From NCBI GenBank assembly GCA_017428055.1, contig JAFRRN010000016.1, positions 1-48,050 of the forward strand: 48,050 nucleotides of DNA, read 5' to 3'. Of this stretch, positions 1 to 48,050 are shown one piece after another. The stretch's first letter is position 1. Each line of letters opens with the position of its first letter. The translations under genes were made by a program, and so were the position numbers. Under the pieces are notes generated by a model, which did not search any database, was not told the origin of the DNA, and saw only the letters and a list, made by a program, of their open reading frames with translations. The DNA is from Prevotella sp. (GTDB lineage Bacteria > Bacteroidota > Bacteroidia > Bacteroidales > Bacteroidaceae).

Positions 1-558
1 TCGTACTATAATAGAATTGAAACATTGGATTGATAAAGCTTGTCAGATTGTCAATACAGCTGGTTGTAATCGTACTATAATAGAATTGAAACAGACGCAA
101 CAACGGCACGTTTCCATAAACTGAAACACGTTGTAATCGTACTATAATAGAATTGAAACTGCGCCGTATGAGACCCGTGAGCGTGTAACGACTGTTGTAA
201 TCGTACTATAATAGAATTGAAACAAACTATAAAAATGAAGAAAATAGTACGCTTATCCATAGTTGTAATCGTACTATAATAGAATTGAAACTGGTAATCT
301 CTGGTCTTTCGTATCTTTTCATGACTGTTGTAATCGTACTATAATAGAATTGAAACAGTCTTGCAGTTACCGTCCCACACACGGAGAGGTGAGTTGTAAT
401 CGTACTATAATAGAATTGAAACTTTGTATAACCACTTGCGCGACCACCATACTCACCAAGGTTGTAATCGTACTATAATAGAATTGAAACTTAAGAGACT
501 TGATACTATTGTTAACTGCTATACGAGAGTTGTAATCGTACTATAATAGAATTGAAAC
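1..558 (+). CRISPR. CRISPR array, leader-distal part (8 complete repeats plus one cut by the window edge)
   Basis: A 30-nt repeat starting GTTGTAATCGTACTATAA and ending GAATTGAAAC is found without change at 63-92, 130-159, 194-223, 262-291, 327-356, 393-422, 461-490 and 529-558. The first copy (1-23) lacks its first 7 nt at the window edge. The eight spacers are 39, 37, 34, 38, 35, 36, 38 and 38 nt and are all different. The 3' end ATTGAAAC is the usual 8-nt crRNA 5' handle of class 1 (type I-B or III-like) systems, which implies transcription left to right, with the leader and any cas genes outside the window on the left. The repeat holds a short palindrome, CTATAATAG. The subtype cannot be fixed without cas genes. 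Confidence 0.98.
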
Positions 559-591
559 TACCCTGTCGCCTTACTTTTAGTCTTTAAGTCT

Positions 592-611
592 TGAGAAATC
601 TTACTATATAT
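592..611 (+). repeat. decayed terminal CRISPR repeat
   Basis: The stretch GAAATCTTACTATA matches the middle of the CRISPR repeat (TAATCGTACTATA) with few changes, and it lies 33 nt past the last perfect repeat, one spacer length away. The 3' half (GAATTGAAAC) is lost. Degenerate last repeats mark the leader-distal end of arrays, which agrees with plus-strand transcription. The match is short and AT-rich, so chance similarity is possible. Confidence 0.5.
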
Positions 612-615
612 AATA

Positions 616-1281
616 TCAGTTCTCGATGTTTTCGATGCTTACGCCCTCGAACTTATCCATGAGGTCGATGATGCGCAACTCGTATTTGTCTCGTTTCACC
701 TTGATGTCCATGTTCACACGATAGGCGATGCCCGAGGCGATGTGCGTCTCTTTCATGCTGTAGGAGTCGAGTTCCATGCCCTCTTTGCGTAGGTTGTCGA
801 GGATTTTGCGGATGTTTTCCTGTGAGGGCGATGAGAAGGTGACGTTGATGATGCGTCTACCGAAGCGGTGGAGAAACCAGTTGAATGCCTCCAAGCTGAT
901 AAGTACCAAGACTGTAGACGACAAAGCGAGTAGGTATAACCCTCCTCCGCATGTTAAGCCGATTGCTGCCGTTACCCAAAGCCCTGCCGCCGTGGTGAGT
1001 CCCTTGACGACATGTTTCTGGAAGATGATGGTACCCGCGCCGATGAAGCCGATGCCCGTTACCACCTGTGCTGCGATGCGCGACACGTCTAAACGGTGTT
1101 CGGGAGTGACGAGGGCACCGTCGAATCCGTATGCAGATATGACCATGAAGAGGGCAGAGCCTAATGCCACGAGGAAATGGGTGCGAAATCCTGCCTCCTT
1201 GGAGCGATATTCGCGTTCCAGTCCGATAATGCCTCCCAAGAGGGCAGCGATGGTGATGCGTAGGATGAAGTCTGATGTCAT
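616..1281 (-). CDS. MgtC/SapB family membrane protein
   Basis: This 221-aa inner-membrane protein has the MgtC family signature near the start (LLGGIIGLEREYRSKEAGFRTH, split here as LLGGIIGLERE and SKEAGFRTH). Four to five hydrophobic helices follow to about residue 135, including GIGFIGAGTI and LTTAAGLWVTAAIG. A soluble C-terminal domain of about 75 residues (from about 145) resembles the ACT-like tail of the longer members. In other bacteria the family is linked to magnesium limitation, acid or intracellular survival, and inhibition of F-type ATP synthase; which role applies here is unknown. It lies 57 bp downstream of the TerC gene on the same strand and is probably co-transcribed. The gap between them is made of degenerate GTTGAATGTT-like repeats. 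Confidence 0.9.
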   Translation of the reverse strand: MTSDFILRITIAALLGGIIGLEREYRSKEAGFRTHFLVALGSALFMVISAYGFDGALVTPEHRLDVSRIAAQVVTGIGFIGAGTIIFQKHVVKGLTTAAGLWVTAAIGLTCGGGLYLLALSSTVLVLISLEAFNWFLHRFGRRIINVTFSSPSQENIRKILDNLRKEGMELDSYSMKETHIASGIAYRVNMDIKVKRDKYELRIIDLMDKFEGVSIENIEN

Positions 1282-1338
1282 GGTATTGTTGAGTGTTGAA
1301 TGTTGGGTGTTTAGAGTTGAGAGTGAAATGTTGAATGT

Positions 1339-2409
1339 TTAATGTTTTCTTACAAGTGACAAGAGGATGCTGAAGACTAACACGCTGGCGATGACTGCCA
1401 ACGACCATACAGCATCGATTTCTATGTAATTGTGGAGCAAGAGCTTGGCACCGATGAAGAGCAGGAGGAGGCAAACGCCGTGCTTGAGGTAGCGGAATTT
1501 GTCGGCAATGCCCGCCAGGAGGAAGAACATGGCACGGAGACCGACGATGGCGAGGATGTTGGAGAAGAATACCACGTAGGGGTCTAATGACACGGAGAAG
1601 GCGGCGGGGATGCTGTCGAAGGCAAAGATGATGTCGGCAAACTCGATGAATACTACCGTGATGAAGAGCGGTGTGATGCACCATTTGCCGCCTTGTTTCC
1701 TGCCCGCTATTTGGTATTCGTCGCCTTCCTTCTTGGCACGTACAAAGAAATGGTCGCCATGGAAATGGGGATATACACGGAAAATCTTGGAGAGCCAGCG
1801 CACGGCGAAGTGGTTTTCCACGTCGATGGACTCTTCCTGTTCCTTCTCGAAGAGGATCTTGATGGCATTGTAGATGAGCAGGAGGCCGAAGAGGAGCAAG
1901 ATCCAGTCGAACCTCGCAATGAGCGACGTACCCACGAAGATGAAGATGAAGCGCAGGACGATGGCTCCGAGGATGCCCCAGTTGAGTACGTGTTGGTATT
2001 CTTTCTTGCTAACGCCAAATGATGTGAAGATGAGGAGCATCACGAAGAGGTTGTCCACCGATAGCGTCTTCTCCAAGAGATAGGCGGAGAGGTAGGTGAG
2101 GGTCATGTTGTGTCGGTAGAGCGAAAGCCCTCCCTCGAAGTCGTTAGGGTTGAGTTTGATGTGGGAAGCGTAGCGTTGAGTAACATGTTGGAGGTCGTCC
2201 ATGTTATTTATTCCATGCACCATGTCGCCATGAAACCACAGGAAGCCAGCGAAACAGAAAGCGAGAGCGACCCACACGGCTGTCCATATCCCCGCTTCCT
2301 TGATGGAAACCTCATGTGCCTTGCGGTCGATGACGAGCATGTCGACGAGCAACACGCCCACGACGGCGGCGATGAATATGATGAAGAAAGTCGTTTCTGT
2401 CGTAATCAT
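1339..2409 (-). CDS. TerC/Alx family integral membrane protein
   Basis: This is a 356-aa polytopic protein of the TerC family (tellurium-resistance / Alx-type, probably metal-ion export). Visible family traits are the segments LLEKTLSVDNLFVMLLIF and FIEFADIIFAFDSIPAAFSVS, whose acidic residues in membrane helices (D of SVDN, E/D of FADI, D of FDSIPA) are the conserved metal-site candidates. About eight or nine hydrophobic helices run through to the C-terminus. An in-frame ATG 60 nt further upstream exists, but the downstream ATG at 2409 is preferred because a -7 box lies at 2428-2435. TerC homologues have been tied to manganese export in several bacteria; the substrate here is not known. Confidence 0.88.
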   Translation of the reverse strand: MITTETTFFIIFIAAVVGVLLVDMLVIDRKAHEVSIKEAGIWTAVWVALAFCFAGFLWFHGDMVHGINNMDDLQHVTQRYASHIKLNPNDFEGGLSLYRHNMTLTYLSAYLLEKTLSVDNLFVMLLIFTSFGVSKKEYQHVLNWGILGAIVLRFIFIFVGTSLIARFDWILLLFGLLLIYNAIKILFEKEQEESIDVENHFAVRWLSKIFRVYPHFHGDHFFVRAKKEGDEYQIAGRKQGGKWCITPLFITVVFIEFADIIFAFDSIPAAFSVSLDPYVVFFSNILAIVGLRAMFFLLAGIADKFRYLKHGVCLLLLFIGAKLLLHNYIEIDAVWSLAVIASVLVFSILLSLVRKH

Positions 2410-2427
2410 AATATCCGTTAGAGTTTG

Positions 2428-2435
2428 CAAAAATA
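2428..2435 (-). promoter_or_regulatory. -7 box upstream of the TerC gene
   Basis: On the minus strand this reads TATTTTTG, a match to the Bacteroidetes sigma factor -7 consensus TAnnTTTG, about 19 nt before the TerC start. No clear -33 TTTG is seen at the usual distance. Confidence 0.45.
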
Positions 2436-2454
2436 CAAATAATCCGCCAATTTC

Positions 2455-2485
2455 TTGGTGAATTGTCAAAAAGAATGTATTTTTG
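2455..2485 (+). promoter_or_regulatory. promoter of the Rpn-like gene
   Basis: TTGG (2455-2458), a 19-bp spacer and TATTTTTG (2478-2485) match the Bacteroidetes -33/-7 promoter pattern with one change in the -33 box. It points to the gene at 2545 and is back-to-back with the TerC promoter. Confidence 0.55.
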
Positions 2486-2544
2486 CATAAGTAACAATAT
2501 GATTTGTCAATTCATATTTTGTAGCATCAATTCTAATACACACA

Positions 2545-3408
2545 ATGATGGAGGACGAAAGGAAGGAGAGGTATATCAATCCATATACAGATTTTGGTTT
2601 TAAGAAACTGTTTGGGACGGAGATGAACAAGGACTTGTTGATTAGTTTCCTGAACGCTTTGTTCATGGGTCATCAACATATAAAGGATATCAGTTATTTG
2701 CCTACGGAGCATTTTGGTCTATACGGCGGCAACCGCCGTGCCATTTTTGATGTCTATTGTGAAGATGAGAATGGGGGTAAGTTTATTGTCGAGATGCAGA
2801 ATGTCTCCCAACAATACTATAAAGACCGTAGTGTTTTCTACTCCACGTTCCCCATTCAGGAACAAGCGAAAGTGGGTGGGGACTGGGACTTTAACTTGAA
2901 AGAAGTGTATACGGTGGGAATCTTGAATTTTGAGTTTCGCGACGAAGACTATTCAAAGGATTGTTATCACCATGAAGTCAAGTTGATGGACACACAGACG
3001 AAGAAGGTCTTTTATGACAAGTTGACAATGATTTACCTTGAGATGCCGAAGTTTAATAAGACAGAAGACCAATTGGAAACGATGTTTGACAAGTGGCTAT
3101 TTGTGCTTCGTAATCTCTCTCGTTTGTTTGAGCGTCCCAAGGCTTTGCAGGAAAAAATCTTCACGAAATTGTTTGAACAAGTGGAGATAGCACGTTTCAC
3201 ATTGGAGGAACGTAGAGGGTATGAAGATAGCGTGAAGACTTATAGGGATATCAATAATGCCATTCGTACCGCTAAAAAAGAGGCAAAAGAGGAGGGCATC
3301 AAGGAAGGTCATAGAGAAACAGCCCGTAGAATGATAACGGATGGAATGGATAAAGACTTGGTAGCCAAATATACTGGGTTAAGTCTTAAGGAAATCGAAG
3401 AGTTGTAG
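2545..3408 (+). CDS. Rpn/PD-(D/E)XK nuclease family transposase-like protein
   Basis: This 287-aa protein has the typical opening of the PDDEXK_2/Rpn family: YINPYTDFGFKKLFG, then LISFLNALF, then a nuclease core with IFDVYCED (Asp about 69) and FIVEMQN (Glu about 83, Gln about 85), an E-x-Q version of the PD-(D/E)XK site. The C-terminal part is a charged helix (KEAKEEGIKEG) followed by a short helical module (MDKDLVAKYTGLSLKEIEEL), as in most members. Family members such as E. coli RpnA are DNA endonucleases that raise recombination, and many annotated 'transposase' members are stand-alone genes; movement of this copy is not indicated. The gene ends 4 nt before the helicase gene, suggesting co-transcription. 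The start could be either of two adjacent ATGs (2545 or 2548). Confidence 0.9.
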   Translation: MMEDERKERYINPYTDFGFKKLFGTEMNKDLLISFLNALFMGHQHIKDISYLPTEHFGLYGGNRRAIFDVYCEDENGGKFIVEMQNVSQQYYKDRSVFYSTFPIQEQAKVGGDWDFNLKEVYTVGILNFEFRDEDYSKDCYHHEVKLMDTQTKKVFYDKLTMIYLEMPKFNKTEDQLETMFDKWLFVLRNLSRLFERPKALQEKIFTKLFEQVEIARFTLEERRGYEDSVKTYRDINNAIRTAKKEAKEEGIKEGHRETARRMITDGMDKDLVAKYTGLSLKEIEEL

Positions 3409-3412
3409 AGTC

Positions 3413-4837
3413 GTGACAATTGACGAATTATGCGGGCATATCCGTTCCATATTCCACTTTGTTCCCACCCATGAACAGGAGGAGGCCTTGCAGACCTTTT
3501 GCCGTTTTATATTCGACCGCGACCCACACTCGCTGATGATTTTGCGTGGTTGTGCCGGTACGGGCAAGACCACCTTGGCGAGTGCTTTCGTCAAGACGAT
3601 GAGGAAGTTAGGGCAAAAGGTGGTGTTGATGGCACCCACGGGACGTGCCGCCAAGGTGTTTTCGCTCAATTCAAATATGGAGGCTTCCACCATTCATCGC
3701 AAGATTTATCGTCAGAAGGGAATTATGGGGGCATTTACCCTTGACATCAATCTCCATCAAAATACGTTATTCTTGATAGACGAGGCATCGATGATTGCCA
3801 ACAATGGATATATGGAGAGCGTCTTTGGCAGCGGTTGCTTGCTTGACGACATGGTGCAATATATTTATGGTGGTGTCAATTGTCGGGCATTATTGATAGG
3901 CGACAAGGCGCAGTTGCCACCCGTGGGCGAGGAGGAGTCTCCTGCCCTGATGGCTTCGTTCATGAGTGCGTATGGCATGAAGGTGTACGAGGCTGACCTC
4001 AATGAAGTGTTACGTCAGGAGCAAGAGAGTGGCATCCTGTACAATGCCACCGCCATTCGCCAGATGATTACCCATGATGAATTGACGCAGTTGCCGAAGG
4101 TGCGGTTTGAGGGCTTTGCCGATGTTCAGATGGTTCCCGGCAATGAATTGATAGAAAGCCTCGCATCAAGCTATAGTCATGTGGGGATGGACGAGACGAT
4201 GGTGGTGACCCGTTCCAACAAACGCGCGAACATATATAATATGGGCATACGCAATATGATTCTCGGCAGGGAGGAACAGTTGACATCGGGCGATATGCTG
4301 ATGGTGGTGAAGAACAACTACTATTGGGCTTCCAAGGACGAAGAGTCGGAAAAGGCGGGCATCCAGTTCTTGGCGAATGGCGACCGTGCGACGGTGCGGC
4401 GGTTGCGTAATGTCCGTGAGTTGTATGGCTTTACGTTTGCCGATGTATGGTTGCAATTTCCCGATTATGATGATTACGAGTTGCAAGCCACGGTTATCCT
4501 TGACAGCTTGCTAACCGAGGCACCGGCGTTGACGCAAGAGCAAAGTGCTATATTATATAATAAGGTGATGGAGGATTATGCCGACATCCCTTTGAAGACC
4601 GACCGCTTGAAGCGATTGAGGGAAGACCCGCACTTCAACGCCTTGCAAGTGAAATACGCCTATGCCGTGACTTGCCACAAGGCGCAAGGCGGGCAATGGG
4701 CGCATATCTATATCGACCAAGGGTATATGACGGATGATATGCTCTCGCCAGATTATATCCACTGGCTATACACGGCATTCACGCGAGCCACGGAGAAACT
4801 GTTTTTGGTCAATTGGCCAAAGAGCCAGATAGGGTAA
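3413..4837 (+). CDS. RecD/Pif1-like superfamily 1 DNA helicase
   Basis: This 474-aa SF1B helicase carries Walker A GCAGTGKT (about 46-53), motif Ia (APTGRAAKVF), Walker B FLIDEASMI (Asp/Glu about 123-124), motif III (LLIGDKAQLPPVG), and a UvrD_C_2-type end with YAVTCHKAQGGQW and YTAFTRATEKLFLVNW (arginine finger). It lacks the long N-terminal domains of RecD2, so it is a compact RecD-like / Dda-like enzyme expected to unwind DNA 5' to 3' in the cytoplasm. The start codon is GTG, placed 4 nt after the stop of the Rpn-like gene. Stand-alone helicases of this type are common in Bacteroidales. The link to the nuclease may be only positional, but the tight spacing suggests shared expression. Confidence 0.88.
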   Translation: MTIDELCGHIRSIFHFVPTHEQEEALQTFCRFIFDRDPHSLMILRGCAGTGKTTLASAFVKTMRKLGQKVVLMAPTGRAAKVFSLNSNMEASTIHRKIYRQKGIMGAFTLDINLHQNTLFLIDEASMIANNGYMESVFGSGCLLDDMVQYIYGGVNCRALLIGDKAQLPPVGEEESPALMASFMSAYGMKVYEADLNEVLRQEQESGILYNATAIRQMITHDELTQLPKVRFEGFADVQMVPGNELIESLASSYSHVGMDETMVVTRSNKRANIYNMGIRNMILGREEQLTSGDMLMVVKNNYYWASKDEESEKAGIQFLANGDRATVRRLRNVRELYGFTFADVWLQFPDYDDYELQATVILDSLLTEAPALTQEQSAILYNKVMEDYADIPLKTDRLKRLREDPHFNALQVKYAYAVTCHKAQGGQWAHIYIDQGYMTDDMLSPDYIHWLYTAFTRATEKLFLVNWPKSQIG

Positions 4838-4864
4838 TTAGGTAGTTCAGGAGTTTAGGAGTAA

Positions 4865-4918
4865 TAAGGAGTTCAGACAAATGTTTGCTAATTATATAGC
4901 TAATGTCTGAACTCCTTA
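4865..4918 (+). terminator. 15-bp hairpin between convergent genes (GGAGTTC repeat family)
   Basis: TAAGGAGTTCAGACA (4865-4879) and its perfect reverse complement (4904-4918) enclose a 24-nt AT-rich loop ending in GCTAA. It lies between the convergent helicase and FAS1 genes and could stop transcription from both sides. It belongs to the repeat family also present at 37181-37253. Confidence 0.6.
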
Positions 4919-5029
4919 TAACTCTTGAACTCCTTGTAACTCCTGAACTCCTTGTAACTCCTGAACTCCTTGTAACTCCTGAACTCCTTGTAACTCCTGA
5001 ACTCCTTGTAACTCCTGAACTCCTTTAAT
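4908..5029. repeat. 18-bp tandem repeat, six units plus a partial one
   Basis: The unit TGAACTCCTTGTAACTCC is repeated head to tail from 4908 (4908-4925 has two changes; 4926-5015 holds five identical units) and ends in a partial unit at 5016-5029. The stop codon of the FAS1 gene (5025-5027) lies in the partial unit. The right arm of the hairpin at 4904-4918 forms the start of the array, so the tandem probably grew from that hairpin arm. Confidence 0.95.
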
Positions 5030-7103
5030 ACATATCCTCTACGTATTGTGAATTGTTGTAGATGTTCTCTGGACACAACTCGATATAGTCGAGGTGGAAC
5101 TCCGTGGACGTGTTGTCGGGCAACACCGTCTTGAACCGCAGCCAATACTCGCCTTGCTCAAATTGCATCTTGGCAATGATGCGGCGCAAGTCCTGAACAT
5201 CGGCGCGGGCAATGAGTGAGCCGCCTTTGCCACGGGCATAATACAACGGGCCGCGCATCCATCCGAGGTTGTGCATGTTGGCATCGCTCTCCACACCCAT
5301 GTCATCGGTCTTGGTATACAGGCACCATCCCGTGCCGGAGGCATTGTCGGGCGACCCGTCGGCATTGTCCACGGGCACCTTGCGCATGTCAAGAGGGATG
5401 TCGAGGGCTTTCATCGATGTCAGGCTTGAGCTTCTGCCGAGATAGAATTGCACCATCCCACGGTTGCCGTTGGCGGTATATCCCATTCGCAACTCGTATG
5501 TGCCATCAGGAACGGGTGGCAGGCGGAACGAGAAGTCATAGGCTCCCATGCAGAGCAACTCATCGCCTTGGTAGTTGGGCCAGTTGCAATCTTGCCCTGG
5601 CAGGTAGTAAATCTCTGTGTTGTCGCCATTATACACGACGAGGTGGTTGGAGAAGTTGCGTGGGATGCGCATGTTGCCGTTGCCACCGAAAGCCGTTCCG
5701 CTGGCTTGTCCGAGTAACGCCCTTACCTCAGAGGGTTGCATGAATCGCACCTTGCTCGACATCATCTCCGGCAAGAGGGAAAGGTCATCAAATCGCAGCC
5801 TTTCGTTTAACACGCCCTTGGGTACATACTCGTCATACACTAATAGCCCTGCGATGGGATGTATGTATCCATTGAGTGCCTGGATGTTGTCGCGTTTCAT
5901 CTCGATGCCCTCGTTCATGACGGTGGCGATGCTGGCGGAAGCCATCTCTGCCACGCGGTCGGTCAGGGTGTTGTTGGTCACCCAACGATTGAGAAGAATC
6001 TTTCCGCTGGAACGGATAGACTTGAAGAGGGTGTATGGAAGCATCGTCTCATAGTACTCATAAAGCGGTACTTTGGATGTCTCGTTGTAACTGTACACCA
6101 TCTTGGAATAAGGCACGATGTATCTCAGGATGTGATACCTAACGAACATGTTGAGGGTGTTGCTGGCATTGCGATAGTCCGTACCCGTACTTACTTGTAT
6201 GCCATGGTTGCGGTAGTAGTCATACCAGCCGTTAGCCGAGGCACAGTCCTTGTAGATGTTGTTGGCATAATCAATCAAGTCTTCCAGGTTATTGATGCCA
6301 TTTTCCCGATATACCTCGTCGGTCTCCGCAAAGATGGTGTAGCCCAACTTACACTCTTCGGGCATGTAGATGGGACCGGAGCCTTTTCCCGTTCCAATCT
6401 TGGCTGGCATGGCAATGTCTTTACGCTCTTGTTCCGAAAGGGAGTCGGCAAGTCCCGTGAGCGTCAATGCCTGGTTGAAGATGGTGAACTCAGGGTGTTT
6501 CTCCAACTCGCCGCTAATGAGGTTGTTGGAACGGGTAATGACGTTGTTGATAATATGCAGCACGCCATTCTCCAACTCATTGTCCATGCTCGTGATTTGT
6601 GTCAGGCTGTTGAGCGTCACGCTGCCCGTTATCGAGTCGATGGCGGAATTGATGTCACGCCCAAGCATGGTATTCATGGTCATGCCGTTGCCCATGTCAA
6701 TCGCCATCACCTCTGAATACAACAGGTGGAAGAGGGCAATGTCCCTGCAAAGGGAGTCGGTCAACCCTTCCAAGCCCTTTTGCGTCATGCCATTGTGTGG
6801 ATTGTCAACGTTAGAAACGTCGTCGTAGAGGCTGTCGATGTATTGGATGACGGCCTCGTTGGTGGGTGCGAAGCATGTGTATGTGCCGTAGGCAGACAAG
6901 ATCTTGTCGTACCCAGTTCGTTTCAGCAAATAGTTGAAGTTGCTGAATTGGTCTTCGCGGTTGGCGAGGAAGTCCTCAATGGTCTCGCCCGTGAAGGTGT
7001 AAAGGTTAGAGTCGTCGATGTTTTCAGAGCATCCCGTCATGATGAAAAGAGCAACTGTCATGAGGGCGAAAACCGATCTCTTGATGTTTCTGATGATATT
7101 CAT
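5025..7103 (-). CDS. fasciclin (FAS1)-domain outer-membrane lipoprotein
   Basis: This 692-aa protein starts with a lipoprotein signal peptide ending in the lipobox FIMTGC (Cys about 25), so it is probably anchored to the outer membrane and, in Sus-type loci, usually exposed outside. Residues about 35-190 form a FAS1 domain (EDFLANREDQFSNFNYLLKR, then GTYTCFAPTNEAV, and FHLLYSEV). A second, divergent FAS1-like region follows to about 440 (LNMFVRYHILRYIVPY, GYIHPIAGLLVYDEYV). The last 200 residues look like a beta-sandwich (YELRMGYTANGNRGMVQFYLG). FAS1 lipoproteins are common partners of SusCD systems in Bacteroidetes, with a likely adhesion or glycan-binding role. It is the last gene of an operon, 16 bp after the GH36 gene. 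Confidence 0.88.
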   Translation of the reverse strand: MNIIRNIKRSVFALMTVALFIMTGCSENIDDSNLYTFTGETIEDFLANREDQFSNFNYLLKRTGYDKILSAYGTYTCFAPTNEAVIQYIDSLYDDVSNVDNPHNGMTQKGLEGLTDSLCRDIALFHLLYSEVMAIDMGNGMTMNTMLGRDINSAIDSITGSVTLNSLTQITSMDNELENGVLHIINNVITRSNNLISGELEKHPEFTIFNQALTLTGLADSLSEQERKDIAMPAKIGTGKGSGPIYMPEECKLGYTIFAETDEVYRENGINNLEDLIDYANNIYKDCASANGWYDYYRNHGIQVSTGTDYRNASNTLNMFVRYHILRYIVPYSKMVYSYNETSKVPLYEYYETMLPYTLFKSIRSSGKILLNRWVTNNTLTDRVAEMASASIATVMNEGIEMKRDNIQALNGYIHPIAGLLVYDEYVPKGVLNERLRFDDLSLLPEMMSSKVRFMQPSEVRALLGQASGTAFGGNGNMRIPRNFSNHLVVYNGDNTEIYYLPGQDCNWPNYQGDELLCMGAYDFSFRLPPVPDGTYELRMGYTANGNRGMVQFYLGRSSSLTSMKALDIPLDMRKVPVDNADGSPDNASGTGWCLYTKTDDMGVESDANMHNLGWMRGPLYYARGKGGSLIARADVQDLRRIIAKMQFEQGEYWLRFKTVLPDNTSTEFHLDYIELCPENIYNNSQYVEDMY

Positions 7104-7119
7104 GTTGATAATCGTTGAG

Positions 7120-9327
7120 TTATTCTGCTGTTAAATAGAGTACCCGACTTGACCAATTGACCTTTTTCGACCATTCCACGTCGTGGGTGTAGGGCATCTC
7201 CAATCCATGATTCATGAGGTAGGAGCCGCTGAAGCTCTTGCCCTCGCAGTCCAAAGGCTGCTTGTCGATACGGTTCAACTCGTGTACCTTGTACATCTTT
7301 CCGGCATCGAGTCCCGCCATCTTCACGCGGGGCAGGTGCTCGTTTTGGAACTGTTCGGTCTTCCACCAGTAGAAGACGGCCTTGTCCTTGGCATCGCTCA
7401 CGTACATCATCGATGCCAGACCCTTGTTGTCGTAGGGCGAGAGGAGGCGGTAGATGTCGCCAAACTGCACCACGGGACGTATCTCCTTGTACTCCTTGAT
7501 GGCCTGGCGGCAGAGAGCCTTCTCCTCGTCAGTCATGTTCTTGGGCTGTATCTCCATGCCGAGACGGCCGCTCATCGCCACGTCGATGCGCATCTTGAGG
7601 CTCGTGGTGCGATACACCGTATGGTTGGGGGCTGCGGAGATGTGGCTTGCCATCGCAATGGCGGGGAAGAAGTAACTGGTGCCCCATTGCATGTAGATGC
7701 GTTGGAGGGCATCGGTGTTGTCGCTCACCCAGAACTCGTCGAAGTAGGGCAACACGCCCCAGTTGGCCCTGCCGCCGCCGCTGGCACATGCCTGGATGGT
7801 GAGGTCGGGGTATTTGTCGCGAATGCGTTGGCACACTTTCTCGAACCCTCTGTGGTATTCGATGTACAGATGGCTCTGCTCGTTGGCTGGCAGATACTGG
7901 CTGCCGTGGTTCATGATGGCCATGTTGGCATCCCATTTGATGTAGTCTATCTCGGGGTATTTCGTCATGAGGTCGTCCACAATCTTGAAGCAGAAGTCTT
8001 GCACCTTGGGATTGGCGAGGTCAAGAACTAACTGTGTGCCGCCGCGTCCCAACACGGCATCGCGCCGTGGAGCCTTGATAATCCAGTCGGGATGCTTCTC
8101 ATACAATTCGCTGACGCTATTGGTCATCTCTGGTTCTATCCAAATGCCAAACTTGATGCCGTGTTTCTTGGCATCGCGCAGCAGCCCCTCGATGCCCTCT
8201 GGCAGCTTGTCGGTGTCCACCACCCAGTCGCCCAACGACGAGTTGTCGGTCTTGCGCTTATACTTGTCGCCAAACCAACCGTCATCCATCACGAACAACT
8301 CGCCACCCATTGAGGCGATGTCGCCCATCATTTGGTCCATTCCTTGCTGGTTGATGTCGAAATACACTCCCTCCCAAGAGTTGAGTAGTATTTTCCGTTC
8401 CACGTCTCCGTGCATAAGCTTGTATGTCCTTCCCCAGCGGTGGAAGTTGCGTGACGCGCCGCTCAGCCCCTCTTTCGAGAACGTGAGAGCCAGTGCCGGC
8501 GTGGTGAATGTCTCGCCTTTCTTCAGGTGGTATTCCGAGTTGTCCTCATTGATGCCCGCGAAAAAGTAGTGATATTCGGTGTCATCGGTGTCGATTTTCA
8601 GTCGGAAGTTGCCCGTATAGCACAATGCCGCACCAATCACGTCGCCCGCATTCTCACGCGCCTTGCCGTCGAGCGAGAACATCACCTCGGCATGGTCGGT
8701 GTGCGAGTTGCGTGTGCCGTCCTTGTTCTTGATGACTTTCTGGCCGGGTTCGAGTAGTTCCTCGCTCACCCTTCCCTCATTGGCCCAGGAGCCATAGAGG
8801 TGTGAGAGCCACACCTCGCCCCTTCGGATGGGCAGGCAAGCCGAAGCGAAGGTGGTGAGCGTGACCGTTCCCTTCTCGTTGTTGGTGATTTCCGTCCAAG
8901 TCTCGATCATGTCCACGTCATGGTAGGCACGATACTTGATGTCCACCGTGATGGGATAGACGGCATCCTTCGTGTGGATGGTCGTCACGGTGGCATGTCT
9001 CTCCTCTGCCTGTTCCACGCCTGTGGCAACCAGTGCCGTAGACATGTTGCCGTCTACATGGCGCATCGCCAGGGCATCTTCGGCAGGGGTGTTCAGCCCG
9101 TGTGTGGGATAGACCTCCATCCTACCATTTCGTGGCTGTTGTAAATGCCCCATTTCCGTCGCGTTCAGCTTATTGCCGAAATAGACATACGTGGGTTGCT
9201 TCCCGTTCTCCACGTCCAAGATCAAGGACATTTTGGGTGTCTCCACCACCACCGGCTTTGCCAGTAGCAGGGTGGGGAGGGATAGGAGCATGAAGAGGGT
9301 TGCTGTCTTTTTGCTGAGCTTATTCAT
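7120..9327 (-). CDS. GH36 alpha-galactosidase, exported
   Basis: This 735-aa protein has an N-terminal signal peptide (TATLFMLLSLPTLLLAKP). The family GH36 layout is visible: an N-terminal beta-supersandwich, a TIM barrel with LFVMDDGWFGDKY (about 346-357), the nucleophile in YIKWDANM (Asp about 466), CASGGGRANWGVL, the acid/base in FWVSDNTDALQR (Asp about 536), then a C-terminal beta domain. It is expected to cleave terminal alpha-1,6-galactose from raffinose-type sugars or galactomannan in the periplasm. It lies 31 bp after the LRR gene and 16 bp before the FAS1 gene on one transcript. Length matches the family (about 700-750 aa). Substrate cannot be set from sequence alone. Confidence 0.95.
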   Translation of the reverse strand: MNKLSKKTATLFMLLSLPTLLLAKPVVVETPKMSLILDVENGKQPTYVYFGNKLNATEMGHLQQPRNGRMEVYPTHGLNTPAEDALAMRHVDGNMSTALVATGVEQAEERHATVTTIHTKDAVYPITVDIKYRAYHDVDMIETWTEITNNEKGTVTLTTFASACLPIRRGEVWLSHLYGSWANEGRVSEELLEPGQKVIKNKDGTRNSHTDHAEVMFSLDGKARENAGDVIGAALCYTGNFRLKIDTDDTEYHYFFAGINEDNSEYHLKKGETFTTPALALTFSKEGLSGASRNFHRWGRTYKLMHGDVERKILLNSWEGVYFDINQQGMDQMMGDIASMGGELFVMDDGWFGDKYKRKTDNSSLGDWVVDTDKLPEGIEGLLRDAKKHGIKFGIWIEPEMTNSVSELYEKHPDWIIKAPRRDAVLGRGGTQLVLDLANPKVQDFCFKIVDDLMTKYPEIDYIKWDANMAIMNHGSQYLPANEQSHLYIEYHRGFEKVCQRIRDKYPDLTIQACASGGGRANWGVLPYFDEFWVSDNTDALQRIYMQWGTSYFFPAIAMASHISAAPNHTVYRTTSLKMRIDVAMSGRLGMEIQPKNMTDEEKALCRQAIKEYKEIRPVVQFGDIYRLLSPYDNKGLASMMYVSDAKDKAVFYWWKTEQFQNEHLPRVKMAGLDAGKMYKVHELNRIDKQPLDCEGKSFSGSYLMNHGLEMPYTHDVEWSKKVNWSSRVLYLTAE

Positions 9328-9358
9328 GATAGTCTATTGTTTATGTGATGATTAGAAG

Positions 9359-10609
9359 TTAGAAGACGTTGATGTTCAAGAATTTACACCATTGCTTGTC
9401 ATATTCATAGTTCTTCACCACGCCCTTTTTCACGATAAGCGTACCCTCGCGAGAGGTCGCCTTGCTAAACGAGCTGCTGCTCATCTTGGGCGGGGCGGCG
9501 GTCTGTACCGTCACTTCCATTAGGTTGACACAGTCCTCAAAGGCACTGCTGCCAATCTCTTTCAGCCCGCTCGGCAGCTCGATGGCCGTCATGCTGGTGC
9601 ATCCCCGGAAGGCGTTGTTGCCTATCGCCTTGATGGATGCGGGGATCTTGATGGTCACCAAGGAGGTGCAGTTCTTGAACATCTCGGCTGGGATCTTGTC
9701 GATGGAATTGGGGATGGTCGCCTTGATGAGGTTAGAACAGTCCTCGAATATTCCCGTTCCGATGACTTTCAGCGAATTGGGAAGCAGTAGGCTGTCGAGG
9801 CTTGAGCAGTCCTTGAACGCGTCGTCGTCGATGCGCTGCACCGAGTTGGGGATAGTGATTTCCTTCAGGCTGCTGCATTTCTCAAACAATCCGCTCTCGA
9901 TGCGAACGATGCTGTTGGGCAGCTTGATGCTCTTCAAACTCACACATCCCTCAAACGAGCCATTGCCAATCTCCTTCACGCCAGAGGGGATGTTGACCGT
10001 CTCCAACGAGGTGCAGTCCTTAAAGACATCCTTTCCGATGGTAACGGTGCCGTCGGGCAGGGTCACGTCCATCAAACTCGAACAGCCCTCGAAGGTGTCG
10101 TTGGGAATCTTGGTCAGCGACTTGGGCAATGTGATGGTTGCCAACGACTTGCAGTCGCGAAACACCCCAGTCCCCATTTTGCTGATACGGTCGGGCATGT
10201 TGACGGTGGTCAGGCTGGTGCAAGCCTCGAAGAAATTGACGGGCAGTTCGTCTATTCTTTGCGGCAACGTGACTTCCGTCAGGCTTGAGCATCCCTTGAA
10301 AGCCTCCGCGCCTATCTTCGTCACCGTCTTGGGGATGCTGATGGCGGTCATGCCGGAGCAGCCGGAGAACGCCCCGGCGGCTATTTCCTCCACGTAATAG
10401 GTGATGGTGTCCACGGTAATCTTCTCGGGGATTGTGATCTCGTCGATGTAAGGAACGTCGCTTTTCACCACAACGGCAAGTTCCTTCTTGGGGTTAAGTT
10501 GGTAACTGATGCCATCCACGATGTTTTTTTTCGCCTTGATGTTGACGGCGAGTGCTGGTGTACATGCCAACAAGGCAAGTGCCATAAGTATAGGTTTTAG
10601 TCTGGTCAT
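9359..10609 (-). CDS. BspA-like leucine-rich repeat (LRR_5) exported protein
   Basis: This 416-aa protein has a signal peptide (MTRLKPILMALALLACTPALA) and about twelve 23-residue repeats of the BspA/TpLRR kind, with the pattern IGxxAFxGCxSLxxVxLPxxLxx running from about residue 75 to 375. A C-terminal VKKGVVKNYEYDKQW-type end follows. Such repeats form a surface solenoid used for adhesion or binding in oral and gut Bacteroidetes. The LRR gene is the first gene of a three-gene operon with GH36 and FAS1 and has an excellent promoter at 10658-10689. The C-terminus has no T9SS-type domain that I can recognise, so its anchoring is unclear. Confidence 0.93.
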   Translation of the reverse strand: MTRLKPILMALALLACTPALAVNIKAKKNIVDGISYQLNPKKELAVVVKSDVPYIDEITIPEKITVDTITYYVEEIAAGAFSGCSGMTAISIPKTVTKIGAEAFKGCSSLTEVTLPQRIDELPVNFFEACTSLTTVNMPDRISKMGTGVFRDCKSLATITLPKSLTKIPNDTFEGCSSLMDVTLPDGTVTIGKDVFKDCTSLETVNIPSGVKEIGNGSFEGCVSLKSIKLPNSIVRIESGLFEKCSSLKEITIPNSVQRIDDDAFKDCSSLDSLLLPNSLKVIGTGIFEDCSNLIKATIPNSIDKIPAEMFKNCTSLVTIKIPASIKAIGNNAFRGCTSMTAIELPSGLKEIGSSAFEDCVNLMEVTVQTAAPPKMSSSSFSKATSREGTLIVKKGVVKNYEYDKQWCKFLNINVF

Positions 10610-10657
10610 TTGTTATGAATTTATAAATATTGTGAGTCGTATTATGTATAGCTTTCG

Positions 10658-10689
10658 CAAAGATAATGATATTTGACGAAATGCCCAAA
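10658..10689 (-). promoter_or_regulatory. promoter of the LRR-GH36-FAS1 operon
   Basis: On the minus strand TTTG (10686-10689), a 20-bp spacer and TATCTTTG (10658-10665) match the Bacteroidetes -33/-7 consensus exactly. It lies about 50 bp before the LRR start codon. Confidence 0.8.
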
Positions 10690-11321
10690 TAAAAACGACC
10701 AAATAATGAGTAATGTCTTCAATTCCGGTTGGCTTGCCTATGTTGGGCTGGTGTGCCTATAGCTGGTGGAAACCATATTCTGGGGGACGTGATTTCCATT
10801 GAAAGATCTTGACAAAATGACTATCGTGGAAAAGTTTGAAATAGGATTAGGGGAAGTCGATTTATGGGTTAATAAACGTGAAAATACGGATGAAGCGATG
10901 CCGAGATATGCCTTTAACATTTTTTGTGTGGCATTTATCGCCGATAAATGCCACGGTAATTGCCCATAGATGCCGCATTTATCGGCGACGGATGCCGCCC
11001 AAATAATGTTAAAATGTGGCATTTACGGATGGTGTGAGACACCCCTTTTTGGTAAGTCGTTAGTATTCAGCGTTTTAGGGAAACGCCATTTTGGGGCTTA
11101 TTTTCACCCACGGGAAAGGAAGTTGCAAACGATGCCCTTCATTTAAGCCCATTTCGTGAGTTTTATTTGACAAACTGCCCTCTCTTTGATAGGGTGCAAC
11201 AATCATTGTTGGGTATGGTTTCTACTTGTCGAAAGAGAGGTCTTGAGGTGTTTTGGAGAGGGAAATGGCAGCATCATGTTCGTATGGGAAGATGAGAAGG
11301 GTATGCTATTGCCCTACGGAA
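10690..11321. other. 632-bp gene-free region containing the 22-bp-period array
   Basis: No convincing gene is seen on either strand; the short open frames lack family resemblance and normal codon use. The main structure is the periodic array at 10928-11037. An outer inverted repeat TTTAACATT (10913-10921) / AATGTTAAA (11005-11013) encloses most of it. The rest (11038-11321) shows no feature I can name. Confidence 0.6.
10928..11037. repeat. 22-bp-period intergenic array, five degenerate units
   Basis: Units start at 10928, 10950, 10972, 10994 and 11016, exactly 22 bp apart. They begin G(T/C)(G/C)(G/C)C and the first four end in AT, for example GTGGCATTTATCGCCG and GCCGCATTTATCGGCG. Units 1 and 2 meet in a 13-bp palindrome (10928-10940 and 10942-10954). 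The core GTGGCATTTA returns at 11016 and in the second array at 32423. Confidence 0.7.
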
Positions 11322-12209
11322 TTAATATGGAGACAAACCCTCAATGAACGTAAGGACCAATTGGTTGAACTCTTCCGGGCGTTCCATGTTGAGCATGTGG
11401 CCGCAATCGGGGATGACTTCGTAGCGGGCATTGGTGAGATAGGGTAATTCGGCGGGTTGTCCTTTCTTGTTTTTCACTTCGTTCTCGCCTCGGATGATGA
11501 GGGTAGGGGTGTCAATCTTGCCGCGTTGGCGTAGCCGTTCCCAAGCCTCCTTGCCATAGAAGAGGCGCACCTCCTTGTGCAGGGGTTGCCATGCCGACCA
11601 GTCTTGGATCATTTGCCAGAGGGACTTTCGCATCCGCTCGCGCCGACTTCCGCCCGATGACATCAGTGCTTCGTGCCATTCCTTTTTATAGATGTCTATT
11701 CCTTTTTGTTTTAAGGCGGCAATCTCTTGGTCACGTTTGGCTTTCTCCGTCTCGTCCATCGGTGTGGACGGGCCGGGGCTGTTGCGTATGCCACCGCTGG
11801 TGAGGGTACATGACAACATCCTTTCGGGGTACATGGCAAGCATGTCGCCCGCCACGAATGCCCCCATCGACAGGCCGACGATATGAGCCTGGTCGATGTG
11901 CAGGGAGTCCATTAGTGTGATGAGGTCATCGACATGGGTGGATTGGAATGTTTCCGTCTGTTCAGATGATTTGCCGTAACCCCTGAAATCGAGACGTATG
12001 ACACGGTGGGTCTTTGAGAAAGCCTTCCATTGCGGGTTCCACATACGGGTGTCGAGGGAATGGCCATGGAGGAGGATAACGGGCTTGCCTTTCCCTCGTT
12101 GTTCATAATAGACTTTGCCACCGCCCGAAACGGTGACAAAGCCTTGTTGGGTGGTCTTGCATCCTGTGAGCAAGCCAATCAGCAACACCCAAGGGAAGAT
12201 GCTTCTCAT
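11322..12209 (-). CDS. alpha/beta-hydrolase lipoprotein
   Basis: This is a 295-aa alpha/beta hydrolase with a lipoprotein signal (MRSIFPWVLLIGLLTGC, Cys 17). It shows the oxyanion-hole region VILLHGHSLDTRMW, the nucleophile elbow HIVGLSMGAFVAGDM, an acid candidate in TLIIRGENEVKNKKG, and a C-terminal His in VIPDCGHMLNMERPEEFN, so the triad is complete. The start at 12209 is chosen over a longer frame because its ATG overlaps the stop of the esterase gene as ATGA, a sign of translational coupling, and gives a clean lipobox. It probably hydrolyses an ester or releases an acyl group at the cell surface or periplasm, working with the neighbouring esterase. Substrate is unknown. Confidence 0.9.
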   Translation of the reverse strand: MRSIFPWVLLIGLLTGCKTTQQGFVTVSGGGKVYYEQRGKGKPVILLHGHSLDTRMWNPQWKAFSKTHRVIRLDFRGYGKSSEQTETFQSTHVDDLITLMDSLHIDQAHIVGLSMGAFVAGDMLAMYPERMLSCTLTSGGIRNSPGPSTPMDETEKAKRDQEIAALKQKGIDIYKKEWHEALMSSGGSRRERMRKSLWQMIQDWSAWQPLHKEVRLFYGKEAWERLRQRGKIDTPTLIIRGENEVKNKKGQPAELPYLTNARYEVIPDCGHMLNMERPEEFNQLVLTFIEGLSPY

Positions 12210-13522
12210 TTTAAGTGCTTCTTGATCCATTCCATCTGCCCATAGTTGATGTTCTCGGTGGTCCAATGCTCATTGATGGGCGTGATGAGCGACTCCTTGG
12301 GGGCGGTGATGAGGTTCCACACGATATAGGAAGTGGTGGGTGGACAGGTGTTGTCGTTGTAACCCCAAGTGATGTACGTGGGACAGGTGATGCGCCTTGC
12401 GAAGTTCACCACGTCAAAGTATTGCATGGTCTTCACCTTTTCGTCGGTCAACATGCCGCTGGAACGATTGAAATGTGGATAGCCCCCGGCGCGGTTGTCA
12501 AGGTAGCCCGCCATGTCGCTGAGGGCAGGATGGTTGGCGACACATGCCGTGACACGTGGGTCGAGGCCCGCCGTGATGAGCGACAGGGCACCTCCTTGGC
12601 TTCCTCCTTGCACGGCGATGTTCTTTCCATCCCATTCGGGGAGCGAGGTCAGATAGTCAATGCAGCGCACACAAGCCACGTAGACATGTTTCATATAGTA
12701 GTTGTTGCGATTGTCAAGCCCATTTTCAAGATAGCCGTTCCCGTCGGAAAAGGCGGTGCTGATTTCCTTGAAAGTCTCGCCGTCGATCTCGGGGTTAAGT
12801 CCGTGGATCTCGATCTCCAACCGTATGAAGCCGTTTTTGGCATAGTAGGTGCTGCGCATGGGCTCTTTGATGGTCTTGATGCCTGCGCCTGGAGGGCACA
12901 GGACGACGGGATATTTCCCTTCTTTCTTGGGCTTTGTCAAGTAGCCATATACGCTATGCCGTCTGTCGGTCTTGATTTTCAGGAGGAAACAGTCGAAGTC
13001 ATCGATGGTGTATTTATCCACTTTCGTACAGGTTACAGAGAGGGGCGACTTTCTTGCCTCTTCGAGATTCTTTGCCCAGAAGTCGTCAAAGTCGGATGGG
13101 TTCTTGGTATAGGGCTTCAGTTGTTCGGGCGAGAAACCCACCTTGACATGGTGTCCCACCTTCTTCCCATTCACCGTGGCGGTCAGTCGTAAATCCAAAA
13201 AACCGGGCTTTTTCATCGTGCCCATGTCGATGACGGCACGTCCGTTTTTCAACTTTGCCGTACCCTTTTGGGTGGAGGGCATCATGTCGGGGCCGATCTC
13301 ATAGCTCACTTCAATGTCTTGTGGAACGCCATAGAGATAAAATCCCACGTCCACTTTTGCCTTCTCGCCCGTCTTGTAGAGCCAGTCGGCATGGTCGGGA
13401 ACAGTCACCCAGAGGTAATCACTGCGGTAGGGATAATTCTCTGCGTTAATATTGATATTGACGAAAAACAACATGGCAACAATTGCCGTTGTGGAAAAAA
13501 GAATGGCTTGATACTTTCTCAT
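12206..13522 (-). CDS. AXE1-family acetyl(xylan) esterase, exported
   Basis: This 438-aa protein has an N-terminal hydrophobic signal (AILFSTTAIVAMLFFVNININA) and an N-terminal beta domain of about 120 residues, followed by an alpha/beta-hydrolase domain of the acetyl xylan esterase / cephalosporin-C deacetylase (AXE1) family. Motifs include PVVLCPPGAGIK, the nucleophile elbow IAVQGGSQGGALSL (Ser about 308), an acid site in TYITWGYNDNTCPPTTSY and the His in INEHWTTE. It should remove acetyl groups from xylan- or pectin-type glycans or from acetylated oligosaccharides. The gene is the first of a two-gene unit with the lipoprotein hydrolase and has its own -7 box at 13567, separate from the SusCD transcript. 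Confidence 0.92.
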   Translation of the reverse strand: MRKYQAILFSTTAIVAMLFFVNININAENYPYRSDYLWVTVPDHADWLYKTGEKAKVDVGFYLYGVPQDIEVSYEIGPDMMPSTQKGTAKLKNGRAVIDMGTMKKPGFLDLRLTATVNGKKVGHHVKVGFSPEQLKPYTKNPSDFDDFWAKNLEEARKSPLSVTCTKVDKYTIDDFDCFLLKIKTDRRHSVYGYLTKPKKEGKYPVVLCPPGAGIKTIKEPMRSTYYAKNGFIRLEIEIHGLNPEIDGETFKEISTAFSDGNGYLENGLDNRNNYYMKHVYVACVRCIDYLTSLPEWDGKNIAVQGGSQGGALSLITAGLDPRVTACVANHPALSDMAGYLDNRAGGYPHFNRSSGMLTDEKVKTMQYFDVVNFARRITCPTYITWGYNDNTCPPTTSYIVWNLITAPKESLITPINEHWTTENINYGQMEWIKKHLK

Positions 13523-13566
13523 GGTTATTCTTTCTTTAATGAGGGTGAGTCAAATATTTGTATTTG

Positions 13567-13574
13567 CAAAGATA
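13567..13574 (-). promoter_or_regulatory. -7 box of the esterase-hydrolase unit
   Basis: The minus strand reads TATCTTTG, 45 bp before the esterase start, matching TAnnTTTG. A -33 TTTG at the right distance is not clear. Confidence 0.5.
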
Positions 13575-13715
13575 CTGTTTATTGGAATTATAAATGAGTA
13601 CAAATGAGCAAATCAGGTGGATTTTTGTGTCATCGTGTTCTTTTGACGCAAAAACACTCTAAATGGGCATAGTTCTTACTCTTTGGTGTAAAGAATTGGT
13701 ATATGTCCATAAAGA

Positions 13716-13739
13716 AAGGGATGCTTTTGAACATCCCTT
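13716..13739 (-). terminator. terminator after SusD
   Basis: AAGGGATG (13716-13723) pairs with CATCCCTT (13732-13739) around an 8-nt loop. On the minus strand the hairpin lies 20 bp after the SusD stop and is followed by a T-rich TTCTTT. Confidence 0.65.
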
Positions 13740-13759
13740 CCCTTTTGAATCAAGTTTGT

Positions 13760-15892
13760 TTATTCTTGCTTGAAACCATAACCGTTAGTGAATCCACCAT
13801 TGCTCATCACATTAGGAGTGAATGGCCAGTAGTGGATGGGTGCAGTCTCATAGTCGTATTCATAGAACAAGTACTTGTAGTATTCGTCTGCATTGGCTAC
13901 AAGAGTCTTGCCCCAGTCAACAGCCGTATATCCATCTTCTTCCAAAGCGGCAATCTCAGCATCGCTCAGGCGAGTGAACAAACCTTGGATTGCCAAGTTG
14001 GTCAAGGTGTTGCCCTTATAATCGAGTCCGTATGATGCCCAGTCGTCGTTCACACCACGCCATCCAGGGAACAAGATGGGATCGTTCTCACTTCCTTCAG
14101 GACATTGTGCGGTGAGGCGGTGTCCTTTTACAGCCTTGGCATCCACCATCTTGGTGTAGATCTGTGCGGAGATGACATTGCCATTGTCAAACTGATAGTA
14201 ACCATTGGCAGCAAGGCCATCAAGCATCTTCTTGGTCAAATCCTTCACCGCCTTGATCTTCTTGCCTACAAGACCTGTGCGGATCAACACCTCACGGCGG
14301 TCGCCCTCGCCGGCAAACTCAAAACCGCGCTCGTCGATGACGGCCTCCAACAAGGAACCCTCCTTGGCGATAAAAGCATCAACATTTGCCTTCCCGGCTG
14401 GGAATGCGCGTTCACGGATGATGGTCAGGTATTTCTTTGCCTCAGCATCATTGCCCAACATGGCACATGCCTCGGCATATCCGAGATAGATTTCAGACAT
14501 ACGCATATATGGTCCATTGATACCAGACTTACGTTGGTTGGCAGTCCATACTTTCGTTTGGCGGTTCTCATCCCATTTGTTGTAGGCGATGCCGCCACCC
14601 TTGCCTTGTGAACCAGGGTTGAAAGGCAACAGGATTTCCGTTCCATTGCCACCATTGGATGCCGTTACGGTACATGCCACGTCACGGCGCATGTCGTTGG
14701 GGTCGAACATACCATAGTAGAATGCGGGATTGATGCGCCCCTGTCCGTAGTTCTTGCAAGGATAGTTGTTCTTGCTACCACCAGTGGTTGGACGACCGAA
14801 GGAGTAGGGACGGGCATCGTTGCCTGCACCTTGTGCGATAGACACCTCATAGATGGACTCGTCGGCGAAGCCGTCATCATCCATGTGCATCTGTTGGAAG
14901 AAATATTGGTATGGGTTTCCGTAGGTACGTCCGCTCTCTGCCTTTCGTGGGTCTGTAGTGTGGAATTGTGCCGTGCCTGGATTGTCAATCACAGCCTTGA
15001 AATACTGTTGGGCCATCTCATAATACTTGCGATAGTCGGAGCGGCGACCGTATGATGCGCCGTTGTTATCCTTACCCATGGTCTCGAAAGTCAATGGATT
15101 GCCCTCACCGTCTGTACGGGGAGAGAGGTCGCCACGGCGGATTTGATAACCACCTGCTTCCAAGGCAATACGGCCAATCAGTCCTTCCACGTAGGTACGA
15201 GAGAAATAGTTCTTTCCCGTGATGCCAGGGATAGAACCCACGCGGAACATCAATGGGGCTGCCTCTGTCAATTCTTTTAGGATGACATCATAGATAGAGT
15301 CACGACCACAGAGATTGCCGGAATCAGTAGCCTTGCCACTAAGGTATGGCACATCGCCAAAGTATTTTAGCAACTCACGGTATGCCGTGGCTTTTAGTGC
15401 GACAGCTTCGCCGTAAAGTTGTCCCATGGTACTCTCTGTGCCTGCGGCAATCATCTCGTCGAATCCTTCGGATGTCTGTGTGGCTTGTACCACGATGTTT
15501 GCCTTGTTGACAACGGAATAGAGGGCAGCGTATGTGTCGTTTTCCTTTTGGTAGCTCAACAAACTGTATTCGCCAGCGTATTTGCCGTTCTGGTAGAAAC
15601 ATTCAGGATAGTGGCGACCTGGTTGGGCGTTGAATCCCTCCGGGTGACGCTCAATGTCTGATCCTGCCACATCGGCAGCATAGAAGAGGCCGTCGCCGAA
15701 CACCTTGTTCTGGGCGGCATTGATCCAGTCTGCGTATGCACCTTCGAGGGCGGCACGTGCCGTCTCACTGGTGGAGAACACGAAGGCGGCATCCGTCTTT
15801 GACGGAGAGTCTGTCTCTAAATAGTCGCTACAAGAAGTTGACAAAGCGAGAACTCCTGCTGCGCATAAAGTCGATAATAATATCTTTTTCAT
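13760..15892 (-). CDS. SusD/RagB-like glycan-binding lipoprotein
   Basis: This is a 710-aa SusD-family protein with the lipoprotein signal MKKILLSTLCAAGVLALSTSC (Cys 21), followed by the typical SDYLETDSPS. Family traits are the N-terminal TPR-like helices (AALEGAYADWINAAQN), LKATAYRELLKYFGDVPYL, MRMSEIYLGYAEACAMLGN and VIDERGFEFAGEGDRREVLIRTGL. It sits on the outer-membrane surface as the glycan-binding lid of the SusC transporter. The protein is longer than most SusDs (about 500-600 aa), with long inserted loops in the middle. The start at 15892 is preferred; an ATG 18 nt upstream would add six residues before the signal peptide. It starts 21 bp after the SusC stop. Confidence 0.96.
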   Translation of the reverse strand: MKKILLSTLCAAGVLALSTSCSDYLETDSPSKTDAAFVFSTSETARAALEGAYADWINAAQNKVFGDGLFYAADVAGSDIERHPEGFNAQPGRHYPECFYQNGKYAGEYSLLSYQKENDTYAALYSVVNKANIVVQATQTSEGFDEMIAAGTESTMGQLYGEAVALKATAYRELLKYFGDVPYLSGKATDSGNLCGRDSIYDVILKELTEAAPLMFRVGSIPGITGKNYFSRTYVEGLIGRIALEAGGYQIRRGDLSPRTDGEGNPLTFETMGKDNNGASYGRRSDYRKYYEMAQQYFKAVIDNPGTAQFHTTDPRKAESGRTYGNPYQYFFQQMHMDDDGFADESIYEVSIAQGAGNDARPYSFGRPTTGGSKNNYPCKNYGQGRINPAFYYGMFDPNDMRRDVACTVTASNGGNGTEILLPFNPGSQGKGGGIAYNKWDENRQTKVWTANQRKSGINGPYMRMSEIYLGYAEACAMLGNDAEAKKYLTIIRERAFPAGKANVDAFIAKEGSLLEAVIDERGFEFAGEGDRREVLIRTGLVGKKIKAVKDLTKKMLDGLAANGYYQFDNGNVISAQIYTKMVDAKAVKGHRLTAQCPEGSENDPILFPGWRGVNDDWASYGLDYKGNTLTNLAIQGLFTRLSDAEIAALEEDGYTAVDWGKTLVANADEYYKYLFYEYDYETAPIHYWPFTPNVMSNGGFTNGYGFKQE

Positions 15893-15913
15893 ATTTTGTT
15901 TTCCTTCCATAAA

Positions 15914-18900
15914 TTAGAATGCAACATTAAGACCAAACGTATAGGTACGGGCACGCGGATAGGAGTTCCAGTCGTAGTTGGGAACGGGGAATCCGTCTTG
16001 ACCGCCTGGGCGTGTGTTCACGTCGGGGTCGATGCCGTTGTAACCGGTAATGCAGAAGAGGTTTCCACCTGTGAAATAGACACGCAGATTGCTAATGCCA
16101 ATCTTCTTGGTCAAGGTCTTTGGCAAGGTATAGCCAATTGTCAGCGTGTTCAAACGCAGGTAAGAGGCATCCTCAATGAATTCAGACGACACCATACCAT
16201 ACTCGCAATAGGGCAGTGCGTGTTTGGCGTTGGCGTTCAATGCTGCGAGGACGGTGGGGTCTGTCACGGCATAGAGGTCGCCGTTGGCATCTACATCGTA
16301 CATTCTCCAGCAGTCATTGATGAGGGCAAGGCGGTTCCATCCATAGCTGGTGTTCTTGTTACCCATCATAGAGTGCATGGCGTTGGCATTGTACACATCG
16401 CCACCAATTTGATAGGTGAAGCCAAGTGAAGCATCAAAGCCCTTATAGCTGGCATTGATGTTGAAACCACCCGTATGCTGTGGCATGGTATGGCCAATCA
16501 CGCAAGCATCATCTTCGTTCACGACACCACTTCCATCGGTGTCTTCAAACTTCATGACACCGGGGAATGCAATCTGTCCCTCGGGCAGGTTGTAAGGCTT
16601 ATAACCAGAATAATTCACCACGCCTTGGATGTCAGGAACGCCAGATTTGAGTGTATAGACATTCTCACCGGCAGCGTTCTGCGTAACATTGAAGTCGTCT
16701 ACCGTATAGAATCCCGCGGACTTATATCCGAAGATGGTACCCACAGGCTCGCCCTTGCGGATGATGTAGTCGTTGTATGGGCGTTTCATCGAAGAACCCC
16801 AGTTAGTGTGGGTATCGGCATTCACGCCTTCGCGTACTTTCTCCACATTGTTCTTATTATAATTATAGGTGGCATTCACGCTGAGGTTGAAGTCCTTGGA
16901 ACGGATAATCTCATAGAACACGGAGAGTTCAAGACCCTTATTGGAGGTCTCGCCCACGTTCTGGTATTGATAGCTGTGTCCTGTAGTCTCGGCAACAGGC
17001 ACTTTCATCAAGATGTCCTTGGTGGTGTTCCAATAAGCCTCTAAACTTCCACGCAATTTACCATTCCAGAAACTATAGTCGATACCAAGGTTACGTGACA
17101 CGGTGGTCTCCCATTTCAAGTCAGGATTGGCAAGGATCTCGCCGGGCTTGAAGGTCACGGTGCGCTTGTCGCCATTCCATGTCACCTCTGGTTCCCAGTA
17201 TTCTTTCCAAAGACTGGCATCAATGGCGTCATTACCGGATGTACCGTATGATAGACGCAGCTTTAAGTTGTCGAGCCAGTCGCGTGTGTTTGCCATGAAA
17301 GGCTCATCAGAAATACGCCAGCCGAATGCTGCTGATGGGAAATAGCCCCAATGGTTGTTGGGTGCGAAATTGGAACTACCATCGGCGCGGAACGTTGCGG
17401 TGAAGAGGTAGCGACCTAAGAAGTCGTAATTGACACGGCCAAACCATGACAGTGTATGCTTGGGTTCGCCAATGGTATTGGTGAAGTCAGATACTTTCTT
17501 TGTTTGGTCATAGTAGTCTTCCTTCATGTTGTACATTTGGATGAGACCGAAGGCGCGGTCCATGTCAAACTCTGACGGGAAACCAGCACCAGTCACTTTA
17601 CTGGAGTTAGACTTGCTTGCCAACACCTCGTTGCCAACGAGCAATGATAGGCTGTGATCCTCTCCAAGGCCTTGCACCTCATAGTTGACGGTGGTAGCCC
17701 AACGGACACCATAACCGTTACCCTTGGTCAATTGTGCCTGGTTGTATGGGTTGGTGGACTTGCCGGCATCCCAATACCTTGTCTCGCTCCAGTTGCGGCT
17801 CAACGAGAGTTCGCTCTTTGCGGTCAAGCCCTCGATGATCTTCCATGTCAAGGCACCCATGCCACGTAGACGCTGGCGTTTAGTGATATTGGTATAGTTT
17901 TCGATGATATTCACAGGATTAAAGCTCTCTTCCACACTGGAGTTACCCATAGAGAGCAGAGCGGAGTTGTCTGTGCCAAATGGGTTGTCGATGGGGCGAT
18001 AGCCATAGACGGAATTTCCGGAGGCATAGTCGAAGTTGGTTCCCTCAAACTTCATCTCGCTATAACGAAGGTCGGCATCGAAGGTCAGGTTCTTGGTAAT
18101 CTTTTGGGAAATCTTGAAGTTGCCATTCCAGCGTTGGAAACCCGACTTGATGCGGATTCCATCGTCTGTCAAGTAGTTGACGGTGGCATAATACTTTGTG
18201 TTTTGGTTGCCACCAGAGAGGGAGAGGTCATGGTTCCAAGACCCTGCCGTACGCATCACGTCGTCCACGTAATTGTGTACAGAGACGTTCTTGTAGTCAT
18301 TCAGGTGATTGCCATACTTGGAGCCAAGCCCGAAGTATTCGGCAATGCCGTCCTCTTCGTTCATGCCGTATGCCGTGGCATAACTCCAGTTGTGGAGGAC
18401 ATAGTGGTAGGCGTCCATCACGTCAAGCGTCTTGGGCGATTTCTTGATTTGGTAGTACATGTTGTACTTCACCTTCGCAGTGCCGTCGCCTTTCGACCCT
18501 TTCGTGGTTACGAGGATGACACCGTTGGCACCGCGGGCACCATAGATGGCGGTGGAGGCACCATCTTTCAACACGTCGATGCTCTCGATGTTGTCGGCGG
18601 GAATGTCACTGATGTCACTCACCTGCACACCGTCAACGATATAAAGCGGGTCGTTGCTCTGTGTGATAGAGCCACCGCCACGCACACGGATGGACATCGT
18701 GGCACCTGGGCGACCGTCTTGCGACAAGACGCTCACGCCGGGCAACTGGCCTTGCAATGCCTGTGCTACGTTAGACACGGGGTTGGCAGCGAGCTTGTCG
18801 CCGCTGACGGATGCGACGGCACCCGTCAAGTCCTTACGTTTCATCGTACCGTAACCGATGACGACCACGTCTTCCAATGTCGTGTTGTCTTCATCCAAGA

Positions 18901-19186
18901 CGACTTTCAAGTTTGAGGAACTTCCTACGCCGACCGTTTTCGTTTGGTAGCCAACGTAAGAGAATGTCAATTGTGCGGATGATGGTACCGACGGGATGGA
19001 GAAGTTTCCGTCAATGTCGGTAACGGCACCGGCAGAGGATGCCCCCTTTACCATCACACTCACACCAATCAAGGGTTCGCCATTCGCATCGGTCACATTA
19101 CCCGTAACCGTTTTCTGGGCGAAGCTCACCAGCCATAGCATACTACATGCCATAGCCAAACAAATTCGTCTGATCTTTTGGTTCAT
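15914..19186 (-). CDS. SusC/RagA TonB-linked outer-membrane transporter
   Basis: This 1090-aa protein has a signal peptide (about 1-23, ending VSFAQ), then a carboxypeptidase-regulatory-like domain (TVTGNVTDANGEPLIGVSVMVKG, about 25-105). The SusC signature VVVIGYGTMKRKDLTG and the plug with RVRGGGSITQSNDPLYIVDGV come next. A long 22-strand barrel ends in GLNVAF with a terminal aromatic. It imports bound oligosaccharides through the outer membrane using TonB energy, in complex with the SusD encoded just downstream. No N-terminal extension with an STN domain is present, so anti-sigma signalling is not expected; control probably comes from the adjacent membrane regulator. Confidence 0.97.
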   Translation of the reverse strand: MNQKIRRICLAMACSMLWLVSFAQKTVTGNVTDANGEPLIGVSVMVKGASSAGAVTDIDGNFSIPSVPSSAQLTFSYVGYQTKTVGVGSSSNLKVVLDEDNTTLEDVVVIGYGTMKRKDLTGAVASVSGDKLAANPVSNVAQALQGQLPGVSVLSQDGRPGATMSIRVRGGGSITQSNDPLYIVDGVQVSDISDIPADNIESIDVLKDGASTAIYGARGANGVILVTTKGSKGDGTAKVKYNMYYQIKKSPKTLDVMDAYHYVLHNWSYATAYGMNEEDGIAEYFGLGSKYGNHLNDYKNVSVHNYVDDVMRTAGSWNHDLSLSGGNQNTKYYATVNYLTDDGIRIKSGFQRWNGNFKISQKITKNLTFDADLRYSEMKFEGTNFDYASGNSVYGYRPIDNPFGTDNSALLSMGNSSVEESFNPVNIIENYTNITKRQRLRGMGALTWKIIEGLTAKSELSLSRNWSETRYWDAGKSTNPYNQAQLTKGNGYGVRWATTVNYEVQGLGEDHSLSLLVGNEVLASKSNSSKVTGAGFPSEFDMDRAFGLIQMYNMKEDYYDQTKKVSDFTNTIGEPKHTLSWFGRVNYDFLGRYLFTATFRADGSSNFAPNNHWGYFPSAAFGWRISDEPFMANTRDWLDNLKLRLSYGTSGNDAIDASLWKEYWEPEVTWNGDKRTVTFKPGEILANPDLKWETTVSRNLGIDYSFWNGKLRGSLEAYWNTTKDILMKVPVAETTGHSYQYQNVGETSNKGLELSVFYEIIRSKDFNLSVNATYNYNKNNVEKVREGVNADTHTNWGSSMKRPYNDYIIRKGEPVGTIFGYKSAGFYTVDDFNVTQNAAGENVYTLKSGVPDIQGVVNYSGYKPYNLPEGQIAFPGVMKFEDTDGSGVVNEDDACVIGHTMPQHTGGFNINASYKGFDASLGFTYQIGGDVYNANAMHSMMGNKNTSYGWNRLALINDCWRMYDVDANGDLYAVTDPTVLAALNANAKHALPYCEYGMVSSEFIEDASYLRLNTLTIGYTLPKTLTKKIGISNLRVYFTGGNLFCITGYNGIDPDVNTRPGGQDGFPVPNYDWNSYPRARTYTFGLNVAF

Positions 19187-19227
19187 GGATTACATCAATT
19201 AATTAGTAATATAGTTTGTTACGTTGG

Positions 19228-19235
19228 CAAAATTA
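19228..19235 (-). promoter_or_regulatory. -7 box of the susCD operon
   Basis: The minus strand reads TAATTTTG (TAnnTTTG), about 42 bp before the SusC start. No good -33 box is visible, which would fit an activator-dependent promoter. Confidence 0.5.
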
Positions 19236-19396
19236 CCAATAATTATTTAAATAAGTGATTATTTCTAAAAAAACTTGTCAATGCCAACTAATTTTCCCGA
19301 ATTATGCGAGGTGTAGGGGCGGATTTATGACCTTCACGATTGTTCGTGTTCGATTTAATGTGAAAAAAAATGTGGGGGTAAGGAAGGTGTGTGCCT

Positions 19397-21922
19397 CTAC
19401 TTTTTCTTTTGAAAGGTGGAAGTCTTGTACTCTGTGGGTGTCATGCCCATCTCCGCCTTGAAACATTTGCCGAAATACTTGGGGTCGGAGAATCCACAAC
19501 CGTATGCCACGTCGTTGACCGATATTCCCTCCTCCAGCATCCCACAGGCTTTCCGAATTCGGGCGCTGCGGATGAAGTCGAGGGGCGTCACGCCGAGGAG
19601 TGACTTCATCTTGCGGTTAAGTCCCGAACGGCTGGTGGCGGTTGCCTCCGCCATGTCGCCGATGTTGATGTCTGGGTCACTAATATGTTCCTCAATAAAT
19701 CGCATGGCGCGTTGCATGAAAGCGTCATCTTCAGGTTTCAACTTAGCTGTACTCTCGCTATGTTTGGGGTCTTCGGTGTGTTGGGGATGGTTTTCCGTGG
19801 GTTCGTTCTCAATGTCTTGGGCAACTCCATGGTGTTGGGGTTGTGCGTTGAGTAGGGCAAGATATGCCTCGTAGGTCTCATGCTGTTGCTTATAGAGTAA
19901 GGTGATGTGTCGATAAGTGCGGTATATGGCATATCCCACAAGGGCGATGAGCAACAACAGGAGCAACTTCGCCCATCCCGTCTCCCAGAAAGTGGGCTTG
20001 ACGATGATGGTCAATGTGCGTGTGTTGTCCATCCAAATGCCGTCGCTGTTGGTGGAGCGGATTTGCAAGTGGTATGTCCCAGGTCGCAAGTCCAACAGGT
20101 TAACGCTCCTGTTTTTTCCGATATCGTTCCACTCCTTGGTGTTCTCGCTGATCTTAAAGGCATAGTTGATGTCCTTGCTGTCGGTGTAGTCGAGCGCGGC
20201 GAAGTACACGATGATGTTGCGCGATGGCGGCGTGAGGGTGAGCGTGTCGTATCGTGTGGCGGCACGGTCGATGGCACCATTCTCAATGGAGATGCCCGTC
20301 AAGGAGATGGGAGGCACGAATTGGTTTTGCTGGATATCTTCGATGCCAATCGTGAAGGCACTGTCTTGTAGCCCGAATATCCATCTACCATCGGGCAGTT
20401 GGATGGGGCAGGCATCAGAGAAGCGCAGCCTGTCCTTCCAAAAGAAGGTGGTATACCCTTCTTTAGTCGGTTTGTCTGGATTGAGGAGGATGATTTGGTT
20501 GTTGCTCACGATGGAAATACCATCTCCGTATGGGTAGGCAGAGAGGGCGACATCCGACGGGAAGCCCGTTGCCGTATGGTGATGCCTAAATTCCAAGGTG
20601 TTTGCAAAAAGGTCTTTCGTAGTCACCTGGTTCACGCCGCCACTCTCTGTACATACGAAGATGCGCCCTTTCTTGTCCTGTGTCACATACATAGTGGCAT
20701 CATTGCTGAGGCTCGAACTGCGGTTCCTGTCCTTGGTGTGGCATTTCCAATTGATTTTCCTTGCATCCTTTTCATTAACGTCTGCCACGAGAAGTCCCGT
20801 AGTGGTGGCAGCCAAAAGGATGTTATCCTTGGTAATATGTATTTGCCTTACCCGTTTACAAGTTTCTTTAGGCAACCGCAAGCCATTATCTCCGTGTAGG
20901 AACTGCAACGCATTGTCCCACGGGTGTTCGATGCAATTGACACCGCCATCGAAGGTGGCGAGCCACAATCGCCCATGGGAGTCTTCCGTGATGTAATACA
21001 CGTCGTTGCAACTAAGGGTGTTGGGGTCGGTGGGAGAGTGTCGGAAAGACTCGATGGAGAATGTGCCATCGCTTTGTTCATGCAAGCGGAATAGGCCATC
21101 GGGCTTGCTACCCAACCAGAATACGCCCTTGGAGTCTTGGTATAGACTATAAATGGGAGAGCCAAACGTGGTGTAATGTCGTTGCAATCGCCCATTATGC
21201 CCCAAGTACCCCATGAGGTTATTGTCTTTGTCGTATATCCTGACGGTGGCATCATCCCTGCTCGTCACCCAATATCGTTGTTTGTTGTCAAGAAGGAAAC
21301 AACGGATTTGTGATGGCTTCTCCTGTGGGAAGAAAGTGTACGGACGCTTGTCGAAGGTAAGGCGGTATGCCCCATAGCCGCTGCATAGCCACACATTGCC
21401 TTGGTTGTCTGTGATGCAATAGCGTGGGTTGCCGCTGATGCCCACGTCACTGGGGATGTTCCATGTCTTGCCAAAGCGGTCCGTGAAGAGGTAGGGCTTG
21501 CCATTGTCACGTAAAAAAATATCCCGCCTCCCATCGAAAACGCTTTTCCATTGGGCAATACTCTCTTTCGGCATCTCGCGGTATTGGCAGGTCTTCACGT
21601 CGAAGGTGAAGACGATGCCGTCAATCAGGCACACCAAGTTGCCGTCATCATCAAGCATCATGTCACGGATGCGGTCTGAAGGCATGTTCACGCCATCGCC
21701 TACTTGCGACTTGAAGCATTCAAACTGGTAGCCGTCATATCGGTTCAATCCGTTCCATGTGCCAAACCACATCATGCCATTCCTATCCTGCACGATTTGC
21801 GTGACATGCCATTGTGCCATGCCAGCGAACTCGTCGAAGTGGGTTACGTGGCACACCGACTCGCTCGCCCAAGTGTGGAGTGAGCATAATATAAATAGGA
21901 TAGTGGTGATGATCTTTCCCAT
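19397..21922 (-). CDS. membrane one-component regulator: propeller sensor, Y_Y_Y, TM, AraC output (no kinase)
   Basis: This 841-aa protein has the parts of a hybrid two-component sensor without the phosphorelay. A signal peptide (KIITTILFILCSLHTWA) leads into two-component-regulator propeller repeats (RNGMMWFGTWNGLNRYDG, SKGVFWLGSKPDGLFR, SHGRLWLATFDGGVN) up to about 540. A Y_Y_Y beta-sandwich follows (PPSRNIIVYFAALDYTDS, RPGTYHLQIRSTNSDG), then one membrane helix at about 650-668. A polar linker of about 65 residues leads to an AraC-type HTH (from about 735: DINIGDMAEATATSRSGLNRKM, DVAYGCGFSDPKYFGKCFK). HisKA, HATPase and receiver domains are absent. It probably senses a periplasmic glycan and activates the neighbouring susCD promoter directly from the membrane. 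The start at 21922 is preferred over 21934 because of the -7 box at 21942. Confidence 0.92.
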   Translation of the reverse strand: MGKIITTILFILCSLHTWASESVCHVTHFDEFAGMAQWHVTQIVQDRNGMMWFGTWNGLNRYDGYQFECFKSQVGDGVNMPSDRIRDMMLDDDGNLVCLIDGIVFTFDVKTCQYREMPKESIAQWKSVFDGRRDIFLRDNGKPYLFTDRFGKTWNIPSDVGISGNPRYCITDNQGNVWLCSGYGAYRLTFDKRPYTFFPQEKPSQIRCFLLDNKQRYWVTSRDDATVRIYDKDNNLMGYLGHNGRLQRHYTTFGSPIYSLYQDSKGVFWLGSKPDGLFRLHEQSDGTFSIESFRHSPTDPNTLSCNDVYYITEDSHGRLWLATFDGGVNCIEHPWDNALQFLHGDNGLRLPKETCKRVRQIHITKDNILLAATTTGLLVADVNEKDARKINWKCHTKDRNRSSSLSNDATMYVTQDKKGRIFVCTESGGVNQVTTKDLFANTLEFRHHHTATGFPSDVALSAYPYGDGISIVSNNQIILLNPDKPTKEGYTTFFWKDRLRFSDACPIQLPDGRWIFGLQDSAFTIGIEDIQQNQFVPPISLTGISIENGAIDRAATRYDTLTLTPPSRNIIVYFAALDYTDSKDINYAFKISENTKEWNDIGKNRSVNLLDLRPGTYHLQIRSTNSDGIWMDNTRTLTIIVKPTFWETGWAKLLLLLLIALVGYAIYRTYRHITLLYKQQHETYEAYLALLNAQPQHHGVAQDIENEPTENHPQHTEDPKHSESTAKLKPEDDAFMQRAMRFIEEHISDPDINIGDMAEATATSRSGLNRKMKSLLGVTPLDFIRSARIRKACGMLEEGISVNDVAYGCGFSDPKYFGKCFKAEMGMTPTEYKTSTFQKKK

Positions 21923-21941
21923 ATTTGTAACCATCTGATTG

Positions 21942-21949
21942 CAAAACTA
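21942..21949 (-). promoter_or_regulatory. -7 box of the regulator gene
   Basis: The minus strand reads TAGTTTTG, 19 nt before the chosen start codon at 21922. It is too close to 21934 for that ATG to have a useful leader. Confidence 0.45.
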
Positions 21950-22006
21950 AATATTTTTAATGAATAATAAGATACAATCGGATGTTTTTTACACATTTTT
22001 AAGGTG

Positions 22007-22325
22007 TTAGGTATTAAGGATACCCTTATCGCCATATAGCCGCAGTAAGTTAAATAGCATACTTTTCTCTGTAATCCCGATGAACACGATGCGGTCTGCC
22101 AATTGGCAAATGTATTTGTTTCGGGCTAAAGCACTTGCCCTCGACTGTCGTGAAGCATCTGAAGTGGAAATGATGAGTAGACGGTCTTGGTCAAGGAGGG
22201 ATTGCAATTCTGCGGAAATTTGCCGATTTTCAGTTTCTTACTTGTTTCAATGGGCGTTTGGCATCGTTACCGTATCATGTTCAATTTGTTGTAAGGCTTA
22301 TATCCTTTTCCCAAACGCAATGATG
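22007..22325 (-). pseudogene. decayed SLOG/DprA-like fragment
   Basis: An open frame of about 75 codons (22007-22237) reads NRQISAELQSLLDQDRLLII then STSDASRQSRASALARNKYI and CQLADRIVFIGITEKS. The pattern (loading of 'lliiS', S/A-R-A, A-RN-I, LAD-V) resembles the Rossmann-like core of DprA/SLOG proteins. It has no ATG, and its upstream continuation is broken by stops at 22238-22240 and 22247-22249, and another near 22295. The 5' side seems missing. I read it as a remnant of a larger gene just downstream of the DUF6169-like gene; resemblance is from memory of family motifs and is moderate. Confidence 0.45.
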
Positions 22326-22328
22326 TCC

Positions 22329-22826
22329 TTATTGATCGAAAAGTAATGAAACTGTCTCGTTGAATTCTTCTATTGCTTGTTGCAAATGAGGACAAGTCAA
22401 ACGGGACAATATGGCTATAAAATTCATCTGGTCGTCCATTATCCCTTCTGCTGTTTGCACATAATAAAGATGATGATGCTCATACGTTTTGAACCAACGA
22501 ACAAACAAACGATTCCGAGAAGCTTGCCTACCATCGCCGGTGGCCGTCACATAAAGCATTACTTCGTTATTTTGTTCAAAGAATTCTTCAACGATGGCAA
22601 TAATGGTCTTTTTCAGTTTATCATCAAGTGGTGATTTCCCGTGTCGTTCATTGGTAATACTAAATTCAAATGCGCCACTTGGTACAAACGCATAGTCCAT
22701 ATTGAAATCAACATCAAATTCCACTCCCGCATCGCTAACGAAATAGTAGTGATAGGGCTTATTCTGTTTCTGCCACACCCTATATGGGGCATGCAGATTG
22801 ATATAATCCAATCTGAGCGTGTTCAT
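22329..22826 (-). CDS. DUF6169-like protein
   Basis: This 165-aa soluble protein of unknown function has no signal peptide or membrane segment. Visible traits are an N-terminal beta region (YHYYFVSDAGVEFDVDFNMD), FEFSITNERHGKSPLDDKLKKTI, a helix IVEEFFEQN, a strand with EVMLYVTATGDGRQASRNR and LFVRWFKTYEHHHLYYV, and a C-terminal helix. The order 'FEFSI .. P.D.k...TI..I...FF .. DGRQ..R.R.F..WF' fits my memory of DUF6169, a Bacteroidetes family. The conserved DGRQASR and RWF residues look like a possible active or binding site. The gene follows a 52-aa gene by 24 bp; the two form a unit that could be of the toxin-antitoxin or defence type, but no function is established. Confidence 0.7.
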   Translation of the reverse strand: MNTLRLDYINLHAPYRVWQKQNKPYHYYFVSDAGVEFDVDFNMDYAFVPSGAFEFSITNERHGKSPLDDKLKKTIIAIVEEFFEQNNEVMLYVTATGDGRQASRNRLFVRWFKTYEHHHLYYVQTAEGIMDDQMNFIAILSRLTCPHLQQAIEEFNETVSLLFDQ

Positions 22827-22850
22827 AGTATTAAGATTGAAAATGGAAGT

Positions 22851-23009
22851 CTATGCAAAAATCTCTTCCATGGTCATGCCCGAAGTCCTCAAGCGGTGGA
22901 TTTCTTCTAAATCGCGTTGGTTTTCCTCAATGCGCTTTTTCTTGTCCAAAAGATATTGGCGGAAAGTGCTACGGACTTCCTCGCGGGTTCTTTTTTTTGA
23001 TGTTTCCAT
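22851..23009 (-). CDS. small 52-aa charged protein upstream of the DUF6169-like gene
   Basis: ATG at 23009 opens a 52-codon frame ending in TAG at 22851. The product begins METSKKRTREEVRSTFRQYL, continues with DKKKRIEENQRDLEEIHRL and ends MTMEEIFA. It is helical and highly charged (basic first third, acidic middle), with a short C-terminal ALT/antitoxin-like tail. A good promoter (23047-23078) lies 37 bp upstream, and the next gene starts 24 bp downstream. The codon pattern is coding-like, and the promoter and spacing support a real gene. No family is recognised. It could be an antitoxin, a regulator or a partner of the DUF6169-like protein. Confidence 0.75.
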   Translation of the reverse strand: METSKKRTREEVRSTFRQYLLDKKKRIEENQRDLEEIHRLRTSGMTMEEIFA

Positions 23010-23046
23010 AAATGATTCTTGGTTTTATAAAGTGAATACCTCGATG

Positions 23047-23078
23047 CAAAGATAATCATTATCCAATGAATAATCAAG
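23047..23078 (-). promoter_or_regulatory. promoter of the 52-aa / DUF6169-like unit
   Basis: On the minus strand CTTG (23075-23078), 20 bp and TATCTTTG (23047-23054) match the -33/-7 consensus with one change. The remainder of the 403-bp gap (23079-23350) holds no gene or repeat that I can name. Confidence 0.6.
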
Positions 23079-23350
23079 TTTTTGGTCATATTTTTCGAGT
23101 CAGCTTAGTTTTTCATACAGAACTATGACCTGTGAAAAAGAGGGAATGGCACGGGTAGGTGCATGAAAAATTAGGACAAAAAATGTTAAACCGCCATATC
23201 TGATACCCCTTGCACGTGCTTGTGAATTGGCGAGGTGATGATAATGAGCTTGTTGCGGGATGCGTTAAAAATGCGTTATTATCACCCCTAATTGTGATCG
23301 GTAGGAAAGAAAGGCTTTTATGGGGAATAACCAATGGGCATTTAAAAAAA

Positions 23351-23386
23351 GAGATAGATGAAAAAGCTTGTTTCTTCATCTATCTC
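23351..23386 (-). terminator. rho-independent terminator after the beta-helix gene
   Basis: GAGATAGATGAA (23351-23362) and TTCATCTATCTC (23375-23386) form a perfect 12-bp stem with a 12-nt loop. On the minus strand it is followed by seven T residues (23344-23350), 27 bp after the stop at 23413. Confidence 0.85.
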
Positions 23387-23412
23387 CTCATTAACATTAT
23401 TATCTTCCAAAT

Positions 23413-26346
23413 TTAGTTCGCGGTGAAACTCGTTACAGAGTTTGTTCCAACGTGTGAGCTGCCAAGGTATAGGCCGTGCCAAGCTGTCGTGGCGTCGGTA
23501 GGTGCGGTTGTGTTGTACTTGATGTTGTAAGTACTGCCTTTTACCATTCCTTTTGCGGTGAAGAGGCTTAACGTACTGCTGCACGAAGCTGGGAAGCTAT
23601 AGGTGATGAGGTTGTTGTTACTGGCATCCGACAGGGTATAGTAACGACCAGAGGAATAACTAATCGTACTTGTCACGAAGGCATAACCTTGCTGGGCGTT
23701 AGAGATGGTGCTTGACGATGAGCCTCCCCATCCGCCGCCTCCGCCTTGGCTGGCACCCGCACTGATGGCATATCCCGTACCCGTGATTTGGATGTAGCTG
23801 TTGTTGTCGCAATCGAGACCCTCCTCGGGCGACCCCTTTGTGGTATATGCGAACACTGCCCCGTTGCCGATGGTGATGGCTCCCGTGCGTCCATAGTTGG
23901 AGTCCACCGCGTCGTTTCCATTGGAGTAGCAGACTGTCGCGCCGCCGTTGAAGTAGATGGCTCCGCTGCAATTGATGCAATCGTCATAGCAGGCATAGTA
24001 GTGCTTGCCGCCCTCGATGTAGATGGTGGTCTTCGACTCCAGCCCTTCTGCGCCGTCGGTCGCTGTGGAAACCTCCGACGTGCCTCCATAGAGATAGATG
24101 GTGCCTTGTACCTTGATGGCCTTTGCCGAGCCGCCGCTGCTCTGTTGCATACCGCCACCCCAGCCTCCGCCGCCGGACGATGAACTGCCAAGACGGCTTC
24201 CTGTGGTCTTAACGGTCAGGGTAGGCCCGTTGCCATCGCTTGTGCCTTGTGTATAGGTACCCTTGCTCTTGATGCCCTTGCCGCCGGTGCCCGACATGGT
24301 GATGGTGATGGTGCCGGCATTGAGCTTGATGCTGGTGTCGGCTTTCAAGCCCTTGGCGGTATAATCATCACTCGACCCTTGCTGTCCTGCTCCCGTATTC
24401 GTTATCTTCAATGTGCCACCATTGGTCGTGATATTGGTAGAGGTGACACCACGGCCAGCAGCCCCGGAGGCATTGATGGTAAGCGTTCCGTCGTTTTGGA
24501 TGAAGTCAACGGCTTTCACGCCCGAACTATATGATGCGTCGTTGTTGATGACCTGCATCGCACCGCTTGGAGTGAGTGTGATGTTGCCGCCGTCGATGGT
24601 GACAGTCGCTTTCGATTTCATGCTCTTGCTCATCGCCCCACTGTTCTTCACGGTGATGGTGCCGGCGGCAATGGTAAGGTTTCCGTCTGCCTTGATGCCA
24701 ATGGCATTGTAACTGGTGCCGCTGTCTTCCGACACATCGCTGCTGCCGCTATATGTACTCGTCACATTGGAGAGCGAGTAAGTACGGGTCGAGCCGCTCG
24801 TGGTATAGCTGTTGGAAATGCTATAATAGATGTCCGAGCCCGATGTGGGGCCGCTGAACGTTGCCGACTTGATGGTGTAGGTCGTGCCTCGGCTGGTGTA
24901 ATTGTCACTCTTGAAATAATAGGTGCCAGAGTCTGCCGCGCCAAAGTCATAATAATAGAATGTCACATTGCTGTAGCCATTCGACTTGGTGACCGTGGAG
25001 GTGAGTTGTTGCACCAATGTTCCATCGCTCTTGTAGAGGTAGACAGTCTTCCATGCACTGCTTCCCGTGCCGCCAGGACCCATGCCCCCGCCGCCAGTGG
25101 TGGGAAGGCTGACATATATTTTATATGACGTGGTGGTCTCTGGCTCCGTTGACCCTGTTGTCTCTGCCGTGCCACCCTTGCCGTTGGCTGTGATGTCAAT
25201 GGTAACTGTGGCATTTGTCTCGTCAATGGAGACGGCACCATCGGCACTTATGCCCTTGCCACCGTCTGCGGTGTTTGTGATGGTGATGGTTCCGCCAGTG
25301 ATATTGACGTTTCCATCTGCCTTGATACTTGTGGGATAGCTCAGGTCGGTGTCGGCAATAATGCTGCCCGTCTGAGTCACGGTGATGGATCCTCCCGATA
25401 TTTTCACGTCGCCTCCCGCCTTGATGCCCTTGGCGGCATCGGCGGTCACGGTGAGCGTCAACGTGCCGTCTTCGATATAGACGTTGCCCGAGTCCTCGCC
25501 GTCGTGGTCGGTCAATTCGCCCGTGCTTGCTGTTCCATCGATGTCACACTGGATGGCATCATCGCCCACGCCGCTGATGGTGAGCGTTCCGCTCTCCATC
25601 AAGAAATATTCATCGCAGGAGATACCGTCCTTGACGGCTTGCTTCACGTTGACGGTGCAGTTCTTCATCTGCATGTATTCGGCACTCTTGATGGCATGGG
25701 CCAACGTGCCATAGACATTGAGTGTGCCCTTGCCTTTCAGTTCCAAGTGGCCCTTGCAATAGAGGGCAGACTTCTGCGAGCCGCTGGCGGCGTCGGTCAA
25801 GGTGTTCTCCGTGTCCTTCTTCACGCTCAAAGCGATGCGCTTGCCGTCCATGATGTTGATGGCGGCACCCGAATAGACGGGCGTGGCATTGGTCAACGTG
25901 AGACCGTTAAGTTCAATGGTCGCCTTATACGAGCCTGTCATATAGAACTCGCCATCATCCGATGACCCCGACAACGTATAAGTAATCTCGCCCGTTTCGT
26001 CGCTCACGTCACTGCCCTGGGCGATATTCACATGCGCCCCGCTGACGGTCGGTGTGATATATTGGGCGATGTTGCCCGCCACCCTTACCTTGGCGGACGT
26101 GCCTGAATAGGTGACTTCCACCGTGTTGTCGGTCACGGAGCTGTTGTCTACATACATGTTGTCCACCTCGGAGAGCGTGAACACCTTATTAATAATAGTA
26201 CACGTTGTGCCATCGGCATAGTTCATGTCACCACATTGCGACGCGGGGAAGGCGTATGTCACATCGCCTTGCACCACGTTTAGTGTCTGTGCCATCATCG
26301 CCACCGACATGAGGACGGTGGAAAAGAGCATGGATAATCGTTTCAT
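23413..26346 (-). CDS. large secreted carbohydrate-binding beta-helix protein (Cthe_2159 / DUF4353 type)
   Basis: This is a 977-aa exported protein with the signal MKRLSMLFSTVLMSVAMMAQ; the start at 26346 gives this peptide, while the open frame extends 19 codons upstream without one. From about 80 to 880 it is made of beta-helix coils with the recurring motif IKADGNVxITGGTITI and GKGIxxxGxxxI, plus Asp-rich turns (GDDAIQCDIDG, YYACYDDCINCSG, NDAVDSNYG) typical of the Cthe_2159 family, which binds acidic or cellulosic polysaccharides with calcium. Gly/Ser-rich inserts (SSSGGGGWGGGMQQSSGG) break the helix. The C-terminal 90 residues are a separate beta domain. It has its own promoter (26373-26404) and terminator. 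The setting next to VTC and DUF4956 genes suggests a surface matrix component. Confidence 0.85.
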   Translation of the reverse strand: MKRLSMLFSTVLMSVAMMAQTLNVVQGDVTYAFPASQCGDMNYADGTTCTIINKVFTLSEVDNMYVDNSSVTDNTVEVTYSGTSAKVRVAGNIAQYITPTVSGAHVNIAQGSDVSDETGEITYTLSGSSDDGEFYMTGSYKATIELNGLTLTNATPVYSGAAINIMDGKRIALSVKKDTENTLTDAASGSQKSALYCKGHLELKGKGTLNVYGTLAHAIKSAEYMQMKNCTVNVKQAVKDGISCDEYFLMESGTLTISGVGDDAIQCDIDGTASTGELTDHDGEDSGNVYIEDGTLTLTVTADAAKGIKAGGDVKISGGSITVTQTGSIIADTDLSYPTSIKADGNVNITGGTITITNTADGGKGISADGAVSIDETNATVTIDITANGKGGTAETTGSTEPETTTSYKIYVSLPTTGGGGMGPGGTGSSAWKTVYLYKSDGTLVQQLTSTVTKSNGYSNVTFYYYDFGAADSGTYYFKSDNYTSRGTTYTIKSATFSGPTSGSDIYYSISNSYTTSGSTRTYSLSNVTSTYSGSSDVSEDSGTSYNAIGIKADGNLTIAAGTITVKNSGAMSKSMKSKATVTIDGGNITLTPSGAMQVINNDASYSSGVKAVDFIQNDGTLTINASGAAGRGVTSTNITTNGGTLKITNTGAGQQGSSDDYTAKGLKADTSIKLNAGTITITMSGTGGKGIKSKGTYTQGTSDGNGPTLTVKTTGSRLGSSSSGGGGWGGGMQQSSGGSAKAIKVQGTIYLYGGTSEVSTATDGAEGLESKTTIYIEGGKHYYACYDDCINCSGAIYFNGGATVCYSNGNDAVDSNYGRTGAITIGNGAVFAYTTKGSPEEGLDCDNNSYIQITGTGYAISAGASQGGGGGWGGSSSSTISNAQQGYAFVTSTISYSSGRYYTLSDASNNNLITYSFPASCSSTLSLFTAKGMVKGSTYNIKYNTTAPTDATTAWHGLYLGSSHVGTNSVTSFTAN

Positions 26347-26372
26347 TGAATATGATTTTTTTATATTTGGGG

Positions 26373-26404
26373 CAAAAGTAAGAAAAAATAGGCCATTCGT
26401 CAAA
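26373..26404 (-). promoter_or_regulatory. promoter of the beta-helix gene
   Basis: On the minus strand TTTG (26401-26404), a 20-bp spacer and TACTTTTG (26373-26380) match the consensus exactly, 27 bp before the start at 26346. Confidence 0.75.
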
Positions 26405-26440
26405 AAGTTTCAACGAACAGGCAAATTCTTTCAACAAATG

Positions 26441-27286
26441 CTAAAACTTGTACTTATATCCTAAACCAATAATGTGCATGTTGGGGTCGCTATCGAAATC
26501 ATTGCTCCCCCTGACGTGTTGGTAACGATAATAGAAACTTAATGTGTGGGGCTTGGCAATCTTCCAGTCGGCACCCACCGTGTAACGCATCTTATACAGA
26601 GACCAGGCATTGTAAGCCTCCACGCTCACAAAGGGGTCTACCTTGCAATGGGGGATGTTGTATTCCAGCATCAAACGGCTGCGCAAGACGTTCTTGCCCT
26701 TGCCCTTGTAGGTCTTCTCCTTGGCGTTGCCGTCGTCATCGGTGTCGGTTTCCACGCTTGTCACGTTTCCATCGATGTCATACGAATAGTAATCACGAGT
26801 CACCGTTTTCTCGGGGCGGTAGGTGTATTGCCACCGCTCGCGGAGGGAGATGTCAAGCCTTCCCACAGACCATTGCCCTGTCAGGGAGACGTTGAAGCGA
26901 TGGCGCGTGCCCCAGTACTCGGCGGCTTTTTTCACCTTCCCCGTATATCCGTATGGGTTTCCGTCGTCATCATAGTCATCCTCCTCGTCATCATAATAAG
27001 TGTATTTCTGGTTGTAGTCGCGCAGGAGTGAGTACCCTGCCGATGCCTTCAGCCACGGCATGACCTTATATGAGGCATCCAACCCCACGCTCCAGCGGTC
27101 GGAGGTCTTCAAGTTGTCGCGCAAGCGGTACTCTGCTTCCAAGCCCACATTGAGTCGCTGGTCTATCTTCTTTACCACATTGGCGGAGAACCAAGCCCCG
27201 AAGTCGTCGCTCTGTGCAAATGTGCCCAAGGGTAGGAGCAGCATGATTAGCACGATGGCAGCCTTTCTTTTCATTTTGTCTCTCAT
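26441..27286 (-). CDS. DUF2490-like outer-membrane beta-barrel protein
   Basis: This 281-aa protein has a signal peptide (RKAAIVLIMLLLPLGTFAQ), then alternating amphipathic strands: DFGAWFSANVVKKIDQRLN, WSVGLDASYKVMPWLKASAGYSLLR, FNVSLTGQWSVGRLDISLRERWQY, and a last strand IIGLGYKYKF ending in Phe. This is an outer-membrane barrel, matching DUF2490. A very acidic loop (TYYDDEEDDYDDDGNPYG) and a second Asp-rich loop (ETDTDDDGNAKEK) look like external cation-binding segments. It starts 9 bp after the DUF4956 stop, so it is in the VTC-DUF4956 operon. An alternative ATG is at 27274. Possible role: an outer-membrane channel or anchor for the polymer or surface protein of this cluster (inference). 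Confidence 0.82.
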   Translation of the reverse strand: MRDKMKRKAAIVLIMLLLPLGTFAQSDDFGAWFSANVVKKIDQRLNVGLEAEYRLRDNLKTSDRWSVGLDASYKVMPWLKASAGYSLLRDYNQKYTYYDDEEDDYDDDGNPYGYTGKVKKAAEYWGTRHRFNVSLTGQWSVGRLDISLRERWQYTYRPEKTVTRDYYSYDIDGNVTSVETDTDDDGNAKEKTYKGKGKNVLRSRLMLEYNIPHCKVDPFVSVEAYNAWSLYKMRYTVGADWKIAKPHTLSFYYRYQHVRGSNDFDSDPNMHIIGLGYKYKF

Positions 27287-27295
27287 GATATGCTG

Positions 27296-27973
27296 TTATT
27301 GATTGTCCATCATTTCTGATTGTTTCACCTTTACCTTGTTGTCTACGCTATTGGAATATTGGCCTTCGGGGTCGTCATAATAAACCCTTACCACCGTCAT
27401 GTCGCGCAACATGTCTATGCCACCCACTTCCACCTTTTTGATTTTCAAGCCAAGGCGTTGCTCCAGGTCGGCAATCAATTCTTCCCGCCGCTCGGGTTTG
27501 ATGAGTTCGATGCGGTCGTATTGCACCAACTTGGAATGGCGGATATGCAAGAATTTCTCGCAAAGCCATATCGCCACGGTCACGATGAAGTCGGTCACAA
27601 GTATTTCCGCGAGGGTCGCCGAACTGGCAATGGCGTTCACCACCGACAGGGAGATGATGACAAAGAGGTACGTCATCTCCCTCACGGGCATCGCATCGGT
27701 GCGATAACGCATGATGGAGAAGATGCCGAAGAGGCCGATGCCGATACCCATGGATGTCTTTCCGCCCAGTTTGTCAAGCCCGAAGATCATGAAGAACACC
27801 AGGAAGAAGATGGCGATGCTTGTCAGGAGGAACGTGAAATAGAAGTCTCTGCGCTTACTCTTGCGGTAATAGAGCCTATCGATGATGAACCAATTGAAGA
27901 GGATGCAGACGGTGAAGCGCACCATCATCTCCACAAAGTCATTCGTAAACGAAAATAAATAATGTAAATCCAT
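27296..27973 (-). CDS. DUF4956 membrane protein
   Basis: This is a 225-aa protein starting MDLHYLFSFTNDFVEMMVRF; the frame continues upstream into the VTC gene region, but this ATG is the sensible start, 20 bp after the VTC stop. Four membrane helices are visible: VRFTVCILFNWFIID, FYFTFLLTSIAIFFLVFFMIFG, a helix around TYLFVIISLSVVNAI, and LVTDFIVTVAIWL. Conserved DUF4956 features include GKTSMGIGIGLFGIFSIMRYRTDAMPVREMTYLF. A cytoplasmic alpha/beta tail follows (ELIADLEQRLGLKIKKVEVG..VRVYYDD). In many bacteria this gene sits next to VTC-domain genes, as here, which suggests that it forms the membrane part of a polymer-synthesis or transport system. Confidence 0.88.
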   Translation of the reverse strand: MDLHYLFSFTNDFVEMMVRFTVCILFNWFIIDRLYYRKSKRRDFYFTFLLTSIAIFFLVFFMIFGLDKLGGKTSMGIGIGLFGIFSIMRYRTDAMPVREMTYLFVIISLSVVNAIASSATLAEILVTDFIVTVAIWLCEKFLHIRHSKLVQYDRIELIKPERREELIADLEQRLGLKIKKVEVGGIDMLRDMTVVRVYYDDPEGQYSNSVDNKVKVKQSEMMDNQ

Positions 27974-27993
27974 GTATGTAAAAAATTGGTTGT

Positions 27994-28755
27994 TCAGAAT
28001 AATGATGATGAATCTTGGTACAAGATCTTGGATACATCGATGAGTTTCGGCTTGAAGCGGTTGACTTGCAGTTGGTCGTTGGTCAAAGCCGACCCCATGC
28101 AATACTTGCTGAAGCCGTGGGGGAATATGCGTAATTGCCGGAGCATCTCCAATATGGGCGAGTAGCAAAGCCCGTCGCGCTTGAGTTCCACGATAACCAA
28201 ATCGCCCATGTGCCTGTTCACTCCCGACACTAAATTGAAAAACTGAAGATTGGAGTCGATTGTCAGCCGTTCTGTCTTTGCCTTGTTCACCAGCGTGATG
28301 CGGTCGAAATTGTTGCGGATGGCAGGAATCAAATCCGACTTGTCATAGCGTAGGTGTTGCTGGAGAAACTCGATTTTCTCTTGCTCGCCCAAGTCCATGT
28401 CGGTCACTTTCATGCGTTTCTTCTTCGTGCGTCCATGGTTGTTTTTCGTCTTTACCTCCATGAATTGGAGGTTGGAACTGACATACGTGCGGAAACGCAA
28501 CTTCTGCCTACCCGTATGGCCGCTCTGGTGAACATAGAACATGTCAAACCCCGTGGTGTCATAATAGGTCGTGTCGTACCGCATGTTGCGCTCGCCGTCG
28601 ATTTCCTGCGCCCAATACTCCTCGCGGGCCATCTCCAAGAGCTGTTTCAGCGCGGGTATGGTGGTCACGAATTTTGTGTCGATGCGATTCATGAGCCGTA
28701 TGCCACTCATCTCCTCTAAGCTGATGGGGTCGTATTGGGTGAGTATTCTGTTCAT
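27994..28755 (-). CDS. VTC-domain (polyphosphate polymerase-like) protein
   Basis: This 253-aa protein fits the bacterial VTC-domain family, related to the catalytic tunnel of yeast VTC4, which makes polyphosphate from ATP. The basic and acidic tunnel residues are visible: MNRIDTKFVTT near the start, YYDTTGFDMFY, QKLRFRTYVSSNLQFMEVK, NNHGRTKKKRMKV, then VNKAKTERLTIDSNLQF, GDLVIVELKRDG and the C-terminal SKYCMGSAL. No SPX or membrane segment is present, so it is cytosolic and probably acts with the DUF4956 protein encoded directly downstream. A perfect promoter lies at 28781-28812. Whether the bacterial enzyme makes polyphosphate or another polymer is not proven for this clade. Confidence 0.9.
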   Translation of the reverse strand: MNRILTQYDPISLEEMSGIRLMNRIDTKFVTTIPALKQLLEMAREEYWAQEIDGERNMRYDTTYYDTTGFDMFYVHQSGHTGRQKLRFRTYVSSNLQFMEVKTKNNHGRTKKKRMKVTDMDLGEQEKIEFLQQHLRYDKSDLIPAIRNNFDRITLVNKAKTERLTIDSNLQFFNLVSGVNRHMGDLVIVELKRDGLCYSPILEMLRQLRIFPHGFSKYCMGSALTNDQLQVNRFKPKLIDVSKILYQDSSSLF

Positions 28756-28780
28756 CTTAGGTTAGGTTTCAATGATGTTG

Positions 28781-28812
28781 CAAATTTACCGATTTCGTTT
28801 ATAAAGCGCAAA
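28781..28812 (-). promoter_or_regulatory. promoter of the VTC-DUF4956-DUF2490 operon
   Basis: On the minus strand TTTG (28809-28812), a 20-bp spacer and TAAATTTG (28781-28788) match the consensus exactly, 25 bp before the VTC start. Confidence 0.8.
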
Positions 28813-28828
28813 AAAAATCAGCAAAACC

Positions 28829-28860
28829 TTTCATTTTGTCAGTGAAAACATGTATTTTTG
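28829..28860 (+). promoter_or_regulatory. promoter of the GH27-EEP unit
   Basis: TTTC (28829-28832), a 20-bp spacer and TATTTTTG (28853-28860) fit the -33/-7 pattern with one mismatch, 23 bp before the ATG at 28884. It is divergent from the VTC promoter. Confidence 0.55.
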
Positions 28861-28883
28861 TGCCAAATAATCAATTAAACACC

Positions 28884-31361
28884 ATGAAATCTTTCCAAAA
28901 CCTCATTCTTTATATTCTCTTGTGTTGTGTGTCTACTGCTTGGGCGGATGGGAAAAAAGACTTCCATTCATTCGCTCCCACGCCACCGATGGGATGGAAC
29001 TCGTGGGATTGCTATGGCCCAAGCGTCAAGGAGCGTAATGTATATGACAATGCTTTCTATATGTCAGACCATGGCATCCTCGATAAAGGATGGAATTACA
29101 TCGTCGTGGACATACGTTGGTACACCAACGACACGGGCTTTTGGTACAATACGTCTGCCACCTACACGATGGACGAATACGGTAGGTACATGCCCAATGT
29201 CAATCGCTTCCCGTCATCGGCAAATGGGGTGGGGTTTAAGGTGCTGGCAGACAGTCTTCATGCCTTGGGGTTTAAGTTTGGCATCCATATCATGCGCGGC
29301 GTTCCCATTGCGGCTGTCAACAAGAAATTGCCCATCAAAGGCACGTCATATACCTGTGACCAGATCGCCAAACGCAACGATTCCATCTGTACATGGCTCG
29401 TTGACAATTACTCTATTGACTGCACCAAGCCCGGCGCACAGGAGTATTACAACTCATTATTAGATTTATATGCCTCGTGGGGTGTGGACTTCCTCAAGGT
29501 GGATGACCTCAGCCGTCCCTATCATGACGGTGAGATATGGCTCCTGCGCAATGCCATCGACCAATGCGGACGTGACATCGTGTTCAGCATGAGCCCCGGC
29601 GCGACGGCATTGAACAAATGGAAGAGTTGCCAGGAGAATGCCAATATGTGGCGTATGATGGATGACATGTGGGATAACTGGAGCGACGTGAACAAGGAAT
29701 TTTCGCTCTGCGCCAACTGGAACCAATACCGGTTGCCTGGCAGTTACCCCGATTGCGACATGTTGCCTTTTGGGAAAATACGGCTCACCAACAGTGATGC
29801 CCGCTATACCAACCTCACCCATGATGAGCAACAGACGGTGATGACGCTGTGGAGCATCTTCAAGTCGCCACTTTTCTTCGCGGGCGACTTCACTTACAAT
29901 GATGAATGGACCAACCAACTCATCACCAACGAGGAGGTTATCTATATCGACCAATACGCTGAGAATAACCGACAGCTCTCCAACGACGGGACAAAGGTCG
30001 TCTGGGCTGCCGACAAACCCAATAGCGATACCAAGTATGCTGCCCTCTTCAACATCGGGAGCAGCGACAAATGGATTCGATACAACGAGGCGTTGTTCAC
30101 CTCTGAGACCATCTCGCCACTCACCACCGGCTATGGCACAACCGTCGAGGTGGAGATACCGCAAGGGAGCAAGCGGTTGGCACTCGTCGTGGACGATAGC
30201 GGCGATGGATATAGTTATGACCATGGCGATTGGATCAATCCCACCATCGTCTTTGCCGACGGCACCGAGAGGCTGCTGGTCAAGGCCGATGTGATACGCG
30301 AGGATTACAGCGGCTCGTATTTTAAGCGCATCAACTACGACAAGAATATCAACGGGAATGGCAAACTCAATGTCAATAATGTGGAATATGACCACGGCTG
30401 GTCGTGCAACGCCAATGCAATGGTGCTTTACCAATTGCCTTCCGACGTGGTGAGATTCAAGGCTCTCTGTGGCATCGACAACACGGGACGCTTGCAGACA
30501 GGCTCGACACCGTCGATGAAATTCCTCGTTTTCAGCGAAGATCCCACCAAGCGCGATAACTGCAACCCGGCTTATGCCGTTGCCAATAGTGGGCTGGTCA
30601 GTAGGACTTACCAAAAGGAGGGAGTGGATTTGGAGGCAGACATCACGGGTGCGAGCCAACTATATCTCGTCGTGACCACGGCTGGCGACAACTTCAATTA
30701 CGACCATGCCAATTGGATTAACCCCACATTGATAGACAAAGACGGCAAGGAAACCAAGCTCACCTCCATTCAATATGACAAGTCAGTGACCGATTGGTAC
30801 AACATCTCCAACTACGGGAAGAACGTCGATGGCGGCAGCCTCATCGTCAACGGCAAGCGATATGCCGACGGCATCGGTACCAATTCTAATTCCGTCATTA
30901 CATATACCCTGCCACGGGACAGGGAGTTTGTCAAGTTCAAGGCATTCTGCGGCTACGATGACGGCGTGAAAAATGCGCCCAATGGCGTGACGATGGAGTT
31001 CCTGGTCTTCACCACCGACCCCATCGGGTCTGACAGCATCGCCATTCCGCTCGACTTGAATACCCTTGGCATAGACAATGACACGCCCTGCGACATCCAC
31101 GATATATGGAAAGGGGAACACGTTGGCACCTTCAAGAACGCCGACTTCACGCCTTCCATCCCCTCGCATGGCTGCGGTTATTATCGCGTTACGCCTACTG
31201 CCCCTGACGGTATCATGCTGCCCCATGAAGACAAACGAGTGCAAGGTGGGGTGAAGACGGCCAATGCCACTTTCACCATCGACGGGAAAATGCTCCCCAA
31301 CTCCAATGTCCCCCGTAATCAAGTCGTCGTTCACAAGGGAAAGAAGATATTGGTCAAATGA
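28884..31361 (+). CDS. GH27 glycosidase with two NPCBM domains, exported
   Basis: This 825-aa protein has a signal peptide (SFQNLILYILLCCVSTAWA) and a GH27 barrel opening with PTPPMGWNSWDCYG. The nucleophile lies in DFLKVDDLSRPY (Asp about 207) and the acid/base in WRMMDDMWDNW (Asp about 261), with FSMSPGATALNKWK between them. A beta domain follows. Two repeated NPCBM-like carbohydrate-binding domains (about 420-553 and 583-713) each hold a YDHGDWINPT or YDHANWINPT motif. A short C-terminal tail ends FTIDGKML..KGKKILVK. The family acts on alpha-galactosides, but some members cleave beta-L-arabinopyranosides or isomaltodextran, so alpha-galactosidase is only likely. The ATG at 28884 is chosen because it opens the signal peptide; a longer frame adds 16 residues. 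Confidence 0.9.
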   Translation: MKSFQNLILYILLCCVSTAWADGKKDFHSFAPTPPMGWNSWDCYGPSVKERNVYDNAFYMSDHGILDKGWNYIVVDIRWYTNDTGFWYNTSATYTMDEYGRYMPNVNRFPSSANGVGFKVLADSLHALGFKFGIHIMRGVPIAAVNKKLPIKGTSYTCDQIAKRNDSICTWLVDNYSIDCTKPGAQEYYNSLLDLYASWGVDFLKVDDLSRPYHDGEIWLLRNAIDQCGRDIVFSMSPGATALNKWKSCQENANMWRMMDDMWDNWSDVNKEFSLCANWNQYRLPGSYPDCDMLPFGKIRLTNSDARYTNLTHDEQQTVMTLWSIFKSPLFFAGDFTYNDEWTNQLITNEEVIYIDQYAENNRQLSNDGTKVVWAADKPNSDTKYAALFNIGSSDKWIRYNEALFTSETISPLTTGYGTTVEVEIPQGSKRLALVVDDSGDGYSYDHGDWINPTIVFADGTERLLVKADVIREDYSGSYFKRINYDKNINGNGKLNVNNVEYDHGWSCNANAMVLYQLPSDVVRFKALCGIDNTGRLQTGSTPSMKFLVFSEDPTKRDNCNPAYAVANSGLVSRTYQKEGVDLEADITGASQLYLVVTTAGDNFNYDHANWINPTLIDKDGKETKLTSIQYDKSVTDWYNISNYGKNVDGGSLIVNGKRYADGIGTNSNSVITYTLPRDREFVKFKAFCGYDDGVKNAPNGVTMEFLVFTTDPIGSDSIAIPLDLNTLGIDNDTPCDIHDIWKGEHVGTFKNADFTPSIPSHGCGYYRVTPTAPDGIMLPHEDKRVQGGVKTANATFTIDGKMLPNSNVPRNQVVVHKGKKILVK

Positions 31362-31390
31362 TTTTAGATTTAATACGATGAAAAGACAGG

Positions 31391-32329
31391 ATGTTCTATG
31401 CTTTATTGTTGCAATGCTTGACGTTGGTTTCTTTCAACGTCGAGAATTTGTTTGACTGCGAGCACGACTCGCTGAAAGATGACGTGGAGTGGTTGCCCGA
31501 TGGCAAGAACCACTGGTCGCACACACGCTATTGGCGCAAGGTGAACCATCTTGCACAGGAGATCATTGCCTGTGGCGAGACAGATGACGGGTGGATGTTG
31601 CCCGACTTGGTGGCATTGTGCGAGGTGGAGAACGACAGCGTGATGCGCGACCTTACCCGCCGCTCAGCCTTACGCAATGCCCGGTATGAGTATGTGATGA
31701 CAGACAGCCCCGACCCACGCGGCATCGACGTGGCTTTGGTGTATTCTCCGTTTTCCTTTTCCTTGCTCCATCATCATGCTCTCCGTGTGACTCCTGTCAA
31801 GGGGATGCACCCCCCGCGTGACATCCTCTATGTGTGTGGCAGGGTCATGGGGGGCGACACGCTGCATGTGTATGTGGTACATGCGCCCAGTAGGTCGGGC
31901 GGGGAACGGGCGACACGCAGCCATCGCCTCGCCGTTGCCCACCGTCTCTGCGCCTCCCTCGACTCCCTCCACCAATGCTCTCCCCATGCCAAGGTGCTTG
32001 TCGCGGGCGATTTCAACGACGACCGACATTCGCCAAGCCTCGACTTGTTGGCAGGGAAAGGATTGGTGGATGTGTCTGTCAATGCCCAAGGGACACACGG
32101 CGCGAAGGCTACCTATCGCTATCAGGGCGAGTGGGGGAGCCTCGACCATGTGTTTGTCAGCCCCTCCCTCGCCGACAGCCTTTTGGATTGCAGGGTGTTT
32201 GATGCCCCCTTCGTCGTGGAGGAGGATGCGAAATTTGGTGGCATCAAGCCTTTTCGCACCTATTTAGGACCGCGATATTTAGGGGGATTCAGCGACCATC
32301 TGCCCTTGGTGGCACGCTTTCGCTTATAG
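31391..32329 (+). CDS. endonuclease/exonuclease/phosphatase (EEP) family hydrolase
   Basis: This is a 312-aa EEP-fold protein: VSFNVENLFDCEHDS at the start (metal-site Asn and Glu of the fold), LVALCEVENDSVM (catalytic Glu), YVVHAPSRSGGERATR, VLVAGDFNDDRHSPSL (Asp-x-Asn pair), SLDHVFVSP and the closing GGFSDHLPLVARFRL (Asp-His). All metal and catalytic residues of the fold are present. A short hydrophobic N-terminus (MFYALLLQCLTLVS) may be a signal peptide, though it is very short. The gene starts 29 bp after the GH27 stop and is probably in the same operon. It could be a DNase, a phosphodiesterase or a lipid phosphatase; the motifs do not decide. The upstream in-frame codon TGA at 31379 fixes the start at 31391 or later. 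Confidence 0.88.
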   Translation: MFYALLLQCLTLVSFNVENLFDCEHDSLKDDVEWLPDGKNHWSHTRYWRKVNHLAQEIIACGETDDGWMLPDLVALCEVENDSVMRDLTRRSALRNARYEYVMTDSPDPRGIDVALVYSPFSFSLLHHHALRVTPVKGMHPPRDILYVCGRVMGGDTLHVYVVHAPSRSGGERATRSHRLAVAHRLCASLDSLHQCSPHAKVLVAGDFNDDRHSPSLDLLAGKGLVDVSVNAQGTHGAKATYRYQGEWGSLDHVFVSPSLADSLLDCRVFDAPFVVEEDAKFGGIKPFRTYLGPRYLGGFSDHLPLVARFRL

Positions 32330-32350
32330 CCCACTCATCATCCCGTTTTA

Positions 32351-32482
32351 TTTCGGCTATAGTCGCACAACCTTTCGGCTATAGTCGCAAGGCCTTTTGG
32401 CTATAGCCGCAAGGTTGCGGATGTGGCATTTAATCCCGATGGATGTGGCATCTGTTCCCGTGAATGGTGGCACTTGTTACCG
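32351..32482. repeat. 22-bp-period intergenic array, six units of two subtypes
   Basis: Units start at 32351, 32373, 32395, 32417, 32439 and 32461. The first three share TTTCGGCTATAGTCGCAA (ending ACC, GCC and GTT after small changes). The last three share GATGTGGCATTTAATCCCG with changes. The period is exactly 22 bp through the change of subtype. The core GTGGCATTTA is shared with the array at 10928-11037. It lies between the EEP gene and the ffh promoter. Confidence 0.8.
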
Positions 32483-32522
32483 ATGCCGTAGGCTTGCGGC
32501 AACTGAAAAAAGGGCATGAATC

Positions 32523-32554
32523 GTTGTTTATGTCATTTTTTTGCCGTATCTTTG
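32523..32554 (+). promoter_or_regulatory. promoter of ffh
   Basis: GTTG (32523-32526), a 20-bp spacer and TATCTTTG (32547-32554) match the -33/-7 consensus with one change in the -33 box, 44 bp before the ffh start. It is the only promoter I see for the genes from ffh onward. Confidence 0.65.
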
Positions 32555-32598
32555 CAGTCTATTATTATTTATAAGGTGTAACGTAAAGACAATTAGAC

Positions 32599-33942
32599 AT
32601 GTTTGAGAATCTTAGCGACAGATTAGAGAGATCGTTCAAAATACTGAAAGGCGAGGGGAAAATCACCGAGATCAACGTGGCGGAAACCCTCAAGGACGTG
32701 CGCCGGGCATTGCTCGATGCCGATGTCAACTATAAGGTGGCGAAGAGTTTTACCGACACGGTGAAGCAGAAGGCATTGGGTATGAACGTGCTGACCGCCA
32801 TCAAGCCAGGCCAATTGATGGTGAAAATCGTACACGATGAACTGGCAGAGTTGATGGGAGGCGAGACGGCAGACATCCGTTTGGTCAACAAGCCCGCCAT
32901 CATCCTCATGTCCGGCTTGCAGGGATCGGGTAAGACGACGTTCTCGGGTAAGCTCGCCAACATGCTCAAAAACAAGCAACACAAGAAGCCGTTGCTCGTG
33001 GCGTGTGACGTCTATCGTCCTGCCGCCATCCAACAGTTGCATGTCGTGGGCGAGTCGGTGGGTGTTCCCGTCTATTCGGAGCCCGACAGCAAGGATGTCA
33101 TCGCTATCGCCAACCATGCCCTTGCCGAGGCGAAGGCAAAAGGCAACGACGTGGTGATCGTCGATACCGCCGGTCGTCTCGCCGTGGATGAGGAGATGAT
33201 GCAGGAGATTTCCAACCTCAAGAACGCCCTCAATCCCGATGAGACGCTCTTTGTAGTGGACTCGATGACGGGTCAGGATGCCGTCAACACCGCCAAGGAA
33301 TTTAACGACCGTCTCGACTTCGACGGCGTGGTATTGACCAAACTTGACGGTGACACCCGTGGCGGTGCCGCCCTCTCCATCCGTACCGTTGTCACCAAAC
33401 CCATCAAGTTTGTGGGAACGGGTGAGAAGATGGAGGCTATCGACGTGTTCCATCCCGCCCGTATGGCAGACCGCATCCTCGGCATGGGCGACATCGTATC
33501 ATTGGTGGAACGTGCCCAGGAGCAATTCGACGAGGAGGAAGCCAAGCGGTTGGAGAAGAAGATCCGTAAGAACCAGTTTGACTTCAACGACTTCCTCGGG
33601 CAAATCCAGCAAATCAAGAAGATGGGAAACATCAAGGATCTTGCCGCCATGATCCCCGGCGTGGGCAAGCAACTCAAGGATATTGACATCGACGACGATG
33701 CCTTCAAGGGCATCGAGGCCATCATCCACTCGATGACTCCCAAGGAGCGGAGCCACCCCGAGATCCTCAACCAGAGCCGCCGCCTGCGCATCGCCAAGGG
33801 CAGCGGCACGAACCTACAGGAGGTGAACCGCCTTATCAAGCAGTTTGACCAGACGCGCAAGATGATGAAGATGGTCACCAGCAACCCCATGGCCGGCATG
33901 GGCATGATGAAGAACATGCGCGGCATGAAGATGCCCAAATAG
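32599..33942 (+). CDS. ffh: signal recognition particle protein Ffh
   Basis: This is a 447-aa SRP54 homologue. The N-domain helices (about 1-90) start MFENLSDRLERSFKILKGEG. The GTPase G-domain has G1 GLQGSGKTTFSGKLA (about 103-117), DVYRPAAIQQL, DTAGRLAVDEEM and TKLDGDTRGGAALSI. The methionine-rich M-domain is present (IPGVGKQLKDIDID, GSGTNLQEVNRLIKQFDQTRKMMKM) and the end is NMRGMKMPK. It binds signal sequences on ribosomes together with SRP RNA and docks with FtsY to target membrane proteins. Length and motifs are complete. It is followed by folD after 36 bp. Confidence 0.99.
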   Translation: MFENLSDRLERSFKILKGEGKITEINVAETLKDVRRALLDADVNYKVAKSFTDTVKQKALGMNVLTAIKPGQLMVKIVHDELAELMGGETADIRLVNKPAIILMSGLQGSGKTTFSGKLANMLKNKQHKKPLLVACDVYRPAAIQQLHVVGESVGVPVYSEPDSKDVIAIANHALAEAKAKGNDVVIVDTAGRLAVDEEMMQEISNLKNALNPDETLFVVDSMTGQDAVNTAKEFNDRLDFDGVVLTKLDGDTRGGAALSIRTVVTKPIKFVGTGEKMEAIDVFHPARMADRILGMGDIVSLVERAQEQFDEEEAKRLEKKIRKNQFDFNDFLGQIQQIKKMGNIKDLAAMIPGVGKQLKDIDIDDDAFKGIEAIIHSMTPKERSHPEILNQSRRLRIAKGSGTNLQEVNRLIKQFDQTRKMMKMVTSNPMAGMGMMKNMRGMKMPK

Positions 33943-33978
33943 TCCATTCACCCCATCAACCCCATAATCCCCATCACT

Positions 33979-34857
33979 ATGCAACTCATCGACGGAAAAG
34001 CAACGGCAGCCGCCATCAAGGCGGAGATAGCCGAGGAAGTGAGAAATATCATCGCCAATGGCGGCAAGCAGCCCCATCTGGCAGCCATCCTCGTAGGACA
34101 CGACGGCGGCAGCGAGACGTATGTGAAGAACAAAGTGATAGCCTGCGAGCAGTGCGGATTCAAGTCTACGCTCATCAGATACGAGGATGACGTGACCGAA
34201 GAGGAACTGCTCGCTTGCGTGGACCGGCTCAACCACAACGGCGACGTGGACGGTTTCATCGTCCAACTGCCCCTGCCCAGGCATATTGACGAGCAGAAAG
34301 TCATCGAGGCAATCGACTACCGCAAGGACGTGGACGGCTTCCACCCCATCAATGTGGGGCGCATGGCAATCGGCTTGCCGTGCTTCATCTCCGCCACGCC
34401 ATTGGGTATCTTGACCCTGTTGCAGCGATACCATATAGAGACATCGGGCAAGAAATGCGTCATCCTCGGTCGTTCCAACATTGTGGGCAAGCCCATGGCG
34501 CAGCTCATGATGCAGAAACAATACGGCGACGCCACCGTCACGGTGTGCCATAGCCATTCCAAGACGCTCAAGGAGGAATGCCGCGAGGCGGACATCATCA
34601 TCGCCGCCATCGGCCAACCCAACTTCGTGACCGCCGACATGGTGAAGCCTGGGGCGGTCGTCATCGATGTCGGCACTACCCGTGTGCCTGACTCGACGCG
34701 CAAGAGCGGGTTCCGCCTGAACGGCGACGTGAAGTTTGACGAGGTGGCGGAGCGGTGCTCATTCATCACGCCAGTGCCGGGTGGCGTGGGTCCGATGACC
34801 ATCTGCTCGCTGATGAAGAATACCTTGGCGGCGGGTAAAAAGGAATATTACCGATGA
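33979..34857 (+). CDS. folD: bifunctional methylenetetrahydrofolate dehydrogenase/cyclohydrolase FolD
   Basis: This 292-aa protein carries all FolD signatures: [20 protein letters not shown] (substrate site with Tyr and Lys, YVKNK), [15 protein letters not shown], the NADP-site glycine motif [42 protein letters not shown] and [16 protein letters not shown]. It interconverts 5,10-methylene-THF and 10-formyl-THF in the cytosol. The usual 'PCTP' segment reads [11 protein letters not shown], which I recall as common in Bacteroidetes. Its TGA stop overlaps the ATG of the next small gene (ATGA), indicating coupling. Confidence 0.98.
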
Positions 34858-35033
34858 CGGCAGAGGAATATTACCAGTTGGGAAACCAATACCGCAAGCA
34901 GGGCAAGTGGCATTTGGCGATCAACAATTATTTAGAGGCGATAGCCCTCGACCCCGATTCGCCCGCCGCGGAGGCGAAACAGATGCTGGAAGACATTTTG
35001 AATTTTTATCATAAAGATGCGTATAATCCCTAA
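34854..35033 (+). CDS. 59-aa TPR protein
   Basis: The ATG at 34854 overlaps the folD stop as ATGA, and the frame runs 59 codons to TAA. The product is a single tetratricopeptide-like hairpin: [20 protein letters not shown], then [20 protein letters not shown] and [16 protein letters not shown]. It holds the TPR pattern (G8, Y11, A20, A27, P32). It lies 12 bp before the ferredoxin-like subunit gene, and the same gene order is, as far as I recall, common in Bacteroidales. That suggests a small helper for assembly or interaction of the oxidoreductase, which is inference. Confidence 0.88.
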
Positions 35034-35045
35034 AATTGAATAGCT

Positions 35046-35279
35046 ATGGGAAAAATCAAAGGAACAATTGTAGTCAACACCGAGCGCTGCAAGGGATGCC
35101 AGTTGTGTATCGTGGCATGTCCCAAGGGCGTGATCGCGTTGGCGCCAAAGCGAGTGAACACACATGGATACCCCTACGTCGAGGCGGCACAGCCCGATGA
35201 CTGCATCGGTTGCGCGTCGTGCGGCATCGTCTGTCCCGACGGATGTATCACGGTTTATAAGAAACGAATGGAGGAATAG
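35046..35279 (+). CDS. 2-oxoacid:ferredoxin oxidoreductase, delta (ferredoxin-like) subunit
   Basis: This 77-aa protein has two 4Fe-4S motifs: CKGCQLCIVACP (about 17-28) and CIGCASCGIVCP (about 57-68). It is the electron-transfer subunit of the 2-oxoacid oxidoreductase, passing electrons from the alpha/beta catalytic centre to ferredoxin. It is encoded 4 bp before the alpha subunit gene. Length and motif spacing match KorD/VorD-type subunits. Confidence 0.95.
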   Translation: MGKIKGTIVVNTERCKGCQLCIVACPKGVIALAPKRVNTHGYPYVEAAQPDDCIGCASCGIVCPDGCITVYKKRMEE

Positions 35280-35283
35280 TACG

Positions 35284-36360
35284 ATGGCAGAACAAGAAGT
35301 CGTTTTAATGAAAGGCAACGAGGCGATAGCCCATGCCGCCATCCGTTGTGGTGCGGATGGGTATTTCGGTTATCCTATCACCCCGCAGAGCGAGGTAATC
35401 GAGACGCTTGCCGAACTGAAGCCGTGGGAAACCACGGGAATGGTGGTGGTGCAAGCGGAGAGCGAGGTGGCATCCATCAACATGATCTACGGCGGGGCGG
35501 GCGCAGGGAAGCGCGTGCTCACATCGTCGTCGTCGCCCGGCGTGGCACTCATGCAGGAGGGCATCGCCTATATGGCGGGCGCGGAGTTGCCGGGCGTGTT
35601 CGTCAACGTGCAGCGCGGCGGCCCGGGCTTGGGTACCATCCAACCCTCGCAGAGTGATTATTTCCAAGCCACACGCGGCGGTGGCAATGGTGACTATTAT
35701 GTCATCGTGCTGGCACCTAACTCAGTACAGGAGATGGCAGACTTCGTTGACCTGGCTTTCGAGTTGGCATTTAAGTATCGCAACCCTGCCATGATCCTCT
35801 CCGATGGTGTCATTGGTCAGATGATGGAAAAGGTGGTGCTGCCGCCGATGAAGCCCCGTCGCACCGACGAGGAGGTCATGCGCGAGTGTCCTTGGGCAAC
35901 TTTCGGTCGCACGAAAGACCGTCAGCCCAACATCATCACGTCGTTGGAACTGAAGCCCGAGGTGATGGAACAAAAGAACCTGCACCTTCAGGAGAAGTAT
36001 AGGCAAATCAAGGAGGCAGAGGTGCGCTATGAGACGCAGTTCACCGATGATGCCGACTATCTCATCGTGGCATTTGGCAGTGCCGCACGTATTGCCGAAA
36101 AAGCCATCGAGGTGGCAAGTGAAGAGGGCTTGAAGGTGGGCTTGTTCCGCCCCATCACGCTGTGGCCGTTCCCTGAGAAGGAGGTTGCCGCTGCCGCCAA
36201 GGGCAAGAAAGGCATCCTTGTCGTCGAAATCAATGCTGGGCAGATGGTGGAGGACGTGCGTCTCTCCGTGAATGGCGCGTTGCCCGTGGCACACTTTGGC
36301 CGTTTGGGTGGTATCGTGCCCGAGCCAGAGGAGATTGTCGAGGCGATTAAGAAGATGTAA
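35284..36360 (+). CDS. vorB: 2-oxoacid:ferredoxin oxidoreductase, alpha subunit (VorB-type)
   Basis: This is a 358-aa pyrimidine-binding/alpha subunit. The start is MAEQEVVLMKGNEAIAHAAI; an open frame extends 40 codons upstream over the delta-subunit gene and is not used. Signatures are CGADGYFGYPITPQSEVIE, VVVQAESEVASINMIYGGA, TSSSSPGVALMQEGIAYMAGAELP, NVQRGGPGLGTIQPSQSDY and a C-terminal transketolase-like domain (VAFGSAARIAEKAIEVASEEG, VVEINAGQMVEDVRLSV). Databases call this type 3-methyl-2-oxobutanoate dehydrogenase subunit VorB; the true substrate (2-oxoisovalerate or 2-oxoglutarate) cannot be told from sequence alone. It is an oxygen-sensitive enzyme for anaerobic amino-acid or branched-chain metabolism. 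Confidence 0.96.
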   Translation: MAEQEVVLMKGNEAIAHAAIRCGADGYFGYPITPQSEVIETLAELKPWETTGMVVVQAESEVASINMIYGGAGAGKRVLTSSSSPGVALMQEGIAYMAGAELPGVFVNVQRGGPGLGTIQPSQSDYFQATRGGGNGDYYVIVLAPNSVQEMADFVDLAFELAFKYRNPAMILSDGVIGQMMEKVVLPPMKPRRTDEEVMRECPWATFGRTKDRQPNIITSLELKPEVMEQKNLHLQEKYRQIKEAEVRYETQFTDDADYLIVAFGSAARIAEKAIEVASEEGLKVGLFRPITLWPFPEKEVAAAAKGKKGILVVEINAGQMVEDVRLSVNGALPVAHFGRLGGIVPEPEEIVEAIKKM

Positions 36361-36400
36361 TTGAAACAGGTAAAAGTAAAAACCAAAGAATCAGAACATC

Positions 36401-37168
36401 ATGAGTAACCAGAATATCATATCACCAGAAAACCTCGTTTATCAGAAACCAACATTGATGAACGACGTGGACATGCACTATTGCCCAGGCTGTTCTCACG
36501 GCGTGGTGCATAAACTCATCGCCGAAGTCATCGCCGACATGGGCATGGAAGAGAAGACCGTCGGTGTCTCGCCCGTGGGATGCGGCGTGTTTGCCTATCG
36601 CTACCTCGACATCGACTGGCAGGAGGCGGCGCACGGACGCGCACCAGCCGTGGCAACAGCCATCAAGCGGCTCTGGCCAGACCGCCTCGTGTTCACCTAC
36701 CAAGGCGACGGCGACATGGCGTGTATCGGCACGGCAGAGAGCATCCATGCCTTGAACCGTGGCGAGAACATCACCATCATCTTCATCAACAACGCCATCT
36801 ACGGCATGACAGGAGGGCAGATGGCTCCCACGACGCTCATCGGGCAGAAGACATCCACATGCCCCTACGGGCGTGACCCAGAGATTCACGGCTACCCATT
36901 GAATATCACGGAGTTGGCTTCCCACTTGGAAGGGACATGCTACGTGACGAGGCAGAGCGTGGAGTCTGTAGCATCTATCCGCAAGGCAAAGGCTGCCATC
37001 CGCAAGGCATTTGACGCATCGATGGCAGGGAAAGGCTCTTCGCTCGTGGAAATCGTCTCCACTTGCAACAGCGGATGGAAACTCTCGCCCGTGAAAGCCA
37101 ATGAGTGGATGAAGGAGCACATGTTTGAGAAATATGTCAAGGGAGATTTAAAAGATACAACAATTTAG
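36401..37168 (+). CDS. 2-oxoacid:ferredoxin oxidoreductase, beta (TPP-binding) subunit
   Basis: This is a 255-aa protein with MHYCPGCSHGVVHKLIAEV (cluster- and TPP-near Cys), PVGCGVFAYRYLDIDW, and the thiamine diphosphate motif GDGDMACIGTAESIHALNRG followed by IIFINNAIYGMTGGQMAPTT. It carries the active-site TPP and works with the alpha, delta and gamma subunits. It starts 40 bp after the alpha gene. Directly after its stop the GGAGTTCAGG hairpin element separates it from the gamma gene. Confidence 0.96.
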   Translation: MSNQNIISPENLVYQKPTLMNDVDMHYCPGCSHGVVHKLIAEVIADMGMEEKTVGVSPVGCGVFAYRYLDIDWQEAAHGRAPAVATAIKRLWPDRLVFTYQGDGDMACIGTAESIHALNRGENITIIFINNAIYGMTGGQMAPTTLIGQKTSTCPYGRDPEIHGYPLNITELASHLEGTCYVTRQSVESVASIRKAKAAIRKAFDASMAGKGSSLVEIVSTCNSGWKLSPVKANEWMKEHMFEKYVKGDLKDTTI

Positions 37169-37180
37169 TAGTTCAAGTAG

Positions 37181-37253
37181 TTTAAGGAGTTCAGGAGTAC
37201 AGACAATAGTCAATGTCTCTTGAGCTAATGTCTGAACTCCTGAACTCCTTAAA
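37181..37253 (+). repeat. 25-bp imperfect hairpin of the GGAGTTCAGGAGT family
   Basis: TTTAAGGAGTTCAGGAGT with ACAGACA (37181-37205) pairs with 37229-37253 with one mismatch around a 23-nt loop. A further ACTCCTGAACTCCT follows to about 37266. The element begins at the stop codon of the beta-subunit gene (TAGTAGTTCAAG) and lies between beta and gamma genes of one complex. The loop end GAGCTAATGTCTGA resembles that at 4897-4910. Confidence 0.85.
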
Positions 37254-37280
37254 CTCCTGAACTCCTCAAAATATATAACA

Positions 37281-37829
37281 ATGAAGAAGGAAATAATTAT
37301 TTCAGGTTTCGGGGGACAAGGCGTTCTTTCCATGGGAAAGATTCTTGCCTATTCCGGCCTCATGGAGAATAAAGAGGTGACATGGATGCCCGCCTACGGC
37401 CCTGAACAGCGCGGCGGCACAGCCAATGTGACCGTCATCGTGAGCGACGACCGCATCTCGTCGCCCATCTTGAGCAAATACGATGTCGCCATTGTGTTGA
37501 ACCAGCCTTCGCTCGATAAGTTTGAGCCGAAAATCAAGGCTGGAGGCATCCTCATCTATGATGGCTACGGCATCATCAATCCGCCGACCCGCAAGGACAT
37601 CAACGTTTATCGCATCGATGCCATGGACAAGGCGGCGGAGATGAAGAATGCCAAGGTGTTCAACATGATTGTCCTCGGCGGGTTGCTCAAGGTGTGTCCC
37701 GTGGTGAGTACCGATGGCTTGCAGAAGGCTCTCTTCAAGAGTCTTCCCGAGCGTCATCATGGCTTGATTCCCCTAAACATGCAAGCCGTGCAGGAGGGAA
37801 TGAAAATCATCGTTGATACAACTGTATAG
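37281..37829 (+). CDS. 2-oxoacid:ferredoxin oxidoreductase, gamma subunit
   Basis: This is a 182-aa protein with the family opening KKEIIISGFGGQGVLSMGKILAYSG, then TWMPAYGPEQRGGTANVTVIVSDDRISSPI, and a C-terminal NMIVLGGLLK..LFKSLPERHH. It is the POR/KOR gamma domain that completes the complex. It starts 112 bp after the beta gene because of the inserted hairpin element, which may separate its expression from the rest; no promoter for it alone is evident. Confidence 0.95.
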   Translation: MKKEIIISGFGGQGVLSMGKILAYSGLMENKEVTWMPAYGPEQRGGTANVTVIVSDDRISSPILSKYDVAIVLNQPSLDKFEPKIKAGGILIYDGYGIINPPTRKDINVYRIDAMDKAAEMKNAKVFNMIVLGGLLKVCPVVSTDGLQKALFKSLPERHHGLIPLNMQAVQEGMKIIVDTTV

Positions 37830-37835
37830 TAGTTC

Positions 37836-37852
37836 AAGGAGTGCTACTCCTT
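37836..37852 (+). repeat. short hairpin, degenerate copy of the GGAGT family
   Basis: AAGGAGT and ACTCCTT form a 7-bp stem with a GCT loop, followed by TAAAAAAAG. The preceding TAGTAGTTCAAGG (with the stop codon of the gamma gene) repeats the start of the element at 37166, so this looks like a shortened copy. Confidence 0.6.
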
Positions 37853-37864
37853 AAAAAAAGACGA

Positions 37865-39895
37865 ATGTGGAAGGTCATCTTCCTTTTGATACTACCTTTT
37901 GCCTTGGCGAATGTGGCAGAGGCAAAAATTAACCACCTTATGCCTAAGCCCAAGCAAGTGGAGAGGCATGAGGGAACGCTTGTGCTTGGGCATTTGCATA
38001 TTACCAAAAAACAACCGGAACGGATTACCCATGCTATTGCTACATTGGGTAATTCGTTCCTTGGCAATAAAACGTCAACAACACCTGTCACCATCGACTA
38101 TGTCGATGCTATTGAAGGGGCATACGACTATCCCCTTGCAGGGTTTCCCAATGAGGCATATAGCCTGGCGGTCACCCCCGATGGCATCTCCATCAAGGCC
38201 GTGACGGAGACGGGTACGCTCCGTGCGATACAGACATTGGCACAATTGGCAGAGGGCGACGACGGGGTGGCATCTGTTGAATGTTGCACCATTACGGACT
38301 GGCCTTCTTTCAAGTTACGAGGCTTGATGCATGATGTCGGTCGCAGTTTCATCAGTGTGGAGACATTGGAAAGACAGATCCGCCTGCTGTCACGTTTCAA
38401 GGTGAACACGTTGCATCTCCATCTGACCGAGAACCAAGCCTGGCGATTTGAGGTGAAACGATTTCCACAACTCACCGACGCAACCACCATGACTCGATTC
38501 GCGGGGAATTATTACACACAGGAACAATGCCGTGCCCTTGACCAGTTGGCATACGACTATGGCATTACCATCATTCCCGAGATAGACATGCCAGGACACA
38601 GTGCCGCCTTTGAGCGTGCTATGGGGCATTCGATGCAATCCGGGCAAGGGGTGGCAGAACTGAAAGACATCCTCGTGGAGGTGGCTGCCACTTTCATTCA
38701 TGCCCCTTACATCCATATCGGTGCGGATGAGCAGTCCATTACCTATCCTGGGTTCTTGGAGGACATCTGCCATCATGTGCATGGTTTGGGAAAGAGGGTG
38801 GTGGTATGGAATCCCATCCGTGGCGTGACGGTCTCTCCTGCCTTGGGGGTGGACATGACACAAATGTGGAGTTCTGCGGGAAAGTCGGTACCAGGAGTGC
38901 CTAACATCGATTGCCGATATAATTATGTCAACCATTTTGACCTATTTGCCGACCTTGTGGGTATCTACCTGAGCAATATCTACTATTCCCAACGGGGCGA
39001 TGCGGATGTTGCCGGTACCATTACAGCAGTATGGAACGACCGCCTTATTGAGGATGAGGATGACTTGATGCGACAGAATAATGTCTATGCCAACATGCTG
39101 GCTTCGGCAGAACGGGCATGGATGGGAGGAGGGAGGCAATACATCGAACAGGGTGGGACAACCTTGCCCCTTGCGGGCGATGTCTTTGACGAGTTCCAAG
39201 ACTGGGAGCGTCGTTTCCTTTTTCACAAGAACCACTCGTTGCGCGGCGAGCCCATTCCATACGTCAGGCAGTCACAGGTGTGCTGGCAGGTTACCGATGC
39301 CTTCCCCAATGACGGTGATGCCTCCATGTCTTTCCCCCCAGAGACAGAGGGGTTAAGGGATAGTTATACATACCATGGGAATATATATGGCACGGGAAAA
39401 GCAAGGGGAGCGGGCATTTATCTACGGCATGTGTGGGGAACGGTTGTGCCTGGGTTCTTTACCCACCCACAGGTGAACACCACGGCATACGCTTGGACTT
39501 GGGTTTATTCGCCCCAGGAACAACAGGCAGGGGCGATCATTGAGTTCCAAAACTATTCGCGTTCGGAGAAGGATGCCGCACCGAGAAATGGCACTTGGGA
39601 CTACAAAGGGTCGCGTGTATGGTTGAATGACGTGGAGATCCTGCCACCCACATGGGACAATGACGGATGTTCCATAGGCCTTGAGACCCCTTTGAGGAAT
39701 GAGAATGCCACGGTGCGACCACCCGTTCCCATTGTCTTGAAGCAGGGGTGGAACAAGGTGTTCGTGAAACTGCCATTCGTCCAAGTGCCGCAAGTGCGCC
39801 TCAACAAGTGGATGTTCACTTTTGTCATTACTGACACTGAGGGTCATGAGGCTCTCGAAGGATTGACATACTCACCCCAACGGGTATTGGAATAG
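37865..39895 (+). CDS. GH20 beta-N-acetylhexosaminidase, exported
   Basis: This is a 676-aa protein with signal peptide MWKVIFLLILPFALANVAEA. It has a GH20b N-domain (to about 135), then the GH20 barrel: LRGLMHDVGRSFISVETLERQ, LHLHLTENQAWRFEVKRFPQL, IIPEIDMPGHSAAFERAMG, and the catalytic Asp-Glu pair in YIHIGADEQS (about 288-289). A C-terminal region of about 220 residues resembles a beta-sandwich. It should release terminal GlcNAc or GalNAc from host glycans or glycoproteins. The ATG at 37865 is chosen since it opens the signal peptide; an ATG 24 nt upstream in the hairpin is in frame. Neighbours downstream (GH51, GH27) suggest a glycoside-cleaving set. Confidence 0.93.
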   Translation: MWKVIFLLILPFALANVAEAKINHLMPKPKQVERHEGTLVLGHLHITKKQPERITHAIATLGNSFLGNKTSTTPVTIDYVDAIEGAYDYPLAGFPNEAYSLAVTPDGISIKAVTETGTLRAIQTLAQLAEGDDGVASVECCTITDWPSFKLRGLMHDVGRSFISVETLERQIRLLSRFKVNTLHLHLTENQAWRFEVKRFPQLTDATTMTRFAGNYYTQEQCRALDQLAYDYGITIIPEIDMPGHSAAFERAMGHSMQSGQGVAELKDILVEVAATFIHAPYIHIGADEQSITYPGFLEDICHHVHGLGKRVVVWNPIRGVTVSPALGVDMTQMWSSAGKSVPGVPNIDCRYNYVNHFDLFADLVGIYLSNIYYSQRGDADVAGTITAVWNDRLIEDEDDLMRQNNVYANMLASAERAWMGGGRQYIEQGGTTLPLAGDVFDEFQDWERRFLFHKNHSLRGEPIPYVRQSQVCWQVTDAFPNDGDASMSFPPETEGLRDSYTYHGNIYGTGKARGAGIYLRHVWGTVVPGFFTHPQVNTTAYAWTWVYSPQEQQAGAIIEFQNYSRSEKDAAPRNGTWDYKGSRVWLNDVEILPPTWDNDGCSIGLETPLRNENATVRPPVPIVLKQGWNKVFVKLPFVQVPQVRLNKWMFTFVITDTEGHEALEGLTYSPQRVLE

Positions 39896-39931
39896 ATGGA
39901 ATTAAGTATTTATAGGAGACAAACAAATATA

Positions 39932-42490
39932 ATGAAAAATATGATGATTAACTTTCATGAAAAGTGCAGACATCAAGCACTTGCGTTGGCTTTTACCTTC
40001 CCAATGTTCGCCCATGCCGCCGATGTGACGCCTTCGTATGACATCGTGGGCAATGACACTGTGTGTCAAGTATTCACTTACTCACCCAATGAGAGGGCGG
40101 GGTTGCATCTTGCCTATCTCAAGGAGGATAACACGTGGCAGGAGGTAGCGCAATTGTGCGGGTCTGACTATGCCCAATGGGGCGCGGAGAAGAAGATGTA
40201 TGCTCCGTCTGTCGTTCATGCCAACGATGGGACGTGGCGGTTGGTATTCGGCGTGAACGACTATGCGCCATGCTTTGCCGTGGCATATAGCGAGGACTTG
40301 GTGACTTGGCGACCGCAGGACTACCCCCGGATGAACGAGAAGGGTTGCTTGCAGCCCATCGCCTTTGCCATGGACGACGGCACGTTTGACATCTATTTCA
40401 AGACGAAAGACGGGGGGAAGCGTTACGTGCAGGCATCCAATGACTTTCGCCACTTCGTGGAAGACTCCATCCCCAGCACCATCGACGATATTGCCTGGTC
40501 GCGCGACACGGCAACCATCGACGGCCAACTGCGGGAGGGCAACCTCTTTGAGATTCCCAAGGTGCATCTCGACTATATCCAACATTGGTTCGCCGCTATG
40601 GGAAAAGAGAACGAACTGAATCGGGAGACGATGAAAGACGATGCCACACGCTTTGTCAATCTCCCCAAGACGGTAAACGCCACGCTGCAAGTGGATCTGG
40701 CAGACCAGAAGACCATCAGCGACAAGCTCATCGGTGTGTTCTTTGAGGACATCAGTTATGCCGCAGACGGCGGGCTTTATGCCGAACTCATCCAGAACAG
40801 GGACTTTGAATATTCCAACAAAGACCGCAAGGAATGGGATGCCAGTACGGCGTGGCGACTGAAGGATAAGTGGATTGATACCAAGGATCCGCTCTCCGTG
40901 AACAATCCCCATTATGTCGTGCTTGATTATGACACATTAATTAATTATGGATGGGATGGCATCGCCTTGAAACAAGGGGCGAAATACGACTTCTCGATGT
41001 ACACGAAGAAGGCTTCCGTCTACAAGCAACAGAAGTTCCGTGTGCAGTTGGTGGAGAATGGCGTGGTCCTTGCCAAGGCCGACTTCAAGGTCAAGGAGGA
41101 TGGCTGGTCGCAAGTGAAAGCCGTCCTCATTCCCAAGGCTGATGCCAAGAAAGCTGAATTACAGGTCATCAACTTGGCGAAAGGAACACTCATCGGCATT
41201 GACATGGTGTCGCTCTTCCCACAAGATACCTACAAGGGACATGGACTTCGCAAGGACTTGGCAGAGGCTATTGCCGCCTTGAAACCCAAGTTCGTGAGAT
41301 TCCCCGGCGGGTGCATGAGCCACGGCCAGGGGCTTGACAATATCTATCATTGGAACCATACCGTCGGCCCTTGGCAAGACCGCAAGCCCGACTTCAACAT
41401 CTGGCATTACCACCAGACACGTGGGTTGGGATTCTATGAGTATTTCCAGTTCTGCGAGGACATGGGCGCAGAGCCGCTTCCCGTATTGGCTGCGGGTGTG
41501 CCTTGCCAGAACTCCGCTGCCAATAAAGATGGCTTCGGTGGACAACAAGATGGCATTCCCATGGCAGAGATGCCCGCCTATATCGATGAGTTGTGCAACC
41601 TTATTGAGTGGGCGAATGGCAATCCTGCCACCAACAAATGGGCAAAGATGCGTGCCGACGCGGGGCATCCCGCTCCCTTCAACCTCAAATACATCGGTAT
41701 TGGCAATGAGGATATCATCTCTACCGTGTTCGAGGAGCGTTGCGAGATGATTTGCAAGGCGATCAAGGAGCGTTATCCCAACATCATCGTATGCGGCACG
41801 GTGGGGCCGTTCCATTATCCCTCTGCCGACTACATCGAGGGATGGAAGTTTGCCAAGCAGAATAAGGACGTGATAGACATGGTGGATGAGCATTACTATG
41901 AGAGTACGGGATGGTTCATGCACCACCTGGACTACTATGACGAATACGACCGACAAGGCCCCAAGGTGTATATCGGTGAGTATGCCTCACGCAGCCGCAC
42001 GATGGAGTCGGCATTGGCGGAGGCTCTCTTCCTGTGCAACGTGGAGCGCAATGGCGACATCGTGGAGATGACTTCATACGCGCCGCTCCTTGCCAAGGAG
42101 GGTCATCACAACTGGAATCCCGACATGATTTACTTCGATAATGAGAGCGTGACACTCACTCCAAGCTACAAGACGCAACAACTGTTCTCCGTCTTTAGTG
42201 GCGATAGATATGTCAAATCGACCTTGACAATCGATGAGCCGCTCAAACATCGTGTGGCAGCGAGCGTGGTGAAAGACACCAAGACGGGCAAGACATGCCT
42301 CAAGCTGGTTAATGCCTTGCCCGTGAGCGTGGCAATCGACGTGAAAGGTCTCGACATTTCCGCTCCCCAACAATGCAAAGGATTCCAAGGAATGCCCGCC
42401 GACAGGCATTTCAACGAGGATGCGTCCTTGCCTGTCGATGGCTCAACCATCACCCTCCCGCCTTATTCCGTGCGGGCAGTGGAATTGTAA
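39932..42490 (+). CDS. GH51 alpha-L-arabinofuranosidase with extra N-terminal propeller-like domain
   Basis: This is an 852-aa exported protein. The GH51 catalytic part begins near residue 235 (LQVDLADQKTISDKLIGVFF, FEDISYAADGGLYAEL). It continues with VRFPGGCMSHGQGLDNIYHW, the acid/base in YIGIGNED (Glu about 593) and the nucleophile in VYIGEYASRS (Glu about 683), and ends in a beta-sandwich. The first about 215 residues after the signal contain GH43/62-like blade motifs (MYAPSVVHANDGTWRLVFGV, FAVAYSEDLVTWRPQDYP, LQPIAFAMDDGTFDIYFK), an uncommon addition for GH51. The ATG at 39932 is preferred: it follows an AGGAG and gives a shorter signal n-region. An ATG at 39896 directly after the GH20 stop is also in frame. 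Confidence 0.9.
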   Translation: MKNMMINFHEKCRHQALALAFTFPMFAHAADVTPSYDIVGNDTVCQVFTYSPNERAGLHLAYLKEDNTWQEVAQLCGSDYAQWGAEKKMYAPSVVHANDGTWRLVFGVNDYAPCFAVAYSEDLVTWRPQDYPRMNEKGCLQPIAFAMDDGTFDIYFKTKDGGKRYVQASNDFRHFVEDSIPSTIDDIAWSRDTATIDGQLREGNLFEIPKVHLDYIQHWFAAMGKENELNRETMKDDATRFVNLPKTVNATLQVDLADQKTISDKLIGVFFEDISYAADGGLYAELIQNRDFEYSNKDRKEWDASTAWRLKDKWIDTKDPLSVNNPHYVVLDYDTLINYGWDGIALKQGAKYDFSMYTKKASVYKQQKFRVQLVENGVVLAKADFKVKEDGWSQVKAVLIPKADAKKAELQVINLAKGTLIGIDMVSLFPQDTYKGHGLRKDLAEAIAALKPKFVRFPGGCMSHGQGLDNIYHWNHTVGPWQDRKPDFNIWHYHQTRGLGFYEYFQFCEDMGAEPLPVLAAGVPCQNSAANKDGFGGQQDGIPMAEMPAYIDELCNLIEWANGNPATNKWAKMRADAGHPAPFNLKYIGIGNEDIISTVFEERCEMICKAIKERYPNIIVCGTVGPFHYPSADYIEGWKFAKQNKDVIDMVDEHYYESTGWFMHHLDYYDEYDRQGPKVYIGEYASRSRTMESALAEALFLCNVERNGDIVEMTSYAPLLAKEGHHNWNPDMIYFDNESVTLTPSYKTQQLFSVFSGDRYVKSTLTIDEPLKHRVAASVVKDTKTGKTCLKLVNALPVSVAIDVKGLDISAPQQCKGFQGMPADRHFNEDASLPVDGSTITLPPYSVRAVEL

Positions 42491-42527
42491 TCTTATATAA
42501 ATATAGAACCCCATTCGTTTATAGCTT

Positions 42528-44261
42528 ATGAAGAAACTATTTTTTACGACTTGCCTAATGGCAGCGGCAACTTGCCTCTTGGCACAGAACGGCCCCACGA
42601 TGGGATGGAGTTCGTGGAACACGTATGGCGTGAACATCAATGAGAGCTTGATCAAGCGCCAGGCAAATGCCATGGTATCGAAAGGACTGAAGGATGTGGG
42701 CTTTGACCACATCAACATTGACGATGGCTATTTTGGGGGACGCGACAAGGAGACGGGTGCTTTGCTCATCCATCCCACACGCTTTCCCAATGGCCTGAAG
42801 ACCGTGGCCGACTACATCCATGAGAAAGGCTTGAAGGCCGGAATCTACAGCGACGCGGGACGCAACACTTGTGGCAGCTACTTCAACAATGACAAGATTG
42901 CCATCGGCGTGGGACTCTATGAACACGACCAGCAAGATGCCGACTTCTTTTTCAAGGAATGTGGCTTTGATTTCATCAAGGTGGACTTTTGCGGGGGCTC
43001 CTATTACCATAACGAAGACCACTTGGTGCTTGACGAGAAACAACGATACACCGCCATCGCGCAAGCCATCCGCAACACGGGTCGCACCGATGTGCGAATG
43101 AATGCCTGCCGATGGGCTTACCCTGGCACGTGGATTAACGACGCGGCATTCTCTTGGCGCACCACGGGCGACATCAATGACAGTTGGCAATCGGTGAAGG
43201 GAATCTTGGCAGAGAACCTATACTTGTCGGCTTATTGCTACGACGGCCATTTCAACGACATGGACATGTTGGAGGTGGGACGCTCGATGACTACCGAAGA
43301 GGACAAGACCCACTTTGGCCTATGGTGTATCATGTCGTCGCCGCTGCTCATTGGCTGCGACCTCTCCAACATCAAGAGTACCACGCTCAGTTTGTTGAGG
43401 AACCAGGAACTCATAGCCTTGAATCAAGACCCCCTTTGCCTACAGGCATACGTGGTCGCGCTCATCAATGGCTGCCACCTCTTGGTGAAAGACGTGGAGA
43501 CATTGAATGGCACGAAACGCGCCTTTGCCGTCTATAATCCCAACGACGAGTCGAAGAATGTCACGGTTTCATTCGCCGACATCGACTTGGCGGGCAATGT
43601 CAAGCTGCGCGACGTGTTTTTGAAAAGAGACTTAGGCGACTTCACCGAAAGCTATGAGGTTTCTGTTCCTGCCCACGGCACACGCATCTATGTGGCAGAG
43701 GCAGACACTCGACTGGAACGCACCCACTATGAGGCAGAGACAGCCTTCATCAGCGACTACCAAGAAATCAAGAACAACCAGTCGGAACGCACGGGCATCT
43801 ATGAGACATCGGAATTGTGCTCGGGTGGTTACAAGGCTGGTTGGCTGGGCTATAGCGAGCAGAACGACCTGCAATGGCGCAACGTCTATTCGCATGATGG
43901 CGGTAAATACCAGATGACCATCGCCTTCATATCGGGCGAGAACCGCAACATCACTGTCAGCGTGAATGGCAAGAAGGTGCAGACGGTCAGTTGCAACTCT
44001 GGCGGTTGGCAGACGGTGGGAAAGAAAAACGTTACCATCCAATTGGAGAAAGGACAAAACACCATCCGCTTGTCTAATCCCACGAACTGGATGCCCGATA
44101 TTGACTACATGGATCTCAAATGCACAATGCCCAATGACATCCACGCCATCACCACCTCTACACTCGACGATTCCTCTCCCACATTCGATTTATCGGGACG
44201 GCCAGCGCAATCCCATACGGCATTGCGTATACAAGGTGGGAGAAAAGTCATCATGAGATAG
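42528..44261 (+). CDS. GH27 alpha-galactosidase with CBM6/35-like domain, exported
   Basis: This is a 577-aa protein with signal MKKLFFTTCLMAAATCLLAQ. The GH27 barrel reads PTMGWSSWNTYGVNINESL, INIDDGYFGGRD, GIYSDAGRNTCGSY, nucleophile DFIKVDFCGG (Asp about 153), NACRWAYPGTWINDAA and acid/base TTGDINDSW (Asp about 215), followed by a C-terminal beta domain (FAVYNPNDESKNVTVSF). A beta-sandwich of CBM6/35 type (YEAETAFISDYQEIKNNQ ... DIDYMDLKC, about 405-535) and a tail FDLSGRPAQS..RIQGGRKVIMR follow. It hydrolyses terminal alpha-D-galactose (or, for some GH27 enzymes, beta-L-arabinopyranose). It is the last gene before the strong terminator at 44292. Confidence 0.93.
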   Translation: MKKLFFTTCLMAAATCLLAQNGPTMGWSSWNTYGVNINESLIKRQANAMVSKGLKDVGFDHINIDDGYFGGRDKETGALLIHPTRFPNGLKTVADYIHEKGLKAGIYSDAGRNTCGSYFNNDKIAIGVGLYEHDQQDADFFFKECGFDFIKVDFCGGSYYHNEDHLVLDEKQRYTAIAQAIRNTGRTDVRMNACRWAYPGTWINDAAFSWRTTGDINDSWQSVKGILAENLYLSAYCYDGHFNDMDMLEVGRSMTTEEDKTHFGLWCIMSSPLLIGCDLSNIKSTTLSLLRNQELIALNQDPLCLQAYVVALINGCHLLVKDVETLNGTKRAFAVYNPNDESKNVTVSFADIDLAGNVKLRDVFLKRDLGDFTESYEVSVPAHGTRIYVAEADTRLERTHYEAETAFISDYQEIKNNQSERTGIYETSELCSGGYKAGWLGYSEQNDLQWRNVYSHDGGKYQMTIAFISGENRNITVSVNGKKVQTVSCNSGGWQTVGKKNVTIQLEKGQNTIRLSNPTNWMPDIDYMDLKCTMPNDIHAITTSTLDDSSPTFDLSGRPAQSHTALRIQGGRKVIMR

Positions 44262-44291
44262 CGTCCGCTATACATGTCCTTTTGATGATAC

Positions 44292-44330
44292 AAAGCTATG
44301 CTTTTCATGACGAGAAGCATAGCTTTTTTT
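44292..44330 (+). terminator. rho-independent terminator after GH27
   Basis: AAAGCTATGCTT (44292-44303) and AAGCATAGCTTT (44315-44326) form a perfect 12-bp stem with an 11-nt loop followed by a T run to 44330. It closes the long plus-strand gene series that starts at ffh. Confidence 0.95.
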
Positions 44331-44479
44331 ATCTCCATCTCGCCACTTTCCCGATTATTGTTTTGCCAGTTTTTCATAGTCATTTGTGCCAACGACATGA
44401 AAAGCGATTGATGAAAGGAGATGAAATACACGAAACCATTCACACTTTCGACCTTTGGTCAAAATAATACGGAAATCGC

Positions 44480-44510
44480 TTGGCGCACTTCCTTTCGGTT
44501 CGTAACTTTG
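44480..44510 (+). promoter_or_regulatory. promoter of the GLPGLI unit
   Basis: TTGG (44480-44483), a 19-bp spacer and TAACTTTG (44503-44510) fit the -33/-7 consensus with one change. An AGGAG follows at 44532-44536. The 304-bp gap before the GLPGLI gene thus holds the terminator and this promoter. Confidence 0.65.
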
Positions 44511-44542
44511 CCATCGAACAATTAACAAGAAAGGAGAAAACC

Positions 44543-44569
44543 ATGAAGAAAACACTGTGGAATAGATGA
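44543..44569 (+). other. 8-codon upstream frame overlapping the GLPGLI start
   Basis: An ATG preceded by AAGGAGAAAACC opens MKKTLWNR and stops at TGA, whose bases overlap the ATG of the next gene (ATGA). It has the strong ribosome site of the transcript. It may be a leader peptide that couples translation, or the remnant of a truncated gene. Confidence 0.4.
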
Positions 44570-45450
44570 TTTGTATGGATAGATTTGTTTATCTTCGCGT
44601 TTTCGAGCAAAAGGTACAAAATGCCCTTTGCTTAAAACATTTTAAAATAGGCTGTATATGTATCTTGTTGTCTTTTGTAGTTATCGACAGCTATGCTTCG
44701 ACTATCAATGATACCATCCTGTATCGTTTTAGTTATTCTGTTAAGATGAGAATTTGTGATGAGAATAAAACTCAACGTGACGATGAGATATGTGTTGACA
44801 TTGGAGAAAGGGTAATCATGTGCTACAGTAGATGGAAGTCCGAAAACCGACGGTTGATAGACAGCGTTTTCTCTATGGGAGGAAATGCAAATGACTATCA
44901 ATTGATAAGGCAGCAAAAAGGTTTCCCGTCTTCAGCTTTTGAGTTTCAAATATATAAGAATTATCCCCAAAATGGAACAAATTGTGTGATATGGGAAAGT
45001 AGCAAGCGCTTGTACTATGAAGAGAATGCAACAATCCAACAATGGGAAATGTTAGAGGGAGATACAGTTATATTGGGTTATAATTGCAAGAAATCACAAA
45101 CCTTTTTTAGGGGGAGAGTGTGGCATGTATGGTATACGATGGATATTCCTATCTCGGAGGGTCCTTGGAAACTTTGCGGTTTGCCAGGCATGATATTGAA
45201 AGCTGAAGAAGGAAACGGTCTTTTTACTTTTTGTTGCATCGGGATTAAATCTCATATCAATGAGCCATTGAAGCCTGATGTTTCTAATGTCGTAAAGTCA
45301 ACGTATAAAAAAGTTCAAGAGCTAATGTCTTTGAGATGGAGTGACCATGAGCGTTTCAAGAGTGTAATGGGAATAACCATGCAAATAAGGGATAAGGGGA
45401 ATAAACCTCTTACCAGACCCAAGCTGACCGCTTGTTTGTTGGAACAATAA
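44566..45450 (+). CDS. GLPGLI family protein
   Basis: This is a 294-aa Bacteroidetes protein of the GLPGLI family, named for the motif that reads GPWKLCGLPGMILKAEEGNG here (about 203-222). Family traits around it are present: RFSYSVKMRICDENKT, VMCYSRWKS, QIYKNYPQNGTNCVIWES, ILGYNCKKSQTFFRGRVWHVWYTMDIPI. A hydrophobic segment at about 28-45 (GCICILLSFVVIDSYA) is the signal; the residues before it are unusually many, so the true start may lie elsewhere. The function of the family is unknown; members are usually next to a TonB-receptor-like gene, as here. Base composition is AT-richer than that of all genes to the left, which may mean transfer. Confidence 0.85.
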   Translation: MICMDRFVYLRVFEQKVQNALCLKHFKIGCICILLSFVVIDSYASTINDTILYRFSYSVKMRICDENKTQRDDEICVDIGERVIMCYSRWKSENRRLIDSVFSMGGNANDYQLIRQQKGFPSSAFEFQIYKNYPQNGTNCVIWESSKRLYYEENATIQQWEMLEGDTVILGYNCKKSQTFFRGRVWHVWYTMDIPISEGPWKLCGLPGMILKAEEGNGLFTFCCIGIKSHINEPLKPDVSNVVKSTYKKVQELMSLRWSDHERFKSVMGITMQIRDKGNKPLTRPKLTACLLEQ

Positions 45451-45474
45451 GAAAAATAATTCCGAGCATTCATA

Positions 45475-47964
45475 GTGACAATTATTTTGAGACTGTTTTT
45501 TCTCACTTTCCTCTTTTGGGGTATGGGTGGATTTGCGGTAAAGGCTCAAGTCTATCAGGGGATTGTTAGTAATGAGCATAACCATTCACCAGTACCACAT
45601 GTTTCTGTCGTGTTATTGGATAACGCAAACGCGCCCGTAGCCTATACCAAGACTGATTCCTCTGGACTGTTTCAAATATATCGTCCATCAGGAAGATATG
45701 CCGACGTTGTCATGTTTACAAGATTGGGGTATGAGAAAAAAGTCATAAATATAGATTACCTAAAGCAGGAAAGACATGTTTTATTGAAGGAAATGGTAAC
45801 GGAATTAAAGGAAGTGGAAGTTAAATCAAGCCGAACATATCAAAATAAAGACACTCTGATTTATACGGTTTCAAGTTTTCAACAAAAGCAAGATAGGAGT
45901 ATAGCTGATGTTTTAGCAAGAATGCCAGGTTTGCAAGTGGGGGAAGATGGTACAATCCGTTTTCAAGGTAAGCCCATTTATAAGTTCTATATTGAAGGAA
46001 TGGACTTAATGGGTGGGCAATATCCATTGGCAAGTGAAAACTTGGATGTCAACAAAGTAAAAGAAGTACATGTGCTAAATAATCATCAGCACAAGAAGAC
46101 ACTAAAAAACATCGAGCTTTCTGACAAAACGGCACTGGATATAGTGTTAAAGGATGATGCCAAAAATGAATGGATAGGCATGGCTGATGCTGGTCTTGGA
46201 ACTTGTTTGGATAGCAATGAAAAGGGAATAATACATGATGTACGACTTACAGAAATGATTTTTGGAAAACAGCTACAGTGCTTGTCTGCATATAAAACGA
46301 ACAATATCGGGCATGATATTCAGCATGAAGTATTGGATTTGACCCGTTCTTCATGGCTTTCATTCGGTGACAGTCATTGGCTACATGATGTCAATATAGG
46401 TTCTTTCGACATAAATAGAGAACGTAGCAATTATAATGACACACATCTTCTCGCAACGAATTGGCTTTTTCATCCTGAAGAGGATAAAGAATTGCATATC
46501 CAGCTCAATTATTTATATGATAATACCACAAGTCATTATAAACGCAGGACTACTTACACAGATATACAGGGGCTCCCAATGGTTGAAGAGGTGACAGATG
46601 CCACACTCTATCGAAGCGAGTTGAAATCGGAAATTAAATATATTGTCAATAATGACAAGGTTTATGTCAACAATAGCCTACGGGGATTCATGGGGTTAAA
46701 TCATTCTGGTGGCACTACCATTGTGAATGGTTATGAAACACAACAAAAGGTTTCACCACATCAGTTGTTCTTTGGCGATGATTTGGAAATGTCATGTAAA
46801 TTATCCTCCAAACATAACTTAACCAATAAGTTATCTATAGGATATGGATATTATCCTGGGAAACTATTACTAATGTCTGGAATTTGGGAACACCTAAACA
46901 CCAATAAGATGAATGTAGGTTGGCAGACCTCTTTTAGGCATAAGTGGTTAGGCCTATTTCTTAATTATGAAATAGGAATTGATTATGAGAAAGAAAAACT
47001 TGATGTTATTCTATCAGGGAACAACCAAAATGGAAGTTATCAATATTTGAATGCCTATATTTCACCGACGTTCAAGTTTCGCCGAAATAGAATAGAGATG
47101 GGAGCGTCTCTTCCCATGAGAAGAATTTACCAAAGAAAGGATCAAGCAAAAGATTCATATTTATTATGGATGCCTCGCATTAATATATCTCATCAATTAT
47201 CAAGTACGATGAAGATGACAATAAGTTATAATCGGTCGTGGGAGATTCTTCCCTTCGATAACATTACATCTATTCCTTATTATTACAATTATACAAATAT
47301 TCATGTGGGAAACGGCACATTGGACAAATATGTAATTCAAGCTGTAACTGGGAGATTCGAATATTCGAATCCATCCAAGGGGCTTATTTTCTACAATTAC
47401 GTTACATGCAGCCTATCGGAAGACGTTCCTGTCTATGGGGGCAATTTAGATCAAATTGTTTATACTCAAAAAAATGTCGGTTTATATTCTGATAACAAAA
47501 CTTGGATGATGGGAGGAAGACTAAGTCAATCGTATATGCTTGCTAAAATTGTAATGAGTGCAGAATGGCGTTTTTCATGGAATTATTATGATATATTGAT
47601 AGGTGATGCCATTTCAAAGTGCAAGATTAAAAAGACATCAGCTTTAATCACATTGTCATTTCGTCCATATAGTTTGCTTTATTTTGAGGGGAAGAATTAT
47701 TGGACTTGTGAAAATCAACATATTTATATCTCAAATAGTGCAACACGTAGAATAAATACATTTAGTCATTTATTGAAATCTTGTTTCAATCCGGGGAAAT
47801 GGCAGGTAGAATGGCTTAATGAGATACGTTATTCGATTGAGGGGAAATCATCTTTTAATTACTTTTCTGATTTTTCTTTGTCATATAAAACTGGTAAATG
47901 GGAAATGAGGTTTTTGTTTAACAATATCACTAGTGTCCACTTAAATCTGTTAACAATTCTCTAA
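45475..47964 (+). CDS. TonB-receptor-like outer-membrane protein with carboxypeptidase-regulatory domain
   Basis: This is an 829-aa protein with a GTG start and signal TIILRLFFLTFLFWGMGGFAVKAQ. A carboxypeptidase-regulatory-like domain (QGIVSNEHNHSPVPHVSVVL, about 25-110) follows. A plug-like region has LKEVEVKSSRTYQNKDTLIY, RSIADVLARMPGLQVGEDGT and IRFQGKPIYKFYIEGMDLMG. A long beta-barrel part alternates aromatic residues up to the end. It lacks the SusC signature and has no SusD partner. Its neighbour is the GLPGLI gene (24 bp upstream), the usual pair. The C-terminus ends HLNLLTIL rather than an aromatic residue, so the last strand may be missing or altered. AT-rich like its partner. Ligand is unknown. 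Confidence 0.85.
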   Translation: MTIILRLFFLTFLFWGMGGFAVKAQVYQGIVSNEHNHSPVPHVSVVLLDNANAPVAYTKTDSSGLFQIYRPSGRYADVVMFTRLGYEKKVINIDYLKQERHVLLKEMVTELKEVEVKSSRTYQNKDTLIYTVSSFQQKQDRSIADVLARMPGLQVGEDGTIRFQGKPIYKFYIEGMDLMGGQYPLASENLDVNKVKEVHVLNNHQHKKTLKNIELSDKTALDIVLKDDAKNEWIGMADAGLGTCLDSNEKGIIHDVRLTEMIFGKQLQCLSAYKTNNIGHDIQHEVLDLTRSSWLSFGDSHWLHDVNIGSFDINRERSNYNDTHLLATNWLFHPEEDKELHIQLNYLYDNTTSHYKRRTTYTDIQGLPMVEEVTDATLYRSELKSEIKYIVNNDKVYVNNSLRGFMGLNHSGGTTIVNGYETQQKVSPHQLFFGDDLEMSCKLSSKHNLTNKLSIGYGYYPGKLLLMSGIWEHLNTNKMNVGWQTSFRHKWLGLFLNYEIGIDYEKEKLDVILSGNNQNGSYQYLNAYISPTFKFRRNRIEMGASLPMRRIYQRKDQAKDSYLLWMPRINISHQLSSTMKMTISYNRSWEILPFDNITSIPYYYNYTNIHVGNGTLDKYVIQAVTGRFEYSNPSKGLIFYNYVTCSLSEDVPVYGGNLDQIVYTQKNVGLYSDNKTWMMGGRLSQSYMLAKIVMSAEWRFSWNYYDILIGDAISKCKIKKTSALITLSFRPYSLLYFEGKNYWTCENQHIYISNSATRRINTFSHLLKSCFNPGKWQVEWLNEIRYSIEGKSSFNYFSDFSLSYKTGKWEMRFLFNNITSVHLNLLTIL

Positions 47965-47994
47965 AACATCAATAAATAGTAGGCTTTTGAGCAT

Positions 47995-48029
47995 TTTGAG
48001 TTACGTGTACATTTATTTTGCTACCTTTG
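47995..48029 (+). promoter_or_regulatory. possible promoter of a gene beyond the window
   Basis: TACCTTTG (48022-48029) matches TAnnTTTG; a TTTG lies at 47995-47998, but the spacing of 23 bp is longer than normal. Confidence 0.4.
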
Positions 48030-48050
48030 CGGTCTGTTATCAAAATGTAA

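Follow-up and report, generated by a model that had tools for sequence, protein, structure and literature searches.

Four genes lie side by side on the minus strand in a rumen Prevotella-like bacterium, encoding proteins of the VTC, DUF4956, DUF2490 and Cthe_2159 families, and the locus raises the question of what such a set may do together. It was analysed within a window of 48,050 nucleotides, the whole stretch of DNA under study. Judged from families, residues and neighbourhoods, the first three genes probably make a phosphate polymer and deliver it to the cell envelope.

Gene order and its conservation

The features of the locus are collected in Table 1. The family assignments proposed for all four genes in an earlier note on this DNA were upheld by Pfam scores above the curated cut-offs (VTC 96.5 bits, cut-off 23; DUF4956 174.6 bits, cut-off 30.6; DUF2490 103.4 bits, cut-off 29.8; Cthe_2159 190.8 bits, cut-off 25.8), as was its description of four adjacent minus-strand genes with the first three 9-20 bp apart, the intergenic gaps being 20 nt (VTC-DUF4956), 9 nt (DUF4956-DUF2490) and 94 nt (DUF2490-Cthe_2159). 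Promoters had also been claimed before the VTC and Cthe_2159 genes. A scan with TTTG-N18..22-TANNTTTG, which we take to be the Bacteroidota-type promoter consensus, yielded three exact matches in the window (0.64 expected; 4 of 100 shuffles reached three), two of which were located directly upstream of these genes. Both the DUF4956 and the Cthe_2159 genes start with ATG; the TTG start of the ORF list is an extension for the former (28168) and falls within the promoter match for the latter (26403).

Table 1. Position of the four genes and of the two promoter matches in the window.
Feature	Position	Strand	Details
VTC-domain (triphosphate tunnel) protein	27994..28755	-	253 aa; PF09359 E 2.4e-27
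DUF4956 inner-membrane protein	27296..27973	-	225 aa; PF16316 E 1.9e-51; hydropathy
DUF2490 predicted outer-membrane beta-barrel	26441..27286	-	281 aa; PF10677 E 1.6e-29
Cthe_2159-family beta-helix protein	23413..26346	-	977 aa; PF14262 E 3.5e-56, three matched stretches
Bacteroidota-type promoter match, upstream of VTC	28781..28812	-	consensus scan
Bacteroidota-type promoter match, upstream of Cthe_2159	26373..26404	-	consensus scan

The 80 Prevotella-type loci compared were the best of 515 confirmed hits and hence close relatives. In all 79 that could be tested, DUF4956 followed VTC; of the testable loci, DUF2490 was present in 74 of 76, and Cthe_2159 came next in 33 of 69. As a rule, these best 80 of the 515 hits have VTC-DUF4956-DUF2490, to which CotH and Cthe_2159 are optional additions. 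A lack of conserved co-occurrence, named earlier as counting against a shared system, was therefore not what was seen, and the view that an arrangement without CotH is unusual was contradicted both by these counts and, at the level of the order, by the presence of DUF2490 in 37 of the 56 loci of one VTC clade (clade C). The absence of CotH itself holds for the locus (none among the 8 + 9 neighbouring proteins scanned, which are part of the ORFs there) and for the window contig, but not for the host genome, whose other contigs carry 12 matches distributed over 11 ORFs.

Of 148 genomes of the order, 73 had VTC together with DUF4956, one had VTC alone, six had DUF4956 alone and 68 had neither (Fisher 1.6e-33, kinship ignored). 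DUF4956 was also found without VTC, adjoining Cthe_2159 or a weak CotH match, and an ORF scan detected DUF4956-VTC pairs in both Nonomuraea and Streptomyces. In VTC clade B, a HlyD-like partner was present in 13 of 15 loci, one of which had the order HlyD-like, VTC, DUF4956, OEP/TolC family; the split between HlyD and DUF2490 tracks the VTC clades and may therefore reflect few events.

The VTC protein and its phosphate context

No SPX, fused membrane channel or any other domain besides VTC was found by Pfam in the 253-aa protein, and a PDB search with this protein alone gave nothing at E up to 1. A profile of 23 VTC sequences (the window protein included, from genomes of its order, Deinococcus and Nitratireductor) matched the yeast Vtc4 structure 3g3q at E 7e-15, and all eight PDB sequences at E up to 1 were Vtc proteins, with no CYTH enzyme among them. 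This strong match depends on the wider set, because a narrower 14-sequence profile, made without the sister clade, also placed Vtc4 first in the PDB but reached it only at E 0.02, with unrelated matches from E 0.04 (Csm3 proteins) and no CYTH enzyme.

The alignment of the 23 sequences holds 21 invariant columns. Residue pairs kept between the window protein and Vtc4, with Vtc4 numbering derived by hand from the 3g3q chain, were K28/K200, R87/R264, R89/R266, K102/K281, R152/R361, R163/R373, E190/E426 and S216-K217/S457-K458, and these window residues are invariant across the 23 sequences. A VTC protein without the tunnel residues, which would have spoken against the earlier reading, was thus not found: the Vtc4 active-site residues are present, the catalytic R264, R266, E426 and K458 corresponding to window R87, R89, E190 and K217. 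The triple change R264A/R266A/E426N inactivates yeast VTC (PMC9911596), and K458 has been described as catalytic (PMC4641920). The window protein is a predicted polyphosphate polymerase, an annotation that bacterial VTC proteins carry in database records of VTC loci; no experiment on any bacterial VTC protein was found in the excerpts of the literature cited here.

That the protein is a tripolyphosphatase or another TTM enzyme rather than a polymerase seems highly improbable. TTM folds support many activities (PMC4641920), and in a manual mapping D26 is acidic at a patch position, that of Glu-4 in TTM phosphatases (T198 in Vtc4); yet the same mapping places basic R24 and K192 where these phosphatases have Glu-2 and Glu-171, and Vtc4, but none of the CYTH enzymes, is found with the 23-sequence profile.

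PPK1, PPK2 and PPX gave no match in the host assembly (93.6% complete). The idea that VTC generally replaces PPK1 was considered and rejected, because the two are independent across the 148 genomes of the order (both in 46, VTC only in 28, PPK1 only in 49, neither in 25; p 0.73). Within the genus, PPK1 was found in 0 of 15 VTC genomes vs 4 of 21 others, which is not significant (p 0.12) and includes several incomplete genomes.

Neighbours with phosphate-related names were present in all four alphaproteobacterial loci and in one of two Deinococcus loci. The gene order in Nitratireductor is DUF4956-VTC-PiT transporter-phytase-like protein, and a phytase-like gene (an annotation name only) adjoins in two Aminobacter records and one Shinella record, while in Deinococcus sp. 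QL22 the VTC-DUF4956 pair has no annotated envelope partner next to it and lies near acid phosphatase and phosphonate transport genes. These neighbours point to polyphosphate as a candidate product, while the Gram-positive sets described below adjoin Pel polysaccharide genes.

Membrane and envelope partners

The DUF4956 family has few mentions in the literature searched. By hydropathy, the N-terminal part of the window protein is hydrophobic and its C-terminal part polar. Its profile matched nothing in the PDB at E up to 1, no Vtc1-type chain there was matched by DUF4956 profiles, and a wider profile gave two matches (E 2.1 and 4.9). The window protein had no Pfam MgtC match at E up to 1, and in hhalign comparisons the prob with MgtC/SapB was 0.6 for its own clade and 40.7 for DUF4956 clade A. 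Sister DUF4956 clade B, in contrast to controls below 1, scored 96.1 and 97.1 and aligned over 193 columns, the C-terminal part included. The window clade was in turn linked to clade B, with a score of 94.5 across 101 columns. Through clade B, DUF4956 appears to be a distant relative of MgtC/SapB, a link that is new here. In other bacteria, MgtC is linked to the control of ATP and phosphate; to our knowledge, MgtC proteins are neither established as channels nor known as VTC partners.

This apparent kinship bears on a reading of the pair as a device of cytosolic phosphate or nucleotide homeostasis, in which VTC would make chains, the MgtC-like DUF4956 would sense or regulate, and DUF2490 and Cthe_2159 would be co-expressed for unrelated envelope needs. 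We consider it unlikely. The alignment of clade B along its length with MgtC/SapB (prob 96.1) and the QL22 pair agree with it, but DUF2490, found as a single copy in the host genome, accompanies VTC in 74 of 76 testable loci (best 80 of 515 hits), and among 82 order loci there are recurrent partners of other kinds (HlyD-like in 13, lipoprotein-like in 23, small secreted-looking in 21).

By inspection, the N-termini of the DUF2490 and Cthe_2159 proteins are signal-peptide-like, ending FAQ and MAQ, respectively; a signal-peptide regular expression was positive in 39 of 77 DUF2490 and 11 of 56 Cthe_2159 proteins, a pattern too crude for use. In an alignment of 46 diverse DUF2490 sequences, nine columns were at least 70% K/R vs three D/E, and the conserved arginines stand in i/i+2 pairs. 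When eight of these nine columns were examined (R128 was left out), the hydrophobic fraction of the surrounding residues was 0.57 at i±1 vs 0.21 at i±2 (p 0.0009). The arginines are arranged in the pattern of a basic barrel lumen, an observation made here for the first time. A DUF2490 profile run against the PDB retrieved no OprP/OprO chain (E up to 1); what it did retrieve were three chains of OmpT porins and one of an antibody, the best of them at E 0.39. The acidic loops claimed earlier are seen in the window protein, with nine D/E within one 15-mer, but an acidic loop is not a general DUF2490 feature, because just 14 of 63 relatives reach at least eight, and it was dropped as evidence.

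A PDB search with the window Cthe_2159 protein found nothing at E up to 0.1, and a relative from locus L199 matched 4peu/4phb at 2e-40. These results support the earlier picture, in which a cytosolic-type VTC protein has a membrane partner and the pair is associated with a predicted outer-membrane barrel and a beta-helix family of secreted proteins.

Another reading is a polysaccharide-linked module: an exopolysaccharide would be regulated or decorated by VTC, DUF4956 and the surface proteins, with polyphosphate as a signal or phosphate donor and with Cthe_2159 holding the polysaccharide at the surface. This would suit the Cthe_2159 family, for which binding of cellulose and polygalacturonate has been described (PMC6712302). 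CotH, poly-phosphate polymerase and DUF4956 genes adjoin Pel genes in streptococci, clostridia and bifidobacteria (PMC7112168), the surroundings of VTC and CotH in Clostridium perfringens include a glycosyltransferase gene with a chitin synthase annotation (PMC2879425), and sugar-type genes occur near DUF4956, namely an NTP_transferase gene after it in L128 and a GDP-mannose-dehydratase-type gene in L203, upstream of a second DUF4956 gene without adjoining VTC. However, no glycosyltransferase family was found among the 8 + 9 proteins around the window cluster (part of the ORFs scanned) or among the scanned neighbours of the order loci, and the alphaproteobacterial neighbours carry phosphate-related names; we hold this reading to be unlikely. 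The order-loci scan, which left out stretches from L144, L184, L040, L173, L035, L038, L098 and L103, found just one TolC-family gene and one phytase-like gene, besides one sugar-type nucleotidyltransferase (that of L128), which weighs against the polyphosphate reading; some genes classed as other may be wrong frames, because the calls follow a simple longest-ORF rule.

Proposed route and known systems

Tentatively, and with slightly less than even confidence, we read the four-gene set as a unit in which a polyphosphate polymerase and its membrane partner act together to feed the envelope; we infer the identity of the product, its membrane passage and the roles of the barrel and the beta-helix. 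Comparison shows the gene linkage, the families, the catalytic residues and a host assembly in which PPK1, PPK2 and PPX gave no match. The phosphate-named neighbours, the envelope partners that differ by VTC clade and the basic columns of DUF2490 also speak for this reading; the independence of VTC and PPK1 across the order, the need for the wider profile to reach Vtc4 strongly, the acidic D26, the low direct score of window-type DUF4956 with MgtC and the occurrence of DUF4956 without VTC speak against it. The VTC protein, docked on the apparently MgtC-related DUF4956, would polymerise phosphate from nucleotide in the cytosol, like yeast Vtc4, and DUF4956 would help to discharge the chain across the inner membrane or regulate the enzyme there. 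At the outer membrane, the DUF2490 barrel with its conserved arginines may pass or hold the polyanion, and outside the cell the Cthe_2159 beta-helix may bind the polymer or a polymer-coated surface, a place that a CotH protein could take in other lineages.

A broader proposal, which we regard as unlikely, is a dedicated bacterial secretion of polyphosphate by a Vtc4-like enzyme and an MgtC-type protein, with a DUF2490 barrel or a HlyD/TolC-type duct as the outer route according to lineage, and a surface coat held by Cthe_2159 or CotH. If the product does reach the surface, the cluster would represent a route for bacterial polyphosphate export. The cluster is a conserved and compact unit, open to genetic tests in gut and rumen Bacteroidales, and is composed of a predicted polymerase, a membrane partner that a sister clade appears to connect with the MgtC superfamily, and lineage-specific outer-membrane partners.

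Among known systems, Bacteroides thetaiotaomicron BT3498-BT3499 (PMC10434189) are DUF4956 and DUF2490 neighbours, a likeness that covers these two families; the literature on BT3497-BT3499 yielded nothing relevant beyond this paper. Its table lists the pair as lowered -7.6-fold under iron depletion (P 0.175), and at this P value the iron response was dropped as evidence. The OprP/OprO phosphate/polyphosphate porins (described in papers that PMC4849052 cites) are alike, in our comparison, in the conserved basic residues of the barrel, which would suit a phosphate polyanion, and unlike in that sequence kinship to DUF2490 was not detected in the PDB profile search. MgtC/SapB membrane proteins, such as E. 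coli YhiD, align with DUF4956 clade B over the 193 columns, whereas window-type DUF4956 connects to them solely through that clade. Both the Gram-positive pel accessory genes CotH-poly-phosphate polymerase-DUF4956 (PMC7112168) and C. perfringens NELoc-2 (PMC2879425) place VTC beside surface-related genes, with DUF4956 in the former and CotH in the latter; the window cluster differs from both in having DUF2490 and Cthe_2159, with no CotH and no polysaccharide synthase identified adjoining. The yeast VTC complex, composed of the Vtc4 catalytic TTM domain and a Vtc1-type membrane channel, shares the tunnel with the same active-site residues and the near-constant membrane partner, which is DUF4956 for window-type VTC. 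In contrast to it, the window VTC protein shows no SPX or other domain in Pfam, DUF4956 has no Vtc1 sequence match in the PDB, and the cluster adds outer-membrane and surface partners.

The cluster in the window and among its relatives

The four genes were found at the positions that the earlier note had assigned to them, with 20 nt separating VTC from DUF4956 and 9 nt separating DUF4956 from DUF2490; none of the four matched an NCBIfam model over a cut-off. The Bacteroidota-type promoter consensus occurred three times in the window against 0.64 expected (4 of 100 shuffles reached three), and two of these occurrences stand before VTC and Cthe_2159. The window is an entire contig of a 4.2-Mb assembly, with one VTC, one DUF4956, one DUF2490, four Cthe_2159 ORFs (8 matches) and 11 CotH ORFs (12 matches); no PPK1, PPK2 or PPX/GppA match was found in this assembly, which is 93.6% complete.

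Genes of the cluster and their surroundings in the window
Feature	Positions	Strand	Remark
VTC	27994-28755	-	over Pfam cut-off
DUF4956	27296-27973	-	over Pfam cut-off
DUF2490	26441-27286	-	over Pfam cut-off
Cthe_2159	23413-26346	-	over Pfam cut-off; 94 nt after DUF2490
Alpha-galactosidase-type protein	28836-31361		NPCBM domain (Pfam); divergent neighbour of VTC
Regulator	19397-21934		Reg_prop propellers, Y_Y_Y, AraC-type domain; no histidine-kinase domain in Pfam scan
Polysaccharide-utilisation-type genes	5025-19186		TonB-dependent receptor, SusD, GH36, BspA-type LRR protein, fasciclin-domain protein

A profile of 14 VTC proteins yielded 80 loci with flanks of up to 10 kb, the best 80 of 515 confirmed matches. 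Most of them stem from metagenome assemblies that carry the label Prevotella or Prevotellaceae, with rumen as a frequent source, and they are closely related to one another. As these loci were picked by VTC similarity only, their neighbours, called with home-made profiles, were unselected. Within this best 80 of 515, DUF4956 lay downstream of VTC wherever 500 nt or more of sequence followed that gene (n = 79/79), and DUF2490 in 74 of the 76 loci where 1,000 nt or more did, L097 and L100 lacking it. Among the 69 loci with DUF2490 and no less than 2,200 nt beyond VTC, 33 had Cthe_2159 as the very next same-strand gene, an adjacency whose chance level, given the four such genes of the window's own assembly, we estimate at about a tenth of a percent. 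At one locus, L080, a single ORF of 470 aa (6471-7880) covers DUF4956 and DUF2490, the signal peptide of the barrel being internal, which may reflect either a true gene fusion or faulty assembly.

The survey of the order comprised 148 genomes, requested at a completeness of at least 90%, in which VTC was present in 74, DUF4956 in 79 (78 over the cut-off) and PPK1 in 95. VTC and DUF4956 occurred together in 73 genomes, VTC alone in one, DUF4956 alone in six and neither in 68 (Fisher 1.6e-33, uncorrected for descent); in G137, the sole VTC-only genome, the VTC match is cut by a contig end. VTC and PPK1 were independent (46 both, 28 VTC only, 49 PPK1 only, 25 neither; p = 0.73). Of the 36 genomes of the genus, several of them incomplete, 15 had VTC and four had PPK1, and no genome had both (p = 0.12). 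The stretches fetched around 82 VTC places (81 from the order, the genome of the window excluded and a G152 gene that fills two rows counted once, plus G048) contained DUF4956 in 81 cases, DUF2490 in 37, CotH in 25 and Cthe_2159 in eight; DUF4956 is a near-constant membrane partner beside VTC. Two further DUF4956 loci came from genomes without a VTC match: in L197 (5077-6778) DUF4956 is followed by a weak CotH match, and in L199 (6389-9017) it directly precedes Cthe_2159.

VTC clades and their partner genes

In a quick tree of 96 rows, in which long branches meet and 43 of 93 inner branches are weak, the VTCs of the order were split into clade A (support 100, 11 loci), clade B (support 92, 15 loci) and clade C (support 96), which holds the window and 56 loci of the order. 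Clade A carried DUF4956 upstream in 10 of 11 loci and DUF2490 in none. Clade B, also devoid of DUF2490, carried an HlyD-like protein upstream of VTC in 13 of 15 loci, one member matching HlyD_D23 below the cut-off (E = 4.8e-6). In the clade B locus L136 (4673-8531) the row reads HlyD-like, VTC, DUF4956 and an OEP/TolC-family gene (E = 8.1e-27), the last of which brings inner-membrane, periplasmic and outer-membrane parts into one row. Clade C had DUF2490 in 37 of 56 loci, an HlyD-like cluster member in none, and as recurrent partners a small secreted-looking protein (21 loci) and a prealbumin-like, lipoprotein-like protein (23 loci). Its next same-strand gene was mixed (CotH 5, Cthe_2159 4, another 23, none 24), so the fourth place is unconserved outside the Prevotella-type set. 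Partner genes are bound to VTC clades, and their counts are not independent events.

Among other phyla, the loci examined were 8 of the 16 plasmid records among the matches listed, and DUF4956-VTC pairs were seen in Deinococcus (two loci, one with CotH), Nitratireductor, Aminobacter, Shinella, Nonomuraea and Streptomyces. A gene one or two places after VTC was named phytase-like esterase in all the alphaproteobacterial loci examined (n = 4/4), with an inorganic phosphate transporter lying in between in Nitratireductor. Of the two Deinococcus loci, one lies close to an acid phosphatase gene and to genes for phosphonate transport, and no phosphate-related neighbours were seen in the annotated neighbourhood of the second.

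Predicted roles of the four proteins

The window VTC protein alone matched nothing in the PDB, and with the 14-protein profile Vtc4 ranked first, at E = 0.02, ahead of unrelated Csm3 chains that began at 0.04. A wider profile of 23 sequences, extended to clade B and to two further phyla, drew eight PDB sequences at an E of 1 or less, every one a Vtc protein (best Vtc4 3g3q, 7e-15). PMC9911596 describes yeast VTC as inactivated by changes at R264, R266 and E426, and PMC4641920 gives K458 of Vtc4 as catalytic; these residues correspond to R87, R89, E190 and K217 of the window VTC and were invariant (23/23). By our own mapping onto PMC4641920, basic residues (R24 and K192) take the place of two tripolyphosphatase glutamates, but D26 is acidic. 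The window VTC is a predicted polymerase, an assignment that is good at the sequence level.

The window DUF4956 is strongly hydrophobic to about residue 144 and polar thereafter, and across 93 sequences its R91 and R89 were conserved at 100% and 98%. The Pfam MgtC model matched six of nine scanned DUF4956 proteins below the cut-off (five of clade B and one of Nitratireductor, E = 9e-5 to 0.06), and gave no match to the window protein at E up to 1. DUF4956 profiles were compared with five MgtC/SapB proteins, one of them E. coli YhiD and the other four encoded on plasmids: clade B aligned over 193 columns with a probability of 96.1 (97.1 in reverse), clade A scored 40.7 and the window clade 0.6, while all controls (eight column-shuffled alignments, one reversed, HdeD, VTC and DUF2490) stayed below 1. 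As the window clade matched clade B at 94.5 over 101 columns (98.1 with all non-B sequences pooled), profile comparison suggests that DUF4956 is distantly related to MgtC/SapB, with clade B as the link. Within a literature that excludes preprints and most subscription journals, DUF4956 occurred in three papers, and the main text of none of them contains the word MgtC.

Among 46 diverse DUF2490 sequences, nine columns were at least 70% K/R against three D/E, and 64 Prevotella-type sequences gave 22 against eight at the 80% level, those 22 including six i/i+2 pairs (random placement p = 0.004). For eight of the nine K/R columns of the diverse set, R128 being excluded, the neighbours at i±1 were hydrophobic in 57% and those at i±2 in 21% of sequences (p = 0.0009), as expected of side chains pointing into a barrel lumen, a pattern from which K245 departs. 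Polar lumen residues are common to any barrel; the telling feature would be the excess of basic ones, in charge figures drawn from the DUF2490 family alone, whose overall composition is basic too (1581 K/R vs 1187 D/E).

A relative from L199 matched the Cthe_2159 structure 4peu/4phb, which the window protein itself did not recover from the PDB. According to PMC6712302, Cthe_2159 proteins are beta-helices binding cellulose and acid sugars, and anaerobic rumen fungi carry both Cthe_2159 and CotH domains, the former traced by its authors to rumen bacteria. These are the same two optional partners as at VTC loci.

No treatment of VTC-DUF4956-DUF2490 as one system was found in the portion of the DUF4956 literature covered, which excludes preprints and most subscription journals, nor among the matches listed for related terms. 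PMC9911596 holds that the yeast chain probably leaves through a channel with a lining of basic residues; by analogy DUF4956 would discharge the bacterial chain across the membrane, and delivery to the envelope is plausible. The cluster is real and conserved, and is a Bacteroidales form of a known kind of cluster.
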